This document shows, piece after piece, positions 1 to 64,000 of a DNA stretch of 64,000 bases. The stretch lies in assembly GCF_013283665.1 (NCBI RefSeq), contig NZ_JABEKU010000002.1:2074060-2138059 (forward strand). The letters run 5' to 3'. The stretch comes from Ensifer sesbaniae. Lineage in GTDB: Bacteria > Pseudomonadota > Alphaproteobacteria > Rhizobiales > Rhizobiaceae. Positions within the stretch are counted from its first letter, which is position 1. Every line of letters begins with the position of its first letter. Both the position numbers and the translations under genes were made by a program. Under the pieces are notes generated by a model. The model ran no database searches. It was not told the DNA's origin and was given only the letters and a program-made list of their open reading frames with translations.

Positions 1-88
1 ACCATTCTGGCACGAAGATGCCGTTGAGTGGGAGCGTCCACCCCATCGCTCACTTCGTTTCGGAATCAGCGGCCGACTTCACTGGAAT

Positions 89-489
89 ACGCAATCGGAC
101 CGCGGTGGCCAGCGCGCCGCCGCGATGTACAGCTTGATCGTCTCGGCCAAGATGAACGGCGTCGATCCGCAAGCCTGGCTTGCGGGTTTCGGTAATTCGC
201 GGACAGCGATTCCACGACTGTCCGCGATTTACCGGAACCGGTGTCCCGTTAATCCGAAATCCGCACCTGGCTCGCCGACGTACTTCACCGCATCGCCGGT
301 TATCCCGCGCATCGCATCGAGGAACTCTTGCCTTGGAATTGGAAGAGCGCGTCGCCAGCGGCGCACATGCACGCGGCCTACCGGCCATCCGGCCGCAACC
401 GCGGATCGCAAATCACGCCGACAAAAATCCAAAAGCTCAGCCTGCGGCCTTCGCCGGATGCTTACAATGGAATGACCTGGTCTTCTTAA
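89..489 (+). pseudogene. IS66-family transposase (TnpC), C-terminal remnant, copy 1
   Basis: The plus strand encodes the tail typical of IS66 TnpC: SDRGGQRAAAMYSLI, then AKMNGVDPQAWLA and, in another frame, ADVLHRIAGYPAHRIEELLP followed by WNWK. The frame change is caused by a 92-bp insertion (85-bp element plus 7-bp target duplication). Removing it restores one reading frame through the conserved motif. A GCTTAC sequence at 460-465 looks like the right terminus of an IS66 element. The rest of the transposase and the other end are missing, so this is a dead fragment. Confidence 0.8.
181..265. mobile_element. 85-bp MITE-like element with 7-bp target duplication
   Basis: The segment begins TGCGGGTTTCGG and ends CCGAAATCCGCA, imperfect inverted repeats. 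It also has an inner dyad (CGGACAG/CTGTCCG). It is flanked by the direct repeat cctggct at 174-180 and 266-272. It encodes nothing. The ends recall IS21-family termini from memory, so it may be a non-autonomous derivative of such an element; that family assignment is inference. Confidence 0.75.
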
Positions 490-534
490 GCTGAATTTGA
501 ACGGGGAAACCGACACAAGGCTTCGGGGATGGCA

Positions 535-1344
535 TTAATCGCCGCTCGGCCCCCACCACTGATGGAAGTGATGAACCGGCCCGCGCCCCTGCCCGATCGA
601 CAAGTTCTCTCCGGCAACAAGCGCCTCATGCAGATAAGTCTTGGCGGCCACAACCACGTCCTCAAGCGTCCGCCGAAGCGCAAGACCGGCGGCGATTGCG
701 GCTGACAGCGTGCAGCCGGTGCCATGATCGTTCCTGGTTTCGACCCGCGCGCGCGACAGGCGCAAGGGGGTGTTCTCGTTGAAGAGGATATCCACCGCTT
801 CGTCGCCCTTCGCATGCCCGCCTTTCATCAGCACGGCGCGTGCACCAAGCTTCAGGAGCAACTCTGCCTGGCGCGCCATTTCCGCCTCGTTCTCCGCAAT
901 CGCGCGTCCTGTCAACAACGCCGCTTCAGGCAGGTTCGGCGTCACGATGAGGCCAAGCGGCAGCAACTCCTCCTTGAGCGTCGCGATCGCATCCCGGTGC
1001 AACAAAACATCGCCTGAAGTGGCGACCATCACCGGATCGATGACTGCCATCTGTTGATACCGCTTCAAGCCGGACGCGATCGCCGCAATGGTCTCCTGGC
1101 GGGACACCATGCCAATCTTCACCGCGCCAACGGCGAGATCCGAAAACACGGCATCGATCTGGGCTGTGACGACGGCCGGAGAGATATCCTCGACCGCCCT
1201 GACGCCACGGGTGTTCTGCGCTGTGACAGCGGTTATCACGCTAGCACCATAGATGCCCAGCGCCGAAAACGTCTTCAGATCCGCCTGGATGCCGGCACCA
1301 CCACCGGAATCCGAGCCTGCAATAGTGACAGCGATAGCGGTCAT
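535..1344 (-). CDS. thiD: Hydroxymethylpyrimidine/phosphomethylpyrimidine kinase (ThiD), copy 1
   Basis: ThiD phosphorylates HMP and HMP-phosphate to HMP-pyrophosphate in cytosolic thiamine synthesis. The 269-aa protein has the family's usual length. It has the N-terminal substrate-site sequence [17 protein letters not shown] and the C-terminal anion-hole motif [15 protein letters not shown]. It is identical to the second copy 1492 bp away. This copy lies downstream of the other on the minus strand and has no riboswitch of its own; an IS66 remnant separates the two. Confidence 0.95.
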
Positions 1345-1580
1345 GCCTGGCTCCGCTGGAAGATAGAGATGCGTTGGAGCTGGCCGAATGCGCTCTCAAT
1401 CCAGGTACCCAAGAAAGAGCCCGTTCCCAAGCGTGCTCTAACAATCAGCGAGGAAACCGAATGATCGAGCACGGGCATTGGGCGGCTCGGCTTCCGGGAC
1501 TCCGCTTCGCGACATTCTAAACTACGTGCAGGCACCAACGCTCACTTCGTTTCGGAATCAGCGGCCGACTTCACTGGAAT

Positions 1581-1981
1581 ACGCAATCGGACCGCGGTGG
1601 CCAGCGCGCCGCCGCGATGTACAGCTTGATCGTCTCGGCCAAGATGAACGGCGTCGATCCGCAAGCCTGGCTTGCGGGTTTCGGTAATTCGCGGACAGCG
1701 ATTCCACGACTGTCCGCGATTTACCGGAACCGGTGTCCCGTTAATCCGAAATCCGCACCTGGCTCGCCGACGTACTTCACCGCATCGCCGGTTATCCCGC
1801 GCATCGCATCGAGGAACTCTTGCCTTGGAATTGGAAGAGCGCGTCGCCAGCGGCGCACATGCACGCGGCCTACCGGCCATCCGGCCGCAACCGCGGATCG
1901 CAAATCACGCCGACAAAAATCCAAAAGCTCAGCCTGCGGCCTTCGCCGGATGCTTACAATGGAATGACCTGGTCTTCTTAA
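1581..1981 (+). pseudogene. IS66-family transposase (TnpC), C-terminal remnant, copy 2
   Basis: Identical second copy of the fragment at 89-489, carried by the tandem duplication. It contains the same 85-bp insertion, so the insertion is older than the duplication. It lies antisense between the two thiD copies. Confidence 0.8.
1673..1757. mobile_element. 85-bp MITE-like element, duplicated copy
   Basis: Same element as at 181-265, with the same flanking cctggct repeats, copied as part of the tandem duplication rather than by a second transposition. Confidence 0.75.
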
Positions 1982-2026
1982 GCTGAATTTGAACGGGGAA
2001 ACCGACACAAGGCTTCGGGGATGGCA

Positions 2027-2836
2027 TTAATCGCCGCTCGGCCCCCACCACTGATGGAAGTGATGAACCGGCCCGCGCCCCTGCCCGATCGACAAGTTCT
2101 CTCCGGCAACAAGCGCCTCATGCAGATAAGTCTTGGCGGCCACAACCACGTCCTCAAGCGTCCGCCGAAGCGCAAGACCGGCGGCGATTGCGGCTGACAG
2201 CGTGCAGCCGGTGCCATGATCGTTCCTGGTTTCGACCCGCGCGCGCGACAGGCGCAAGGGGGTGTTCTCGTTGAAGAGGATATCCACCGCTTCGTCGCCC
2301 TTCGCATGCCCGCCTTTCATCAGCACGGCGCGTGCACCAAGCTTCAGGAGCAACTCTGCCTGGCGCGCCATTTCCGCCTCGTTCTCCGCAATCGCGCGTC
2401 CTGTCAACAACGCCGCTTCAGGCAGGTTCGGCGTCACGATGAGGCCAAGCGGCAGCAACTCCTCCTTGAGCGTCGCGATCGCATCCCGGTGCAACAAAAC
2501 ATCGCCTGAAGTGGCGACCATCACCGGATCGATGACTGCCATCTGTTGATACCGCTTCAAGCCGGACGCGATCGCCGCAATGGTCTCCTGGCGGGACACC
2601 ATGCCAATCTTCACCGCGCCAACGGCGAGATCCGAAAACACGGCATCGATCTGGGCTGTGACGACGGCCGGAGAGATATCCTCGACCGCCCTGACGCCAC
2701 GGGTGTTCTGCGCTGTGACAGCGGTTATCACGCTAGCACCATAGATGCCCAGCGCCGAAAACGTCTTCAGATCCGCCTGGATGCCGGCACCACCACCGGA
2801 ATCCGAGCCTGCAATAGTGACAGCGATAGCGGTCAT
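2027..2836 (-). CDS. thiD: Hydroxymethylpyrimidine/phosphomethylpyrimidine kinase (ThiD), copy 2
   Basis: Same 269-aa HMP/HMP-P kinase as copy 1, with identical substrate and phosphate-binding motifs. It is the proximal copy behind the TPP riboswitch, whose leader ends about 260 bp upstream. In rhizobia such leaders usually precede thiCOGE (known for the group). No thiC, thiO, thiG or thiE is visible in the 260 bp between leader and thiD, so those genes seem to have been lost or moved, leaving thiD behind the switch. Confidence 0.95.
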
Positions 2837-3032
2837 GCCTGGCTCCGCTGGAAGATAGAGATGCGTTGGAGCTGGCCGAATGCGCTCTCAATCCAGGTAC
2901 CCAAGAAAGAGCCCGTTCCCAAGCGTGCTCTAACAATCAGCGAGGAAACCGAATGATCGAGCACGGGCATTGGGCGGCTCGGCTTCCGGGACTCCGCTTC
3001 GCGACATTCTAAACTACGTGCAGGCACCAACG

Positions 3033-3059
3033 ATCTCCCAAAATCAAGTGACGGAGATC
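3033..3059 (-). promoter_or_regulatory. Hairpin downstream of the TPP aptamer, possible expression platform
   Basis: Perfect 7-bp inverted repeat GATCTCC/GGAGATC with a 13-nt loop, about 40 nt after the aptamer on the minus strand. It directly abuts the edge of the tandem duplication (3030/3031). It could be part of the riboswitch output structure, but there is no U-run and no start codon that fits, so the role is inferred only from position. Confidence 0.35.
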
Positions 3060-3097
3060 CAAATGAACGGCAGAGACGCGGCTGATGTGCCAGATAG

Positions 3098-3192
3098 GCC
3101 CTTGCCGTTCCTACGCCGGTATGATCCGGATCAGGTTCAAGGGTCTGGCTCACCGCCATCTCAGCACGCTCAGGTGCGCCCCTCGGCATTAA
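3098..3192 (-). promoter_or_regulatory. TPP riboswitch (THI element)
   Basis: Read on the minus strand, the segment contains the conserved THI-box blocks in order: GGGGCGCACCTGAGC, then CTGAGATGGCGG, ACCCTTGAACCTGATC, and CGGATCATACCGGCGTAGGA. These form the TPP-sensing helices and the three-way junction. It would repress downstream thiamine genes when thiamine pyrophosphate is plentiful. The gene downstream is thiD copy 2. Confidence 0.93.
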
Positions 3193-3295
3193 CGAATGCT
3201 ATGGGAGCATAAGAGGGAATGTCAATCGCCCGAGTTCGCATTGCAAAGACGTCGGCTCGATGCAGAAGTTGGAAGGGGGCCAAGGCTTAGACACG

Positions 3296-3333
3296 AAAAA
3301 GGCCCCTTTTGCCTCAGGAGCGCAAGGAGCCTT
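3296..3333 (-). terminator. Rho-independent terminator, minus strand
   Basis: On the minus strand GGCTCCTT pairs with AAGGGGCC (one G-U pair) across a 15-nt loop and is followed directly by TTTTT. It lies upstream of the riboswitch, so it ends a minus-strand transcript from further right. That gene is no longer recognisable; at most a 3' coding remnant is left. Confidence 0.6.
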
Positions 3334-3587
3334 CTGTCTGAGCGTTCGACTTCACAGACGCTGTAACCTTACTTTTCTTCTCCGATAACGCAAGCAGCAA
3401 TCGCTTGGCGGCCCGCTCCGACAGCAGAATTGTCACGCACTATAGCAGCGTCGAAACTCGTGCGTAGAGGTGGCGGATTATGGTGCCGATAACTCGCGGC
3501 AAGCCTGAGCGCTCGCGACGTGGTCGCATGCCTCAAGGGACCGCTTTGCTTCTTGTTTTCAACTTCTCGAGGCGCTTGCGGCTAATA
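3334..3587. other. Intergenic stretch with a possible 3' coding remnant
   Basis: No complete gene is visible. On the minus strand an open frame ends at 3369 with residues FDAAIVRDNSAVGAG and a stop, 36 bp before the terminator. That layout fits the 3' end of a lost gene. I do not recognise the family and the stretch may be non-coding. Confidence 0.25.
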
Positions 3588-3639
3588 GTCAGAAGGTCGA
3601 CAACAGCTTATGACACGAATTTCGGATTCAGATGACTAG
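3588..3639 (+). mobile_element. IS630-type element end (52-bp remnant)
   Basis: These 52 bp are the exact reverse complement of 25162-25213, the right end of the IS630-type element beyond the capsule cluster. The stretch includes the last codons of the transposase (QKVDNSL, stop) and the terminal sequence ending in CTAG. Nothing else of the element is present here. The capsule island is therefore bracketed by inverted copies of one IS end. Confidence 0.85.
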
Positions 3640-3688
3640 CAACGGACCTGCCGCGCGCAACCACCCAAAAAGTTGAATAGCGTTTCGC

Positions 3689-5329
3689 CTATCGCGGACG
3701 CAAAAGGAGTTGCGTCATCGCTGGCGCTTGAACGATAACGCCACCGGCAGTCGCCCTGACTTCCACCCTGATGCGGCTCCCGATCGCGACAGCCAAAACA
3801 GCAGAGTTCATCATGATATCGGCTTCTGGGCCATCCGCTGCGAAAACCGCCACCTCCTCATAACCCGTTCCGGTATCGAGCAAGGTCCTAGCTTCGCACC
3901 GTCCTTCTCCCGTTTCCTTTAGCTGGATCCTAGCAACGACTTCGATCTGCGTTACACCCGCTGGGGTGGTGAACTCACCGCTATCTGTGCTTGGTTCGAA
4001 ATCTATCCCTAGTCGTGCTGCGGCTTGCTCAGCGACGAATGGGACAGTCGTCCAAACGCCCGCCGGTATTTCCATTGGGGCTTCTATCGTTCCCCTCGTA
4101 GCGAGTTCGTCGCCGTAGCCCTCCCAGGTAATGCGGCGATGCAGTTCGCTTGTTGAGAAGCGGTACATTGTGGAAACGGTTTCGTTTCCCTCCAAGTCCC
4201 GTTCCGCCTTGTTTTTCGAGATAATAAGATCCTGGGCGCCGCTAACACCATCATCACGGGCATCGAGAAAAACCGTTCTTTCGCTTGCCAGATTCTCGGA
4301 AACCCGGCCGTTTCGTACCGACCCGATCATGCGGATCGCGGTTTTATGGTATTTCTGTCGATCCATCCCGCTGAAGAACTTATTCCGAGCGATGGTCGCG
4401 GCCGGGCAATATTTCAGGACAATATCGGTCTGCTCGTCGCCGACCTCTATGTCGTTGCGCGCATAGATGAGATTGTCCACCACGTTAACCTGACTGTATC
4501 CCTCGATGTTGATCGCTTCGTAGCTCGCGTTGATGTGCGAAAGGGCAACCTCGATATGCGGAATGCCCTTTGGCTCGGCCGCGAAGTGAAGCCCGCGGCC
4601 AACGCGTACAAGAAAACAGCCGTGCATCCGGAAGCCTTCAAGGCTCGTAGGTCCATCCGAACTGCAGCCAACGCCAAGATTGTACATGTACGTCGCCGTC
4701 ATGATGACATCGTTCGCCGCCGCGAGAACAACGCCTTCGCCCTGCGGATCTTCATCGGCCTTACCGTTAAACCAACATCCAATGATCTGCCCGTTGCCCT
4801 TGTTTCGGACTTCTAAGCATCGCGTGAAATAGTTGCGCCTGTCTTCTTGGCTTGCACCAAACCCAACATCTTCGAGGGCAAACCCCTTGCCGGTGGTCGC
4901 TTCGCTCCAGGACATACTTAATGCCGTACCCTCGTCGGGGCGCTGAGGCATGAATGAAAGTCCTCGAAAACTGTACTGCGATCCGGGACCGCCGTGGATG
5001 TTGATGCCACCTCCCTCACATCGAATAAGGGTGGCGCCCATCCCCTCACCCGTCAGCGAAACTCTCACTGGGTCGTCGGCGTTCAATTCGATAGGCGCAT
5101 CGAGGTCGAGGGCTTTGCCACTTGGAATTCTGATATTAATGCCAGAGGCAGCGCTTTCTTTAAGAGCGTTCTGCAACCGAGACCGAAATGTCCGCCCAGA
5201 AAAGTCCAGGACAGACCACTCCTTTCGCTCGCTCGATATCGGCGGCGACGGGTAACCTTGCTCCTGAGCAAAGGCTCCGGCCGATATCGCCCCAAGAGCC
5301 ATCCCCTTCAGGAATGCCCGGCGGTCCAC
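3689..5329 (-). CDS. Tat-exported right-handed beta-helix protein
   Basis: A 546-aa protein whose N-terminus (DRRAFLKG, then a short hydrophobic stretch ending AGAFA) is a twin-arginine signal peptide, so it should be exported folded. The middle has the short repeating beta-strand pattern of pectate-lyase/tailspike-like parallel beta-helices (about residues 60-380), with Asn-rich turns. A beta-sandwich-like tail follows (about 420-546). Such proteins often bind or cleave polysaccharides. Its place at the edge of a capsule cluster suggests a depolymerase or lyase, but no catalytic residues can be named. Confidence 0.7.
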   Translation of the reverse strand: MDRRAFLKGMALGAISAGAFAQEQGYPSPPISSERKEWSVLDFSGRTFRSRLQNALKESAASGINIRIPSGKALDLDAPIELNADDPVRVSLTGEGMGATLIRCEGGGINIHGGPGSQYSFRGLSFMPQRPDEGTALSMSWSEATTGKGFALEDVGFGASQEDRRNYFTRCLEVRNKGNGQIIGCWFNGKADEDPQGEGVVLAAANDVIMTATYMYNLGVGCSSDGPTSLEGFRMHGCFLVRVGRGLHFAAEPKGIPHIEVALSHINASYEAINIEGYSQVNVVDNLIYARNDIEVGDEQTDIVLKYCPAATIARNKFFSGMDRQKYHKTAIRMIGSVRNGRVSENLASERTVFLDARDDGVSGAQDLIISKNKAERDLEGNETVSTMYRFSTSELHRRITWEGYGDELATRGTIEAPMEIPAGVWTTVPFVAEQAAARLGIDFEPSTDSGEFTTPAGVTQIEVVARIQLKETGEGRCEARTLLDTGTGYEEVAVFAADGPEADIMMNSAVLAVAIGSRIRVEVRATAGGVIVQAPAMTQLLLRPR

Positions 5330-5347
5330 GGCTTCAGTCCCTGAGGA

Positions 5348-5550
5348 TCACGGCCATCGCCGCACCTTTCTGTTGAACTCCGCCTCATTTGTCCATTCTT
5401 CTCCCGCAAGTTCCACCTGATGCTTCGCGACAATCGCCTCGTCGCACTTCGCCTGCCTCACCTCGAAATCGATTTGGAATCGTTCCAGAGTAAAGTCGAT
5501 GAGACCAAAGCGATGTGAATCCAACGTTTCCAGACGGTGCGATCCAAAGT
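5348..5550 (-). pseudogene. C-terminal remnant of an unrecognised protein
   Basis: The 400 bp between the two flanking minus-strand genes hold no full gene. One minus frame reads protein-like (GLIDFTLERFQIDFEVRQAK, then VAKHQVELAGEEWTNEAEF) and stops 18 bp before the beta-helix gene. It has no ATG and meets a stop upstream, so it is probably the 3' end of a truncated gene. I do not recognise the family. Confidence 0.35.
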
Positions 5551-5728
5551 TCCGTCAATACCAGCATGCATGTTGCCACGGGTATTAAATGTTGGCATTC
5601 CGTGGATCACGTCTATCCTTCAAATCTTATTGCGACCCGCCAACTCAACAGTTGGTCATCGTTTTTTGAACGCCGCGCGCCCAGTTGGGCTCCGCGAGCA
5701 ACACTGCGACCCACCATTTCAAGTTTAC

Positions 5729-6136
5729 TCAAGCAGTCTTGGAACCACTTTTCCGGCCTTCTCTGTATCCGGCGTCGCGAAAGTGGTTCCTCAGCAGTTC
5801 GGCCCAATTCTGTTCGTTAATGAGGGGATGCAGATCGGGATGTGCCCTCGCATATTCCAGCGGGTCAAAGTCCCCATATCCGGGGAAACGGTTTTCGTAG
5901 AAGCCGCACAAACAATAGTGCTGCTTGCCTGATTCGAAATCACCCTTTTCTACAGCCTGCTTAACATCCGGGTGCAGCGAAAGGTATTCAGTCTCATTGA
6001 AAGGAGCAATCTCCAATATCGTGTTTATAAGGGCCTTAAAGCCCTCGCGATCGATCGATAGAGAGTCCAAGCCTTCGTCGTAGCCCTTGAGCTTCAATGT
6101 CCTTTTGATAGCGTCGAAAGATAATACCATAGCCAA
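5729..6136 (-). CDS. Small protein with FDxxxYLxxxPDV repeats
   Basis: A 135-aa protein with two copies of a module of about 45 residues: an aromatic/acidic start, Y(L/A), a (H)PDV/L core, and a G-Y/H-x-E-x-R end (FNETEYLSLHPDVKQA and FDPLEYARAHPDLHP). The same module occurs four times at the N-terminus of the 1204-aa glycosyltransferase at 17851. It has no signal peptide. It may be a polysaccharide-enzyme accessory or a detached targeting module. The function is unknown and the shared module is the only clue. Confidence 0.6.
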   Translation of the reverse strand: MAMVLSFDAIKRTLKLKGYDEGLDSLSIDREGFKALINTILEIAPFNETEYLSLHPDVKQAVEKGDFESGKQHYCLCGFYENRFPGYGDFDPLEYARAHPDLHPLINEQNWAELLRNHFRDAGYREGRKSGSKTA

Positions 6137-6380
6137 CCACCAGCTTCAAAATTATGGCGGCTTCTACAGCAGCGCAACCGTAAGTGTCAACGTTTTGCCA
6201 GCAACCAAAAAGCCTGCCGCTTTCCCTGCGCGGCCCCTCTCCCGAAGACCGATTGGCTCCGTAGGTTCGTGAAAATGCTTGGACGCGGCCGTCTCTCCCG
6301 CCGGGGGCGCCATTCGCCTTTGCGTTTACACGCTTCATTTCCTATAAGGCGTCCCATCATCCGTCGACACGAGAATTTCC

Positions 6381-7208
6381 ATGCTCAAATATTGGCGCAA
6401 ACTCAAACAAAAAAACACAAACCTCGAAACAGTAGATTCGGTATTTGATCAATATACCAAGTCCGCTCCCTCGCATCAAAACGCCATCGACGCCTTACAA
6501 GGTTGGAATTCAGCATTTCCCTCAAGTCTGAAATTGCGGGCCGGGCAGCATCCGCTCTTTGCAGACGGCCGTATTGCATGGGCGTTGCAACAGTTCGGAT
6601 CGATCGAAAACAAAACAGTCCTCGAAATTGGTCCGCTTGAAGCAATGCATACCTACATGCTTAACATTAAGCGGCCAGCGAAAATCGACGCAGTTGAAGC
6701 AAATCAACTCTGCTTCCTTCGTTGTCTGGTGACCAAAGAAATCCTCGATCTTGATCGCGCCCATTTCTATCTTGGTGATGCCCTGCGCTGGCTCGAGACC
6801 CATGATGAACGCTATGATCTGGCGGTAGCCTCTGGCGTTCTCTACCACATGGCCGATCCGGCAGAGTTTCTCTGCCGGCTTGCTGACCGATCGGATAGCC
6901 TTTTCATCTGGACTCACTTTTTCGACGACGCGGCGATGCCGGCGCATGATGTTAGAAGAACGCCGTTCACAGGACGGGTAGAGGAGCGGGTCGTGAAAGA
7001 TCTCAAGCTTCGTTACTACGAGCGGGGCTATTTGCAGGCCAATGCAAATAAGTCGTTCTGCGGCGGAATGAAGGATAGGCACTTTTGGATGCACCGCGAC
7101 GAAATCTTGAAACTTCTAAATGCATTGGGCTTCAACAATATCACCATCAATAATGAACAGCCCGATCACAAGGGCGGACCATGCTTTTCACTGTTCGCAC
7201 GTCGCTAA
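6381..7208 (+). CDS. Class I SAM-dependent methyltransferase
   Basis: A 275-aa protein with the Rossmann methyltransferase signature: motif I VLEIGPLEAMHTYML near residue 90, an acidic residue after beta-2 (IDAVEANQ), and a motif IV-like ASGVLYHMADP near residue 150. It probably methylates a sugar, or caps the polysaccharide made by this cluster. It is divergent from the minus-strand genes at 5.3-6.1 kb and starts the plus-strand run of capsule genes. Its substrate cannot be read from the sequence. Confidence 0.75.
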   Translation: MLKYWRKLKQKNTNLETVDSVFDQYTKSAPSHQNAIDALQGWNSAFPSSLKLRAGQHPLFADGRIAWALQQFGSIENKTVLEIGPLEAMHTYMLNIKRPAKIDAVEANQLCFLRCLVTKEILDLDRAHFYLGDALRWLETHDERYDLAVASGVLYHMADPAEFLCRLADRSDSLFIWTHFFDDAAMPAHDVRRTPFTGRVEERVVKDLKLRYYERGYLQANANKSFCGGMKDRHFWMHRDEILKLLNALGFNNITINNEQPDHKGGPCFSLFARR

Positions 7209-7228
7209 CGTGAGCCAGGGGCCCGCAC

Positions 7229-8272
7229 TTGCTCTTTAACCTCGAAAATGACCGTGGTGACGTCGTGGAGGGGTATCTCATCCCAGACGGATTTGCTGAT
7301 CGACCGCAGATTGTCGTTTCCGATGCCTCAGGCACTATAGCCGTACTTTCCTGCGATCAGATGCGCCAGGCCGTAGTGGCATCTGGCCGTCACCAAACCG
7401 GTTTAGTCGGGTTTCGCCTGGACAAGTCAAATATTCCCGATCTTCGATCGTGCTCGACTCTAACAATCCGAGACCAGAAAAGCGGTCTCCTCATTTATCG
7501 CCGCCCGCTCGGCCCTCAACAAGTGGATAAAAAGATTCTGCGGCTGGAGACGCAGCTTTTGCCATTGGTCAAGCTCGATCAATATATCGGGGGAAGGTTC
7601 CAGTACTCGGTACAGTCTGTCGAGCGTTTCGGCCATGAGACAGCTTTGCAGGCGTTTCACCTAAACGCGATCAAGTCAATATTTATTAGCGGCCGCTTGC
7701 TCGCAAGAAACTATCAGGAGTTCTTCGATAAAGGATTCACCGGGGTCGTCTTGCTGACTGACCCTTATTACGAAATGGCCGCGCGGATTTCAATTTTGAA
7801 GAGGATGGCCAACGTCCCTCTAAGCTTCATCGGAGAAAGAGATAAAATTACTCTTTCCCCGGCAGTACAATACTTGGAGAGCATGGACTTAGACGAGCTC
7901 CAATCGATTAAACAACATCTGAAAAGAGCGCCACCCAAAGTCCGCAATGTGCTGGTCTCCCCGACGACACGGCAGTTCGCGTGCACCGATCCCGAACAAC
8001 TAACAACTCGACGCGACATTGCATCCGCAATCGATCTCCTTTCGCGGTTTGATATCATTGGGCACAATAATGACACAATCCCGTTTGCTCATGCGGTGGG
8101 CGAACTCCTGAATATCGATTCTGACAACATACCGATACCAGAGCGCTACTCGATGATCGAACGATTAGCGGATATGTTGCGCGGGCTCCCAATTGCAGAA
8201 CTATATTTGGAGGACGATTTGATCCTCGACCACTATGTCCGGGCGGCAATAAAGAACAGCCATTCGGAATAA
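7229..8272 (+). CDS. Unrecognised capsule-cluster protein
   Basis: A 347-aa protein starting at TTG, 20 bp after the methyltransferase and 23 bp before the KpsE-type gene, so it is almost certainly cotranscribed with them. It has no signal peptide or membrane segment. The first ~95 residues are beta-rich. The rest (around KSIFISGRLLARNYQEFF and VVLLTDPYYEMAARISILKR) resembles an alpha/beta fold of the nucleotide-sugar or sulfotransferase kind. I cannot assign a family. A role in synthesis or modification of the surface polysaccharide is inferred from context. Confidence 0.6.
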   Translation: MLFNLENDRGDVVEGYLIPDGFADRPQIVVSDASGTIAVLSCDQMRQAVVASGRHQTGLVGFRLDKSNIPDLRSCSTLTIRDQKSGLLIYRRPLGPQQVDKKILRLETQLLPLVKLDQYIGGRFQYSVQSVERFGHETALQAFHLNAIKSIFISGRLLARNYQEFFDKGFTGVVLLTDPYYEMAARISILKRMANVPLSFIGERDKITLSPAVQYLESMDLDELQSIKQHLKRAPPKVRNVLVSPTTRQFACTDPEQLTTRRDIASAIDLLSRFDIIGHNNDTIPFAHAVGELLNIDSDNIPIPERYSMIERLADMLRGLPIAELYLEDDLILDHYVRAAIKNSHSE

Positions 8273-8295
8273 ACACAATCGCCAGAACCAGCCGA

Positions 8296-9576
8296 ATGCC
8301 AGACACAAAAGTTAAAGACCGAGCGCGGTCGTCCGCGTTATTAGGCCCTATCGCTGCAATGTCCCGACTAGCACCGCCGCGTCTTCGGCAGCGGCTGCAG
8401 AGAATATCAGATGTTGTTGTCGATGTTGAGGTCCAGGTCGAGGACGCATTCTCGCATGACGGCGAGCCGAACGCCAAAGGCGGGGGACGCCCTCCTTACG
8501 CATTTATAAGCTATTTGGCATTTGTGATCGTTCCGTTTCTCGCGACGTCGTTGTATTACGCATTCATCGCATCGGATCAGTATATAGCAGAGGCACGTTT
8601 CGCGGTTCGCTCAATAGCCGACGAAGCGGTTAAAGACGACGTGGATAGCAGCGTCATGTCGACACGACCCGTGTCTCAAGACGCATACATCGTCACCAGC
8701 TTCATTCACTCCACCGAAATTTTGGAGAGACTATCAAAGAAAATAGATTACAGGTCCGTCTTCTCCGGCAGCACTACGGACTTCCTTTCGCGATTCAGCA
8801 GAGAAGGAACAAAAGAACAACTATTGAAGTATTGGGACAACCAGGTAAACACTTCTATAGACGGGCCTTCTGGCATTGTTACACTTAGAACTAGGGCTTT
8901 TACGCCGGCAGATGCGACCCGGTTAGCAGAGCTAATTATTAGTGAAAGTGAAACGCTCATTAACGAATTATCCGAACGAGCCCAAAAAGATGTTGAGGCT
9001 CGTTTTGGAAAAGAAGTTGAACGAACAAGCGAGCTTTACCGCGCTGCATTGCTAGCTTTAAATAAGTTTCAAAATTCATCGAGGCTACTCAGTCCCGAGT
9101 CACAGGCAACAGAAACCGGAAAGCTACTTGCGGGCCTGCTTCAGAGGAAGCTGGAGGTTGATTCTCGTCTCTTTGTACTTAAACAAACGAATGTGGAAGA
9201 CTCCCCCGCCTATCAGCAACTGAAACTTAACAAGCAGAGCGTAGAGGCTCAAATTGAGAAACTGCATGCGGAAATGACGGGGGCCGACAACGCAAATGCA
9301 AATTTGGCCAAGTCTTTCGTTCGGTTCTCGCAACTCGAGACGGATCGTAGAGTCGCGGAAAGTTTGTACGAGATTGCGCGGCAGAACCTTGACACTGCGC
9401 AAGCTCAAGCCGTACGGCAAGCACTTTATATCGTCGTCTTTGTTCAGCCGAGCGTTCCACAGGACTCACTGTATCCCCACCGAATTTCAACACCGCTGCT
9501 TGTGCTCTTGGCACTCACAATCGGATGGACGACAATTGCCCTCATATGGGCATCAGTCGAAGATCATCGCCTCTAG
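8296..9576 (+). CDS. kpsE: Capsule export inner-membrane protein, KpsE/RkpR-type (first copy)
   Basis: A 426-aa polysaccharide co-polymerase/export adaptor. It has a cytoplasmic N-terminus of about 75 residues, a membrane segment near residues 75-95 followed by IASDQYIAEARFAVRS, a long periplasmic coiled-coil region (about 200-370) and a C-terminal membrane segment. The family links the inner-membrane ABC transporter to outer-membrane export. It ends 9 bp before kpsT. A second homologue follows kpsT, which is unusual. Confidence 0.85.
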   Translation: MPDTKVKDRARSSALLGPIAAMSRLAPPRLRQRLQRISDVVVDVEVQVEDAFSHDGEPNAKGGGRPPYAFISYLAFVIVPFLATSLYYAFIASDQYIAEARFAVRSIADEAVKDDVDSSVMSTRPVSQDAYIVTSFIHSTEILERLSKKIDYRSVFSGSTTDFLSRFSREGTKEQLLKYWDNQVNTSIDGPSGIVTLRTRAFTPADATRLAELIISESETLINELSERAQKDVEARFGKEVERTSELYRAALLALNKFQNSSRLLSPESQATETGKLLAGLLQRKLEVDSRLFVLKQTNVEDSPAYQQLKLNKQSVEAQIEKLHAEMTGADNANANLAKSFVRFSQLETDRRVAESLYEIARQNLDTAQAQAVRQALYIVVFVQPSVPQDSLYPHRISTPLLVLLALTIGWTTIALIWASVEDHRL

Positions 9577-9585
9577 GAGATGAGC

Positions 9586-10239
9586 ATGATCCGATTTCAG
9601 AACGTTTCCAAACACTTTCGTACCGAGCAGCACAAAAAGGTAATTCTCGACCGAGTCAATGTTGAATTCCTACCCGGCTATTCGTACGGACTGCTCGGTG
9701 TAAACGGGGCCGGTAAATCCACGACAATGAAAATGATCGCCGGATCGCTGCTTCCAAATTCCGGAAGGATATTTAAGGACGTCCGCGTCTCCTGGCCGCT
9801 CGGCTTCGCCGGTGGCTTTCATCCGAAAATGACCGGCAAAGACAACCTGAACTTTGTTGCCAGGGTCTATGGGGAGGATGTACGGCGTGTCACAAACTTC
9901 GTCGAAGAGTTTGCCGAGCTTGGAGACTACTTAAACGCTCCGGTTCACACTTACTCTTCAGGTATGATGGCCAGACTTGCGTTTGGCCTGTCTATGGCTA
10001 TCGAGTTTGACTGTTATCTCGTGGACGAAATCACTGCTGTGGGTGATGCCCGATTTCAGGCGCGCTGTAGGGCTGCATTCGACAATAGACGCAAGAATTC
10101 CGATATCATCATGATTTCCCACAGTATGCAGACCATCAATGTCTACTGTGACAAGGGTATGGTCCTTGTAGATGGTCAGATTCTGGTCTTCGACAAAATT
10201 GAAGCGGCAATAGAAACTTACTATCGCCTCAACCGGTAA
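9586..10239 (+). CDS. kpsT: Capsular polysaccharide ABC transporter ATPase, KpsT/RkpS-type
   Basis: A ~217-aa ATPase with Walker A GVNGAGKST, the signature YSSGMMARLAFGLSMA and Walker B YLVDEI. Its short length is typical of ABC-2 exporters for group 2 capsules. The ATG at 9586 has AGGAG six bases upstream; the ATG at 9580 is too close to it. Its membrane partner KpsM is encoded 13 kb away at 22841. It lies between two KpsE-type genes. Confidence 0.9.
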   Translation: MIRFQNVSKHFRTEQHKKVILDRVNVEFLPGYSYGLLGVNGAGKSTTMKMIAGSLLPNSGRIFKDVRVSWPLGFAGGFHPKMTGKDNLNFVARVYGEDVRRVTNFVEEFAELGDYLNAPVHTYSSGMMARLAFGLSMAIEFDCYLVDEITAVGDARFQARCRAAFDNRRKNSDIIMISHSMQTINVYCDKGMVLVDGQILVFDKIEAAIETYYRLNR

Positions 10240-10271
10240 CGTTGCCGCCGAGGCATGGAACAACGAACAAG

Positions 10272-11528
10272 ATGCGAAAGCTCGAAAACGAAGACCGTTC
10301 GACGAACGCGCTGGAGAAGAGCCGGTCGGCCGCCAAGGCCTTAGCCGTGACCGCCCGAAAGCTCCGCTTTTCTACATCCAATCGCAGCGACCTCTATAGA
10401 GTCGTAGGCCTGCGCCCGCGATTGGTCGATAGAGTTTTCGCGTCTTTGCGCGTCATAAATACCGTATCCCTGCTGATCGTGCCACCTGCGGCAGCTATCG
10501 CCTACTACGGCTTCATCGCCTCCGATCAGTACCAATCGGAGGCGCGCTTCACTGTACGTGCATCTACTCCGGCCTTGGGAAAAGATCAGCTAGGCCGCGT
10601 CAGTGGGCTTCCTTCTGCGAAAATCATCCAGGATACGCAGATAGTTACAAATTTCATTTCTAGCCGCGCGATGGTTGAAGCGCTTGAGCAGCAACTGAAC
10701 ATACGTAGCCTTTATCGGGGCCCCTCTGTCGACTGGATATCGAGTCTTGGTAATGATGCTACCTATGAGGAGCTTCTCGAATACTGGAACAAGATGACAA
10801 GCACGTCGATAAGCCCCTCAAGTGGAATTGTTACCGTCAAGGTCCGGGCATTCTCGGCAACGGACGCGCAGCGTATTCTGACCGCTGTCGTGAGTTCGTC
10901 GGAAAAGGCAATCAACGATCTTAACAACAGGATTTGGCGTGACGTGATTGTAACGGCGGAAGACAACCTGAAGCGATCCACGGAAACGTTGCAAAACGTT
11001 CGTGAGCGCCTGCTAGCAGAGCAAAACAAATCCGGGGTGCTCACTGTTGAAGGATCATCTGCGATTTTAACCAACCTGCTCACGTCTGTGCAGAGTGAAA
11101 AGATAGCCTTGGAGCAGACATATGCAGTGAAGCTCGAGAGCATTTCTCCGAATACCCCACATATGCGTGTTCTGGCGCGGGAGATCGAAAGTAAGGACGC
11201 GCAAATAAAAGAACTTCAGGAGCAAATAGCGGGAAGCTCCGATACTGAAAAAAACCTCGCCGGGGTCTCACTTGATTTCCAGAGATTGCAGTTTGAGAAA
11301 CAGTTAGCGGAACAGCAGTTTGCATCGAGCATCCGAACCTTTGAGCAGGTACAATTTATCAGCAAGCAACAGCTTATGTATCTAGACCCGTTCCTGCCCC
11401 CAAGCCTTCCCGACGCCGCACAATATCCTAGACGCTTGTTCTGGATCTTATGCGTAACATTCACATCGATAGCTGGATGGGTAGCTTCATTTGGGCTGCT
11501 CGCAATCATACGGAATAAGATAAATTGA
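10272..11528 (+). CDS. kpsE: Capsule export inner-membrane protein, KpsE/RkpR-type (second copy)
   Basis: A ~418-aa homologue of the protein at 8296 with the same layout. It has a basic cytoplasmic N-terminus, a membrane segment followed by IASDQYQSEARFTVRA, a coiled-coil periplasmic region with repeated heptads (about 215-350) and a C-terminal membrane helix. The ATG at 10272 is preferred over an upstream TTG at 10242. Two KpsE proteins around one KpsT could form mixed complexes or serve two chain lengths. Confidence 0.85.
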   Translation: MRKLENEDRSTNALEKSRSAAKALAVTARKLRFSTSNRSDLYRVVGLRPRLVDRVFASLRVINTVSLLIVPPAAAIAYYGFIASDQYQSEARFTVRASTPALGKDQLGRVSGLPSAKIIQDTQIVTNFISSRAMVEALEQQLNIRSLYRGPSVDWISSLGNDATYEELLEYWNKMTSTSISPSSGIVTVKVRAFSATDAQRILTAVVSSSEKAINDLNNRIWRDVIVTAEDNLKRSTETLQNVRERLLAEQNKSGVLTVEGSSAILTNLLTSVQSEKIALEQTYAVKLESISPNTPHMRVLAREIESKDAQIKELQEQIAGSSDTEKNLAGVSLDFQRLQFEKQLAEQQFASSIRTFEQVQFISKQQLMYLDPFLPPSLPDAAQYPRRLFWILCVTFTSIAGWVASFGLLAIIRNKIN

Positions 11529-11970
11529 AACTATATTTAATGATATTACACCATTGAGGACACGGTGACTTGATCGTTTTTCCGGATTTCAATTTAAAAC
11601 TGCAAACGGCGGCTCCGACCCTTCGATTTACGTGGGAGTTCACACAGTCAGTTTTACCGTCTTGCTGACGCACGACAACCCGTTATCACCATACCATTTG
11701 CCGGAGACGCCCGTCTCGCTGTAGAAGAAGGGTGCGCCTTCCCGCTGAGCGTTCCGGGAACGCGAACACGGCAAACTTCGTTTGAGGCAGGCTAAAAATG
11801 ACATCGTCCGACATCACCAAGAGATCTGCAGGAAACGCGTGTATGTCGTCGTTCTCTTAGAGATCAATGAGTTGTAGACCTGCGATAATTCCATCGCGCA
11901 GACACCAATAATATGCTGGTGCTTCTCTTCAGGAGACACTGTCGCAATGTAAAATCCTAAGGAACTGAAG
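11529..11970. other. Intergenic region with a possible minus-strand coding remnant
   Basis: The 440 bp between the second kpsE and the next glycosyltransferase hold no full gene. A minus-strand frame stopping at 11640 reads GAPFFYSETGVSGKWYGDNG, then CVSKTVKLTV. This looks protein-like but is too short to name. It may be the tail of an exported enzyme lost by rearrangement. Confidence 0.3.
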
Positions 11971-14187
11971 TTGAGACGATTGATAGTCCGCGCAGAAAAC
12001 GATCTCTCCGAGCTCCAATCGGGAGACTCCATTCAAGGGAATTATTGGCAGGCAGAAGGAGACGACCCGTTCTTCGTAATTTCGTTCCCTCCAGTTAGGC
12101 AACGGTATCTTTTGATTTCATTGAAAGGTGACGATTCTTTTCTTGATCCGAAGATATATTATAACGGAGGTCGCGGCTTTCGTGAAGAATCTTCGGTTGA
12201 TATGGGAACGGGCAAAGAATTCATTATTGTTGTCGATATAGGCTCTCTCGGCACAATCTGTTCAATACGCCTCGACCCCGCGACCGCTCCATGTACTTTC
12301 TGCCTTGATATTGCGAGCTTTCATTCACGGAATGCTGCCGAAGAGTACGTCGAGCGGCTCCAGCGGAGCCGGCCGCTCGCAACCTTGAAGCGGCTTGAAG
12401 ACATCCCGCGTTATTGGCAGAGCATCCGCATACCATCATTTGCAAAGCGGAAATCCACATTGACTCGCTATGTGGAGCGCGCCGAAGAACTGGCAATTGC
12501 CGCTGCCACCCCGGCACCTGCGGAATCTCCCATCCCTTGGCTAAGTATTGTCGTTCCGGTTTACAACGCCCCGGCACGCTACCTCAACGATTTGCTGAAA
12601 TCCTATCTCACCCAAGACATCAGTGGCGTTGAACTTGTGCTGAGCGACGACGGTTCGTCATCACCTGATACGCTGGCTTGGCTAAGAGCCCACGCGTGCG
12701 CCAACGTAAAGGTGATCCTCAACGAGAGAAACCAAGGAATCGCGAGGACGACAAACGTTGGCATCGAAGCAGCAAGGGGCGCGTGGATTGCACTGCTTGA
12801 CCACGACGATCTGATCGCGCCAAAGGCCCTCAAAGTCGTCTATAGCGCCCTTCTCTCGAATCCATCAGCTCAGTTTCTTTATACGGACGAGCTTGTCGTC
12901 GACGACGCGCTGAAGCCAATAGGGGTAATGCTCAAACCAGCGTTCGATCCCGTGCTACTATCCGGCGTGAACTACATTAATCATTTCTCGTTCTATCGAC
13001 GTCAACGATTAGTTGAAATCGGCCTTCTACGCCGTGGTTTCGAAGGCTCACAAGACTACGACCTTCTGCTGCGCTATCTTCGGGGAATACCTGAGAAAGA
13101 GATCTTCCATCTTCCTTATCCCGCGTATTGGTGGCGGCGAACCGGCAAGACATTCTCCCGGAAGTTCATCGAACAATCGACGGAAAATGCTAGAAAGGCG
13201 CTGATGGAAAGATATTCTTCTCACACAGCAAAAGTCGGGGTGAGCGAAGCCAATACGCCAACCTTACATAGAGTCCAGTTCGCCAACCCCAACGAGAAAA
13301 TGCCCCTTATCTCCATCATTATACCTAATAAGGACTCTCACAGTCTTATGAGGAGGGTGCTGGACGACTTGTATCACCGTACCGACTACCCGAACGTTGA
13401 GATCATCGTGATTGACAATGGAACGACCGACCATCGTGTCCTCGATCTCTACCACGAGTATCGGACGAAATATGCCTCGTTTTCGGCCCACGTCAGCTCC
13501 GAGCCATTCAATTTCTCCCGGTCAATCAACAAGGGGATGCGGTTGGCCAAAGGCGAGCACTTCTTGCTCCTAAACAACGATATCGAAGTTATCGATGAGA
13601 GTTGGCTGAAGGAGATGGTATCCTGTCTGCGCTACAGTGATACTGGGATCGTCGGAGCTAAACTCTTGTATCCAAGCCAGCGTATACAACACGCCGGAGT
13701 CATTGTCGGCTTCGGTGGCCTTGCGGGTCATTGGTATCTCAATAAGGCCAAGAGTTACGGCGGTCCAATGAACCGATTGCATGTCAGATCGTCGATGACC
13801 TGTGTAACAGGAGCAGTGATGCTGATTTCGCGTGAGTGCGCTGAAACAGTCGGACAATGGGACGAAGAAAATTTCGCTGTTGCATACAACGACGTAGATT
13901 ACTGCGTTCGAGCGTACAAAGCAGGCTACAGAATCGTATGGACACCGTTTGCCTGCCTTTATCATCACGAGTCTGTCTCCCGAGGCTCAGACCTAAGTGG
14001 AGATCGAAAGGAGCGTTTCGATCGAGAAAAAGCGAACCTTCGCGAACTCCACGCCACAACGTCTTTTGCGGATCCCGCTACGAACCCGGGTTACAGCAAT
14101 GACAGATCTGAACCACGCGTGGTTCCCTTCAATCAACTACCTGGACCGCGGACGTGGTTTCAATATGGGGTTGCGCCAGGCAGCTGA
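11971..14187 (+). CDS. Glycosyltransferase with two GT2 domains
   Basis: A 738-aa protein with an N-terminal non-catalytic region (about 1-185) and two GT-A family 2 domains. The first starts near residue 190 (LSIVVPVYNA, LVLSDDGSS, LLDHDD). The second starts near 445 (LISIIIPNKD, IIVIDNGTTD, LLLNNDIEV) and ends with the LYHHES motif. Both carry the acidic nucleotide/metal motifs, so both could be active and add successive sugars. The start is the TTG at 11971, with AAGGA upstream. The next gene begins the rhamnose operon, so rhamnose is a plausible donor sugar. Confidence 0.85.
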   Translation: MRRLIVRAENDLSELQSGDSIQGNYWQAEGDDPFFVISFPPVRQRYLLISLKGDDSFLDPKIYYNGGRGFREESSVDMGTGKEFIIVVDIGSLGTICSIRLDPATAPCTFCLDIASFHSRNAAEEYVERLQRSRPLATLKRLEDIPRYWQSIRIPSFAKRKSTLTRYVERAEELAIAAATPAPAESPIPWLSIVVPVYNAPARYLNDLLKSYLTQDISGVELVLSDDGSSSPDTLAWLRAHACANVKVILNERNQGIARTTNVGIEAARGAWIALLDHDDLIAPKALKVVYSALLSNPSAQFLYTDELVVDDALKPIGVMLKPAFDPVLLSGVNYINHFSFYRRQRLVEIGLLRRGFEGSQDYDLLLRYLRGIPEKEIFHLPYPAYWWRRTGKTFSRKFIEQSTENARKALMERYSSHTAKVGVSEANTPTLHRVQFANPNEKMPLISIIIPNKDSHSLMRRVLDDLYHRTDYPNVEIIVIDNGTTDHRVLDLYHEYRTKYASFSAHVSSEPFNFSRSINKGMRLAKGEHFLLLNNDIEVIDESWLKEMVSCLRYSDTGIVGAKLLYPSQRIQHAGVIVGFGGLAGHWYLNKAKSYGGPMNRLHVRSSMTCVTGAVMLISRECAETVGQWDEENFAVAYNDVDYCVRAYKAGYRIVWTPFACLYHHESVSRGSDLSGDRKERFDREKANLRELHATTSFADPATNPGYSNDRSEPRVVPFNQLPGPRTWFQYGVAPGS

Positions 14188-14233
14188 ATCTTGATAGAGG
14201 ACGACATTTAAAGTATGTGACGGAAGGTTACTT

Positions 14234-14791
14234 ATGAAGTTCGAACGAACAAAAATTTCTGACGTGGTATTGATATCGCCTCAGAAATTCGGCGACGCGC
14301 GAGGCTTCTTTATGGAGACCTTTCGACTTGGCCTGTTCGAGGAAATGGTAGGACCATTCCAGTTCGTGCAGGACAATCAATCGCTTTCACGGGATAGGGG
14401 CACTGTGCGAGGCCTCCATTTCCAGGTCTCGCCTAAGGCACAAGGCAAGCTTGTACGTTGCATTGCGGGCGCAATTCTGGATGTGGCCGTCGACATTCGC
14501 AGCGGTTCGCCAACATACGGGCAACACGTAGCGATCGAACTCAGCCAGGAGAACGCTCAGCAACTTTGGATTCCACCTGGGTTTGCGCACGGCTTCTGCA
14601 CGCTCGAGCCTAATACCGAAATCAGCTACAAGGTAACGGAATATTACAGCCCGGAACACGACCGAGGGTTGCTCTGGAACGATGTAGGATTAGCCATTCA
14701 GTGGCCGGTCGACGAAGAGCGCGCGGTTCTGTCAGAAAAAGATAGAAAGCTCCCACCGCTCTCCGCTTTGGTGCCACATTTTTCCTACTAG
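14234..14791 (+). CDS. rfbC: dTDP-4-dehydrorhamnose 3,5-epimerase
   Basis: A 185-aa RmlC-type cupin catalysing the third step to dTDP-L-rhamnose. The catalytic-base region RGLHFQ (His62) and the C-terminal YKVTEYYSPEHDRG block match the family, as does the length. It is the first of four contiguous genes that together give the complete dTDP-L-rhamnose pathway. Confidence 0.95.
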   Translation: MKFERTKISDVVLISPQKFGDARGFFMETFRLGLFEEMVGPFQFVQDNQSLSRDRGTVRGLHFQVSPKAQGKLVRCIAGAILDVAVDIRSGSPTYGQHVAIELSQENAQQLWIPPGFAHGFCTLEPNTEISYKVTEYYSPEHDRGLLWNDVGLAIQWPVDEERAVLSEKDRKLPPLSALVPHFSY

Positions 14792-14880
14792 AAACACGAG
14801 CATTAGAAAACAATCTGATTGTATTTGAACACGTTCGAAATCGAGCGGGTGATTGACCAATTTAGAACGGGGAAGGCAGC

Positions 14881-15948
14881 ATGCGGATCTTAGTAACGGG
14901 TGGGGCAGGCTTTATTGGATCAGCGCTTGTTCGGCATCTGGTCCTCGACAAAGGGTATGAAGTTCTAACGGTAGACAAGCTGACCTACGCGGGTACGCTC
15001 ACATCGCTGGCTTCGGTGAGCGACAATCCTAGCCATCGTTTTCTCCGCGCGGATATCTGCGACCAAGGCGCAATCGCCCAGGCATTCGAGACCTTCCGAC
15101 CGACACGCGTGATGCATCTGGCAGCCGAAAGCCACGTCGACCGATCTATCACCGGCGCTCGGGAGTTTATCGATACGAATGTTCTTGGAACATTCAACAT
15201 GCTTGAGTGCGCGCGGTTGTATTGGTCATCGTTGAGCCCGGATGACAAGGCCAGCTTCCGGTTTCTGCACGTTTCGACCGATGAGGTCTATGGCTCGCTG
15301 AGACAAGACGGCTTCTTCACGGAGCAGACACCGTACGATCCAAGTTCGCCGTATTCAGCCTCAAAAGCTGCTTCCGACCATCTTGCGAAGGCATGGGAAC
15401 GGACTTACGGCCTTCCAGTCATTGTGTCGAACTGCTCCAACAACTATGGACCGTTTCATTTTCCCGAGAAGCTAATTCCCTTGATGATTCTCAATGCTCT
15501 TGAACGGCACCCTCTGCCGGTCTACGGCGACGGTGGTAATGTTCGAGACTGGCTTTATGTGGACGATCACGCGCGAGCGTTAGACATCATTGCCGAACGA
15601 GGTAGACCGGGAGAAACTTACAACGTTGGCGGGCGTAACGAGCGCCGAAACATCGATGTCGTGAGGCGCATCTGCGAATTGATGGATGCCCACAGGCCCA
15701 ACAAATCCCCGCACTCCGATCTCATCACATTTGTGCAGGACAGACCGGGACACGATGCGCGATACGCAATCGATGCGACGAGGCTCGAAACCGAGTTGGG
15801 CTGGAAAGCTCAGGAGGACTTCGATAGTGGCATCGAAAAGACGGTGAGATGGTATATCGAGAACGAATGGTGGTGGGCGCCCTTAAAAAAGAGCTACGCG
15901 CTCGACCGCCTTGGACTTCTCAAGGCAAGCGCTGTACGAACAGCATGA
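14881..15948 (+). CDS. rfbB: dTDP-glucose 4,6-dehydratase
   Basis: A 355-aa extended short-chain dehydrogenase (RmlB). It has the NAD motif GGAGFIGSA at the start, the catalytic STDEVYG, the active-site YSASKA and the substrate loop [14 protein letters not shown]. It converts dTDP-glucose to the 4-keto-6-deoxy sugar. Its stop overlaps the start of the next gene (ATGA), showing translational coupling. Confidence 0.95.
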
Positions 15949-16853
15949 GCGCGCCTATGCGGAAGGTAATCGTCACCGGCTGCGAGGGACAGGTTGCTCG
16001 TTCGATTATAGAGAGAGCGATGCACCTACGCGAATTGGAATTTGTCACGATTGGCAGACCAGAACTGGATCTCGCTGATCCGGCGGGTCTGACCAAGAAA
16101 CTGGTCGATTTGAAACCTAACGCGATTGTCTCCGCAGCGGCATATACTGCTGTGGACAAGGCGGAGGGCGATGTCAAAACAGCTTTCCGGATCAATGGTG
16201 AGGCTCCCCGAGAGATCGCGAAAGCAGCTTCTGTGCTTAGAATACCCCTGGTTCACCTTTCGACTGATTACGTCTTTGACGGGAGTAAGTCTGACCCGTA
16301 TTCCGAAACTGATCTGACGTGTCCCGTTAGCGTTTATGGAGCCTCAAAGCTACTCGGAGAACAGGCTATCGCAGACACTACGGACAACTATGCGGTACTG
16401 CGCACCGCTTGGGTCTATAGTCCATTTAGCCGGAATTTTCTGCTGACGATGCTTAGACTGGCCCAGGACCGCGAGGAAATTTCTGTCGTCGATGATCAAC
16501 ATGGCAACCCAACCTCCGCGTTGGACATCGCGGACGGAGTGATAGCGGTTGTTCAGAACCTGATTGCAAGTGACGCATCTGAACTTCGAGGCACCTTTCA
16601 CATGACGGCCAGCGGCACCGCGAGTTGGGCTGACTTCGCAAGCTACATTTTTGCTGTCGCTAACGATCTCGGTATACCAACAAGCCGGGTAAGACGCATA
16701 TCGACTAACGAGTACCCTACTCCGGCGCGCCGCCCGGCAAATTCAAGGCTCTCCTGTGAACGTCTGGCAGACATTCACGGCGTTCGCCTGCCGGATTGGC
16801 AGGCTTCCACTATGGCGGTTATTAAACGGCTCGCAACTCATGGTTGTGCTTGA
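15945..16853 (+). CDS. rfbD: dTDP-4-dehydrorhamnose reductase
   Basis: A 302-aa RmlD reductase performing the last step to dTDP-L-rhamnose. It has the N-terminal nucleotide-binding GCEGQVA, the region STDYVFDG, the catalytic YGASK and a C-terminal [13 protein letters not shown] block. The start is the ATG at 15945, which overlaps the rfbB stop; a longer frame into rfbB is not the real start. Confidence 0.93.
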
Positions 16854-16880
16854 AAAACAAACGATGGAGCATTGTACGGT

Positions 16881-17780
16881 ATGAAGGGAATAATTCTTGC
16901 CGGCGGCAGCGGTACTCGTTTACATCCTATGACTCTTGTCATGTCGAAACAATTGATGCCGGTCTACGACAAGCCGATGATCTATTACCCGCTGTCGACG
17001 CTGATGCTTGCCGGCATCCGGGAAATCCTCATCATCTCTACCCCTCAAGATCTCCCCAATTTCAGGCGCCTTCTCGGCGACGGCTCGCAATGGGGTATTG
17101 AGCTTTCCTATGCCGAGCAACCTAGCCCGGGAGGCCTAGCGCAGGCGTACATCATCGGCGCCGATTTCATCGGCAGCAAGCCGTCGTGCTTAATTTTGGG
17201 CGACAACATCTTCCACGGGCACGGAATTACCGAACTTTTTAAGAGTGCGATGGAGAAGACAGACGGCGCAACCGTATTTGCATATCATGTAACGGATCCC
17301 GAACGATATGGCGTTGTCGAATTCGATCGCAATATGAAAGCAATATCAATCGAAGAAAAACCTGAAAAGCCGAAATCATCATGGGCTGTTACTGGGTTAT
17401 ACTTTTACGATAAGGAAATCGTCGATATCGCAGCTAACCTCAAGCCATCGGCTCGCGGGGAACTGGAAATCACGGACGCAAATCGGATCTACCTAGACAA
17501 CAATAAACTTAACGTCGAACTTATGGGACGCGGCTACGCTTGGCTAGACACTGGTACGCCGGACAGCCTACTCGACGCTGGTGAATTCGTGGCAACCCTT
17601 GAGCGGCGCCAAGGCTTTAAGATTTCCTGCCCTGAGGAAATCGCTTACAAGATGGGTTTCATTTCGGCGCAGCAACTTGAAGGCCTCGCATTGCAGCTGG
17701 GAAAAAGTTCGTACGGAAAATATTTGCTTCATGTGAGCTCTGAATCACCCACCGATCCTGTAAGCACCGGATACTTCTAA
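16881..17780 (+). CDS. rfbA: Glucose-1-phosphate thymidylyltransferase
   Basis: A ~299-aa RmlA enzyme that makes dTDP-glucose from dTTP and glucose-1-phosphate. It has the nucleotidyl motif [11 protein letters not shown] at residue 7, the block [17 protein letters not shown] and the C-terminal [12 protein letters not shown]. The ATG at 16881 is chosen over a TTG nine bases upstream because family members begin MKGIILAGG. It closes the rfbCBDA set. Confidence 0.95.
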
Positions 17781-17850
17781 TAGACTCTCGCGACAATTTT
17801 AAACTACCCGGCCTGGAAGCTTATTCAGGAACCGTCAGGACTTAGCACCG

Positions 17851-20800
17851 ATGAATATGTTTAGCGGAAAAACGAAAAGTCACACGTCTGCAATTCGTAA
17901 CAGTATTCTCTTTGACGAGGATTACTACAGATCCAATGCATCTGTTCCGCATAATGAGGATGCAGCCCTGCATTATCTTAGAAACTGGCGAAAGAGCACG
18001 ACGGAACCGTCTCGCTTCTTTGATACCAAGTTTTATTTAGATATGTACAAGGACGTCAGTGCAAGCCGCTACTGCCCTTTGCTGCACTACGTTTTGTACG
18101 GCTGGAAAGAAGTCCGGGCACCCTCCCCTCTATTTGACAGGGCCGGGTTCCTTGATCGGCACCCGTTGATCGACGCCTCAAAGTCCGATCCGGCAACTTG
18201 TTGCCTCATGCTGTACGGGAGTTATGACTGGAGAACCGGTGCTTCGTCGCAAGTAGCGGACAGCGGAGATAGGGTCGTTCGGCAAACAGTTCAGCGTCAA
18301 CCACTAGATGCACAGACAGAGGCTCAATGCCGATCATTGTTTGATCACGAATTCTATCTGTCAATGTATCCCGACGTCCGTGACGCGAACGTTGACCCAT
18401 TTTCGCATTTTATGACCTTCGGACATAGAGAAAATAGAGATCCGAGCCCTACTTTTGACACGTATTTCTATGCCAAGAGCCACTTAGCTAATTCATCAGA
18501 GAACCCTCTAATACATTTTGTAAAGGCGGGGATGGGACCGAACCTCCCAACGCATTCTCGGAATTTACTGAAGCTAGATCTCACTTCCGAGATGGACTCG
18601 ACGACGTTGACCATATGTGTTCACGTTCATTGCTTCTATCCACATCTAATAGGCGAGATCTGCAAGGGACTTCTAAACTTACCTGGCGGCAGCCATGTGA
18701 TATTCACAGTTTGTAGCCAGCCAGACAGACTTTTTGTAGAAAACTACCTCCGCAAAATCGGCCTGACTCTAACGAGCGACGTCAGAGTGGTTCCAAACTC
18801 GGGAAGAGACATCGCACCGTTTATTGTCGGGACAGCTGACATTTGGCAAAATTACGACCTTGTACTGCATTTGCATACCAAGCACAGTCCGCACATAAGC
18901 TGGGGTGCAAATTGGCGGCGTTATTTGCTGGACCAACTTTTGGGTACGGCGGAACTCGTAAATAGTGTTTTGCGTGAATTCGAGAAAGATGAAACGTTAG
19001 GCGCATTCTATCCAAGCAATTACTTCCAAATCAAAAAACCAATCGATGAGAACCCAAACACTGACCGAGTCCGGGGCACACTTAGCCTTCTTGGCATCAA
19101 GTTTGCCGACGCCTTCCCAGACGAGTTTCCTGCGGGTTCAATGTGTTGGTATCGAACCAAAACGCTTCGGAAGCTGATCGACAAGATCAACAGTTGGGCT
19201 TTGTTCGAAGAAGAGGCTGGGCAGATCGATAGCACTTTTGCTCATGCTCTTGAGCGCGTTCTGCCCATGGTGGTGCGGTCGCAGGGCTATTCTGTCCGGC
19301 AATACGTGACTTCAAGACGGCAACTCATGGGGACCCCATTACCTGCCCCCGGACGAGATAAGCCGAATTGTGCAGTCACAGACTCTTGGCCGAGGGACAC
19401 GCCAAAGGCTGCGGCCCGGCCACGCTCACAATTGGCGCCGTTGTCAAGGGCGTTCAACGGCAAGGCCCTTGATATACATTGGATTATACCCGGGTTTGGC
19501 AAAGGCGCCGGCGGGCACATGACTATTTTCCGTATGGTCAAGTTTCTTGAACAGTTCGGCCACAAACAGACCATATGGCTACAAAATGCAACAAATATGC
19601 CCGATCCAGAGGTCGCGAAGCAGAGAATTGTCGAATGGTATGCGCCGATTGGTCCGTATGTCCATGTATTGCATTTACCCGAAGATATTCGGCAACTCTC
19701 TGGCGACGTAATAATCGCGACTGACTGCTGGACCGCGTTTCCAGTCAGTAGAGCAACGAAATTTAAAGAGCGCTTCTATTTCGTCCAGGACTTTGAGCCC
19801 GATTTCCACCCCGCGGGCGAAAATCGGCTCGTAGCGGAAAGTACTTACGACTTCGGCTTCTCGGCCCTTTGCGCTGGCGCATGGTTGTACGACATGATGG
19901 TGAAGAGGGGTCTGTGGGCCCGTCAGTGGGACCTGTGCGCCGATCATAGCGTCTACTTCCCAACTTTGCGCAGGGCTTCTGGTAATGAAATCCAAATCGC
20001 CATGTACGCACGCCCTTACACGCCGCGACGGGCAGTGCAGCTTGGGTATGCGGCACTGGAACTGTTGGCTACCCGCGGCCGCCGATTTATGGTTCATCTT
20101 TTCGGAGAAGAGAACCTCAATGTCCCGTACGACTTTCCACACATCCAGCACGGCATCTTGGATCATGAGAAGCTCGCAGATCTCTACCGTTCATCGGATA
20201 TTGGGGTGGTTTTTTCGGCAACCAACTATTCGCTCATCCCGCTTGAAATGGCTGCCTGCGGCTTACCAGTGGTTGAGCTAGATGTGCCGAGCACTCGTGC
20301 AATTTTCCATAACGATGAGGTAACGTTCGCACAACCATTGCCCCATAGCATCGCGGACGCCCTTGAGCGCCTTATAGATCATCCAGCCGAACGCGTCTCG
20401 CAAAGCAACAGAGCGTTGGAGTTCGTGAAGAAGAATTCGTGGGAACACAGCGCCCGGCTGGTGGAGAAGGCTTTGAACGATCGGTTACTGAGTCTGGGGT
20501 ATCACGAAGTGCGGTTCCCTGCGCTGGCTGCGCCGAGTATTGTTTCGAAGCGCAAAGTTTCAGTCTTCATTCCTACTTACAACGCCGGTGAGGAGATTAC
20601 TCGCGTCCTAGAACAGGTGGTTACGCAAGAATGTGATTTTAACTTTGACGTCCTTGTTATTGATAGCCAATCATCCGATGACACAGAAGATAGGGTCAGG
20701 GCATTTTCGGGTCGAGGCGTCCGATTCGAGCAGATCGAGAAGAAGCATTTTCAACACGGAAGAACGCGAAATCTGGGCATCTCAATGACGGACGGTGAGT

Positions 20801-21465
20801 ATGTCGCAATTCTGACGCAGGACGCTCAACCCAAGAACCCACAGTGGTTATCGAAGTTGATTGGCGGTTTCGACCGCGGAAACCGAGTTGCCGGCGTGAC
20901 GGGCCGCCACGAAGCCTACCCCACTCACGGTCCGTTTGTCGCGCAAGATATGAAACAGCATTTCGATGGTTTGGCGTTGCTGCCCGACGTGGTCGATTTG
21001 AGCCAAGGTCTGCCGAGTAATTACTCTCCCGGTGGTGTGACTTGGAGGATGCTGACTAATTTCTATTCAGACAACAATTCAGCGATATCTAGAGACGTAT
21101 GGAAGCAACTTCCTTATCCTGAAATCGAGTGGGGAGAAGATTACGTTTGGGCTTCGCTTGCTCTCAAAGCGGGATTCCAGAAAGTGTATGTCGACGAAGC
21201 TGTCGTCTTGCATTCACACGATTTTGATGAAGAAACACTCTTGAAGACAGCCGTGACTGAAGGAGAGTTCTGGGCTCGCGAGTTTGGCATTCGCCTTCAT
21301 GACGATGAACAGGCGACGATTGCCGCATTAAATGCACGCGACCAGAAATTCGCTACGGAGAATGGCATCAGCAAGCTCATGCTCAGCAAGAGGCAAAAAA
21401 AGAACAGACTTCTCGTGAAAGGGCGCTTGCAAGGGTGGCGAAATTGCTATGAAGAACGCAACTGA
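17851..21465 (+). CDS. Three-part glycosyltransferase with RgpF-, GT4- and GT2-type domains
   Basis: A 1204-aa protein. Residues about 20-235 hold four FDxxYYL...PDV...HY...G...E modules like those of the 135-aa protein at 5729. Residues about 250-500 are a rhamnan synthesis protein F-type domain (VVPNSGRDIAPF, LVLHLHTKHS). Residues about 540-860 are a GT4 domain (IHWIIPGFGKGAGGH, LIPLEMAACGLPVVELD). Residues about 900-1200 are a GT2 domain (VSVFIPTYNAG, VIDSQSSDD, ILTQDAQP). It probably builds a rhamnose-rich backbone. It follows the rhamnose genes by 70 bp, which supports that reading. Confidence 0.85.
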   Translation: MNMFSGKTKSHTSAIRNSILFDEDYYRSNASVPHNEDAALHYLRNWRKSTTEPSRFFDTKFYLDMYKDVSASRYCPLLHYVLYGWKEVRAPSPLFDRAGFLDRHPLIDASKSDPATCCLMLYGSYDWRTGASSQVADSGDRVVRQTVQRQPLDAQTEAQCRSLFDHEFYLSMYPDVRDANVDPFSHFMTFGHRENRDPSPTFDTYFYAKSHLANSSENPLIHFVKAGMGPNLPTHSRNLLKLDLTSEMDSTTLTICVHVHCFYPHLIGEICKGLLNLPGGSHVIFTVCSQPDRLFVENYLRKIGLTLTSDVRVVPNSGRDIAPFIVGTADIWQNYDLVLHLHTKHSPHISWGANWRRYLLDQLLGTAELVNSVLREFEKDETLGAFYPSNYFQIKKPIDENPNTDRVRGTLSLLGIKFADAFPDEFPAGSMCWYRTKTLRKLIDKINSWALFEEEAGQIDSTFAHALERVLPMVVRSQGYSVRQYVTSRRQLMGTPLPAPGRDKPNCAVTDSWPRDTPKAAARPRSQLAPLSRAFNGKALDIHWIIPGFGKGAGGHMTIFRMVKFLEQFGHKQTIWLQNATNMPDPEVAKQRIVEWYAPIGPYVHVLHLPEDIRQLSGDVIIATDCWTAFPVSRATKFKERFYFVQDFEPDFHPAGENRLVAESTYDFGFSALCAGAWLYDMMVKRGLWARQWDLCADHSVYFPTLRRASGNEIQIAMYARPYTPRRAVQLGYAALELLATRGRRFMVHLFGEENLNVPYDFPHIQHGILDHEKLADLYRSSDIGVVFSATNYSLIPLEMAACGLPVVELDVPSTRAIFHNDEVTFAQPLPHSIADALERLIDHPAERVSQSNRALEFVKKNSWEHSARLVEKALNDRLLSLGYHEVRFPALAAPSIVSKRKVSVFIPTYNAGEEITRVLEQVVTQECDFNFDVLVIDSQSSDDTEDRVRAFSGRGVRFEQIEKKHFQHGRTRNLGISMTDGEYVAILTQDAQPKNPQWLSKLIGGFDRGNRVAGVTGRHEAYPTHGPFVAQDMKQHFDGLALLPDVVDLSQGLPSNYSPGGVTWRMLTNFYSDNNSAISRDVWKQLPYPEIEWGEDYVWASLALKAGFQKVYVDEAVVLHSHDFDEETLLKTAVTEGEFWAREFGIRLHDDEQATIAALNARDQKFATENGISKLMLSKRQKKNRLLVKGRLQGWRNCYEERN

Positions 21466-21626
21466 TGACAAGTTGGGGGTAAGCCTGTCTTGGCGTCATG
21501 AGCATTCTGGTAACCAGTGTGCTCGCACTTAGACCGTAAATGCTTCACGAACCTAGGTAGGCGGCTTCCGCAGGACTGGGTGTAGAATAAGGCATGGGCG
21601 TACGCCTGGCCCACTGGGATGGTAAT

Positions 21627-22724
21627 ATGTTTGAAAAACCGATTGTTCTTGGAATTTTCTCCCAACAAGTTGGGAGTGGTGTAACGCTGCAACAATTGTT
21701 TTCAAACTACGGAAATAACACTGGAAATATGCTATTCAGTGAGAGTCTACTCAGGGGGGTATCCGGTGCGACACGCGGACACTTGGGTTTCTCTGAAGCC
21801 GATATTGAAGAGCGAGATTGCATAATTCTAGCCGCTGCGAATTGGCTAAACCCAGGCATGGATTTCGCTGGCCTTGCGGCACGGCTCGAGAAGACCAAGC
21901 TGCCGGTTATAGCGGTTGGTCTCGGCGCGCAGTCACCCCTAGATCAGTCGATGCCGGTTTTGAAGGAAGGAACAAAAAGACTAATCAGTCTGATCTCGGA
22001 TCGATCTGCGTCAGTCTCTGTGCGAGGCGCTTTTTCGGGTGAGGTCCTGGAGCACTATGGGGTTAAGAACGTAGCCGTCACTGGCTGCCCCTCGTTACTG
22101 TTAGCCGGTAAAAGCGCCCCTAAACTGAGGACTTACAATCCTGCGGATCAGCAGGCTATATCGGTTGGCGCCACTCGTCATGGGTTTCACGGCACCGACA
22201 GCTTCCAGTTATATATTTATCGGCAGGCCGCGAAACAGAACCTTGAGCTAATTCTGCAATCGGAATTGGCCGATATGTACTTCTCTCTTCGCAGATTGAA
22301 TAACGTCGATATATTGTCGAAATCCACGGAGTTGCTCACAAAAACCTATGGAATAGACGAAAAGAGATTGCATCAATACCTCTGCAATAAAGCAAAGGTC
22401 TTCTTTGACCTTGATGAATGGATATCCCACATGACGCAGCGCAGCCTCTATGTTGGCACACGCCTTCATGGCGCGGTTGCCGCGCTCCTAGCTGGCACCC
22501 CAGCGACTTTGATTGCCCACGACTCGCGCACGCTTGAGGTAGCTGAGTGCCTTCATATCCCCTACGTGCGCAGTTCCGACATTAACACTCAAACAGATTG
22601 TGACTTTAGAAAGCTGCATAGATCTGAGTGCCTTCGGAATTTTGAGGAAGGTTACAGACAATACCTCAAAGGTTTCCTTGACTTCTTCGCGACGGTGAAA
22701 CTGAAGGTGTCATTGAGAGCATAA
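21627..22724 (+). CDS. Polysaccharide pyruvyl transferase family protein
   Basis: A ~365-aa CsaB/ExoV-like protein (PF04230). It has an N-terminal NYGNNTGNMLFSESLL segment, the central AVGLGAQSP and VTGCPSLLL blocks, and a C-terminal GTRLHGAVAALLAGTP motif typical of the family. It would transfer pyruvate from phosphoenolpyruvate as a ketal onto a sugar of the repeat unit. The ATG at 21627 has GGGATGG upstream; a longer start at 21594 is possible. Confidence 0.85.
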   Translation: MFEKPIVLGIFSQQVGSGVTLQQLFSNYGNNTGNMLFSESLLRGVSGATRGHLGFSEADIEERDCIILAAANWLNPGMDFAGLAARLEKTKLPVIAVGLGAQSPLDQSMPVLKEGTKRLISLISDRSASVSVRGAFSGEVLEHYGVKNVAVTGCPSLLLAGKSAPKLRTYNPADQQAISVGATRHGFHGTDSFQLYIYRQAAKQNLELILQSELADMYFSLRRLNNVDILSKSTELLTKTYGIDEKRLHQYLCNKAKVFFDLDEWISHMTQRSLYVGTRLHGAVAALLAGTPATLIAHDSRTLEVAECLHIPYVRSSDINTQTDCDFRKLHRSECLRNFEEGYRQYLKGFLDFFATVKLKVSLRA

Positions 22725-22840
22725 GGACACAGCAGCGTAATGATTTGTGAAAGGGAAACGCGGCCATCGGCGAGGGTATCTCTTCGTTAGACGCTGAGGT
22801 GCGATTCAAGCTACAAAGCACATAACTGAGAGATCATGGA

Positions 22841-23647
22841 ATGGCCACCAATCGCCGAACTGGCAACCCGACGATTATCGACGCGCTGAAACGCAAGAAG
22901 AGTGTCATGAGCGCGGTGATCTTGCGGGATATGCGTACCCGGTTTTTCAATCATGGCCTCGGATTCCTCGTTGTTGTCATGTGGCCACTCGCTCATATGA
23001 TGATACTTTTGCTGATTGCGCGACTTACGGGGCGAAACACTCCGTATGGAGAAAGCCTGAATGTTTTCTTCGCCACCGGATTGATTCCAACACTCGCCTT
23101 TATGTACGTGTCGCGGTTTATGTCTTATTCAATGATCCTGAATAGACCGATGCTGGCGTTCCCACTTGTGAAGCCGTTCGACATAATGGCTGGCCGTGCT
23201 TTTCTTGAGATTATCGCCGCCTGTCTTACGCTGGCGACTATGCTAACTATTCTGACGCTCACCGGCGAGGATCCAATACCCTTCGATATCGAGCAAGCTG
23301 TGCTCGCGTACATGTCAGTGCTGTTGCTTGCTGTGGGAGTTGGCACACTGGTCGGTGTTATCGTTACATTTTTCCCACCATTCGTGACGGTCTACGCTTT
23401 ATCTTTGATTCTCATATACTTGTCGTCGGGAACAATGCTGGTTGTTTCGCAGTTGCCTGATCAGATCGCCATACCGCTTTCGTATAACCCTGTGACTGGC
23501 GTCGTTGAGTGGATGCGTACGGCGTATTTTCCGACATATAGCGACCGACTTGTCAGCAAGCCATACATCATCGGATTTGGCTTGGGGGCACTTTTCTTGG
23601 GGCTCTTGACAGAGCGCGTGCTACGCAGCAGGGTTTTGGAAGGATAG
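22841..23647 (+). CDS. kpsM: Capsular polysaccharide ABC transporter permease, KpsM/RkpT-type
   Basis: A 268-aa ABC-2 permease with about six membrane segments and the family block VILRDMRTRFFNHGLGFLVV near residue 27. With KpsT (9586) it forms the inner-membrane exporter. Its location at the far end of the cluster, separated from kpsT by the sugar genes, is unusual, since kpsM and kpsT are normally adjacent. Confidence 0.9.
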   Translation: MATNRRTGNPTIIDALKRKKSVMSAVILRDMRTRFFNHGLGFLVVVMWPLAHMMILLLIARLTGRNTPYGESLNVFFATGLIPTLAFMYVSRFMSYSMILNRPMLAFPLVKPFDIMAGRAFLEIIAACLTLATMLTILTLTGEDPIPFDIEQAVLAYMSVLLLAVGVGTLVGVIVTFFPPFVTVYALSLILIYLSSGTMLVVSQLPDQIAIPLSYNPVTGVVEWMRTAYFPTYSDRLVSKPYIIGFGLGALFLGLLTERVLRSRVLEG

Positions 23648-23793
23648 TTGACCTAAGTTCAAAGCCCCAATAGCCAATTGCTAAAGGCGCAAATCTATTG
23701 CGAGAGGCATTGTGGCCGGCGTGCAATCTAATCTAATCCTATCTCCAGCGAATAGGCGTCGCGCGATAAGTAGAACAAGGCGACTAGGTTCTT

Positions 23794-25020
23794 TCAGGTC
23801 AACCGATCATCTCTAAGGACATCAAGCCCTTTGCCGGCGGCTGACGTCATTTGGAACACCGCCCGCCGAGTTGCCGCCATCGCTCGCTCACGCACTGAGA
23901 AATCATCGATAAGTTGAAATAGCGTGCTTCGCCAGTCGTCCTCAACGTACGGCAGCCGGATTTCTCCATCATTGCACGAGTAGCCGTAAGCCTCTCCCTC
24001 AGAGAATACGGCGGCTGCTTGGTAGCGCGCAACGTCTATACGCTTGGTAGACGATCGGCTATCGTTGACGTGAGATGGCGCCAACGGAACGAGCATGATG
24101 TCAATACGCCGAGCATTTGCGTCGCCCAGATACTCCAGCCACGGCATCGGCTCACGGATTTGTACGCGATCAAGTCCTCGCCAGATCACTGCTGCACGTC
24201 GATCTGCAAACACCTCAAACCGAGCTTGCGGGCGCTCACGCAAAACCTCCGCTATAATCGGTCGGAGGAAACGATGTTCTTCCACGTGTACCCCGGTCGC
24301 GTGATAGGCGATCAAGACCTCTCCATTCGCCGGATCACACGTTTTAACATCGTCGTCTGTGTTAGACCAAAGCGATTTCGGTGGGGCCGGCGGCAATACA
24401 ACGGCCTTCGCCTGCCCCAGGCGAGACGCGAGGTTTGATGTGGAGGTCCAAACGATATCCAAATGCCTGTTCAGGCGGCCAAGCGGCCAAAGGGCGCGGT
24501 ACCAAAGGAATAGCCGATAGAGAAAATCCGCATCCTTCCCTGTTATGACAGCAGGGATGTCGTCGTCCACGAACAAGCCCACACCTGAGAGACGCCCCTC
24601 GTTGTGGTCAATCCAGCGAAGGGCGGACGGAGATGCGTAGCGACATATGATGACGAAAGCGCCGTCAGCGTCCAGATCCGGTGTTTCTTGGCCGCGAATA
24701 TCTGCCACCTGATAGGGCGGCATTTCAGGTGCCTGCAGCCGCGCTGCAAGGTAGTAGTCAAACGTCGGATTCGGTATCCGCCCGAACACGATGATCCGCT
24801 TTACGCGGCGCCTCGGGCGACCGCAGGCCCCTTCTCGCAGCCGTGGCTGAGGCAATCGCCGCTCAATCCAGTGCGCCATCCGTTCACGCGCTCTGCTCAA
24901 ACTCTCCACCTCGGCGAGATTTCTCGGATGGGCTTTGCAAACGACTTCTTCGGCGATGAATGAGAGGTTCGGATTGTAACAGGGATCGGATTTCAAGGTA
25001 TCGCTCCAACGCTCATGCAT
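23794..25020 (-). CDS. Glycosyltransferase, probably 5'-truncated
   Basis: The 408-aa reading frame begins with residues that match the tail of a GT2 domain (RWSDTLKSDPCYNPNLSF) rather than a true N-terminus. It continues into a GT4-like domain from about residue 72 (VKRIIVFGRIPNPTFDYY, VLIAYHATGVHVEE). An in-frame stop sits just before the first ATG, and only 140 bp separate it from an IS630 element. The catalytic GT2 part has thus probably been lost to the IS-linked rearrangement. It is convergent with kpsM. Confidence 0.65.
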   Translation of the reverse strand: MHERWSDTLKSDPCYNPNLSFIAEEVVCKAHPRNLAEVESLSRARERMAHWIERRLPQPRLREGACGRPRRRVKRIIVFGRIPNPTFDYYLAARLQAPEMPPYQVADIRGQETPDLDADGAFVIICRYASPSALRWIDHNEGRLSGVGLFVDDDIPAVITGKDADFLYRLFLWYRALWPLGRLNRHLDIVWTSTSNLASRLGQAKAVVLPPAPPKSLWSNTDDDVKTCDPANGEVLIAYHATGVHVEEHRFLRPIIAEVLRERPQARFEVFADRRAAVIWRGLDRVQIREPMPWLEYLGDANARRIDIMLVPLAPSHVNDSRSSTKRIDVARYQAAAVFSEGEAYGYSCNDGEIRLPYVEDDWRSTLFQLIDDFSVRERAMAATRRAVFQMTSAAGKGLDVLRDDRLT

Positions 25021-25161
25021 GGCTCAATCGTACAAGATGCTGAGGCCTTTCGGAACAAATCGTTGGCGCGGAGGCCCTTTTGTGATGCAGCATCGCCACC
25101 TCGCGTGTCCATACAAAACGCGGCCCGTAGCAACGCGATCGCTGGAGTTTGCTCATCCATA

Positions 25162-25849
25162 CTAGTCATCTGAATCCGAAATTCGTGTCATAAGCTGTTG
25201 TCGACCTTCTGACAGAAGCGCTTGACGGATGCGAGAATGTCGTCTGCCGATTTGGTCCAGCGATATGGCTTAGGGTTTTCGTTGTGGCGCTCGATAAAGC
25301 TTTTGATGTCGGCTTCGAGTTGAACAGTCGAAGTGTGGACGCCACGTCGTAGTTGCTTGACGTCTCACTGCGATGGGGCTGCAGGCCGAAGGCGTTCCAT
25401 ATCCGGCGGATCGTCGTGTGCGAAAAACCAGCGGCTCCTGCCATCGAGCGGATCGACCAATGGGTCGCATCCGTGGGCGTAGAACGCAGCGTGCGCTCGA
25501 TCACAGCAGCAATCTGATCATCGCCGATCGTGCGGGGCCGGCCAGGGCGAACTTCGTCGAGCAGGCCATCGAGCCGATCTTTAAGAAAGCGCCGCCGCCA
25601 TTTGCCAACCGTATGTTCATGCACGCCGAGTTCGCCGGCAACGACCTTGCTCGCAATTCCGTCGGCACAGCGAAGAATGATCCGGCACCGCTCTGACATG
25701 GAGCGAGCAACGCGATGCTTACGCACCTGCCGCTCCAAATACTCCCGCTCCGCCTCGCTCAAAATCAATGGTGCCGTCGGTCGGCCAGTCGCATTTGCCA
25801 TTGCTCAACCTCCCATGAACAGGCAAAGCGTTCAGTTCCAGAAGACTAG
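25162..25849 (-). mobile_element. Internally deleted IS630-type element
   Basis: The element is bounded by imperfect inverted ends starting CTAGTC(A/T)TCTG, with a TA in each CTAG edge as expected of IS630 insertion. At about 690 bp it is much shorter than a full IS630 element because the middle of the transposase is gone. Its right end (25162-25213) is repeated inverted at 3588-3639. Confidence 0.8.
25166..25801 (-). pseudogene. IS630-family transposase, internally deleted
   Basis: The N-terminal helix-turn-helix region is intact (VAGELGVHEHTVGKWRRRF, then DGLLDEVRPGRPRTIGDDQI) up to GLQPHRSE near residue 150. The DDE catalytic core is missing. The C-terminal piece follows in another frame (RGVHTSTVQLEADIKSFIE, then KPYRWTKSADDILASVK and the stop). 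The 211-aa open frame is therefore a deletion product with a nonsense tail and cannot be an active transposase. Confidence 0.85.
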
Positions 25850-25959
25850 AGTGGAGCCAGAGTACTCGCGCGTCAGCAGACAGGTCGCAGCTACGACCGA
25901 CATACTGCCGCGTTGCCTAAGGAGCGCCCTGTCGCCATACCGCGGCCTCAACGAGCCCC

Positions 25960-26760
25960 TCAAGTCTCAACCGCTCCCGTCACGCTGGGCGCTTTTCGCA
26001 AATTGAGCGCTGGCGCCTCCCCTTCCAGCAACTCCACCCGCCGATCATAATTCGGCGCGATCGTCCCCATCACCCGGTCCCAGAACGAGAAATAGTTGGC
26101 GTAGTTGTATTTGAACTCGGCGTGGTGCTGGTCGTGATAGGTCGTACAAAGCATGGGCCAGGGATGGCGTGCCGTACGCGAGGCAAAGTATTCAAAGCCC
26201 GCGTGGCCGAAGGTGCCGTTGATCTGGTCGAACAACCGATGCGCCAAAAGAATGATCGGCGGGAACGGCACGAGGAAGGTGATGACGGCATAATAGCCCT
26301 GCGACAACGCCGTATCCACGAGGCCGATCGAATCGTTGCTCCAGACGGTCGGCGCGACGCTGCGGTGGTGGAGCAGGTGATACTTGTAGAAAGCCTTGGT
26401 GTGTAGCAGCCGGTGGGCGCAATAGAACCAGGCGTCGAAGAGCACCATGCAGAGCAGGAAGAGCGGCACGGCCGTCCACCAGCTGAAATCCCAGGGCGAA
26501 AAGAACGTCCAGCCCTGGTGCTGGACGAAGAGACCGATTGCGACCGACGTGCAGGTGACGAGGATTGATGCCATGCTCTGGCGGATTTCGGCGGCCTTGC
26601 GCTTCTCGCCGCGTCGCCCCTTCTGGATGCGGCGTTCGGGGTTGCGGTTGTTGAGCCATGTGATGCCATAGCCCAGAATGAAATAGACCAGCACCGTTGC
26701 CGCGTAGATGACAGCCAGCAAGGCAACAAAGGTAAGGCTGTCCTGGAGAAGGGCGCTCAA
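25960..26760 (-). CDS. Sterol desaturase/fatty acid hydroxylase family protein
   Basis: A 266-aa membrane protein with three histidine clusters expected for the di-iron hydroxylase family: HRLLH (116-120), HLLHH (128-132) and HDQHH (209-213). Membrane segments lie near residues 5-35, 62-85, 95-115 and 150-172. It is the last gene of the minus-strand operon that starts with the desaturase at 30406, 80 bp after the PanB-like gene. The substrate is unknown; a second di-iron oxygenase in one operon suggests two oxidation steps on one compound. Confidence 0.85.
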   Translation of the reverse strand: MSALLQDSLTFVALLAVIYAATVLVYFILGYGITWLNNRNPERRIQKGRRGEKRKAAEIRQSMASILVTCTSVAIGLFVQHQGWTFFSPWDFSWWTAVPLFLLCMVLFDAWFYCAHRLLHTKAFYKYHLLHHRSVAPTVWSNDSIGLVDTALSQGYYAVITFLVPFPPIILLAHRLFDQINGTFGHAGFEYFASRTARHPWPMLCTTYHDQHHAEFKYNYANYFSFWDRVMGTIAPNYDRRVELLEGEAPALNLRKAPSVTGAVET

Positions 26761-26840
26761 ATCGAAATCCGCTGCGGAAAGGGAGGTTCAGATGCCGATG
26801 GACTATACCAACCGCCCTCCCCGAGGCAAGTCATCCGGCG

Positions 26841-27638
26841 CTAATTGCGTTCCAGTTCGGCCAGGAACGTTTTGAGCTCACTTTGATCAATGCCAACGAG
26901 ATGCCGCTCTTCCGGATAGGCGCCGGATCGAACGTCTTCGGCAAATTCGGTGAATGCGCCAATCCGGTCCCGCTGAAGTCGATCATATTCGGCGGCGAAG
27001 TTGCGATAGGTCTTGGCGTGACGCGGCACGTGGCCGCGGTTGCTGCCGAGCACGTCATCGGCGAACAGGTATTGGGCGTCGCAACCCGAACCCGCCCCCA
27101 TCGACAGCATCAGCATGGAGGTTCGCGCACTGATCGCCGATGCGACGTCGCCGGGCACGACCTCGATCTCGGCGGCGAACGCTCCAGCTTCCTCGAGTGC
27201 TTTGACTTGCCGCCAGATCTCGAGCGCGCTCGCCGCGGTCTTGCCAACCGCCCGGAACCCGCCGGTCCATGTGGCCTTGGAGGGGATGAGCCCGACATGG
27301 CCGCAGACTGGAATGCCCTCCTCCCGCATGCACCGGACGGTCGAAAGACCGGCAGCGCAATAGACGGCATCACCGCCGGCCTTCAGCGCTTTGAATGCCG
27401 CCCGGATGTATTCTTCCGCCGAAACGTAGTCGCCATATTCGAGACCGGGAAAGGCAAAACAGGTTGGCGCTGCTTCCCGAAACTGCGGCCCCAGCAGTGC
27501 CGGCGGTACGGAGACGAGGTCGATACCGGCAGCTTCCGCCGCTTCGGCTTCGTCGAGTGTTTCCACCCGCAGCATGGTGAGTTGGCGTTTGCCCTTCATC
27601 GATAGGAGGTCGGCAACGGTCGGGCGGCGGCTTTTCAT
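26841..27638 (-). CDS. PanB-like protein lacking the metal ligands
   Basis: A 265-aa protein that aligns with ketopantoate hydroxymethyltransferase through IPVCGHVGLIPS (109-120), AEIEVVP (156-162), GAGSGCDAQYLFADDVLG (181-198) and GHVPRHAKTY. The catalytic glutamate equivalent to E. coli Glu181 is present (Glu159). The three Mg2+ ligands of E. coli PanB (Asp45, Asp84, Glu114) fall on Pro, Pro/Gly and Ala here, by my manual alignment. It is therefore unlikely to be ordinary PanB. Its place between MocF-like and hydroxylase genes points to one-carbon or keto-acid chemistry in that pathway. Confidence 0.75.
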   Translation of the reverse strand: MKSRRPTVADLLSMKGKRQLTMLRVETLDEAEAAEAAGIDLVSVPPALLGPQFREAAPTCFAFPGLEYGDYVSAEEYIRAAFKALKAGGDAVYCAAGLSTVRCMREEGIPVCGHVGLIPSKATWTGGFRAVGKTAASALEIWRQVKALEEAGAFAAEIEVVPGDVASAISARTSMLMLSMGAGSGCDAQYLFADDVLGSNRGHVPRHAKTYRNFAAEYDRLQRDRIGAFTEFAEDVRSGAYPEERHLVGIDQSELKTFLAELERN

Positions 27639-27690
27639 GAGAAGTCTCCGAAGTCAGTGAAACAGGTGAGGATGGGCGACAAGGCTCGCA

Positions 27691-28917
27691 CTAAGCGGCA
27701 AGCAGCGCCTTGAGTTTGGTTTCCGGCGAAACGAGCGCCCGAGGGTCGGGCCGTTTTCCGGCGGCAATCAACATTTCCGCAAGACGAATATCGCGCGCGA
27801 CAACATTGCCTGAGCCAATACCGGATGCGGCAAGTAGGCGGCCGGCGTCGTCGAGATGGAAAAGGATGAAGGCGCCGCCGGCGAGGTCGCGGCGTACGGT
27901 TGTGGCCGCTCCGTCGGCAAGTCCGGCAATCTGCAATGTCAGGTCATATTGGTCGGACCAGAACCACGGTACGCTGGTGATCGGCTCGTCCGCGCCCAGC
28001 AGATTGCCGGCAACAAGCGTTCCTTGGTCCTGCGCATTGCGCCAGGCCTCAAGGCGCACCCTCCGGTCGCCATAGTGACAGAGCGGATAGGAGCAGCAAT
28101 CGCCGGCCGCGAAGATATCGGGATCCGAAGTCTTGAGCGTCGCGTCGACCGCAATGCCATTGTCGATCATGAGACCCGCGGCTTCTGCCAACTCGGTATT
28201 CGGCGACGCGCCAATGCCGACGACCAGGAGATCAGCGTCGACCGATTGTCCGTTCGCAAGCAGGATGTGCACGCCGGCGTCATCCGCATCGATGCGATCG
28301 ATTTTCATATCACAACGGATGTCGACGCCTTCCGCGCGGTGTCGCTCTGCGATGACGGTTGCGATCTCGGCGGGGACGGCGCGCGAAAGGATGCGTGGCA
28401 GTCCTTCAATGAGGACAACCTCCACCCCGAGCCGGCGCGCCGTTGCCGCCAGCTCCAGCCCGATAAATCCGCCACCGATGATGGCAAGCTTTCGCCCGGG
28501 CAGAAGTTCGCGCCGGATCTCCTCGGCGTCCGCATGCGTTCTGAGCGTGCGAACGCGGCGAGACGCATCATCGGTTCCGGGTATCGTTCGCGCTCGGGCG
28601 CCGGTCGTCAGCAGGAGCCGATCATAGGGGATGCTGCCGCCGTCGACCAGTTCGACGCGCTTGGCGACGCGGTCGATTGCCTTAACCGGACTGTCGGTCA
28701 GAACGTCGATCCCTGCGGTCGCGTAGCGTTCGGCATCGGCGACATATTTCGGTTGAACCTGTTCCTTGACGCCGTCCTTCGAAAGCGGCGGCCGTTCGTA
28801 GGGAAGATGCGGCTCGGCGCCGATCAACGTGATTGACCCGTTGCAGCCTTTCTCCCTCAGGGCAAAGGCAGCTCTCGCGCCGCATTCGCCGGCGCCGACA
28901 ATGACGATTCCACCCAT
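27691..28917 (-). CDS. mocF: FAD-dependent ferredoxin reductase, MocF-like
   Basis: A 408-aa reductase of the rubredoxin/ferredoxin-NAD+ reductase type. It has an FAD dinucleotide motif GAGECGARAA at residue 8, a second NAD(P)H-binding GGGFIGLELA near 152 and the FAD-binding block DIFAAGDC. The start is the ATG at 28917 with AGGGAGGG just upstream; the frame before it is not real. It should pass electrons from NAD(P)H to the Rieske ferredoxin encoded 50 bp upstream. The order matches rhizopine mocDEF as known from Sinorhizobium. Confidence 0.85.
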   Translation of the reverse strand: MGGIVIVGAGECGARAAFALREKGCNGSITLIGAEPHLPYERPPLSKDGVKEQVQPKYVADAERYATAGIDVLTDSPVKAIDRVAKRVELVDGGSIPYDRLLLTTGARARTIPGTDDASRRVRTLRTHADAEEIRRELLPGRKLAIIGGGFIGLELAATARRLGVEVVLIEGLPRILSRAVPAEIATVIAERHRAEGVDIRCDMKIDRIDADDAGVHILLANGQSVDADLLVVGIGASPNTELAEAAGLMIDNGIAVDATLKTSDPDIFAAGDCCSYPLCHYGDRRVRLEAWRNAQDQGTLVAGNLLGADEPITSVPWFWSDQYDLTLQIAGLADGAATTVRRDLAGGAFILFHLDDAGRLLAASGIGSGNVVARDIRLAEMLIAAGKRPDPRALVSPETKLKALLAA

Positions 28918-28967
28918 TTCAACCCTCCCTGCCCGCTCTTGCTGAACTTTTCGCGTTGAAGCCGCAA

Positions 28968-29285
28968 TCAAGCGATCGCGATGAACACGCTTCCGGCCTC
29001 GACCTTCACCGGATAGGTCTTCAGGTTGACGCAAACCGGGGCGCCCTTGGCCTGGCCGGTCTTGTAGTTGAAGCGACCGTTGTGCTTCGGACATTCGATG
29101 ATGTCGTCCATCACGAGGCCGTCGGCCAGATGGATATGCTCGTGCGTGCAAAGTCCGTCGGTCGCGAAATATTCGTCGTCCGGGCTCCGGTAGACCGCAA
29201 AGGTGCGACCTTCGTGGTCGAATCGGATGACGTCTTCTTCATCGATTTCGTCCGCCGCGCAGACTTCAACCCAGTTTCCGCTCAT
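28968..29285 (-). CDS. mocE: Rieske-type 2Fe-2S ferredoxin, MocE-like
   Basis: A 105-aa soluble ferredoxin with the Rieske cluster ligands Cys46-x-His48 (CTHEH) and Cys65-x2-His68 (CPKH). The start is the ATG at 29285 with GGGAGG upstream; the longer frame overlaps the desaturase gene. It should carry electrons from the MocF-like reductase to the desaturase-type oxygenase, with gaps of 29 and 50 bp to these partners. Confidence 0.9.
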   Translation of the reverse strand: MSGNWVEVCAADEIDEEDVIRFDHEGRTFAVYRSPDDEYFATDGLCTHEHIHLADGLVMDDIIECPKHNGRFNYKTGQAKGAPVCVNLKTYPVKVEAGSVFIAIA

Positions 29286-29314
29286 GATTTCCTCCCATTT
29301 CCTGATTTCATTGG

Positions 29315-30406
29315 TTATTCGGCTGCATTCGCGATCGCGTCGCTGTGAAACTCCTCGCGGTAGGGCTTCGCCGTCGCCGGCAGTTCGCGCTTCAGGAAAT
29401 AATCCTCGTTGCGCAACTGCCGCAGGAAGGCCGGGATCATCTCGCGATAGCCGTGCAGCATCGACGGGTTCGGCGCCGGCAGATCGTGCTTGATCATCGC
29501 GTGAAGCTTCGGCAGCGCGTGATAGGGCACCATCGGGAACATGTGGTGCTCCACATGGTAGTTCATGTTCCAATAGACGAAGCGGCTGACCGGGTTCATG
29601 TAGACAGTGCGGCTGTTCAGCCGATGGTCCGTTACGTTGTCGGCGAGACCGCCATGCTGCAGCAGCCCGGTCAGCACATGGTGCCAGGCCCCGTAAAGCC
29701 GCGGCAGACCGATCAGCATCAGCGGCAGGATCGAACCGAGGTAGAGCGAGAGCGCGATCGTTACCGCGTAGATGGCAAACCAGATGCGGGCAACAAGGAT
29801 CGCCTTCGGCTGCTCCATTTCCGGAATGAATGTCGCTTCCTCGGCACTGATGATGCCAAGCGTGTTGCGGACCATGTCGATGCCCGCATGCCAGACATCG
29901 AGAATACCGAAGAAGTTCAAGACGAGGCGCAGGAGATCCGGCGGCCGCATGACGGCGATCTCAGGATCGCGGCCGACGATGACGGTGTCCGTGTGGTGGC
30001 GCGTGTGGCTCCAGCGCCAGGTGACGGGGTTGCGCATGATCATGAAGCAGGCGATCTGGTAGACGGCGTTGTTCATCCACATCGTCTTGAACGCCGTGCC
30101 ATGCCCGCATTCGTGCCAGCGACTGTCAGAGGCCGAGCCGTAGAGGACGCCATAGGCGAGGAAACACGGAATGGCCCACCAGCTGCCCCAGAGGGTGATG
30201 CCGAGCCCGCCGAAGAGAACGAGGCAACCGAGCCAGATCGCGGTGTCGCGAATGGCCGGTCCATCCTCACGCTTCATCAGTTCCTTCATCTGCTTGCGCG
30301 GGATCTCCGTGTGATACCACTCCGCGGCCGAAAGGCCGTTGGCGACGGCCGCCTGGGCATCACGCCCGAGGAGACTGTAATCTCGCTTCGTTGGAACCAT
30401 CGCCAT
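29315..30406 (-). CDS. mocD: Membrane fatty-acid-desaturase-type oxygenase, MocD-like
   Basis: A 363-aa integral membrane di-iron enzyme with histidine boxes HECGH (98-102), HTRHH (134-138) and HVEHH (284-288) and about four membrane segments. The start is the ATG at 30406 with AGGGAGGAG eight bases upstream. With the ferredoxin and reductase that follow it resembles MocD of rhizopine catabolism, which removes the O-methyl group of 3-O-methyl-scyllo-inosamine (family knowledge). It is first in its operon and divergent from the LacI regulator. The exact substrate here is inference. Confidence 0.85.
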   Translation of the reverse strand: MAMVPTKRDYSLLGRDAQAAVANGLSAAEWYHTEIPRKQMKELMKREDGPAIRDTAIWLGCLVLFGGLGITLWGSWWAIPCFLAYGVLYGSASDSRWHECGHGTAFKTMWMNNAVYQIACFMIMRNPVTWRWSHTRHHTDTVIVGRDPEIAVMRPPDLLRLVLNFFGILDVWHAGIDMVRNTLGIISAEEATFIPEMEQPKAILVARIWFAIYAVTIALSLYLGSILPLMLIGLPRLYGAWHHVLTGLLQHGGLADNVTDHRLNSRTVYMNPVSRFVYWNMNYHVEHHMFPMVPYHALPKLHAMIKHDLPAPNPSMLHGYREMIPAFLRQLRNEDYFLKRELPATAKPYREEFHSDAIANAAE

Positions 30407-30499
30407 TTGCTCTCCTCCCTGCGATCCGGCCAGCTTGGCCAGGAGCGTCCGATGTCGTGCAATGACGATAGGTTGACTTTTGCTAGGTCTCAATGCAGC

Positions 30500-30542
30500 A
30501 ATGATATATTCTCTCAAATGATGTCATTCACTGCATATCATT
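30500..30542. promoter_or_regulatory. Candidate LacI-type operator in the divergent promoter region
   Basis: Nested dyad between mocD and the regulator: outer arms AATGATAT (30500-30507) and ATATCATT (30535-30542) surround a perfect inner palindrome AATGATGTCATT (30517-30528). The half ATATCATT occurs again at 31620-31627, ahead of the isomerase gene. Shared use at both promoters fits a local regulator binding site. Confidence 0.55.
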
Positions 30543-30570
30543 CGTGATGCAAACCTATCAGGAGGAAGCG

Positions 30571-31602
30571 ATGAGCAGTCGTCCGACCATTGCCGACCTC
30601 GCACGGGCTGCCGGCGTCAGTGTCGCGACTGTCGATCGCGTCCTGAATGGCCGCCATCCCGTGCGCGAGGAAACGGCGCGCCGTGTCTACGAGGCTGCCA
30701 AGTCTATCGGCTACCACGCAGTCGGCCTCATTCGCCAGCGTGTCTTCGAGGATCTGCCGCAATACAAGCTTGCCTTCGTGCTGCAGAAGCCGGAGCAGTC
30801 CTTCTACAAGGCGGTTGCAAAGGAGATCGAGAACGCCGCATTGTCGCTGTCGAACGCGCGCGTATTCGCGCAGATCGACTTCGTGGCAAATTCCACGCCG
30901 ACGGCGATAACCGACAAGCTCCGCGCTGCCGCGGCGCGAAACCAGGCAGTTGCGCTCGTCGCCCCCGACTACCCGGCTGTCACGGCCGCGATCGAGGAAT
31001 TGAAGGAGCGCGGAATTCCGGTCTTCTCGCTGCTTTCGGACTTCGCCGCCGGCGTGCGTGAAGGTTATGTCGGGCTCAACAACCACAAGGTCGGTCGAAC
31101 CGCCGCATGGATGATCGCCAAGGCGGCCAAACGCCCCGGCAAGGTGGCAGCCTTCGTCGGCAGCCATCGCTTCCTCGGCCACGAGCTTCGAGAGATCGGG
31201 TTTCGCTCCTATTTCCGCGAGCATGTGCCAGATTTCGAAGTCCTTGATACCATGGTCAACCTCGACACGGCCGAGATCACGCACGAAGCAACGCTGAACC
31301 TTTTGCAGCGCCACCCGGATCTGATCGGCTTCTACGTCTGCGGCGGAGGCATGGAAGGCGCCATCTCGGCTATCCGCGAGGAAAAACTGGAAGGCAAGCT
31401 CATCGCCGTCGTCAACGAACTGACGCCGGAGTCCCGAGCAGCCCTTGGAGACGACGTCGTCACGTTGGCGATTTCGACCCCAACCGCGGCCCTGGCACGC
31501 GAAACGATCAATCTGATGATCCAGGCGATCGACAAAGGTCCGACGGGCGCCCCAGGGCAAACATTCCTTCCCTTTGACCTCTTCACGCCCGAGAATATCT
31601 AG
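30571..31602 (+). CDS. LacI-family transcriptional regulator
   Basis: A 343-aa regulator with the N-terminal LacI helix-turn-helix (TIADLARAAGVSVATVDRVL, residues 6-25) and hinge, followed by a periplasmic-binding-protein-like sensor domain. The ATG at 30571 follows AGGAGGAAG at good spacing. It is divergent from the Moc-like operon and upstream of the isomerase and transporter genes, so it probably represses both until a cyclitol-type inducer is present. Confidence 0.92.
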   Translation: MSSRPTIADLARAAGVSVATVDRVLNGRHPVREETARRVYEAAKSIGYHAVGLIRQRVFEDLPQYKLAFVLQKPEQSFYKAVAKEIENAALSLSNARVFAQIDFVANSTPTAITDKLRAAAARNQAVALVAPDYPAVTAAIEELKERGIPVFSLLSDFAAGVREGYVGLNNHKVGRTAAWMIAKAAKRPGKVAAFVGSHRFLGHELREIGFRSYFREHVPDFEVLDTMVNLDTAEITHEATLNLLQRHPDLIGFYVCGGGMEGAISAIREEKLEGKLIAVVNELTPESRAALGDDVVTLAISTPTAALARETINLMIQAIDKGPTGAPGQTFLPFDLFTPENI

Positions 31603-31778
31603 CGAACCGTGATAGATTTATATCATTGACGAAAGACAATATTGCAGCAATGCAAGCTGTTTGAGCGCCATGCTCTTTGACTGTTCTCCAGCAGTTGGTG
31701 AAATGTCCGCGACGATGTAAATGGAATGAACGTTCTATTTATAGCGCGCAACCCATCCCCACTGGAGGAGACATTCCC
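31603..31778 (+). promoter_or_regulatory. Promoter region of the isomerase gene with repeated regulator motifs
   Basis: Contains ATATCATT at 31620-31627 (same as in the divergent promoter), the near-palindrome ATTGCAGCAAT around 31639-31649, which is also partly present at 30492-30501, and TGGAATGAACGTTC from 31722. The recurrence suggests regulator sites; the binding protein is not proven. Confidence 0.4.
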
Positions 31779-32591
31779 GTGACAGCCCTGCCCTTCGCCC
31801 TCAATCATATGACGACGCCCGGCCTTTCGCTCGGCGCCTTCTTCGAACTTGCAAAGTCCCTAGGGATCACCTCCGTTGAAATCCGCAACGACCTTGCGGG
31901 CAATGCCATCATCGACGGCACACCGGCCAAGGATGTAGCGGCACTCGCCGCCAGCAACGGCATTACGATCATCTCCATCAACGCGCTGCAGCGCTTCAAC
32001 GAATGGAATTCGGCGCGTCAGAAAGAGGCCGAAGAGTTGATCGCCTATGCGCGCGACTGCGGCGCCAAGGCCCTCGTTCTCGTTCCCGTCAACGACGGCT
32101 CCGGCCAGGCGGACGGCGAGCGTCAGGCAAATCTTCGCGAAGCACTTACCGCACTGAAACCGATGCTCGAATCGGCCGGAATCGCCGGCCTCGTCGAGCC
32201 GCTGGGCTTCGAAATCTGCTCGCTGCGCTCGAAGACCGAGGCAGTCGAGGCGATCAAGGCCACCGGAGGCGAGAAGACCTTCCGGCTGGTGCACGACACG
32301 TTCCACCACCATCTTGCCGGCGAGCCCGCGACCTATCCTGAGATGACCGGGCTCGTGCATATTTCCGGCGTAACCGACGGCCGGATTGCCGTTTCCGATC
32401 TGCGCGACTCGCATCGCGTTCTGGTCGACCAGGACGACCTTCTCGACAACGTCGGACAGATCCGGCGCCTGCGTACCGAAGGCTATGCAGGACCGCTTTC
32501 CTTCGAGCCGTTTGCCGCCGAAGTTCACGACGTTGCCGATCCCGCTGCTGCGATCAAGCAGAGCATGGACCACATTCGAGCCCGGATCTGA
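31779..32591 (+). CDS. Sugar phosphate isomerase/epimerase family protein, IolE/MocC-like
   Basis: A 270-aa TIM-barrel protein of the xylose-isomerase-like superfamily. A conserved LVHDTFHHHLAGE segment near residue 170 and a GPLSFEPFA strand near the end supply the metal-site residues. The start is GTG at 31779 with GGAGGAG nine bases upstream; the longer frame has no such signal. MocC of rhizopine catabolism and IolE of inositol catabolism belong to this group, which fits the neighbouring transporter. Confidence 0.82.
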   Translation: MTALPFALNHMTTPGLSLGAFFELAKSLGITSVEIRNDLAGNAIIDGTPAKDVAALAASNGITIISINALQRFNEWNSARQKEAEELIAYARDCGAKALVLVPVNDGSGQADGERQANLREALTALKPMLESAGIAGLVEPLGFEICSLRSKTEAVEAIKATGGEKTFRLVHDTFHHHLAGEPATYPEMTGLVHISGVTDGRIAVSDLRDSHRVLVDQDDLLDNVGQIRRLRTEGYAGPLSFEPFAAEVHDVADPAAAIKQSMDHIRARI

Positions 32592-32619
32592 CCTGTCGCC
32601 GCGGGCGACGGGAAAACGA

Positions 32620-32653
32620 TGAGGGCGCCGCAACAGGTCTTGACGGCGCCTCA
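32620..32653 (+). terminator. Hairpin after the isomerase gene
   Basis: TGAGGGCGCCG pairs with CGGCGCCTCA (one bulged G) around a 13-nt loop. No T-run follows on the plus strand, so it may be a weak terminator or an mRNA-end structure separating the isomerase from the transporter genes. Confidence 0.45.
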
Positions 32654-32660
32654 TAAAAAT

Positions 32661-32674
32661 GGAATACATATTCC
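32661..32674. promoter_or_regulatory. Perfect 14-bp palindrome upstream of the binding-protein gene
   Basis: GGAATACATATTCC is a perfect palindrome 150 bp before the transporter operon. A related half site (TGGAAT) lies ahead of the isomerase gene at 31722. It is a candidate operator for a dimeric regulator. Confidence 0.45.
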
Positions 32675-32825
32675 GTGATTGCAATTTACTGGTTCGTTTG
32701 TTCCGTTTTTTCTTTGAAGGCGTAACGGGAGTGGCGCTTTCAATGTGAATGAGCGCAATCCGGCAAGGATTGCGCTCCCGGCAAGGAGAAGGTGTCGCCG
32801 GGCACCATTGTGGAGGAGAAAGACT

Positions 32826-33755
32826 ATGAAGAAATTCGTGCTGGGCACAGCGCTGGCAGTGATGATGTCGACGGTTGCGCATGCCGAGACCATCGGCGTA
32901 TCGATGGCCCTTTTCGATGACAACTTCCTGACGGTCTTGCGCAACGGTATGTCCGACTACGCAAAGACCCTCGACGGCGTCGAGCTGCAGATCGAAGACG
33001 CGCAGAACGATGTCTCGAAGCAGCAGAGCCAGATCCAGAACTTCATCGCCGCCGGTGTCAGCGCCATCATCGTCAACCCGGTCGATACCGACGCGACAGC
33101 AGCCATGTCGAAGATTGCGGCAGACGCCGGCATTCCGCTCGTCTATGTCAACCGCGAGCCGGTCAACGTCGACACCCTGCCGGAGAAGCAGGCTTTCGTC
33201 GCTTCGAACGAACAGGAATCCGGCACGCTGCAGACGCAGGAAATCTGCAAGATGCTCAACGGCAAGGGCAAGGCCGTCGTGATGATGGGCGAACTCTCCA
33301 ACCAGGCTGCCCGCATGCGTACCAAGGATATCCACGACGTTCTGGCAACCGACCAGTGCAAGGGTATCGAGATCGTCGAGGAGCAGACTGCCAACTGGTC
33401 GCGTACCCAGGGCTCCGACCTCCTGACGAACTGGCTGTCGGCCGGCGTTGAATTCGATGCCGTCATTTCGAACAACGACGAAATGGCGATCGGCGCGATC
33501 CAGGCGCTGAAGGCCGCTGGCCGCTCGATGGACTCGGTCGTCATCGGTGGTATCGATGCGACACAGGACGCACTTGCGGCCATGGCTGCGGGCGACCTCG
33601 ACGTGACCGTGTTCCAGAACGCTGCCGGCCAGGGCAAGGGTTCGGTGGACGCTGCACTCAAGCTCGCCAAGGGCGAACCGGTCGAAAAGAAGGTCTATAT
33701 TCCCTTCGAGCTGGTGACCAAGGAAAACCTCGACACGTATCAGGCGAAGAACTGA
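32826..33755 (+). CDS. Periplasmic sugar/cyclitol-binding protein (IbpA/MocB-like)
   Basis: A 309-aa type 1 binding protein. It has a signal peptide (MKKFVLGTALAV, cleavage after AHA), then IGVSMALFDDNFLTVLRNGM, which resembles inositol-binding IbpA, and the family blocks IVNPVDTDATAAM and ISNNDEMAIGAIQAL. The ATG at 32826 is used; upstream codons are leader. It delivers substrate to the ABC transporter encoded next. Inositol or a rhizopine is the likely ligand by context. Confidence 0.85.
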   Translation: MKKFVLGTALAVMMSTVAHAETIGVSMALFDDNFLTVLRNGMSDYAKTLDGVELQIEDAQNDVSKQQSQIQNFIAAGVSAIIVNPVDTDATAAMSKIAADAGIPLVYVNREPVNVDTLPEKQAFVASNEQESGTLQTQEICKMLNGKGKAVVMMGELSNQAARMRTKDIHDVLATDQCKGIEIVEEQTANWSRTQGSDLLTNWLSAGVEFDAVISNNDEMAIGAIQALKAAGRSMDSVVIGGIDATQDALAAMAAGDLDVTVFQNAAGQGKGSVDAALKLAKGEPVEKKVYIPFELVTKENLDTYQAKN

Positions 33756-33765
33756 TCGCCTTCAA

Positions 33766-33795
33766 ACGAGAGCGCGGAAACTTCCGCGCTCTCGT
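33766..33795 (+). other. Stable hairpin between binding-protein and ATPase genes
   Basis: A perfect 13-bp stem (ACGAGAGCGCGGA with its complement) and an AACT loop, starting 11 bp after the stop codon and lacking a T-run. Such structures in sugar ABC operons commonly protect the binding-protein mRNA and lower expression of downstream genes. Confidence 0.6.
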
Positions 33796-33918
33796 TCAAA
33801 TGCAAGTCCCGCTGCGGATGTCCGCGTCCCGTTGGATGCGACCTGCGACAAATGGGCTGGTGACCCGCCAGCAACGAGGCCTTTCGGCAACAGCCGGAAA
33901 TGACGGGGAGGCAATTAA

Positions 33919-35460
33919 ATGACGCTCAGTCCGACAACGATGGCAGCCGTGCGCGCCAGCGGCGCCGTGCCCAAGGCCGAATATCTTCTTTCGGCGGAAG
34001 GCATCCGCAAGGAATTCCCGGGTGTCGTTGCCCTCGACGACGTCGAGTTCAAGCTCAAGCGCGGCACGGTCCATGCGCTGATGGGCGAAAACGGCGCCGG
34101 CAAATCCACGCTGATGAAAATCCTCGCCGGCATCTATACGCCCGATAAGGGCGAAGTCAGGCTGAAAGGCGTCGACATCCGTCTAAAGTCGCCGCTCGAC
34201 GCGCTCGAAAACGGCATTGCCATGATCCATCAGGAACTGAACCTGATGCCGTTCATGACGGTGGCGGAAAATATCTGGATCCGCCGCGAACCGAAGAACC
34301 GCTTCGGCTTCGTCGATCACGGCGAGATGAACCGCATCACGGCCCGACTTTTCGATCGCCTGAAGATCAAGATTGATCCGGAGATCGAGGTGCGCCACCT
34401 GTCAGTCGCCAACCGCCAGATGGTCGAGATCGCCAAGGCGGTTTCCTACGAATCCGACGTCTTGATCATGGACGAGCCGACCTCGGCGCTGACCGAGCGT
34501 GAGGTCGCGCACCTGTTCGAGATCATCCGCGACCTGCGCGAACAGGGCATCGGTATTGTCTACATCACCCACAAGATGAACGAGCTCTTCGAGATCGCCG
34601 ACGAGTTCTCGGTGTTCCGCGACGGCAAGTTCATCGGCACCCATGCCTCGAGCGACGTCACCCGCGATGACATCATTCGCATGATGGTTGGCCGCGAGAT
34701 CACCCAGATGTTCCCGAAAGAGGAAGTGCCGATCGGCGACGTCGTGCTTTCGGTGAAGAACCTGGCGCTCGACGGTGTCTTCCGCGATGTCTCCTTCGAT
34801 GTCCGCGCCGGGGAAATCCTCGGGATCGCCGGCCTCGTCGGCTCCGGCCGCTCGAATGTCGCCGAAACGCTCTTTGGCGTGACACCGGCGAGTTCCGGCA
34901 CGATTGCGATCGACGGCAAGGCGCTTTCGATCGACAGCCCGAACACGGCTATCAAGAACCGCATGGCGTTCCTGACCGAGGACCGCAAGGACACGGGCTG
35001 TCTTCTGATCCTCGACATCCTCGAAAACATGCAGATCGCCGTGCTCCAGGATCGCTTCGTTAAGGGCGGCTTCGTCACCGAGAAGCAGATCACCGTCGCT
35101 TGCGAAGAGATGAGCCGCAAGCTGCGCGTTAAGACGCCGAACTTGCAGGAGCGCATCGAGAACCTCTCCGGCGGTAACCAGCAGAAAGTGCTGATCGGCC
35201 GCTGGCTGCTCACCAATCCGCGCATCCTGATCCTCGACGAGCCGACACGCGGCATCGATGTGGGCGCCAAGGCGGAAATCCACCGCCTCGTCACCGAGCT
35301 GGCGCGAAACGGTGTCGCCGTCATCATGATTTCTTCGGAAATGCCAGAGGTGCTCGGCATGAGCGACCGCATCATGGTCATGCACGAGGGCCGCGTCACC
35401 GGCTTCCTCGACAGGGCGGAAGCAACCCAGATCAAGGTCATGGAGCTCGCCGCGAGCTGA
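33919..35460 (+). CDS. Sugar/cyclitol ABC transporter ATP-binding protein
   Basis: A 513-aa protein with two fused ATPase domains, as in RbsA/MglA/IatA. The first has Walker [10 protein letters not shown] near residue 56 and Walker [11 protein letters not shown]. The second has the degenerate loop GLVGSGRSN near 310, the signature LSGGNQQK near 418 and Walker [12 protein letters not shown]. It energises the importer of the preceding binding protein and the next gene's permease. Confidence 0.9.
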
Positions 35461-35488
35461 GCGGGAAGCGACCCGACGAAAGGGAGGA

Positions 35489-36520
35489 ATGAAAATGGAT
35501 ACCAATGTCGCCGCACAGGGCACGAGCACGGCGCTCGTTGGCGCAAAGCGCCGCCTGCCGCCCGAATTCAACATCTTCCTGGTGCTGATCGGCATCGCCC
35601 TCGTCTATGAAGTTCTCGGCTGGATCTTCGTTGGCCAGAGCTTCCTCATGAATTCGCAGCGCCTGACGATCATGATCCTGCAGGTCTCGGTGATCGGCAT
35701 CATCGCCGTCGGCGTGACCCAGGTCATCATCACCGGCGGCATCGATCTCTCCTCAGGCTCCGTCGTCGGCATGACGGCGATGATCTCGGCAAGCGTCGCT
35801 CAGGCATCAACCTGGCCACGGGCCCTCTATCCGTCGCTCACCGACATGCCTGCGATCGTTCCGATCGGCCTTGGGATCGGCATCGGCTTGCTCGCCGGCG
35901 TCATCAACGGCCAGCTCATCGCCCGCACGAAGATCCCGCCTTTCATCGCCACGCTCGGCATGATGGTGTCGGCACGCGGCATTTCCAAGTGGTACACCAA
36001 GGGACAGCCGGTCTCGGGCCTCACCGAGCAGTTCAACTTCATCGGCACCGGCATCTGGCCCGTCATCGTCTTCCTGGTCGTCGCGATCATCTTCCACATC
36101 GCACTGCGCTACACCCGTTACGGCAAGTTCACCTACGCAATCGGCGCCAACGTCCAGGCGGCGCGCGTCTCGGGCATCAATGTCGAAGCGCACCTGATCA
36201 AGGTCTACGCCATTGCCGGCATGCTGGCGGGGCTCGCCGGTGTCGTTACCGCTGCCCGCGCTCAGACGGCCCAGGCCGGCATGGGCGTCATGTACGAACT
36301 GGACGCGATCGCCGCGACCGTCATCGGCGGAACGTCGCTGACCGGCGGTGTGGGCCGGATCACCGGCACGGTCATCGGCACGATTATCCTCGGCGTGATG
36401 ACCTCTGGTTTCACCTTCCTGCGCGTCGACGCCTACTATCAGGAAATCGTCAAGGGCCTGATCATCGTCGCCGCCGTCGTCATCGACGTCTATCGACAGA
36501 AAAACCGCAAGAAGGTCTGA
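35489..36520 (+). CDS. Sugar/cyclitol ABC transporter permease
   Basis: A 343-aa permease of the RbsC/IatP group with about nine to ten membrane helices and the family block GGIDLSSGSVVGM near residue 83 and GGTSLTGGVGRI near 280. It starts at ATG 35489 with AGGGAGG upstream; ATG 35495 is an alternative. It is the last gene of the operon, followed by a strong terminator. Confidence 0.9.
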   Translation: MKMDTNVAAQGTSTALVGAKRRLPPEFNIFLVLIGIALVYEVLGWIFVGQSFLMNSQRLTIMILQVSVIGIIAVGVTQVIITGGIDLSSGSVVGMTAMISASVAQASTWPRALYPSLTDMPAIVPIGLGIGIGLLAGVINGQLIARTKIPPFIATLGMMVSARGISKWYTKGQPVSGLTEQFNFIGTGIWPVIVFLVVAIIFHIALRYTRYGKFTYAIGANVQAARVSGINVEAHLIKVYAIAGMLAGLAGVVTAARAQTAQAGMGVMYELDAIAATVIGGTSLTGGVGRITGTVIGTIILGVMTSGFTFLRVDAYYQEIVKGLIIVAAVVIDVYRQKNRKKV

Positions 36521-36559
36521 AGCTCTAAAGAAAAACTCTCCTCCCAGTGAAGCCAACTG

Positions 36560-36596
36560 GCCGGGATGATGAAAATCATCCCGGCATTTTGTTTTT
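36560..36596 (+). terminator. Rho-independent terminator of the ABC transporter operon
   Basis: GCCGGGATGAT and ATCATCCCGGC form a perfect 11-bp stem with a GAAA tetraloop, followed by ATTTTGTTTTT. It lies 40 bp after the permease stop. Confidence 0.93.
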
Positions 36597-36732
36597 CACG
36601 TCAGGTATTTCGCCCCTCTTCTACCACTTTCCACATATGCTTGGCGCGCAGGTCTGCCCCGGCGCGGGCGCTCTGGCACGATCCTTTGTGATGCACTATA
36701 TGCATGCTGTCCAAAACTATCGGAGACCTATC

Positions 36733-36855
36733 ATGTTGTCGCAGCGCAAGCTTGCGAGCCAGTTTCAGCCGCGTTTCGTTCTTCAGCTCTGGAACGCGAT
36801 GCTGCGGGTACAGACCCGCGAGACAGCTTCTCTCTTCGGCCAGCGCGGCCGCTAA
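36733..36855 (+). CDS. Possible 40-aa small protein
   Basis: A short frame starting at ATG with CGGAG eight bases upstream, encoding a basic, Gln/Arg-rich peptide (MLSQRKLASQFQPRFVLQL at the start). It lies alone between the transporter terminator and tctE. I recognise no family; it could be a stress-type small protein or chance. Confidence 0.4.
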   Translation: MLSQRKLASQFQPRFVLQLWNAMLRVQTRETASLFGQRGR

Positions 36856-36972
36856 GCAAGTTAATCGAAAATGCCGCAACCATTTGGCGTGTCGATCTGA
36901 CCGCCTGCAGATGGTTTTACTCATCCGGCCCGCCGTCGCGGCGCCGGAGGGGCCGGCAGCGCCGGCCTGTAA

Positions 36973-38352
36973 CTAGCCCGCCGGAAAGCGGATGGTCACC
37001 TTCAGGCCGCGACCGTCCGCCCCTTCGTTGAGACTGGTCGTCGCCCCATAAAGATCCGCGATCTCCTCGACGATCGGCAGGCCGAGCCCCGAACCCGGCG
37101 CTTCGCTGCCTCCGCGCTCGAAGCGCCGCAACACTCTCTCGCGCAACTCCGCCCGAATGCCCGGGCCATTATCCTCGACCTCCAGCGACACGGATCCGCT
37201 GTCTGCAACAACGCGTGTCGTCACTTCGGCACCTGAGCCGGCATAGAGCAAGGCGTTGCCGATCAGGTTCTTGAGCATCTCGGCCACCAGCAGCGGCTCG
37301 GCGCGAATGAAGGCTTCGCCTTCGCCGTCGAAGCCGAGATCGATATCGGCCTCTCCAGCCGCCGGCACGTGTTCCGCGGTGATCTCGCGCGCGAGTTCGA
37401 CAAGATCGACACGCTCCAGCATCCGCGCCTCGTTCTTGCCCGCCGCGTCGATTTTCGCCATCAGCAGCAATTGCCCCAGGATGCGTTCAGCATTGGCGAC
37501 GGCTTCGTCGGCCTTTTTCACAGCACTCTTCGTCTCCTCGAAGGACCCGGCACGCTGAGCCAAGGCGAGCTGGGTCCGAATGATCGCAAGCGGCGTTCGC
37601 AATTGATGGCTGGCGTTGCCGGTGAAATTGCGCAGCGCATCGAGCGCCGATTGCAGCCGCCCCATGAAGGAATTGACCGTGTCGACGAGCCCCTGGACTT
37701 CGTTTGGCACGCGTTCACCAATCGGGTGCAGATCATCAGGATTACGCTCGGCGATCGCGTCTCCCAGCCGATAAAGCGGGCGCAGCGAAAATGTGACTGC
37801 GATCCAGACGATAACCGCGGCGCCGGCGATCATCATGCCGAGACGAAGAGCCGATCGGACCAGAATGGTCTGCGCCAGTTGCCGGCGCGCAATCGTCGTT
37901 TCGGCAACGGTGACGACGAAGGGCACCGAATTGATGCCGGTCGAGGCGGAACGGCGAAGGGCGGCGATGCGGATCGGTTCGCCACGAAAGGTCGCATCCG
38001 CGAAGGTCGTGGATGTCCCAGGTTCTTCGGCAAGCGACGGAAGCGTCTGGTAGCCGGTGATGAACTGGCCGGGCGGGCCGTCGACCCTGTAGAAAACGCG
38101 ATCCTGTGCGGCAGAGGTCAGCATCTCCAGGGCGACATAGGGGATATCGACCTCGAGCGAGCCGTCCTCTGCCACGACCACACGCTCCGCGATCGCCAAG
38201 GCGGAGCCAGCGAGCACGCGGTCGGAGACGACGTTGGCGGTCGTGACCGCCTCCCGATAGGTATCCATGAGCGCAATCACGCCGATGACGACTGTCGAAA
38301 TCAGCAGCCAGCCAAGTAGGCGCCGGCGGAGGCTGTAGACCGTCGCTCTCAT
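36973..38352 (-). CDS. tctE: Sensor histidine kinase, TctE-like
   Basis: A 459-aa membrane kinase. It has a membrane helix at about 12-30, a periplasmic TctE-type sensor domain (about 31-165), a second helix (about 170-190), a HAMP-like linker, an H-box NASHQLRTPLA with His249, and an ATPase domain with GSGLGLPIVEEI. It overlaps the response regulator gene by 4 bp (ATGA). It probably senses tricarboxylates for the tctCBA operon 3 kb away. Confidence 0.9.
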   Translation of the reverse strand: MRATVYSLRRRLLGWLLISTVVIGVIALMDTYREAVTTANVVSDRVLAGSALAIAERVVVAEDGSLEVDIPYVALEMLTSAAQDRVFYRVDGPPGQFITGYQTLPSLAEEPGTSTTFADATFRGEPIRIAALRRSASTGINSVPFVVTVAETTIARRQLAQTILVRSALRLGMMIAGAAVIVWIAVTFSLRPLYRLGDAIAERNPDDLHPIGERVPNEVQGLVDTVNSFMGRLQSALDALRNFTGNASHQLRTPLAIIRTQLALAQRAGSFEETKSAVKKADEAVANAERILGQLLLMAKIDAAGKNEARMLERVDLVELAREITAEHVPAAGEADIDLGFDGEGEAFIRAEPLLVAEMLKNLIGNALLYAGSGAEVTTRVVADSGSVSLEVEDNGPGIRAELRERVLRRFERGGSEAPGSGLGLPIVEEIADLYGATTSLNEGADGRGLKVTIRFPAG

Positions 38353-39026
38353 TCGGGCCCGGCCATCTTGTCGAGGTAGTAGCCAATGCCGCGGGCGGTG
38401 CGAACGGTGAGGCCATGCGGCGCCAACCGCTTGCGCAGCCGGCTGACATATTGCTCGATCGCATTGGGGCTCAAATCGTCGTCGAAGCCGGTCAGCGACT
38501 GCATGATCGCATCCTTGGCGACCACCTTGCCGGCCCGCATGAACAGGAGTTCGAGAAGGCCTAATTCGCGCGCAGGGATCTCGATCGGCGCGCCGCCTGA
38601 GGAGAAGCTGCGGGTATTGAGATCAAGCGAAACATTGCCATAGCTCACCGTGGATGCCCTGAGGCCCGCCTGCCGGCGCAGCAACACGCGCACGCGCGCC
38701 TCGAGCTCCCCGACGTCGAACGGCTTGATCATGTAGTCGTCGGCGCCGAGATCGAGCCCCTTGATCCGTTCCTCAGGCGCTCCCCGCGCAGTAAGGATCA
38801 GCACCGCCGCACGGTTCTGCCGGGCGCGCATTGCCCGTAGCACATCGAGCCCGTCCATTTCCGGCAGGTTGAGGTCGAGAATGACGAGATCGAAGGTTTC
38901 AGCCGCAGCGACCGCATGCGCCGACGCCCCGTCACTGACGACGTCGACGGCGTAGCCGCTGCCACGCAAAATGGCAGACAAACCCTCGGCCAGGTCCTGG
39001 TTGTCCTCAACAAGCAAGATGCGCAA
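38349..39026 (-). CDS. tctD: OmpR-family response regulator, TctD-like
   Basis: A 225-aa regulator with a receiver domain (acidic pocket ED near 7-8, phosphoacceptor Asp51 in LVILDLNLPEMDG, Lys in MIKPFD) and an OmpR winged-helix output domain (about 125-220, ending RTARGIGYYL). It is cotranscribed with and overlaps tctE, and is divergent from the binding-protein gene at 39104. Tandem direct repeats ahead of tctC are a likely target. Confidence 0.92.
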   Translation of the reverse strand: MRILLVEDNQDLAEGLSAILRGSGYAVDVVSDGASAHAVAAAETFDLVILDLNLPEMDGLDVLRAMRARQNRAAVLILTARGAPEERIKGLDLGADDYMIKPFDVGELEARVRVLLRRQAGLRASTVSYGNVSLDLNTRSFSSGGAPIEIPARELGLLELLFMRAGKVVAKDAIMQSLTGFDDDLSPNAIEQYVSRLRKRLAPHGLTVRTARGIGYYLDKMAGPE

Positions 39027-39103
39027 ATATCGTCACTCCCTGCACCACCTTATCCGGCGACGCCTTGCTTGTGAACGGTGACGCACTGAGGCATTGTGGA
39101 TTC

Positions 39104-40171
39104 ATGCGGTTCTTGATTTCTCTTCTTTTTTTTGCCCTCTGCCCCCGGCTGCTGCTTGCGGCACCGATCATATTTCCAGCTCTTTCCGGCAGCTCCGATG
39201 CACGCACGCTTGTGGTCTATTCCTCGCTCGATGAACCTCTCGCCAGGCCGATGATCATCGGCTTCCAGAGGGCCAATCCGGATGTGGCCGTACGCTACGA
39301 GGACATGCTGACCGGCGAGATCTACGACCGCATCGTCAAGGAAACGGACGCCGGCATGAAGACGGCGGACTTCGCCTTTTCTTCCGCCATGGACCTGCAA
39401 GTCAAGCTCAGCAACGACGGCTACGCCCAGCGCAGTGACCTGCCGATGAGCGACCGCTGGCCCGCCTGGGCGAACTGGCGCAACACGGCCTATGCGCTGA
39501 CCTTCGAGCCGGCCGTCTTCGTCTATCACAAGCCAAGTTTCACGACGGAGAAACCGCCGTCGACACGGGCCGAATTCGTCAATTATCTGAAGCGCCAGGG
39601 TGCCAACGTCTTCGGGCGCATCGGAACCTACGACATCGAGCGCTCCGGCGTCGGCTTCCTGTTCATGTCGCGCGACCAGGAGCAGTTCGGCGATATCTGG
39701 AACGTGATTCAGGCCATGGGTGCCGCCGGCGTCAAGCTCTACTCCACCAGTGAGGCCATTCTCGAGCGTGTCGCCGACGGGCGTTTCGTGCTCGGCTACA
39801 ATATTCTGGGCTCCTACGCGGCGGACTGGGCAGCGCGGCATCCGGATGTCGGGATCGTTCTGCCCAAAGACTACACGGTGGTGATGTCGCGAATTGGCCT
39901 GGTTCCACAGGCCTCGGCCTCTCCAGACCTTGGACGGCGCTATCTCGAATTCTTCATGTCCAAGGAAGGACAGACGATCATGGCGCGGGAACTGCAGATT
40001 GCCGCCGTCAGCCCCGAGGTCGCCGGCGAGAACACCGCGAATACGATGCAAGAGATGCTCGGCGCTCAATTGCGCCCCGTTCCCGTCAGCCCCGGGCTGA
40101 TGGTCTATCTTGATCAGGTGAAACGCTCGCGGTTGATCGCCAAATGGAACGAGGTCCTGCGGCTCCACTGA
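39104..40171 (+). CDS. Extracellular solute-binding protein (family 1), orphan
   Basis: A ~355-aa exported binding protein of the Fe3+/polyamine type 2 class, with a hydrophobic signal peptide (FLISLLFFALCPRLLLA) and then LVVYSSLDEPLA and FQRANPDVAVRYEDM. The ATG at 39104 is chosen; upstream codons belong to the promoter. No permease or ATPase is adjacent. It is divergent from tctD, so it may be an accessory sensor for TctE or TctD-controlled. That link is inference. Confidence 0.75.
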   Translation: MRFLISLLFFALCPRLLLAAPIIFPALSGSSDARTLVVYSSLDEPLARPMIIGFQRANPDVAVRYEDMLTGEIYDRIVKETDAGMKTADFAFSSAMDLQVKLSNDGYAQRSDLPMSDRWPAWANWRNTAYALTFEPAVFVYHKPSFTTEKPPSTRAEFVNYLKRQGANVFGRIGTYDIERSGVGFLFMSRDQEQFGDIWNVIQAMGAAGVKLYSTSEAILERVADGRFVLGYNILGSYAADWAARHPDVGIVLPKDYTVVMSRIGLVPQASASPDLGRRYLEFFMSKEGQTIMARELQIAAVSPEVAGENTANTMQEMLGAQLRPVPVSPGLMVYLDQVKRSRLIAKWNEVLRLH

Positions 40172-40213
40172 AAACAAGGCGCGCGCCAAGTCGGCCGCGC
40201 CTTATCTGAGTTT

Positions 40214-40660
40214 TCAGGCCCTCTTCCGGGACCGGCCGCTACGCTCGGCCTGCACCGACAGGTTCAGGTCCACAGCCGCTTGAATGAGAGCCTTCAAGGC
40301 CTCTTCGTCGAACTGTTCGCCCTCATGAATATCGATTGCCCGCCGGACATTGCCATCAAGGCTCGAATTGAAGAGACCCGCCGGATCTTCGAGCGACGCC
40401 CCCTTGGCGAAGGTCATCTTGACCACGGACTTGTAGCTCTCGCCGGTACAGATGATCCCCGCATGTTCCCAAACCGGAACACCTCTCCATTTCCATTCCT
40501 CGACGACCTCAGGATCGGCTTCCTTGATCAGTCTCCTAACCCGGGCAAGCATCTCGCCCCGCCAGTCATCCAGTTCCGCGATCCTGGCATCGATTCGTTC
40601 GGAGGCAGACGCTTCTCCGTCCGCGGCGTCAGTCTTTATCGTCTTCGTCTTCTTCTTCAT
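40214..40660 (-). CDS. DUF1801 domain-containing protein
   Basis: A 148-aa protein with a Lys-rich N-terminus and a DUF1801 (YdhG-like) domain recognised by EWKWRGVPVWEHAGIICTGE and the KMTFAKGASL strand. The start is ATG 40660 with GGAGAGGAG upstream. The function of the family is poorly known; a metal-chaperone role has been suggested for some members. It is downstream of a second DUF1801 gene on the same strand, 68 bp away. Confidence 0.8.
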   Translation of the reverse strand: MKKKTKTIKTDAADGEASASERIDARIAELDDWRGEMLARVRRLIKEADPEVVEEWKWRGVPVWEHAGIICTGESYKSVVKMTFAKGASLEDPAGLFNSSLDGNVRRAIDIHEGEQFDEEALKALIQAAVDLNLSVQAERSGRSRKRA

Positions 40661-40728
40661 CCCATCATCTCCTCTCCGGTGCCACACGTTGCACGCAGGG
40701 TTCGCTCGCGCAACACCTAGCTTTCCGC

Positions 40729-41262
40729 TCACATGCGTTCGCCGGGCAATCGGCTCGCTTGTTTTACCCAATCGCTGAATTGAGCCTCGTCAATCTCGTC
40801 CTTCTCGTGGATATGGAAATAACGCGCATTCGCGATCTTGGATTCGACTGGCGGCGGCGGGCTCAGGGACGCGCCGTTGTAAAACGCGACCTTGATATAT
40901 TTGGCAAAGCAGTGAATGCCGAGGAACCAACCGTTGCCCTCCATCCCATAGAGCGGCGAATTCCACTTCACCGCCTTTTGCGCTTCCGGGACGGCACGCA
41001 TGACGAGTTGGTCGAGACGGCGTCCGACCGCGCTCTTCCAGCCCGGCATGGCGGCAATATAGGCTTGGACCGGTGCATCGCCGTAGCCCTTGGCGATCTG
41101 AGGATTACCGCCTGAAAGCAATTTCGGCTGGTCCGCGGGCGCCTGTCCCTTCTCCTCTTTTTTGCCTTCGTTTTTGGCTGACACACTCGCCCGCGCAGCG
41201 TTTTCTTTTGCGGGCCGCTTCGATGTAGCCTTGGCGATATTGGAATTGGCTGTCTTGGTCAT
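40729..41262 (-). CDS. DUF1801 domain-containing protein
   Basis: A 177-aa protein with a low-complexity Lys/Ala/Glu tail at the N-terminus (about 1-50) and a DUF1801 domain (about 60-175: VKWNSPLYGMEGNGWFLG, VAFYNGASL). The start is ATG 41262; the longer frame through the promoter region is not used. It forms a two-gene unit with the next DUF1801 gene. Confidence 0.8.
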   Translation of the reverse strand: MTKTANSNIAKATSKRPAKENAARASVSAKNEGKKEEKGQAPADQPKLLSGGNPQIAKGYGDAPVQAYIAAMPGWKSAVGRRLDQLVMRAVPEAQKAVKWNSPLYGMEGNGWFLGIHCFAKYIKVAFYNGASLSPPPPVESKIANARYFHIHEKDEIDEAQFSDWVKQASRLPGERM

Positions 41263-41702
41263 GGCTCCATCCTTTCGAACAGGTCTTCGGGGTGGCGGGC
41301 GCGACACTACCACAGCTTGTCGTCCTCGCGATATCGCGACCATCATCCGTGGAGCCGGCTCCGAGGTTTCGATTCGCCCCTTTCCCGGTGGATCTACCTC
41401 TGCGAACCCGACCAGCCAGACTGGCAGCGACGCCATTTCCCTCGCCGGCGGGGCCACGAGCCTAAGATTTCGTAAACGCCATGCCTCGAAAAGCGCATTC
41501 GGGGCTTGATGTCAGCTAAATGTCAGCTTTCTATGGTGCCTTAGGGTCACTGGCACCCGTGGAGGCGGGTTTGCCGGTTGCGTACTGGGAGGAAGCCACC
41601 AATCCGGTCAAGCGATAAGGGTCGAAAGAACCCGTCGCCGTCTTCCCGTCCGCACGCAGAAACAACGTGCGCGGTGAAAACGCGCCTCACGGAGGACTGA
41701 CC
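41263..41702. promoter_or_regulatory. Divergent region ahead of tctC with tandem 9-bp repeats
   Basis: The 440 bp between DUF1801 and tctC hold no gene. ATGTCAGCT occurs at 41509-41517 and again at 41520-41528, 11 bp apart, which is one helical turn and the usual layout of OmpR-family sites. It is a candidate binding site for the TctD-like regulator. Confidence 0.5.
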
Positions 41703-42647
41703 TTGAAACATTTTTTCCTCGCAACGATTCTCGCCGGCGCCATGGCACTGCCGGCCTTTGCCGCTGACTACACCATCATTGCACCGGCAAACCCGGGCGG
41801 CGGCTGGGACCAGACGGCCCGCTCGCTGCAAACGGTCATGCAGCAGGAAGGCATTTCCGGCAACGTTCAGGTTCAGAACGTACCGGGCGCCGGCGGCACC
41901 ATCGGTCTCGCCCAGTTCGCAAGCCAGCAGAAGGGCAACCCGAACGCCCTGATCGTCGGCGGATACGTCATGGTCGGCGCGATCCTGACCAACAAGTCTC
42001 CGGTTACCCTCAAGGACGTGACGCCGATCGCCCGCCTCACCGGCGAATATGAAGCCGTCGTCGTACCGGCTGCTTCCGAAATCAAGACCATGGGCGATCT
42101 TGTCGAAGCGCTGAAGAAGGATCCGGGCGCGGTCTCCTGGGCAGGCGGCTCGGCCGGCGGTACCGACCATATCGCCGTTGGCCTGATCGCCAAGGCTGCC
42201 GGCGTCGATCCGACCAAGATCAACTACATCGCCTACTCCGGCGGCGGCGAAGCGCTTGCAGCAATCCTCGGCAGCCAGGTGACGGCTGGCGTTTCGGGCT
42301 ACGGCGAATTCGAATCGCAGATCAAGGCCGGCACGCTTCGTCTGCTCGCAGTCTCGGGCCCCGAGCGTATTGCGGGCGTCGACGCTCCGACGCTGAAAGA
42401 GGCCGGTGTCGACGTCGTCGTCGAGAACTGGCGCATGGTCGCGGCTGCTCCGGGCCTGACCGACGAGCAGAAGGCGGCCGTATCGGCCGATATCGAGAAG
42501 CTTGCCAAGTCCGCTGGCTGGCAGGAAGTGCTGAAGACCAAGGGCTGGCAGGACAGCTACCTCGCCGGTGACGCCTTCAACGCCCAGCTTGAGAAGGACG
42601 TTGCGGCAACCGAAGGTGTTCTCAAGGACATTGGACTGGTGAAATGA
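41703..42647 (+). CDS. tctC: Tricarboxylate-binding periplasmic protein
   Basis: A 314-aa TctC/BugT-family binding protein with a signal peptide (KHFFLATILAGAMALPAFA) and the family pattern PANPGGGWDQTARSLQ, VQNVPGAGGTIGLAQF and AGGSAGGTDHIAVGLIA. The start is TTG 41703 with ACGGAGG seven bases upstream. It captures citrate-like substrates for the TctBA membrane complex. Its stop overlaps tctB. Confidence 0.93.
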   Translation: MKHFFLATILAGAMALPAFAADYTIIAPANPGGGWDQTARSLQTVMQQEGISGNVQVQNVPGAGGTIGLAQFASQQKGNPNALIVGGYVMVGAILTNKSPVTLKDVTPIARLTGEYEAVVVPAASEIKTMGDLVEALKKDPGAVSWAGGSAGGTDHIAVGLIAKAAGVDPTKINYIAYSGGGEALAAILGSQVTAGVSGYGEFESQIKAGTLRLLAVSGPERIAGVDAPTLKEAGVDVVVENWRMVAAAPGLTDEQKAAVSADIEKLAKSAGWQEVLKTKGWQDSYLAGDAFNAQLEKDVAATEGVLKDIGLVK

Positions 42648-43135
42648 CCAAGGGGCATCACCCTTCCACTCCAACGCGCCGCCCGGATCGGGCGGCGCTC
42701 TTCATCGCGGCGGTTCTCGCCGCTATCGCTGGACTCATTTTCTGGGACGTGTCGCGCTTGACCGGTACTGCCGGTTATTCCCAGGTCGGACCGACGACGG
42801 TCCCCTATGCGATCGCCTGGTGTCTTCTCGGCCTGTCGATCTGGACCGTGTTCGAAGCGCTCCGCGGCGATTTTCCCGAGCGTGAGCGCCAGGAGGTTGC
42901 CCCGGTCATCTGGATCGTCGCAGGTCTTGCAGCCCAGATGCTCCTGCTCAACGTCGCGGGCTTTTCGATCGCCACCGGCATTCTGTTTGCCTTGACCGCA
43001 CGCGGTTTCGGCAAGCGCAGGCTCTGGCTCTCTCTCCCCGTCGGCATCGTGCTCTGTTTCGTCGTCTGGGTTGTCTTCGCCAAGCTCTTGCAATTGTCGC
43101 TGCCCGCAGGGCCGCTTGAACGCCTGTTCTTCTAA
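42644..43135 (+). CDS. tctB: Tripartite tricarboxylate transporter small subunit
   Basis: A 163-aa membrane protein with four predicted helices and the usual TctB length. It starts at an ATG that overlaps the tctC stop (ATGA), and is followed 15 bp later by tctA. It stabilises the large membrane subunit. Confidence 0.9.
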
Positions 43136-43149
43136 GAGGGCCGACGACC

Positions 43150-44667
43150 ATGGCTACTTTTGATTTCCTGCTGCAGGGATTGCTGGTTGCTGCGCAGCCG
43201 ATGAACCTGCTCTATGCGCTGATCGGCGTGACGCTCGGCACGGCCGTCGGCGTTCTGCCGGGCATCGGCCCGGCGCTGACCGTGGCGCTCCTGCTGCCCG
43301 TTACCTATCGGCTCGACCCTGGCGGTTCACTGATCATGTTTGCCGGCATATATTATGGCGGCATGTATGGCGGCTCGACCACGTCGATCCTCTTGAACAC
43401 GCCCGGCGAAAGTGCCTCGATCGTCACTGCGCTCGAGGGCAACAAGATGGCCCGAGCCGGCCGCGGTGGTCCTGCTCTGGCAACGGCCGCAATCGGCTCC
43501 TTCGTCGCCGGCCTCATCGCCACGCTCGGCCTCGCCTTCATCGCCCCTTACATTGTCAAACTGGCCCTGGTATTCGGTCCCCGCGAATATTTCGCGCTGA
43601 TGGTTCTTGCTTTCGTCACCGTTTCTTCGGCCTTCGGCGACTCCACCCTTCGCGGCCTCACGTCGCTGTTCGTCGGCCTGGCACTTGCCGTCGTCGGCAT
43701 CGACCAACTGACCGGCCAGGCGCGCCTTTCGTTCGGCGTTCCGGAACTGCTTGACGGCATCGAAGTGACGACGCTCGCCGTCGCGATGTTCGCCATCGGC
43801 GAAACGTTGTTCATTGCCGCCCAGGGCGACAAGGGGCCCGACAAGGTCGAGGCTGTCCGTGGGTCAGTCTGGATGAGCGCTGCCGACTGGGCGCGTTCCT
43901 GGAAGGCCTGGCTGCGTGGCACCGTCATCGGCTTCCCGATCGGCGCTATGCCAGCCGGCGGCGCCGAGATCGGCACCTTCCTGTCCTATGCGACGGAAAA
44001 GCGTCTGACCAAACATCCGGAAGAGTTCGGCAATGGCGCGATCGAGGGTGTCGCCGGTCCGGAAGCGGCCAACAACGCCTCTGCCGCAGGCACGCTCGTG
44101 CCCTTGCTGACGCTCGGCCTGCCGACGACCGCGACGGCCGCGATCATGCTCGCCGGCTTCCAGCAATACGGTCTCCAGCCCGGCCCGCTGCTGTTTGCCA
44201 CCAACCCGCAGCTCGTCTGGGGATTGATCGCCAGCCTGCTGATTGCCAACTTCATGCTGCTGGTGCTGAACCTGCCGCTGATCGGGCTCTGGGTGAAGCT
44301 GCTGACGATCCCGAAACCTTGGCTCTATGCCGGCATTCTCCTGTTCGCGACGCTCGGCACCATCGGCGCCAATCCGTCGGTCTACGAACTCGGCATGCTG
44401 CTTGCCTTCGGCCTGCTCGGCTATGCCATGCGTGTCTTCGGCTATCCGATCGCCCCTGTCGTCGTCGGACTGATCCTCGGACCGCTTGCCGAACAGCAGC
44501 TGCGCCGGGCGCTTTCGATCAGCCAGGGAGACATCACGGTGCTGTTCACGTCGCCGATTGCCGCCGTGCTGCTGGTGATCGCGGCTGCCGCCCTGATCGT
44601 ACCGCTGATCCTTAGGGCCCGCGGCCGTGGCGAAGTGCTCGCCCAGCTCGCGGCCAGCGAAGACTAG
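43150..44667 (+). CDS. tctA: Tripartite tricarboxylate transporter large subunit
   Basis: A 505-aa membrane protein with about 11-12 helices and the TctA signatures [17 protein letters not shown] near residue 35 and [19 protein letters not shown] near 70, with a second half containing [14 protein letters not shown]. It forms the translocation pathway for tricarboxylates driven by the ion gradient. It is the last gene of tctCBA. Confidence 0.95.
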
Positions 44668-44681
44668 ATCGTTGAAACGAC

Positions 44682-44725
44682 GCAATTCCGAACGGAAAAC
44701 CGTTTCAAACTTTTCGTGGAATTGC
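44682..44725. repeat. Intergenic palindromic repeat of rhizobial type
   Basis: GCAATTCC and GGAATTGC form the outer arms and ACGG/CCGT inner arms around AAAAC. From memory this matches a very common dispersed intergenic palindrome of Sinorhizobium and Rhizobium. It lies 15 bp after tctA and may also serve as an mRNA-end hairpin. Confidence 0.55.
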
Positions 44726-44890
44726 TCTGAATAGCGCCTCCTCCCAGGGCCTATCCGCAGGCCCGGTCGGTTTGACTGCCGACCGGGCCTGCTTCCATTG
44801 CATGGCTGGGGTGCCCGATTGTGCATTGCAAAAAGAACGGTGAAAGCCCATCTTTTCCTCATCAGAGAGAAAACGAAAGCGAGCAAGAAG

Positions 44891-45058
44891 ATGGCTACCA
44901 CAACTTACCACAAGGGTTTCATCGGCCGTGCGTTCGCAGTTCTCGGCGCTGCCAGCGCTGCGGCCGCCGCTGTCGAAGGTCACCGCCGCCCGAAGGCAAG
45001 CGACCTGCGCACTCTCGGCATCGACCCGGCAAACTTCCCGGACACGCGCCGCGGCTAA
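44891..45058 (+). CDS. Small protein of 55 aa
   Basis: A 55-aa protein beginning MATTTYHKGFIGRAFAVLG, with an Ala-rich hydrophobic stretch (17-28) and a C-terminus RRPKASDLRTLGIDPANF that resembles the end of DUF1127-type small proteins. It stands alone between tctA and the stress-protein gene, and is followed by a terminator-like hairpin. The function is unknown; a stress or RNA-linked role is only a guess. Confidence 0.6.
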   Translation: MATTTYHKGFIGRAFAVLGAASAAAAAVEGHRRPKASDLRTLGIDPANFPDTRRG

Positions 45059-45102
45059 CCAATTCCAGCGCCTCGAGGGGCGCCTTATCCTCCCAAGGAT
45101 CA

Positions 45103-45135
45103 AACGGCCCGGGATCAGAAGATCGCCGGGCCGTT
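45103..45135. terminator. Bidirectional terminator-like hairpin
   Basis: AACGGCCCGG and CCGGGCCGTT form a perfect 10-bp stem with a 13-nt loop between the convergent small-protein and stress-protein genes. T-runs are weak on both strands. Confidence 0.6.
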
Positions 45136-45236
45136 GCTATGTTGGAAAAGCGCGTCCCCCTCATCCGGTACCGTCATACGCCTTCAGCGCGCTGCCGGCG
45201 CACGCAGGACATAACGACGCGTAGAGCTACGTCGCC

Positions 45237-45683
45237 TCATTTCTTCGCGCGATAGATCAATACCGGTATCGTCGAATGAGCCAGCACCTTGGCAGCTACG
45301 CTGCCGAGCATCAGGCTTCCGACGCCACCACGTCCATGCGATGCCATGATGATGAGATCGGCATCTTTCTGTGTCGCTTGGTCGATGATTGCTCGGTAGA
45401 CCTCGTGGCTGCTGACCTGCTCCGTCTGGCATGTCACGCCTTCCGCCTCTGCCTTGCGCGCCAGAGCCGCCAGCATTTCCGCGGCATGCTTGCTGGCCAG
45501 CGCCTCATATTCGTCGCGCGTGCCCGACAACTGCTCGGGATCGACCGAAAAGAGATGGTATGGTTCGGTAACCGCAAGGATGGTCACTTTTGCGCTGACC
45601 TCCTTCGCAAAAGTTATGCCTGCATCGACCGCGATTGTTGCCAGGGGCGAACCGTCGGTGGGTATGAGAATGTTGCGAAACAT
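45237..45683 (-). CDS. Universal stress protein, UspA family
   Basis: A 148-aa single-domain UspA protein with N-terminal ILIPTDGSPLA and a C-terminal ATP-binding motif ASHGRGGVGSLMLGSVA of the G-x2-G-x9-G type. The start is ATG 45683 with GAGGAGG upstream. It acts in stress survival; it lies alone with no operon partner. Confidence 0.93.
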   Translation of the reverse strand: MFRNILIPTDGSPLATIAVDAGITFAKEVSAKVTILAVTEPYHLFSVDPEQLSGTRDEYEALASKHAAEMLAALARKAEAEGVTCQTEQVSSHEVYRAIIDQATQKDADLIIMASHGRGGVGSLMLGSVAAKVLAHSTIPVLIYRAKK

Positions 45684-45870
45684 GGAATCCTCCTCTTCCG
45701 ATTTCCGGAAAGAGCCTAGCACCGACGGCGGCCTATTCCTTGATCCCGATCAACGTTCCGCACTTCAGCAGGGAGGCGACGAGTTTGCCTGAGAGATGGC
45801 TTGCCGTTTCCCACATTAAATGGCCCCGATCGCGAGACCACCACGCAATTTTGCGTTCTGGCGAGGCCGC

Positions 45871-46146
45871 TTAGCGGCCTTTTCCGAAACGAAAGAAATC
45901 CCGCAGTCGCCGGCGCAGGATATAGGACCAAGGTACGTCTGCCTCGATCGCCTCGTAGCCGGCCCGTGTCAGCGAGAATTCGACGCGGCCATCGTCCACT
46001 GCTCTTCGCGTAATGTATTGCATGTTCAGGGCGCGGAAAACCGCCGGATGCAGTTCCGGTGGCCAGTAGATTTCGTCTGCCGGCACCCGATAGGCACCAG
46101 CGTTATAGAGCTCCTCAAGCACATTCCTTAGATCAATGGCCAGCAT
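45871..46146 (-). CDS. Hypothetical protein following virB11
   Basis: A 91-aa protein (start MLAIDLRNVLEELYNAGAY; a longer start at 46227 is possible) with a winged-helix-like layout (LHPAVFRALNMQYIT, then VEFSLTRAGYEAIE) and a basic tail. It is 101 bp after virB11 on the same strand, so it may be the last gene of the virB operon. I cannot assign a family; a small DNA-binding protein is one reading. Confidence 0.55.
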   Translation of the reverse strand: MLAIDLRNVLEELYNAGAYRVPADEIYWPPELHPAVFRALNMQYITRRAVDDGRVEFSLTRAGYEAIEADVPWSYILRRRLRDFFRFGKGR

Positions 46147-46247
46147 TGAATGTTTATCTGGCGCAGCACGCGGTTTGGCAATGCACGGCACGACGACCCA
46201 AAGAGATAGGGTCGAGGTTTTCAGCACCGTTCTTGAACATCTGTCCG

Positions 46248-47240
46248 TCAGTGGGCTCTGAAATAGATCTCGGTCACGCGAAACTGCCCATCGATGCGCT
46301 TACATTGTACGACGACGTCAATTGCAATTTTCAGGAGTTCGCGGATGTCAGTGCGCTCCAGGTATTGACCGCCCTCCGATTCCTTTACGAGTAGCGTCAA
46401 CTGTTCAAACGCCAGTTTCGCGGAGTCGGCGTGCACCGTCGTGATCGAGCCGGGATGCCCAGAGTTCACGTTGCGGATGTAATAGAAAGCCGTCCCATCG
46501 CGCAGTTCCTGTAGAAGGATTCGATCGGGCCGCATGCGCAGACAGGATTCCAGGAGTTCCTTCGCACCGACTCGCGCAAGCCCTTGGCCTCCCTTGGAAT
46601 AGAACAGCCGGACGTGGTTCGGCTGCTGGATCACGAGTTCCGGCGTGTCTTCGATCGAGATGACCCGCTCATCATCCGGAATATGACGAATGAGTGCCTT
46701 GGAGAGCGTGGTCTTCCCCGACCCCGTCGCCCCTGAGATCACAATATTCTTTCGGGCCAGCACCGCTTGGCGGAAGAACTCGGCCCACGCGCCCCTTTGA
46801 TGCAGATCGATGAGTTTCCGGTCCGTCGCACCGGCCACGTGACTACCGGGCGTCATATCAGCGAACAAGCCAGCCTTCTCCAGGTCATCGAGCGTGAATG
46901 TGACCAATGATGGCTTTCGGATAGTGATGCTGACCGTGTTCCGAGCGGTCGCAGGCGGGATGACGATCTGGATTCGCTCATCCCCCGGCAGTGTTGCCGA
47001 CAGGATCGGCCGCGTTTCATCGATGGATTGATGGGAAAAACTGGCCACGGCCCGGGCAAGACGCATCAGCTTTTCGAAGGATAGCTCCGGCAGATCATGG
47101 GTCCGCCATCCACCGGAGCCTTCGGTCAGCACCTGCCCAGGCCTATTGACGATCACTTCGTAGAGCGAGGAGTCGTCAAGGAACGGCGCGAACGGAGACA
47201 GCAGTTCACGAACGACCGCAGCGTCAGGACCCTCCGTCAT
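46248..47240 (-). CDS. virB11: Type IV secretion ATPase VirB11
   Basis: A 330-aa hexameric ATPase of the secretion traffic family with Walker A SGATGSGKTT (169-178), an Asp box near ISIEDTPELV, Walker B-like RPDRILLQELRDG and the His box GHPGSITTVHAD. It drives pilus assembly and substrate transfer from the inner membrane. It starts 10 bp after the virB10 stop. Confidence 0.95.
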   Translation of the reverse strand: MTEGPDAAVVRELLSPFAPFLDDSSLYEVIVNRPGQVLTEGSGGWRTHDLPELSFEKLMRLARAVASFSHQSIDETRPILSATLPGDERIQIVIPPATARNTVSITIRKPSLVTFTLDDLEKAGLFADMTPGSHVAGATDRKLIDLHQRGAWAEFFRQAVLARKNIVISGATGSGKTTLSKALIRHIPDDERVISIEDTPELVIQQPNHVRLFYSKGGQGLARVGAKELLESCLRMRPDRILLQELRDGTAFYYIRNVNSGHPGSITTVHADSAKLAFEQLTLLVKESEGGQYLERTDIRELLKIAIDVVVQCKRIDGQFRVTEIYFRAH

Positions 47241-47250
47241 CGCCCCTACC

Positions 47251-48423
47251 CTACTTCGTCACGAGCGTCGACCGCGGGCTGAAATCCCCCAGCACCGCGC
47301 GGTCAAAGACCTTGTTCTTCGGCTCGGTCACCCGCAATCCGTAAACACCGGAAAAGTCGAGATCACGTGCGACGAAGATCGAGACGAGCTCGCCTTGGTG
47401 CTTGTTGAGCGTCGGAGGAATGTTGATTGATTGCTCGACAGCGATGGCTGCCGCCTGCTGGCCCGCGTTTGTGGTGTTCTCAGCGTCTACGTCGCTGTTC
47501 CGCAGGCGACTGTTGGCATAGCTCGTGGCATCACCGACGATGGATAGGAGAAGCGCACTCCCGAACCGCTCCCACCAGTGGGTGTCGACATACCCGTCGA
47601 CGCCGGCCCGGCCGAGCGCATCCGTCGCCGGCGAGGCCAAGGTGACGATGACGCCGTTCGGGGTTTTTGCACGGCTCCAGAGCACGAAGAGGCGCTTCTG
47701 TCCTCGCTGTAAGCCGCCCCGATATTCGCCGACAACTTGCGTGCCTTTCTCCAGCAGCACGACCCGGCCATTGTCCGAAAGGACATCCCGGTTGATCACG
47801 CAGCTTGTGAAGCCAGGCTGATCGGATGCCATGGCCGTTTCCAGGACACAGGGTATCGAGGTTCCCATCGCAACGATGAAGTTTCGATTGCCGAGCGTGC
47901 CGGCGCGCGAGCCTTCAAGCCTGGTCGGCCGTAGCAATCCGTTGAACCGCTGTTCATCGGCACTGGCCGCATTCTGGTCGATCATGTTTCCATCGAGCGG
48001 CAGGAAATTGCTGTCCGTCGACATGGCGGGACCCGCGGTCTCACGGTGCGATGTCGTGTTCTTCTGGCCACCGCTGAAGGCCATGACCGGAGCTCGGCGC
48101 GCCGAGTCGAGCAGCGGATCTTCGTCCTCCACCTTCTCAGGCGCGAGAGGGGTCGGCAGCCTCATTTCTGGCACGGCTTGGGCCGGCTCTACCTTTTCTT
48201 TGACCGGCTCGAAATTTGCCGTTTGCCGGATGACAACCCGCTCGGCTCTGGTTGTGTCCGTCGGAGTCTTCTCGCCGCTCATCGACCACAGAGCGAAGGC
48301 GATAAAGGTAACAACGGCCAGCGCAACCGCGCCGCGCCTCAAGGCGGGATTGCTGTCGATCTTCCCGCCGGAAACCGTTTCGGCGCGTTCCCCCGGTATC
48401 CGGCTTTCATCTTCATGAACCAT
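47251..48423 (-). CDS. virB10: Type IV secretion core protein VirB10
   Basis: A 390-aa TrbI/VirB10-type protein with a short cytoplasmic N-terminus, one membrane helix (about 32-48), a Pro/Glu-rich periplasmic linker (about 60-170) and a conserved C-terminal barrel (IPCVLETAMASDQPGFTSCV, VLLEKGTQVVGEYRGG). It spans both membranes and forms the core complex with VirB9 and the VirB7-like lipoprotein. Confidence 0.95.
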   Translation of the reverse strand: MVHEDESRIPGERAETVSGGKIDSNPALRRGAVALAVVTFIAFALWSMSGEKTPTDTTRAERVVIRQTANFEPVKEKVEPAQAVPEMRLPTPLAPEKVEDEDPLLDSARRAPVMAFSGGQKNTTSHRETAGPAMSTDSNFLPLDGNMIDQNAASADEQRFNGLLRPTRLEGSRAGTLGNRNFIVAMGTSIPCVLETAMASDQPGFTSCVINRDVLSDNGRVVLLEKGTQVVGEYRGGLQRGQKRLFVLWSRAKTPNGVIVTLASPATDALGRAGVDGYVDTHWWERFGSALLLSIVGDATSYANSRLRNSDVDAENTTNAGQQAAAIAVEQSINIPPTLNKHQGELVSIFVARDLDFSGVYGLRVTEPKNKVFDRAVLGDFSPRSTLVTK

Positions 48424-48432
48424 GACCGCTTC

Positions 48433-49287
48433 CTATCGCGTCACGTCGGCGTCGGTTCGAACGATGCGCTCGACCGACGGCGAGGTCGTATTGGTGTCCG
48501 GGTTGATACCTGCCCGATCGTAGGCCTCATTGAAGACGCAGAGCACGTCCCGTCCCCTCCGCAGGATGAACTTCCGGCCAATCGCATGGACCAGGACGAG
48601 ATTCCCATCTACGGATTTGGGCACAAGGCTCTCGCTGCCGTCCGAGTTCTCTATGTAGACGGCCGGCATTTCCTGATTGCCAACGAAGGAAAAGGTCGTG
48701 ACCTTGCCATTGTCGTAGACCGATTGCGGCTCCAGGGCTTGGGAGCCTTGCGCCGAGTAGCGCCAATTCCGCGGCCCATAGGTCTCATGAATGGCCAGCA
48801 CGTTGTCGGCCTCCTTCGCCTGTGCGGCGACCGCTCGCGCCGCCGCGGCCTGGCGCTGCCGTTCAACTTCGTCGGCCGGATAGCGGTACTTGACGTAGAA
48901 ATAGGTATTCTGGCCGACCTCCACCGTTCCGTCTCGCACCGTCAGCTCCATCTGGTAGCTGCGCGTGGAGCCATCGCGCCGTGTGGTGACGACAGAGAGA
49001 TTGGTGACTGGCTGATTTTCCCGGGGTTTGAGGAACAGGATGTTGCCGGCCGGTGCGACCTCCCAGGCGACGCTGTTGCCAAGCGCGACATGGGCAATCT
49101 CCTCGTCGGCCGCGAACTCGACCTGCACCGAGGACCGCAGAGAGCCGATAATCCGGGTGATGTTGTACGGCTGGTAGTCGACGAAACGGACACGGCTGTC
49201 CTGCGATGCGCCACGCGGGATTTCGAGGGCGAGCGCCGTGGCGGCGGAGGTCGTAAGGAGGAGGGTGGCGACGAAAATAGCCCGCAT
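48433..49287 (-). CDS. virB9: Type IV secretion core protein VirB9
   Basis: A ~284-aa VirB9/CagX-type protein with a signal peptide (MRAIFVATLLLTTSAATALA), an N-terminal domain (VRFVDYQPYNITRI, FLKPRENQPVTNL) and a C-terminal domain (YGPRNWRYSAQGS, KFILRRGRDVLCVFN). The start is the ATG at 49287, which overlaps the virB8 stop; the longer frame enters virB8. Confidence 0.93.
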   Translation of the reverse strand: MRAIFVATLLLTTSAATALALEIPRGASQDSRVRFVDYQPYNITRIIGSLRSSVQVEFAADEEIAHVALGNSVAWEVAPAGNILFLKPRENQPVTNLSVVTTRRDGSTRSYQMELTVRDGTVEVGQNTYFYVKYRYPADEVERQRQAAAARAVAAQAKEADNVLAIHETYGPRNWRYSAQGSQALEPQSVYDNGKVTTFSFVGNQEMPAVYIENSDGSESLVPKSVDGNLVLVHAIGRKFILRRGRDVLCVFNEAYDRAGINPDTNTTSPSVERIVRTDADVTR

Positions 49288-49958
49288 CAGTTGATGGCCT
49301 CCGGATCGGCTCGGTATTCGCCGACAGCAAAACCGAGAGGATTCACCAGCCGATCCGTCGATGACATCGGCGCATTTGCATAGGAGAAGGTGAGCGTCGC
49401 AACCCAATGTGTTGTCCGTACTTCTTCCCCGCGGGTGATCGTGCGCATGTAGCGGACAGATACGACATGCGGATTGATCAGTGAGATCGAGGCGATGCTG
49501 ATGCGTGCGGTGGCGCCGCGCCCGTAGGTGTTCTGTGGCGACTCCGGATTGCTGCCGCGATAGAGCGCCGAAAACCGAGCCTGCTCCGGCTGCGTCGAGA
49601 GAAGCGCGACTGTGCGGAAATTCTCTTCCGCCTCGCTCCAGACGTAGCCTTCGCGGGCGCGGACGTATTTCGCGGCGAAGTATTTGGTCACAGCCTCATC
49701 GTAAGTGCCGGCCGTCGACGTCAGCGCCGAGACGACATCGACGATGCCAGTCGAATTGTCGACCCGCACGACAAACGGCTCGACCGTTTTCAGCGGCGTG
49801 AGGCCAGCGACGGCAAATATGGAAGCGCCCGCAAGGATACCGGCCACGATGGCCACGGACCAGGCGATGCGTGCCGAGCGCTCGACCTGTATCATGCGAT
49901 CCTGGTCGAAACGCCGCGCCCTTTCGAAATATGTCTTGAGTTCGTCCGCGGAGACCAT
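49287..49958 (-). CDS. virB8: Type IV secretion protein VirB8
   Basis: A 223-aa inner-membrane assembly factor with a cytoplasmic N-terminus, one helix (about 32-52: WSVAIVAGILAGASIFAVAG) and a periplasmic NTF2-like domain (YVRAREGYVWSEAEENF, ARISIASISLINPHVVSVRY). The ATG at 49958 is used; the longer frame overlaps the lipoprotein gene. It nucleates the VirB complex. Confidence 0.92.
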   Translation of the reverse strand: MVSADELKTYFERARRFDQDRMIQVERSARIAWSVAIVAGILAGASIFAVAGLTPLKTVEPFVVRVDNSTGIVDVVSALTSTAGTYDEAVTKYFAAKYVRAREGYVWSEAEENFRTVALLSTQPEQARFSALYRGSNPESPQNTYGRGATARISIASISLINPHVVSVRYMRTITRGEEVRTTHWVATLTFSYANAPMSSTDRLVNPLGFAVGEYRADPEAIN

Positions 49959-49962
49959 GGCG

Positions 49963-50238
49963 TCAGCCCTCGCATGGACGATAGGAGGCGTCGATGCCGA
50001 GATGGGCGAAGGCGGGAGGCTCCCTGCCCTTATTGACATAAGCGGTGGCGACGGACTGAGAGGCCGCCGGTCGCGCATCCGACTGTTTTTGTTTGAGGTA
50101 GCTATTGTCTTCCCACTGCCACATGGCGCGATTAAGCGGGCGGCGCGAATAGCCGTCGCATTTCGGGAGCGGATACGTCAGCGACGCACAGCCGCTTAAG
50201 GCGACCGCCATGCAGAGCAGCGGAAATGTTCTGATCAT
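49963..50238 (-). CDS. VirB7-like lipoprotein of the type IV secretion cluster
   Basis: A 91-aa lipoprotein with signal peptide and lipobox (VALSGCAS, acylated Cys17). It lies at the virB7 position between virB6 and virB8, 4 bp from virB8. It is longer than classical VirB7 (about 55 aa), and two extra cysteines (27 and 89) could form disulfides. The assignment rests mainly on position and lipobox. Confidence 0.7.
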   Translation of the reverse strand: MIRTFPLLCMAVALSGCASLTYPLPKCDGYSRRPLNRAMWQWEDNSYLKQKQSDARPAASQSVATAYVNKGREPPAFAHLGIDASYRPCEG

Positions 50239-50275
50239 TCCTGAAGTGCCCTTTTTCTTGTTCGTGCGAAAAGCG

Positions 50276-51211
50276 TCACGATCCCGAGCCTTTCGACGTG
50301 AATGTTCGAGCAACCGCCCGGGCACCGCGTCCGGCCGCACGGGCGGTATGGGACGCCGCCCAGGCGAGCGTGCTTTCGTGGGCGTCGCGTGCAGCACCGT
50401 AGCCGTAGGTCAACGACGCGCCGCCGGCGGCAAGCGCCGAAGCGATGTTCGGCAGCTGATAGAAGACATAGAGGGCAGCGAGGCAGATGGCACAGAGCGC
50501 GGTTGGACGCATCAGCACGTCGCTATATCCTTGAATTGCCGTGAAGGTCGTATCAATGCAGGTGATCAGCAGTGAGCCGACGGCGACAACGAGCACCTGG
50601 AGGATCACGAAGCTCACAATCTGTCCCAGCCACGCCTCGGTGAAGCGCCGCGTCGCCTGGAACATGGCGAGCGCCACGAAGACCGGTCCGATCGCGAGCA
50701 CGATGGCGAGCGCCAGCCGGGCATAAAGCGAAACAACGTAGCCGATCGCCGCTACCGTGAAGCTCGCGCCGATCACCATTGCGCCACCGATACCCAACAC
50801 AATACTCGACGACCAAGTGGCACGGGACCAGATATCGATGGCCGAATCCTGTCCCTTGTCGAGCAGACTGTCGAACGTTGTGGCGCTCGGCGCCGCGCCG
50901 GTATTCAGTGCCTGCGATATCTCACGCGGCAACACCTCGAAGAAGATGTTAGCGACATAGGTTTGGTACTCGTTGGCGTTCTTCGCCAGCATGACGATGA
51001 TGGAGAGCTTGATCGCCCGATAGGCGAAGTCAAGGATCGGCTCCTGGACCGACCCGCGAAGCACAAGGTAGCCATAGAGCACCACATAGAGGGTGACCGC
51101 TGCCGTCAGTGGGCCCGAGATCCACTCGGAGACGTTCGAGGTCCCGTCGGAGATAAAGGTCTCCAGCGGTGCCTTGAACTGCTCGTCGACGAAGGCGAAG
51201 ACCTGATACAT
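50276..51211 (-). CDS. virB6: Type IV secretion membrane protein VirB6
   Basis: A 311-aa TrbL/VirB6-type inner-membrane protein with five to six helices (for example AAVTLYVVLYGYLVLRG and LALAIVLAIGPVFVALAMF) and a central periplasmic loop. It forms part of the inner-membrane channel. It begins 3 bp after the EexN-type gene stop. Confidence 0.92.
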   Translation of the reverse strand: MYQVFAFVDEQFKAPLETFISDGTSNVSEWISGPLTAAVTLYVVLYGYLVLRGSVQEPILDFAYRAIKLSIIVMLAKNANEYQTYVANIFFEVLPREISQALNTGAAPSATTFDSLLDKGQDSAIDIWSRATWSSSIVLGIGGAMVIGASFTVAAIGYVVSLYARLALAIVLAIGPVFVALAMFQATRRFTEAWLGQIVSFVILQVLVVAVGSLLITCIDTTFTAIQGYSDVLMRPTALCAICLAALYVFYQLPNIASALAAGGASLTYGYGAARDAHESTLAWAASHTARAAGRGARAVARTFTSKGSGS

Positions 51212-51214
51212 GCC

Positions 51215-51445
51215 TCAGCCTCCAAGCGCTTTTCGCATGCGTCGAAAGCGAGCCTTGAAATCTGCGGCCGCCGCGTTCTGGCAATTCGGGGTATTGCCTA
51301 ATTCACCGGGGTTGTTGCCACACGTCGCCATGATTTCGGCTAGCAGGGCCTCGTCGGCGATGAGTTCGTCGACAGTGTAGGTCCGTTCGGCTTGCTCGGA
51401 GCAGCTCACCAACAGGACAGCGAGAAGAACGATATGGCCCTTCAT
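51215..51445 (-). CDS. eexN: EexN-type entry exclusion lipoprotein
   Basis: A 76-aa lipoprotein with lipobox LLVSC (Cys15) and the family pattern YTVDELIADEALLAEIMATC, then NNPGELGNTPNCQNA. EexN-type proteins sit in VirB-like conjugation clusters between virB5 and virB6, as here, and are thought to block entry of a second plasmid of the same type. It overlaps virB5 (ATGA). Confidence 0.85.
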   Translation of the reverse strand: MKGHIVLLAVLLVSCSEQAERTYTVDELIADEALLAEIMATCGNNPGELGNTPNCQNAAAADFKARFRRMRKALGG

Positions 51446-52140
51446 TGCAGTGCAGCCTTCATTGCATCCATGCGCCGGCGCCAGTCCTCCACCTTGCGCT
51501 GCTCGTCGACCTGTGCTTGGGCTTGCTGCACCATCCGAAGGGCCTCCATGCGCAGTACATCGGTCTGGAGGAAAGCTGTCTCCGCCTGAAGTCGCGCCTG
51601 AAGGTCGGCAATGTCCTTGGCGTCAGCCGCCGTCGAAATCTTCTCGCGCAGTTGGTCAATTCCATCGACGCGCTTGGCCGCGGCATCGTAGATATGCTGC
51701 GCCAGGCTCATCTGCCCGGCATTCTTGTTCTGAATGCGCGAAAGCTCCTGCGCGTAGAAGTCATCTGCGCTGGTCCGATAGGTCGAATTCCCCTCAAGGA
51801 ACTTTGAGGCCGTATCGCCGAGCACGCCCGTTCCGCTTCCCTTGAACAGTCCCTCGATGACGTTAAAGTCCCCGGGCAGCGCCTTGCGGACGGCAGGATC
51901 GTTCAAGACGCCGGCAACATCCGCCATGTCGGTGATCTTGTTGAGCGAGCTGTAAAGCTGCTGCGCCTGCTCTATCTGCTGGTTGAGCGCATCAAGCTGG
52001 GCTTTCAGTTGGGCGATACTCTCGAGGTGCTTGGCGATCGCGGTCCGGTCGATCACCGGGATTCCCTGCGCGGCTGCCGTGCCGGCGGAGAGAATGAGCG
52101 CTGCGGCTATTGCCGCGCCGTGAATTTGATAGGAAGCCAT
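51442..52140 (-). CDS. virB5: Type IV secretion minor pilus protein VirB5
   Basis: A 232-aa exported protein with a signal peptide ending GTAAAQG and long amphipathic helices (LKAQLDALNQQIEQAQQLYS). This matches the P-type transfer protein VirB5, which sits at the pilus tip. It overlaps virB4 by 1 bp and the EexN gene by 4 bp, showing tight coupling. Confidence 0.92.
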   Translation of the reverse strand: MASYQIHGAAIAAALILSAGTAAAQGIPVIDRTAIAKHLESIAQLKAQLDALNQQIEQAQQLYSSLNKITDMADVAGVLNDPAVRKALPGDFNVIEGLFKGSGTGVLGDTASKFLEGNSTYRTSADDFYAQELSRIQNKNAGQMSLAQHIYDAAAKRVDGIDQLREKISTAADAKDIADLQARLQAETAFLQTDVLRMEALRMVQQAQAQVDEQRKVEDWRRRMDAMKAALQ

Positions 52141-54524
52141 TAGCTCAAACTCCTTCTTTGCTGAAAAATCGGAAGCCAGTCCGCGGGCCGGTCGCCGACC
52201 TCTGCGCGGATCGTATCGGCGAGTTCGATATTCGCGGTCCGGCCAGAGAGGATCGCGAGCTCATCGTCGAAACCGCCGAGGTTCAGCTCGGCGACGACGC
52301 TGTTATGTCCCTGCTTCAATATGAACCGGCGGCTCTCGACGGAGAGCTCGCGTGCAATGAGTTCGTACTCCCGCTCGGTGAGCTTAAAGCCGTCGACATA
52401 GTCGGCGTGGTCACCGCGGGCATTCGGTAGGAAGATCTGCGTCGGGCATTGCTCGATGATCGTATGAGCGATCGGCGATACGATCGCATCGCGCGGGCTC
52501 TGCGTAGCAAAGAGCATAAGGCCGTTCTGCTTGCGGATGGTCTTGAGCTTGTTCTGTGCGAGATCGCGAAACCCTTCGTCCTGGAGCGCCTTCCAGAACT
52601 CATCGATAACGATGATAATGCGCCTGCCATCGATCAGCTGCTCAACCCGGTGGAAGAGGTAGGCCATCAGGGGCGTGCGGATTTCGTCGTTGTCGAGGAA
52701 ATCGGTCATGTCATAGCCGACGAATTTGCCGTCGAAGCCGATGTCCTCAATGATGTTATCGAACACCCAACCGAGCGGGCCCCCTCTCTCCCACCGCCGC
52801 AGCCGCGCGGCAATGCCTTCGGGATCGGCGTTGTTGAGGAAGGTCCTGAGCGCGCCGATCGTCCGGCGCTCCACCGGCAAGTCGGCAAGGCCGTCGATGG
52901 CGGAGGCGATGTCGCGGAGTTCGGTCACAGTCAGTTCCCGTGTTGCCGAGCCGACAAGCCTGCCGACCCAGCGCGTGAGAAACATCTTGTTATCCGGCGT
53001 CAGTTGCAGTGCCTTCAGGGGAGCGCACCCGGTCGGGGCACCATTCTCGAGCGGCAGATAGGTGCCGCCGGCGGCGCGCACGTAGAGATCAGCTCCCCTG
53101 TCCTTGTCGAAGAACACCACATGCGGGTCATGCTTCTCGAGCTGCGACAGCATGAAGTTCAAAAGCACGGTCTTGCCGGCGCCAGACGGTCCGCAAACGA
53201 AAGTGTTGCCGAGATCGCCATAATGGATATTGAAGTAGTACGGTGACCCCGACGCCGTCTTGAGAAGAGCGACGGCAGGTCCCCATTCATTGCCGTCCTT
53301 CCGACCGATCGGGTAGGAGTGGAATGGCGCGAGCGCCGCGAAGTTGCGCGACGTGATCGCGCCGGACCGGGCGCGATAGCGGAAGTTCCCTGGTAGTTGT
53401 GCCCACCAGGCCGCCTCGAGGCCGAGATCCTCGCGCGCGACGACGGCGGCTCCACTGGTCAGGCTGGCGCGCGCCTTGGCGAGATTGTCGGTCAGTTCCT
53501 TCACCGATGGGGCAAAGACGGAAAGCGTCAGGTGGTGCTCGCCGAGCACGAACCGATTGGACTCCAGATCGTCCATCGCCCCATCAAGTTCCTCGATCTG
53601 TGAGGCCGCCTTGTCGCCACTGCTGACCATCTGGTTTTGCTTGCGGCCCATGATCACGCGGGCGTCCGCCTTCGAGACGAAGGAGAAGGATTGCGCCAGG
53701 ATCAGTTCGAAAGGACTGGTGAGCACACCGTCGAGCATGCCGGTCCGAGTTCTGGCCGGATATTCCTTAAAACTCAGCATGCCGGCAAAGCGGCTTTCGG
53801 CCTCGTGCCGGATCTCGACTGTCTCGCGGCCGACAATGACACGATCCGAGTAGATCGCCGACGCGATGCACCCCTCCGTCAGCGGGATCGGCTCGCGCCG
53901 GCCGCCGACGAACTGATGCAGCACTTCGCTCGGCTCCGAGAACAACAGGCCGTCACGTTCGTAGAGGCACAGCACGCGGGGCTCGAAGCGTTTCAACGCC
54001 GCTGTGACATCGACGACCTTGTCGCGGAGCTGCTTGAGGGCTTCCTCGTCGAGTTCTGCCCCGGCCTGACGTGCCCGACGCAAGCGCGCCAGCAGCCTTG
54101 CCGCCTTGTCGGCCGGATCGCGGGCCGGGGACCAGAGGATCGTCAGATAGAGGTCGTTGCGAAACAGGTCCTCGCCAACCATGCGTGCGCGATACTTATC
54201 ATTGAGCGCCGCCGAGAAAGGTGTGGTGAACGTGCCTTCCGGATAGCTGTTGTCGCGACGGCGGATGAGATGGGTCCACAAGGCAAGCCGCTCGTCGGCG
54301 ATGTTCCGATAGAGCGTGTTGAGGTCCCGATGCAGAGCATTCAGGTCGAGAACATCCGCGGTCTCGAAAGAGACGCCTCCGAGCGCGATCATTACCATCA
54401 GCGCCCGGGAATCGAGCGCGATCGTCGACTCGTCGACATGGCGGACATAGGGGATGAAGGTCTCCGGGCCGAGTTCGCGAGATCTGAGTGTGGTCAGGCT
54501 AGGCAAATCCGAGGTCCCTTTCAT
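52140..54524 (-). CDS. virB4: Type IV secretion ATPase VirB4
   Basis: A 794-aa ATPase of the usual VirB4 length. It has an N-terminal CagE/TrbE region, Walker A CGPSGAGKT near residue 440, Walker B RIIIVIDEFWKAL near 637 and the ATQSPRDAI block. It powers pilus biogenesis with VirB11. Its start overlaps virB3 by 26 bp. Confidence 0.96.
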   Translation of the reverse strand: MKGTSDLPSLTTLRSRELGPETFIPYVRHVDESTIALDSRALMVMIALGGVSFETADVLDLNALHRDLNTLYRNIADERLALWTHLIRRRDNSYPEGTFTTPFSAALNDKYRARMVGEDLFRNDLYLTILWSPARDPADKAARLLARLRRARQAGAELDEEALKQLRDKVVDVTAALKRFEPRVLCLYERDGLLFSEPSEVLHQFVGGRREPIPLTEGCIASAIYSDRVIVGRETVEIRHEAESRFAGMLSFKEYPARTRTGMLDGVLTSPFELILAQSFSFVSKADARVIMGRKQNQMVSSGDKAASQIEELDGAMDDLESNRFVLGEHHLTLSVFAPSVKELTDNLAKARASLTSGAAVVAREDLGLEAAWWAQLPGNFRYRARSGAITSRNFAALAPFHSYPIGRKDGNEWGPAVALLKTASGSPYYFNIHYGDLGNTFVCGPSGAGKTVLLNFMLSQLEKHDPHVVFFDKDRGADLYVRAAGGTYLPLENGAPTGCAPLKALQLTPDNKMFLTRWVGRLVGSATRELTVTELRDIASAIDGLADLPVERRTIGALRTFLNNADPEGIAARLRRWERGGPLGWVFDNIIEDIGFDGKFVGYDMTDFLDNDEIRTPLMAYLFHRVEQLIDGRRIIIVIDEFWKALQDEGFRDLAQNKLKTIRKQNGLMLFATQSPRDAIVSPIAHTIIEQCPTQIFLPNARGDHADYVDGFKLTEREYELIARELSVESRRFILKQGHNSVVAELNLGGFDDELAILSGRTANIELADTIRAEVGDRPADWLPIFQQRRSLS

Positions 54525-54840
54525 CGTATTTGCGGGCGAGCTTCAGGGGACTAAGCGTCGCTCCGCCCCAAAAGGCGCTGTTGCGCGACCGGCCGCGTGT
54601 CTCCACCCAAGCCAGCAAGATGCGGAACATGTTGTGGTCGTGTTTGACGAGCGCGCGGAAAATGAGGTGAAAGACGACGCCAACAGCCAAGTAGGCGATC
54701 GAGCCGGCGACGATGTAAAGAATGGTCGTCAGCATGATGTTCATGCCCATGGCTTCCATCGTCACGCCGGCGATCATCGCCGGCCGGGTGCAAGCGATGA
54801 ACAGCGTGTCTTCCTCAAGGATTGGCCGCGAACTCGCCAT
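54499..54840 (-). CDS. virB3: Type IV secretion protein VirB3
   Basis: A 113-aa inner-membrane protein with the short VirB3 fold: an N-terminal LFIACTRPAMIAGV block and two close helices (about 32-62). It lies between virB2 and virB4 and overlaps virB4 at its end. Confidence 0.92.
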   Translation of the reverse strand: MASSRPILEEDTLFIACTRPAMIAGVTMEAMGMNIMLTTILYIVAGSIAYLAVGVVFHLIFRALVKHDHNMFRILLAWVETRGRSRNSAFWGGATLSPLKLARKYDERDLGFA

Positions 54841-54844
54841 GGCG

Positions 54845-55144
54845 TCAGCTTCCGACGATGGTGTTCACGAGTTCGGTAGCGCCGAAGATGCCGCCAATGC
54901 CGATGATCCAGAACCCTGCGCGCCTCAGATCCATGTAGCCGAACATCCAGGCTATGCAGATCACGATGATCGCGATGACGGCCAGAAGCTTGGCGATGTT
55001 GCCGGTCAGCATATCGACGATGTTCTGCAGCACGGTCTCGATGCCGGCCGCCTGCGCGAAGGCAGGTTCGACCATGGATGCCAGGATGGCCGTTGCCATT
55101 ACGGCGGATGCGGCGATCGGGCGGATACGGGCGCTGAAAGTCAT
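54845..55144 (-). CDS. virB2: Type IV secretion pilin VirB2
   Basis: A 99-aa pilin with a long signal peptide (cleavage near AFAQA, residue 31) and two hydrophobic helices separated by a short loop (LLAVIAIIVICIAWMFGYM, FWIIGIGGIFGATELVNTI). It is the major pilus subunit. It overlaps the end of virB1 by 4 bp. Confidence 0.92.
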   Translation of the reverse strand: MTFSARIRPIAASAVMATAILASMVEPAFAQAAGIETVLQNIVDMLTGNIAKLLAVIAIIVICIAWMFGYMDLRRAGFWIIGIGGIFGATELVNTIVGS

Positions 55145-55812
55145 TCACTCTCCTCCATTTGACTGTTCTGAAACACGAGGACGGAGGACCTCCGTCTCGA
55201 TCTGAAAACGTCCCAGGACGGCACCGACACCGTTTGATCGGCCAGGGCCTCGTCCTTGCGGGCATCGCCGATCGCCTCGACAAGAGGCGCTTCGTTGAGC
55301 TCCCTCTCCCGTCCATCATCTTCGATCATGAGAGTCGTGATGGTGCTGGCGAGCCGGCTTTTTTCCTGGCGGACCTGCTCATCGTACCTGACCATCGCGC
55401 CGACAGAGGGATCGTTCCGTCCGTAGTAGGAGTGCAGCATCACCTGTTCGGCCCGGCCCGGGTCCGCGCCCGCTTTCACCGCCAGCCGGTAATATCCGTC
55501 GAGAATGGTCGCCGTGGCCCGAAGGTTGAGGCATGGGTCGAAGGCATCTGAAATCGAAAGGTTGAGCTTGCGGAGTTCTTCCATGCCGACGCCGCCGAGA
55601 CCGAGCTGGATGTCCTGCCGGCCGGCTGCCATTGACGTGGCGATTGCGATCGCCTCCACCTTGGTCGTGGGCTGCTCCGAGAGTGGTGCGCGGCTGTTGA
55701 CCCGGATGGCGAAGGGTTCGAACCGGCTTTCAAGGCTGACGATGGCGGCGAGCGTCTCGGCTGCAATTGTGGGTGCGCACGTTTGCGCCAAATCGAGGAA
55801 CGCAACAGGCAT
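55141..55812 (-). CDS. virB1: Type IV secretion lytic transglycosylase VirB1
   Basis: A 223-aa lytic transglycosylase with the catalytic-Glu block IVSLESRFEPFAIRVNS near residue 27, the GLGGVGMEEL and LRATATILDGYYRL motifs of the SLT fold, and a Glu/Arg-rich tail. The ATG at 55812 is used; the longer frame overlaps the upstream gene. No clear signal peptide is seen, so export may depend on the hydrophobic start. Confidence 0.87.
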   Translation of the reverse strand: MPVAFLDLAQTCAPTIAAETLAAIVSLESRFEPFAIRVNSRAPLSEQPTTKVEAIAIATSMAAGRQDIQLGLGGVGMEELRKLNLSISDAFDPCLNLRATATILDGYYRLAVKAGADPGRAEQVMLHSYYGRNDPSVGAMVRYDEQVRQEKSRLASTITTLMIEDDGRERELNEAPLVEAIGDARKDEALADQTVSVPSWDVFRSRRRSSVLVFQNSQMEESE

Positions 55813-55814
55813 GC

Positions 55815-56336
55815 TCAGTACCACACTCGTTGCTTGCCAACACCGTCGATGGTCACGTCGATGTAGTGGGGTTGCGGGCGTATGTTCGGTCGCATCGTCA
55901 CATAACGCTGGCACTGCGTACGGCCGTCTCTCCGCCGCCACGCTGCCAAGGACGTCATCCGGTCCTCGTTGGAGTAGCATTCCGCGTTCGAGACAGTCTG
56001 TGGCGTGGTCGAGACACAACTCGCTTCGAGCCCGTGGTCTCCATACCGCGTTGTCAGGCGATAACCGTCATTGCAGTAATAGGGGTCGTATCGAGGGCGC
56101 GAGGTCTGAAACCCAACGCCGCTGCAGGTGGGAAAGGAGCGCCCTCTTGCAAGCGCGCGCCAGAGCCTGTGGATTGGCGCCCGGCACTCCGCGTATTGCG
56201 TCGGACCGCTCGGATTGGAAAGGCACAGGATAACCTGGCACCCCCATTCGGCCGCTCGCGCTTTACTGTCGAAAACAAGATAGAATGGCGCTAGACTGGC
56301 TGCAGCGACAAATGCCCATGCAAGAGACTTGTTCAT
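55815..56336 (-). CDS. Secreted Cys-rich T4SS-associated protein, TrbM/KikA-like
   Basis: A 173-aa protein with a signal peptide (cleavage near residue 29) and eight cysteines in the mature part (GCQVILCLSNPSGPTQYAEC, FPTCSGVGF, CNDGYRL). The CLSNPxGPT..C pattern recalls TrbM/KikA-type conjugation proteins, although I cannot confirm that by a search. It is the first gene of the virB operon, 2 bp before virB1, so a periplasmic role in transfer or disulfide-stabilised assembly is likely. Confidence 0.65.
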   Translation of the reverse strand: MNKSLAWAFVAAASLAPFYLVFDSKARAAEWGCQVILCLSNPSGPTQYAECRAPIHRLWRALARGRSFPTCSGVGFQTSRPRYDPYYCNDGYRLTTRYGDHGLEASCVSTTPQTVSNAECYSNEDRMTSLAAWRRRDGRTQCQRYVTMRPNIRPQPHYIDVTIDGVGKQRVWY

Positions 56337-56357
56337 GACCACCACCTTCACTGACGC

Positions 56358-56371
56358 GATTGTGCGCAATC
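56358..56371. promoter_or_regulatory. Dyad in the virB/regulator divergent promoter
   Basis: GATTG and CAATC flank a TGCG centre, 22 bp upstream of the first virB-operon gene and 59 bp from the divergent regulator. It is a candidate operator for the winged-helix regulator. It does not look like a classical 18-bp tra box. Confidence 0.4.
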
Positions 56372-56429
56372 CTAACAGCGGCGCAATTTCGCGACGCGTT
56401 TTACAATCATATATCTGACAGTATAAAAA

Positions 56430-56798
56430 ATGACAAGCGCACTCAATGCCCATTGGCAGAGCCAGCTGTTTTCGGCTTACGCTCTGCAAGAAGTTTTCGA
56501 CAAGCCGGTTGAGGGAGAGACGCCGCAATCGCGTTTGAAGCAGGTCGGAATGATGACAGTGCTCTACATGATGCATCAAAATCACGAAAAGCTAACCCTT
56601 TCGAATATAACCAAAATTACCGGACTGACCCGCAATGCAGTGGCGGAATCGATCGATCCTCTTATTGAGCGGGGCATATTGACCGAAACGATTGTGAAGA
56701 ACTCGATGGGACGAGGAACTGCGAGGCAGTTTGAGTTCTGCCCGGACGTTTTCGAGCGCCTAAGGTTAAGCCCTGAGCAGCAAAAACCTGGAACTTAG
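56430..56798 (+). CDS. Small winged-helix regulator of the virB cluster
   Basis: A 122-aa protein with a MarR-like winged helix (about 40-110: LTLSNITKITGLTRNAVAES, then IDPLIERGIL, and a wing at MGRGTARQF). It is divergent from the virB operon across a 93-bp AT-rich gap. Rhizobial symbiotic plasmids carry a small winged-helix repressor of virB transfer genes called RctA, and this gene has the right size, fold and position. The identity is inference. No clear ribosome binding site precedes the ATG. Confidence 0.7.
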   Translation: MTSALNAHWQSQLFSAYALQEVFDKPVEGETPQSRLKQVGMMTVLYMMHQNHEKLTLSNITKITGLTRNAVAESIDPLIERGILTETIVKNSMGRGTARQFEFCPDVFERLRLSPEQQKPGT

Positions 56799-57014
56799 TG
56801 ATTTTTTTACGACACTAACGACGGCGGCGTTGAACCAGCCTGCGCGCTGACCATTTGGCGCAGCAACTTCGAGCAGCTTCGTGACCTTCCAAGAGGGCGT
56901 TGGTTTGGGGGCCCAAAACTTCAATTCGGCCATCCAGATCTGCTTTTCGACGGCCGTCGGGCGAACGCCGGCATCGCGTTCACTTACAAGGCAGATTCCC
57001 AAGAGGTACGCTAT

Positions 57015-58547
57015 TCACTTGGCCGTTCGCCGCAGCCCTTCCAGTAGCGGTCGCAGCTTGTGCTTGCGCCGGTGCTGCTCGATGAGCGCATCGAGGTGCG
57101 CAAGCCACTGGCCGGACCGTCCGCAAACCTTATGCGCGCGTGCGGCAATACCGAGCCACAGTGCGGCCGCCTCGTAGCGGTTTGATCTTCCTTCAGACAG
57201 AATCGGATCGGCCATGCGGCACGCAAGGACAATCACCCAATCGGGGTGATCCGCCAATGCCCGTTCAGCAAGCCGACCCAGCGTCGGGTCACGCGAACTA
57301 AGGAAGCGCGTTTCCTGCAGGTTTATGCAAGCAACGGCGTCGGCGACCAAGTCCTCGTCGAGCAAGATTTCGATCCGCTCATTGGCGTAAGGAGCCGCCA
57401 TCAGTGCCGCCAGCAGCATCTCCCGCAACTTGGGCCAGTCGGCCGGTCCGGCGAGTTTCTCGGCCACGCGGAAGTCTTCACGAGCAAGGCTTTCTTCGAA
57501 GGCTATGTGCGCTGCCCTGAGCATCATGTCCCGATTGCCCGCCTCATGCGCCTTCTCGCGCAGCCAGCGGGCCAGCAATGCCCTGCCCGTCCTGTGACGC
57601 CAATTTTCTTCACCTTCGCCGCGCCCGTCTCGCGACAGCCCCCAGGCCGCAAGGTCGATCGCGGTTTCCAGCTGGCCAACTGCAGCGACGGCCTCGGCAA
57701 GCCGCAAGACATCACCATGTGTGGTTAGGCGCACATGGGCGAGCGCGACCGCCTCATCGACACGCCCCGTCTGCGCCAGCTTCACAACATGGTCGCAATG
57801 AAACCCCGCCGCACGGGAAAGGTTGAGGAAATGCTCACCACGCCCCATGGCTTCGAGCGCGGCAAGTCGGACCCGTGTCAGATCGTCATCGAGCGGATCG
57901 CTACTTCCCCCAGGCGGCCAGCTCTGCCCAAGCCCTGCGAGCGTCGCCTGAAGGCCTGGCTCGTCCCAGCCCTGCATGCAAGCTGCAATGGCAGTAGCAA
58001 AGGCATCGTCGGCGCCAAATTTTGCGAGTTCGCCCTGCCAGTCGGCCAGCTCGCCGGCGAGGTCATCGCGCGCCTCCTGTGAGACACCATCCATGAGGGC
58101 GGCTTGAGCGATCAATTGATCAAGCCGGGGAAAGAACTCGTGCAGCGTTTCATCCCAATCGGCGTTTTCCGGCCAATATGCGGCCAGCCCCGAGGCCACG
58201 GGCATCAAGATCGTCAATGCATTGGCGCCGCGTCCTGCGGCAAGAAAGGGTTCAGCCTCGTCAATCAGTTGTTCGATTGCCGCTTGATCGATACCCGCAG
58301 CCCGCTCGCCCCAACTGTGCCGATGCCGTCCGGAACCGGTCGAAGAGAAAAGCGCTTCGGCGCGACGACGATACGGCACCGGATCGAGCGGCGTGCTTGC
58401 CTCGTCAGCCACCGAAGCCGCAAATCTGGCATCGAGCCAAAGGGCAAAACCCTCGTCTATCTCGGTGCGTTCGAGCACAAGTGCCTCAAGCCGTTCACGC
58501 GAGATCGTCCGTAGAAGCTCCGCGCGCTTATTCTCCGCCTGTTTCAT
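57015..58547 (-). CDS. SWIM zinc-finger-associated-type protein lacking the SWIM domain
   Basis: A 510-aa soluble, all-helical repeat protein (ERLEALVLERTEIDEGFAL, AVALAHVRLTTHGDVLRLAE, YEAAALWLGIAARAHKVCGR). It resembles the C-terminal part of SWIM zinc-finger family proteins, but the N-terminal CxCxnCxH finger is absent. It is either a naturally short form or a 5'-truncated gene. It lies 52 bp after the TraR-like gene on the same strand. The function is unknown. Confidence 0.6.
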   Translation of the reverse strand: MKQAENKRAELLRTISRERLEALVLERTEIDEGFALWLDARFAASVADEASTPLDPVPYRRRAEALFSSTGSGRHRHSWGERAAGIDQAAIEQLIDEAEPFLAAGRGANALTILMPVASGLAAYWPENADWDETLHEFFPRLDQLIAQAALMDGVSQEARDDLAGELADWQGELAKFGADDAFATAIAACMQGWDEPGLQATLAGLGQSWPPGGSSDPLDDDLTRVRLAALEAMGRGEHFLNLSRAAGFHCDHVVKLAQTGRVDEAVALAHVRLTTHGDVLRLAEAVAAVGQLETAIDLAAWGLSRDGRGEGEENWRHRTGRALLARWLREKAHEAGNRDMMLRAAHIAFEESLAREDFRVAEKLAGPADWPKLREMLLAALMAAPYANERIEILLDEDLVADAVACINLQETRFLSSRDPTLGRLAERALADHPDWVIVLACRMADPILSEGRSNRYEAAALWLGIAARAHKVCGRSGQWLAHLDALIEQHRRKHKLRPLLEGLRRTAK

Positions 58548-58599
58548 CTGTACTCCTCAAAACTTCGACTTCAGATGCTTGGCGGCGAAACGTTTGCCT

Positions 58600-59304
58600 T
58601 CAAATCAGCTTTAGCTTCGTCGCCAAAGCCGTCGCCTGCGGAAGCGAGTAGGCATTAAGCTTCCTGCGCGCATTATTCATGTGAAAGTTGACGTTCCAGT
58701 AGCTCATGTTCTCGATGTCGGCGATTTCTCTCATGGATTTGCCCTCGGAGGCCCACTTGAGCATAAGCGCCTGCCTAGCGGTCAAGCCGATGCTCGGTCT
58801 TGCTGTAGGTTCAATGTTCGTTTGCTCGATCCGCACATGAAGCTGGGCGACCGCCATGGCGGCCGCTACCGGATCGATATCCCCTTTCAGCGAGAGGGAA
58901 GGCTTGTGTGAGGCCATGGTCAGCATTGCTATACGTCTGAACGCAGTCGCGACTGGAATGCTGATCCCCGACCGAATGCCGAAACCGGCGGCGTCCAGAT
59001 AAAACTGCCGAACGCGCCTCGATCTGACAGTCCTTGAATTTTCGGACGACCAGGTGAACACCTTCATTGTGGCCCTGGCAATCTGGATTACGGGATCGAT
59101 CTCGTTGAAGCTCTTGGCGAAGTACCAATCCTGCCATTCGGGATGATAATTCGAAACGGCGAATGTTCCGATTGGTTGAAGATTAAGGTAGGCGTAATAC
59201 TCGAAGCCGAGTTCTTCCGCGAGCTCGGTGAGCGCTTCGTTGAACATCTCCTTGGTACGCGCCACGGTGGAAACATCGGTTAGCTTCTGAAACCAGCTCT
59301 TCAC
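58600..59304 (-). CDS. TraR-like LuxR-family quorum-sensing regulator
   Basis: With GTG 59304 as start (AAGGAGG just upstream) the protein is 234 aa, the length of Agrobacterium TraR. The signal-pocket residues then fall at TraR's own numbers: Tyr53, Trp57, Asp70, Trp85, Gly113, Thr129. The C-terminus has a LuxR helix-turn-helix (LTARQALMLKWASEGKSMRE). It should bind a long-chain acyl-homoserine lactone and activate transfer genes. No traI-type synthase is in the window. A longer ATG start at 59430 is less likely. Confidence 0.85.
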   Translation of the reverse strand: MKSWFQKLTDVSTVARTKEMFNEALTELAEELGFEYYAYLNLQPIGTFAVSNYHPEWQDWYFAKSFNEIDPVIQIARATMKVFTWSSENSRTVRSRRVRQFYLDAAGFGIRSGISIPVATAFRRIAMLTMASHKPSLSLKGDIDPVAAAMAVAQLHVRIEQTNIEPTARPSIGLTARQALMLKWASEGKSMREIADIENMSYWNVNFHMNNARRKLNAYSLPQATALATKLKLI

Positions 59305-59473
59305 CTTCTCCTCCTTTTTTTCCTCTCGTCTTACTGAAACAATGCTCGGCCCGGCAACATTCTGGACCTTTTGGGAAGCAGTCGGCGAGTTGTGCTCCTG
59401 TCTCAACTCGCCTTCAGTATGAAGGTCCAACGACCGTCGTTGCCAACCTCTGGCGGCCTACGTTGCCACTTAC

Positions 59474-60433
59474 CTAATCGCCATGTGCCGGCAGAGGGCG
59501 CTTGGTGTTGTTTCTTCCGGAATGGTCGCCCACAGCTTTAAGCGATCTTGATGCCGCTGCCAGCGTGCGGGCAATTTCTACGATCTCTTCACGGTTCGCG
59601 GTAGGGTCCTCTTTGTTCCAGGCAAGCCCCATGCCGATCGTGAAATCCACCCCCTCCACTTCCCGAAGGCGAAACGACTGGTGGGGCAAATCCCTGGTCC
59701 ATTCCGGCACGAAACCTACGCCCATCCCGGCCGCGACCAGCGAAACCAAGGAGAGCGTGTCGTCACAACTACAGGCAACCTGATCGAGCAGGCCAAATTT
59801 TCTGAACTGCTCGAAGAAGTACTTTTCCGTGTAAGAGAGATTCGAGCGGGAAAAAGAGATGATCCGCTCCTGTTTCAGATCGTTCATTGTGACGGTTTCC
59901 GCCGTCTCAAGCCGGCTGCCAAGTGGCACCGCCAGAAGATATCGTTCGTTGGCGATGCTCTGCCAACGGAGCGATCCGATGTTTTCGACCGGCCGGATAA
60001 AGCCAAGGTTGATACGGCCCTTCTCCAGGTCGCGGATGATTGCATCCGTGGAACCGCTGCTCACGTGTATCTGAATATCGGGAAATCGCTTGCCGAGCTT
60101 GTTCAGAAAAAGCGGCAAGACACCGAAGGTCGCGGGATATATGGTTCCGATGGTGATCCGATCGACATTCTTGCCCGCAACGGCCCGGACGACAGCGGAA
60201 CTGTTTTCGATCTCCCGCAGAACACTGATGCACCGCTCGTAAAAAACTTCGCCGGCTTTGGTTAGTTGAACACGACGCGTAGAGCGGATGAGAAGCTGCA
60301 CGCCGAGCTCTTTTTCCAACGTTTGTATCTGCACGCTAAGGGCGGGCTGCGCCATGGAGAGCGTGGCCGCGGCGCGACCGAAATGCAACTCCTCGGCCAG
60401 GGTTGCAAAACATCTCATTTGACGGAGTTCCAT
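59474..60433 (-). CDS. LysR-family transcriptional regulator
   Basis: A 319-aa LysR protein with an N-terminal winged helix (MELRQMRCFATLAEELHFG, AATLSMAQPALSVQIQTLE) and a CbnR/CatM-like effector domain (about 90-300). The ATG at 60433 is chosen since the family begins MELRQ(L/M). It is divergent from the nucleotidyltransferase-HEPN gene. The regulated pathway is not evident from neighbours. Confidence 0.9.
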   Translation of the reverse strand: MELRQMRCFATLAEELHFGRAAATLSMAQPALSVQIQTLEKELGVQLLIRSTRRVQLTKAGEVFYERCISVLREIENSSAVVRAVAGKNVDRITIGTIYPATFGVLPLFLNKLGKRFPDIQIHVSSGSTDAIIRDLEKGRINLGFIRPVENIGSLRWQSIANERYLLAVPLGSRLETAETVTMNDLKQERIISFSRSNLSYTEKYFFEQFRKFGLLDQVACSCDDTLSLVSLVAAGMGVGFVPEWTRDLPHQSFRLREVEGVDFTIGMGLAWNKEDPTANREEIVEIARTLAAASRSLKAVGDHSGRNNTKRPLPAHGD

Positions 60434-60584
60434 TCGCCTGTCCTCTGCATCCGCGCAAGCCATTCCACAAGGATACAGATCATCCATTAATCGTCAAATT
60501 AGATCAATCTGTTATATTTTAATAATGTGAAACCCATGAATTCCTGCAGTAGACGGCGAATCGTCTTTATCCTATCGGTTGCAC

Positions 60585-60854
60585 ATGAAAACGAGCCTCG
60601 AACACCTTCCGGAAAAGAAGCAGCGCGAGCTTGCCCGCGTTGTGGAGATCATCCACGAGGAATTTGCCGATGCGCTCGAAGGTGGCTCGGCCGACTTCAA
60701 GAAGCGCGGGCGGATCCTGAAGATCATCCTGTTCGGCTCCTACGCCCGCGGCACCTTTGTTGACGAACCGCATACGATGAAGGGCTATCGCTCGGATTAC
60801 GATATCCTCGTCATCGTCAATTCGAAGAAGCTCGCAGAACCGCAATACTGTTGA
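60585..60854 (+). pseudogene. Nucleotidyltransferase-HEPN protein, 5' part (split by IS)
   Basis: Encodes the N-terminal MNT-type nucleotidyltransferase (KIILFGSYARGTF near residue 45, YRSDYDILVIV) up to EPQY, after which an IS1111-type element adds a stop. Joining position 60850 to 62266 restores a 301-aa reading frame with the HEPN domain encoded beyond the element. The intact protein would resemble minimal nucleotidyltransferase/HEPN toxin or defence modules fused in one chain. Confidence 0.85.
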
Positions 60855-62265
60855 AGTGGACGGCTCCCAACGGCATCGAATGTGCCAGAATGAGTTCGTT
60901 GAAAGCTCAATCGAGGGAGACCGTCCGTGGAACAGATTACTCGAATTGGTATGGATACGTCAAAGAACGTTTTCCAATTGCATGGTGTGAATGCGAGCGA
61001 GCTGCCGGTGCTTCGCAAGAAACTGTCACGCAGGGAAATGGTGAAGTTCTTCGAGAAGATGCCGCCGACCACTGTTGCGCTTGAGGCGTGCGGCGGTTCG
61101 CATCACTGGGCGAGGTTGCTAAGCTCGTTCGGGCACGAAGTGAAGCTGATCGCGCCGCAACTGGCAAAACCCTATGTCAAGCGCGGCAAGAACGATGCGT
61201 CAGATGCAGAGGCATTGTGTGAGGCGATGAGCCGGCCGACCATGCGCTTCGTGCCGGTGAAGACCGCCGATCAGCAGGCAGCCTTGATGCTGGTCGGAGT
61301 GAGGGAAAGATTGATCCGCAATCGCACCCAGCTTGCTAATGCTATCCGCGGCTTTGCGATGGAGTTCGGTGTCATCGCCGCCAAGGGCATCTGCCGGATC
61401 GAACCATTGCTGGAGCGGATCGCCACCGATCAGTCTCTACCGGAACTGGCACGCGAGCTATTCGCCATGCAGGGTGAGGAATATCGCGAGCTGCTTGCCG
61501 AGATCAAAACCGTCGATGGACAGCTGATGGCCCTGCATCGCGCTGATGAATGCAGCAAACGGCTGGCGGAAATCCCTGGTGTCGGACCGATCGGCGCCTC
61601 GCTTCTGATGATGAAAACCCCCGACCCGGCGATGTTTAAATCCGGACGTGATTTTGCCGCCTGGATCGGCCTGACGCCAAGAGATCATTCGACGGCGGGC
61701 AAAGTCAGGCTCGGTGTGATCACCCGCGCCGGTGATGAGATGTTACGAAGTGTGCTGGTGGCGGGTGCAACCGCTGTTCTTCAGCCGGTTCGCACTGGTC
61801 GGAGTAAGAATGCTTCTCCCTGGCTCCTTGAGCTCCTCCAACGCAAGAAGCCAAAACTCGTTGCGGTGGCGCTGGCCAACAAGATCGCCCGGATCGCCTG
61901 GAAGCTGATGGTCAGCGGGGAAGCGTACCGAAGACAACCCCAAGATATCCCGCAGGAGGCCGCAGCGCTGGCGGCATGACAGATCGGCCATCACGATGAG
62001 CAGAGAATGACCGCTGCTGTATTGAGTTGATGCGTGAACTTGCAAGAAGGAAGCAGATGGTGTGATCGATCGATCCAAGACGCGTGATGCTCCGTTTGTC
62101 CCAATGGCCGTTAAAGGTCGAAATACTGCTTGGAACTCGCGTCGCGGAAACCATCTTGGCCAGTGGTCATGTGCGGCCACACCCAAAGGCCGCACATATG
62201 GAAGCAAGCGATCCGATCAAAATTATCTGCAGAAAACACTTGCAAATGGGAGCCGTCCACATATG
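60851..62265 (+). mobile_element. IS1111-type (IS110 family) insertion sequence, apparently intact
   Basis: About 1.4 kb with 14-bp perfect subterminal inverted repeats GTGGACGGCTCCCA (60856-60869) and its complement (62247-62260), a few bases inside each edge as in the IS1111 group. There is no target duplication beyond an ambiguous TG. It carries one full transposase gene and interrupts the nucleotidyltransferase-HEPN gene cleanly. Confidence 0.9.
60927..61979 (+). CDS. IS110/IS1111-family transposase
   Basis: A 350-aa DEDD transposase. The N-terminal catalytic domain has GMDTSKNVFQLHGV (first Asp), VALEACGGSHHWAR (Glu) and RGKNDASDAEALCEA (Asp pair). The C-terminal transposase_20 domain has EIPGVGPIGASLL and AAWIGLTPRDHSTAGK. 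It starts at GTG 60927 after GAGGGAG. No frameshift is seen, so the element may still be mobile. Confidence 0.93.
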   Translation: MEQITRIGMDTSKNVFQLHGVNASELPVLRKKLSRREMVKFFEKMPPTTVALEACGGSHHWARLLSSFGHEVKLIAPQLAKPYVKRGKNDASDAEALCEAMSRPTMRFVPVKTADQQAALMLVGVRERLIRNRTQLANAIRGFAMEFGVIAAKGICRIEPLLERIATDQSLPELARELFAMQGEEYRELLAEIKTVDGQLMALHRADECSKRLAEIPGVGPIGASLLMMKTPDPAMFKSGRDFAAWIGLTPRDHSTAGKVRLGVITRAGDEMLRSVLVAGATAVLQPVRTGRSKNASPWLLELLQRKKPKLVAVALANKIARIAWKLMVSGEAYRRQPQDIPQEAAALAA

Positions 62266-62905
62266 GGACAAGGCGAGCGACCGTCTAATGTGGGATAAGG
62301 GGGTCTCGACGCCGGTTGGGCTGATCGTCCATGGCGCCCGGGAGGTGAACAACTTCCTTGCGGACGGGCAGTATTTCTTCGTCGATATTCTGCGCGAGGG
62401 CATCGTGCTTTACGAGCTCGACGACCGGCCATTGGCGGAGCCGAAACGACTCTCGCCTGCCGACGCGCTCAGGGTTGCGAACGAGCATTTTAATAGGCGG
62501 TTTCCCGATTCCAAGGACTTCAGGGACATCGCCAAGTTGCTTGTCGAACGCGGAAATGTTCGGTTGGCGGCATTTCAATTGCATCAGTCTATCGAAACAG
62601 CGTACGCAACGTTCCTGCTGACCTTTACCAACTACAGCCCACCGTCACACAATATCAAATTTCTCCGTGGCCTCGCTGAGGATCGTGACCATAGGCTCGT
62701 CGAAGCCTGGCCGCGTGATCAGCATCGCTTCAGCGCCTGGTACAACATTCTCAACGAGGCCTATGTAAAGGCGCGCTACTCGAAGCACTTCGAAATCACC
62801 GAGGAAGCGCTTGCCTGGCTCCTCGAACGAGCAGAGCATCTACTACGCCTTGTCGAGGCGATCTGCCAAGAGCGGTTGACGGAATTGGAACGGGGCTCAG
62901 CCTAG
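62266..62905 (+). pseudogene. Nucleotidyltransferase-HEPN protein, 3' part (split by IS)
   Basis: Continuation of the gene interrupted at 60850. It encodes the end of the nucleotidyltransferase (DKASDRLMWDKGVSTPVGLI, then VNNFLADGQYFFVDIL) and a C-terminal HEPN domain (AAFQLHQSIETAYATFLLTF, ITEEALAWLLERAEHLL). An ORF start inside the IS (62084) could express this part as a hybrid, but no ribosome binding site supports that. Confidence 0.85.
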
Positions 62906-62909
62906 CTTC

Positions 62910-62946
62910 CGCATGCCTACATGTCGGCACAGCATGTAGGCATGCG
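62910..62946 (+). terminator. 14-bp perfect hairpin after the HEPN gene
   Basis: CGCATGCCTACATG and CATGTAGGCATGCG pair perfectly around a 9-nt loop, 4 bp after the stop codon. No T-run follows, so it may be a factor-assisted terminator or a protein-binding dyad. Confidence 0.5.
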
Positions 62947-63111
62947 TTGAAACGAGATCCGGGGGCGATCAACCTCGGGGTCGCCCTTGACCATACCGGA
63001 GACGTCGTTGACATCGCCGATGACGTCGGACGCCCCACATTTGTGCAGCGTCCATAGTGCCGCGCCTCAGGACTTCGTCAGCGACGAGGAACTGATAGAC
63101 GTCAGGATGCA

Positions 63112-63393
63112 TCAATCAGCGATTCGCCTGGTGCAATGGTTCTCTCGCTTGATGCAGGCGATCTCCGCCGTCGAGCATTCGGCAACACCGTTGACGACCG
63201 CACAATGCGAGCACTGGTCGGTGAATTCCAGGCAATCCGGATTGGCCTTGATGAAGGCCTGCAAACTGGCGTTCTCGGTCTGCCGCGTTCCGGGAACAGC
63301 ATCCGCGCCGGGCGCATCCGCCGCGTGAGCGGCGGTCATCCCTGTTATGGCTAGTGCCAGGCAAAGTGCGACGCGAAAAGTGGAATGCCTCAT
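63112..63393 (-). CDS. Secreted Cys-rich small protein
   Basis: A 93-aa protein with a signal peptide (MRHSTFRVALCLALAITG, cleavage near AHA). The mature part has six cysteines (PDCLEFTDQCSHCAVVNG, CSTAEIACIKRENHC), suggesting three disulfides in the periplasm. The ATG at 63393 is chosen over an upstream frame that enters the next gene. I do not recognise the family. Confidence 0.65.
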   Translation of the reverse strand: MRHSTFRVALCLALAITGMTAAHAADAPGADAVPGTRQTENASLQAFIKANPDCLEFTDQCSHCAVVNGVAECSTAEIACIKRENHCTRRIAD

Positions 63394-63509
63394 TCCCTGC
63401 TCCTTCAACGGCAACTCCGGGAAGGTGTGAAAACCGCTTCCATCCGCAATTGCGGCATTTCGGAAAGTGCCGCCACGACGCCCGCCGTGCAAGCGATCGC
63501 CAGCCGCCC

Positions 63510-64000
63510 TCACCCCAGTTCGTTGCGGATCGCCCGCATGAACACCTTGGCGCCGATGCCGATCAGATCGTCTGGAAAGTCATAGTCCGGATTGTGCAAC
63601 CGCGCATGGTTTTCGCCGGCGCCGAGGAAGAACATCGCCGCTGGCGCCACGCGGCCGAAAAGCCCGAAATCCTCCGATCCCTTCATCGGCAGCACGCCCT
63701 CGCCATGATCGTGGCTAACGCCCTCTTCGTCCATCGCCCGTTCCAGCGCAGTGACGGCCGCTTCCGCATTGCTGCACTGGTGGAACACGTCCTCGTAGCC
63801 GATCATCGCCTTCAGCCCGGCAACCTCCGCCTCCCTGGCAACCAGTGCCTCGGCGCGGGCCACGAGATCGGCCATGCGTTCGTCGGTCAGTGTCCGGAGC
63901 GTCGCCCAGATCTCGGCATAGCCGGGGCTGATGCCGAAGGCCGCCTCGCCGAGCCGCGCATGCGTCACCGTGACAAGCGTATAGGTCTCGTCGAGCGGCC
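63510..64000 (-). CDS. M20 family amidohydrolase/peptidase, C-terminal part (runs off window)
   Basis: The frame stays open to the window edge. It encodes the dimerisation and C-terminal catalytic region of an M20/hippuricase-type metallo-amidohydrolase (VLPMKGSEDFGLFGRVAP, then FFLGAGENHARLHNPDYDFP). The SEDF and HNPDYDF blocks are typical of aminoacyl or N-acyl amino acid hydrolases. The N-terminal metal-binding half lies beyond the window. Confidence 0.85.
   Translation of the reverse strand, partial: PLDETYTLVTVTHARLGEAAFGISPGYAEIWATLRTLTDERMADLVARAEALVAREAEVAGLKAMIGYEDVFHQCSNAEAAVTALERAMDEEGVSHDHGEGVLPMKGSEDFGLFGRVAPAAMFFLGAGENHARLHNPDYDFPDDLIGIGAKVFMRAIRNELG

Follow-up and report, generated by a model that had tools for sequence, protein, structure and literature searches.

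A divergent gene set around a LacI-family regulator

The window analysed here is a stretch of 64,000 nt from Ensifer sesbaniae (GCF_013283665.1, contig NZ_JABEKU010000002.1, positions 2,074,060 to 2,138,059). The genes and candidate operators at the locus are as follows.

25960..26760, minus strand: second di-iron hydroxylase (FA_hydroxylase; PF04116, 88 bits; HRLLH, HLLHH, HDQHH)
26841..27638, minus strand: PanB-like TIM-barrel protein, proposed one-carbon partner (PF02548, 142.6 bits)
27691..28917, minus strand: mocF-like FAD/NAD(P)H ferredoxin reductase (PF07992, PF14759)
28968..29285, minus strand: mocE-like Rieske 2Fe-2S ferredoxin, proposed electron donor (TIGR02377, 187 bits, cut-off 136)
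29315..30406, minus strand: mocD-like membrane di-iron oxygenase, FA_desaturase fold, proposed O-demethylase (PF00487, 123 bits)
30502..30516, no strand: candidate LacI operator, mocD-lacI intergenic (12 or 13 of 15 matches to TGATAGAATCTATCA, depending on strand)
30545..30560, no strand: candidate LacI operator, mocD-lacI intergenic (12 of 16 matches)
30571..31602, plus strand: LacI-family regulator (PF00356, PF13407)
31610..31625, no strand: candidate LacI operator preceding the isomerase/importer genes (14 of 16 matches, the highest in the 64 kb window)
31779..32591, plus strand: MocC/IolE-like TIM-barrel isomerase (AP_endonuc_2; PF01261, 98.5 bits)
32826..33755, plus strand: periplasmic sugar/cyclitol-binding protein (Peripla_BP_4)
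33919..35460, plus strand: ABC importer ATPase (two ABC domains)
35489..36520, plus strand: ABC importer permease (PF02653)

The preliminary description had placed mocDEF-like genes, a PanB-like gene and a second di-iron hydroxylase gene in one operon, divergent from the regulator, the isomerase and the ABC importer; the genes are found there, on the minus strand, and the divergence is borne out by the plus-strand genes at 30571-36520. By the gene coordinates, the gaps between mocD, mocE, mocF, the PanB-like gene and the hydroxylase gene are 29, 50, 52 and 80 bp, so that a single transcript for the five minus-strand genes is plausible. As judged by DNA coverage, 10 plasmid or chromid records of Ensifer/Sinorhizobium contain 80% or more of the 10.7 kb set, and four of the five minus-strand genes recur as a group in other genera. 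The gene set is therefore not a chance assembly.

The histidine, Rieske and FAD/NAD motifs of a three-component membrane di-iron oxygenase are all present in the MocD-, MocE- and MocF-like proteins. The MocD-like protein carries HECGH, HTRHH and HVEHH, with the motif histidines kept in 7 aligned relatives, and the MocE-like protein has the Rieske motif CTH...CPKH. The NCBIfam models nearest to the MocF-like protein are anthranilate and phenylpropionate dioxygenase reductases, matched below cut-off. A sequence search for solved relatives of MocD returned none at E<=0.01, and a PHROGs search gave no match. O-demethylation by the MocDEF system is a supported assignment, with the reaction itself a predicted one.

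The palindromes at the two window promoters are the three best matches within 64 kb. Among chosen loci, with the window included, an operator-like match of at least 11 is found in 22 of 25 mocD/lacI upstream regions and in 13 of 15 isomerase upstream regions; about 5% of shuffled sequences reach this value. The sharing of these candidate operators by both promoters suggests that the minus-strand and plus-strand genes form one LacI regulon.

The PanB-like protein and canonical PanB

The PanB-like protein scores above the PF02548 cut-off, which places it in the Pantoate_transf domain with the KPHMT fold. Its AlphaFold model has a mean pLDDT of 95.8, and KPHMT chains occupy the first 28 places among its Foldseek matches, with a sequence identity of about one quarter. 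The scores against the NCBIfam PanB models are 102 bits for TIGR00222 (cut-off 207.55) and 127 bits for NF001452 (cut-off 272). In E. coli PanB, the metal/keto-acid residues are D45-S46, D84, K112 and E114; apart from D45, the positions were set by alignment. When aligned to the E. coli protein, all 98 PanB-like proteins are without GDS/GDT, D84, K112 and E114. The 23 canonical PanB sequences compared have GDS/GDT in 18 cases (5 gaps), D84 in 23, K112 in 21 and E114 in 18. The counterparts of E. coli H136 and E181 in the alignment are retained in the PanB-like protein. H114, E157, E159, D195 and H207 are invariant in the subfamily, the two residues E157 and H207 across 98/98 proteins. The comparison shows that the PanB-like protein is a subfamily separate from PanB with the same fold. 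PanB-type chemistry as such, proposed earlier for this protein, is not supported because the metal/keto-acid residues are missing.

PanC is absent in 10/10 genomes that have the PanB-like protein but no canonical PanB, and present in 6/6 tested genomes with canonical PanB; in the window's own genome, canonical PanB and PanC adjoin each other on C1. Since PanC is missing from all the PanB-like-only genomes, the PanB-like protein is not serving pantothenate synthesis, and the comparison shows that the two are decoupled. It is extremely improbable that the protein is a working ketopantoate hydroxymethyltransferase that lies by chance in a demethylation operon. The PF02548 score, the KPHMT fold and the kept equivalents of H136 and E181 would agree with such an enzyme, but all four metal/keto-acid positions are changed in every relative, the scores lie below the NCBIfam PanB cut-offs, the genome already has adjacent canonical PanB and PanC, and the protein is retained where PanC is lacking. 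A function as a pantothenate enzyme was rejected on the residues and the absence of PanC. Compared with ketopantoate hydroxymethyltransferase PanB (PF02548), the PanB-like protein has a common fold, about a quarter of identical residues and the H136/E181 equivalents, whereas its metal/keto-acid positions are changed, two other residues are invariant, and it is kept in genomes without PanC and tied to oxygenases.

Oxygenase and one-carbon neighbours across genomes

Oxygenases of three families (MocD, sterol-desaturase type and PhyH) were counted around the PanB-like genes. Of the 97 PanB-like loci, 84 have one no more than 10 kb away; the controls give 4 of 27 PanB loci overall, and 1 of 24 when only canonical PanB is counted. 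The 97 loci leave out L088-L090 (<250 bits) and L091-L092 (PanB-like gene absent); the intermediate PanB homologues L088-L090 and L220-L222 are treated as a separate group, and L220-L222 are included in one version of the control counts and excluded from the other. The control cases include PhyH within 10 kb of the canonical PanB control L244 and of three intermediate-type controls. In the PanB-like tree, where 62 of 72 rows are labelled (three by hand), the type of oxygenase partner changes at least 7 times. The comparison shows that the PanB-like protein is recurrently paired with three oxygenase families, in rhizobia as well as in apparently oceanic bacteria. No oxygenase was seen within 10 kb in 13 of the 97 loci. 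One lies beyond 10 kb in L079, L214 and L178, a contig end is <10 kb away in eight (L074, L075, L077, L080, L081, L186, L193 and L197), and none was seen in the full flanks of L087 and L196.

The PanB-like partner is not indispensable for MocD. A strong PanB-like match is absent from 4 of 10 class-sample genomes with MocD above 280 bits, and Nitratireductor has MocDEF-PurU with no adjoining PanB-like gene. When MocD loci without a nearby PanB-like gene (L327-L332) were searched for a replacement one-carbon gene, neither PurU nor a PanB-like gene was found.

The co-occurrence of all five minus-strand genes, raised in the preliminary description, holds in part: the four-gene core of MocDEF and the PanB-like gene co-occurs widely, including in non-rhizobial genomes, but the five-gene set was seen only in Ensifer/Sinorhizobium. 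The second hydroxylase, which has a TTG start and no clear ribosome-binding site, occurs in the window and in two further genomes of its genus, 3 of the 97 PanB-like loci, and was seen only in Ensifer/Sinorhizobium, including the 10 records judged by DNA coverage. Its assignment as the ornithine-lipid hydroxylase OlsE was rejected, at 26.4 bits against an NCBIfam equivalog cut-off of 475.

PurU, FolD or inositol genes are occasional neighbours of the PanB-like gene. PurU is present in 13/97 PanB-like loci and 0/27 controls, a difference that alone is not significant (p=0.07). One homologous locus has MocDEF, PanB-like, PurU and FolD genes consecutively, and another has MocDEF-PurU close to iolG. 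In L079 an iol operon contains the PanB-like gene together with MocE and PurU, and a sterol-desaturase gene lies upstream; in L178 the PanB-like gene follows iolB, with MocDEF ~14 kb off. This PurU/FolD or iol context and the four-gene co-occurrence support the cyclitol/sugar O-demethylation module proposed earlier, in which the PanB-like protein would have a one-carbon role.

A doubtful but appreciable alternative is that the target of the PanB-like protein is the demethylated product or carbon skeleton and not the one-carbon unit, the protein being a keto-cyclitol/keto-sugar lyase, isomerase or hydratase. Its gene is accompanied by those for sugar dehydrogenases, TIM-barrel isomerases and ribokinase/RbsD and by iol genes, and the five invariant residues could make a new site. 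The skeleton enzymes nevertheless differ by layout (iol, ribokinase/RbsD, gluconolactonase/IlvD type, GH4), the oxygenase being the commonest common element, and the PurU/FolD neighbours indicate one-carbon chemistry. Hydroxylation of a target other than an O-methyl group (e.g. an N-methyl, a ring carbon or a lipid), with the PanB-like protein and PurU present for unrelated reasons, is unlikely. The MocD-type and FA_hydroxylase families do include lipid and amino-acid hydroxylases, and the NCBIfam models of GntB, DesB and OlsE are weakly matched, but these matches are far under cut-off, and the surrounding genes are for importing sugars and catabolising cyclitols, with PurU/FolD at some loci.

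Substrate, proposed pathway and known systems

Rhizopine (3-O-methyl-scyllo-inosamine) catabolism by a variant moc cluster, with LacI replacing MocR, is highly unlikely here, although MocE exceeds the MocE-family cut-off (TIGR02377) and, according to PMC10107442, mocDEF is part of the rhizopine region, with a promoter that in S. meliloti L5-30 responds to scyllo-inosamine. The window's binding protein reaches 45.2 bits where the rhizopine-SBP model has its cut-off at 420, its own genome has no rhizopine-SBP match at E<=1e-100, the regulator is LacI and not MocR, which is of the GntR/aminotransferase type, and the module also occurs in non-rhizobial genomes. In a search of 199 Rhizobiaceae genomes with the NCBIfam rhizopine-SBP model, four loci were over cut-off; in the 13-19.5 kb examined at these, neither MocD nor a PanB-like gene is present. 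Rhizopine, named as a possible substrate in the preliminary description, was accordingly rejected; with these four loci lacking both genes, the comparison with a full moc cluster rests on the accessible part of PMC10107442. The mocDEF genes of S. meliloti L5-30 and the R. leguminosarum rhizopine region have in common with the window a di-iron MocD, a Rieske MocE, a reductase MocF and the cyclitol link, and the window order D-E-F, assigned by family, matches. The units named in that accessible text are mocDEF, mocR, mocBA and mocC, with no PanB-like gene among them, whereas the window has LacI, another binding protein, the PanB-like protein and the second hydroxylase. As for MocC, the window isomerase is an AP_endonuc_2 TIM barrel with no NCBIfam family at E<=0.001. 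The mocDEF product is reportedly called a ferredoxin oxygenase complex in the title of Bahar 1998, a study cited by PMC10107442 and PMC5789663. S. meliloti 1021 is not known to use rhizopine. Homologues of mocDEF are already listed for this strain in the available portion of PMC11387232.

We estimate a probability of about 0.6 that the locus encodes LacI-controlled import and oxidative demethylation of O-methylated cyclitols or sugars and that the one-carbon unit is handled by the PanB-like protein. In rhizobia, the likeliest substrate would be pinitol, ononitol or another methyl-inositol of legumes. According to PMC8730688, these methylated cyclitols are widespread in legumes. In PMC5789663, Mimosa exudate, in which pinitol is the most concentrated component, induces the mocDEF homologues already listed for R. 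mesoamericanum as well as an ABC operon that includes a mocB homologue. Our literature search found no gene set for the use of methylated cyclitols (pinitol, ononitol).

In the proposed pathway, the ABC importer would take up the O-methylated compound, and electrons would pass from NAD(P)H through MocF and the Rieske ferredoxin MocE to the membrane di-iron MocD. MocD would hydroxylate the O-methyl group, and the hemiacetal R-O-CH2OH would give the free cyclitol or sugar and formaldehyde; the Ensifer-type second hydroxylase may carry out the same reaction at another position or on another substrate. The TIM-barrel isomerase and dehydrogenases would route the demethylated product into inositol or sugar catabolism. 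The PanB-like protein would most likely load the hydroxymethyl group or formaldehyde onto tetrahydrofolate (THF), with FolD and PurU then disposing of the THF-bound unit. More tentatively, the PanB-like protein may be a new one-carbon enzyme, a PanB descendant that lost keto-acid/metal catalysis and gained an H114/E157/E159/H207 site for transfer of formaldehyde or the nascent hydroxymethyl (hemiacetal) to tetrahydrofolate, and an adaptor common to the MocD, sterol-desaturase and PhyH oxygenases with which rhizobia and apparently pelagic alphaproteobacteria would use methylated cyclitols and sugars. Should the proposed pathway hold, genes annotated as pantothenate synthesis, fatty-acid desaturase or rhizopine catabolism would in fact serve to remove methyl ethers, assisted by a dedicated one-carbon partner, and through this module methylated sugars would also be open to apparently oceanic bacteria with small genomes. 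The annotation of an extra PanB then becomes a sharp question: does the PanB-like protein load formaldehyde or hydroxymethyl onto THF?

Clusters of the dimethylglycine/sarcosine oxidation type with PurU and FolD carry the one-carbon unit on THF and release it as formate, with an aminomethyltransferase-type domain loading THF. The logic of a THF-bound unit would be alike at the window, where the candidate loader is instead the PanB-like protein. The oxidative demethylation of 6-O-methyl-D-galactose in porphyran-degrading Flavobacteriia (Reisky 2018, in PMC10033563) uses a P450, not a di-iron enzyme; in the accessible text of PMC10033563, a PanB-like protein is not mentioned and a neighbouring zinc alcohol dehydrogenase is without formaldehyde activity. 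That system performs three-component oxidative sugar O-demethylation with release of formaldehyde, as is predicted for the one in the window.

The PanB-like locus of the window

The main finding of this analysis is the PanB-like protein rather than the five-gene set, and it goes beyond the preliminary description, which proposed a five-gene operon for cyclitol/rhizopine O-demethylation. The gene observation behind that proposal holds: moc-type, PanB-like and hydroxylase genes lie on the minus strand, with LacI, isomerase and importer genes on the plus strand. The window belongs to contig C2 (>2.1 Mb) of a five-contig, 6.9-Mb genome.

Genes of the locus (window coordinates)
30406-29315, minus: mocD-like gene
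29285-28968, minus: mocE-like gene
28917-27691, minus: mocF-like gene
27638-26841, minus: PanB-like gene
26760-25960, minus: FA_hydroxylase gene (the fifth gene)
plus strand: LacI regulator, TIM-barrel isomerase and three-gene ABC importer

The gaps in the minus-strand series are 29, 50, 52 and 80 bp. Both di-iron enzymes and the Rieske protein retain intact catalytic motifs. Ten plasmid/chromid records that carry an Ensifer or Sinorhizobium label cover at least 80% of the region. Immediately 3' of the fifth gene, an open frame (25166-25801) resembles an IS630-type transposase fragment on reading of the sequence alone. The G+C content of 6001-24000 is about 50-54%, against about 60% across most of the remainder, and this stretch is possibly a horizontally acquired island. 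Adjoining the importer, the ORF list shows an apparent two-component system and a divergent periplasmic-binding-protein gene (36973-40171).

A palindrome near TGATAGAATCTATCA, with a consensus prompted by one relative (L156), has two copies between mocD and lacI (30502, 30545) and one 5' of the isomerase gene (31610), the top three matches within the whole 64 kb. In a set made up of the window plus 24 chosen relatives, a best match of 11 or more occurs upstream of mocD/lacI in 22 of 25 regions and upstream of the isomerase gene in 13 of the 15 regions that were located; about 5% of letter-shuffled regions reach this level. Candidate operators at both promoters suggest that the two may belong to one LacI regulon.

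A separate PanB-like subfamily decoupled from pantothenate synthesis

AlphaFold predicts the PanB-like protein with confidence as a TIM barrel (mean pLDDT 95.8), and its top structural matches are ketopantoate hydroxymethyltransferase chains. In 98 of 98 PanB-like proteins, every position that aligns to E. coli D45/S46, D84, K112 and E114, residues with metal or keto-acid roles, is altered. H114 and E159 (E. coli H136 and E181) are retained, and E157 and H207 are invariant in PanB-like proteins, replaced in 22 of 23 canonical PanB by V and F, respectively. Subfamily profiles give E<1e-75 for members in the class sample and E<1e-88 for full-length ones in the family and phylum samples; in all three a clear gap separates them from other PanB homologues. 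Strong matches in the phylum sample (398 genomes) are confined to the window's own class; 50 of the 199 family-sample genomes have matches at E<=1e-40, among them G794 (2e-47) at canonical level only.

An intermediate group of homologues (loci L088-L090 and L220-L222) keeps the GDS motif and K112 of PanB, with D84 changed to S/C and E114 to Q, and has the E157 residue. PhyH adjoins the homologue in L090; in L220, L221 and L222 it is no more than 10 kb distant. The ORFs of this group sit near mid-stretch, that of L089 near the stretch start.

The window's genome carries canonical PanB and PanC adjacent on contig C1. Canonical PanB is missing from 10 of the 34 genomes bearing PanB-like (one 88% complete, the others 99-100%), and all ten also lack PanC, which was present in 6 of 6 genomes tested among those that have canonical PanB. 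This comparison of gene content shows PanB-like to be decoupled from pantothenate synthesis.

Oxygenase genes beside PanB-like

Within 10 kb of PanB-like, MocD is found in 62 of 97 loci, a sterol-desaturase-model match in 15 (three being the window-type fifth gene) and PhyH in 13. With the fifth gene excluded, 84/97 loci have at least one of these oxygenases, versus 4/27 control PanB loci, or 1/24 without three intermediate-type loci; the Fisher p values of 4e-12 and 1e-14, respectively, are nominal because the loci are related. PhyH is scarce overall, with 77 matches at E<=1e-10 over 35 genomes and none in the window's genome. On a PanB-like tree built by a quick method, the partner type switches at least seven times; of its 72 rows, 62 are labelled according to the nearest oxygenase (three labels hand-set), and two long branches are flagged. 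Thirteen loci lack an oxygenase within 10 kb: in three it lies farther off, in eight the contig ends inside this distance, and L087 and L196 have full flanks in which none was seen. In the class sample, 4 of 10 genomes with MocD above 280 bits lack a strong PanB-like match.

Named genome contigs were also scanned with a single distant member, taken from a genome of 1.6 Mb, which yielded 72 loci, of which 70 are strong. Most come from single-cell or metagenome assemblies with AG- names that are labelled uncultured Alphaproteobacteria and presumably represent cells of the surface ocean; three bear the name Pelagibacteraceae or Candidatus Pelagibacter, and a 3.5-kb contig, possibly misbinned, that of Akkermansiaceae. 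These small-genome relatives may be canonical SAR11 or AEGEAN-169. The 70 strong loci, close relatives counted as one lineage, have MocD in 67, a sterol-desaturase gene in 63 and at least one of the two in 69; MocD, MocE, MocF and the sterol-desaturase gene occur together in 59. Many operons in L251-L320 have two MocD genes, and some two PanB-like genes, in a row with the sterol-desaturase gene. Wider sugar use has been reported for AEGEAN-169 (PMC10308909), in a main text where the words inositol, phytanoyl and desaturase are absent.

Candidate substrates and a possible one-carbon role

Recurrent layouts are LacI/MocD-MocE-MocF-PanBlike, Gfo-TIM-SBP-ABC-DUF4432-MocD-MocE-PanBlike, SterolDes-SBP-ABC-Gfo-TIM-MocE-TIM-PanBlike-(PurU) and PhyH-ABC-ribokinase-(RbsD)-PanBlike. 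PurU occurs in 13/97 PanB-like loci versus 0/27 controls (p=0.07). Agrobacterium HAMBI 105 has MocD-E-F-PanBlike-PurU-FolD; the MocD-E-F-PurU stretch of Nitratireductor, with iolG and an importer across LacI, has no PanB-like gene. In L079, PanB-like neighbours MocE, an IolG-like dehydrogenase, PurU, an IolC-type kinase, an IolD-type TPP enzyme and IolB. In L178 it follows iolC, two iolD/iolE-looking genes and iolB (IolC and IolB assigned by cluster, the others by eye), and MocDEF lies at a distance of about 14 kb.

In R. mesoamericanum, mocDEF homologues and an ABC operon containing a homologue of mocB rise with Mimosa root exudate, a response that the authors of the study read as rhizopine catabolism; pinitol is the most concentrated exudate component (145 uM, versus 0.73 uM inositol) (PMC5789663). 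Since methylated inositols (pinitol, ononitol) are also widespread in legumes (PMC8730688), methyl-inositols are the first substrate candidates in rhizobia. Rhizopine-SBP members over the cut-off in G286:C76, G685:C10, G550:C13 and G694:C508 (L323-L326) lie in stretches with neither MocD nor a PanB-like gene, so the family name may cover other cyclitols. Outside rhizobia, the layouts with ribokinase/RbsD and with gluconolactonase/IlvD point to other methylated sugars as substrates. The PhyH-permease-SBP-ABC-ribokinase-(RbsD)-PanBlike cluster of L198, L200, L202 and L204-L207 is a candidate pathway for O-methylated ribose, and a GH4 glycosidase gene between MocD and PanB-like in L085 (6834-10044) suggests a methylated glycoside.

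Taken together, the locus is likely a demethylation module, and a C1 role of PanB-like would be the most economical explanation of its gene neighbours. Searches of open-licence papers, read as titles and abstract beginnings, showed none that pairs a PanB-like protein with a demethylase. P450-based sugar demethylation has been described, with a neighbouring dehydrogenase that has no formaldehyde activity (PMC10033563).
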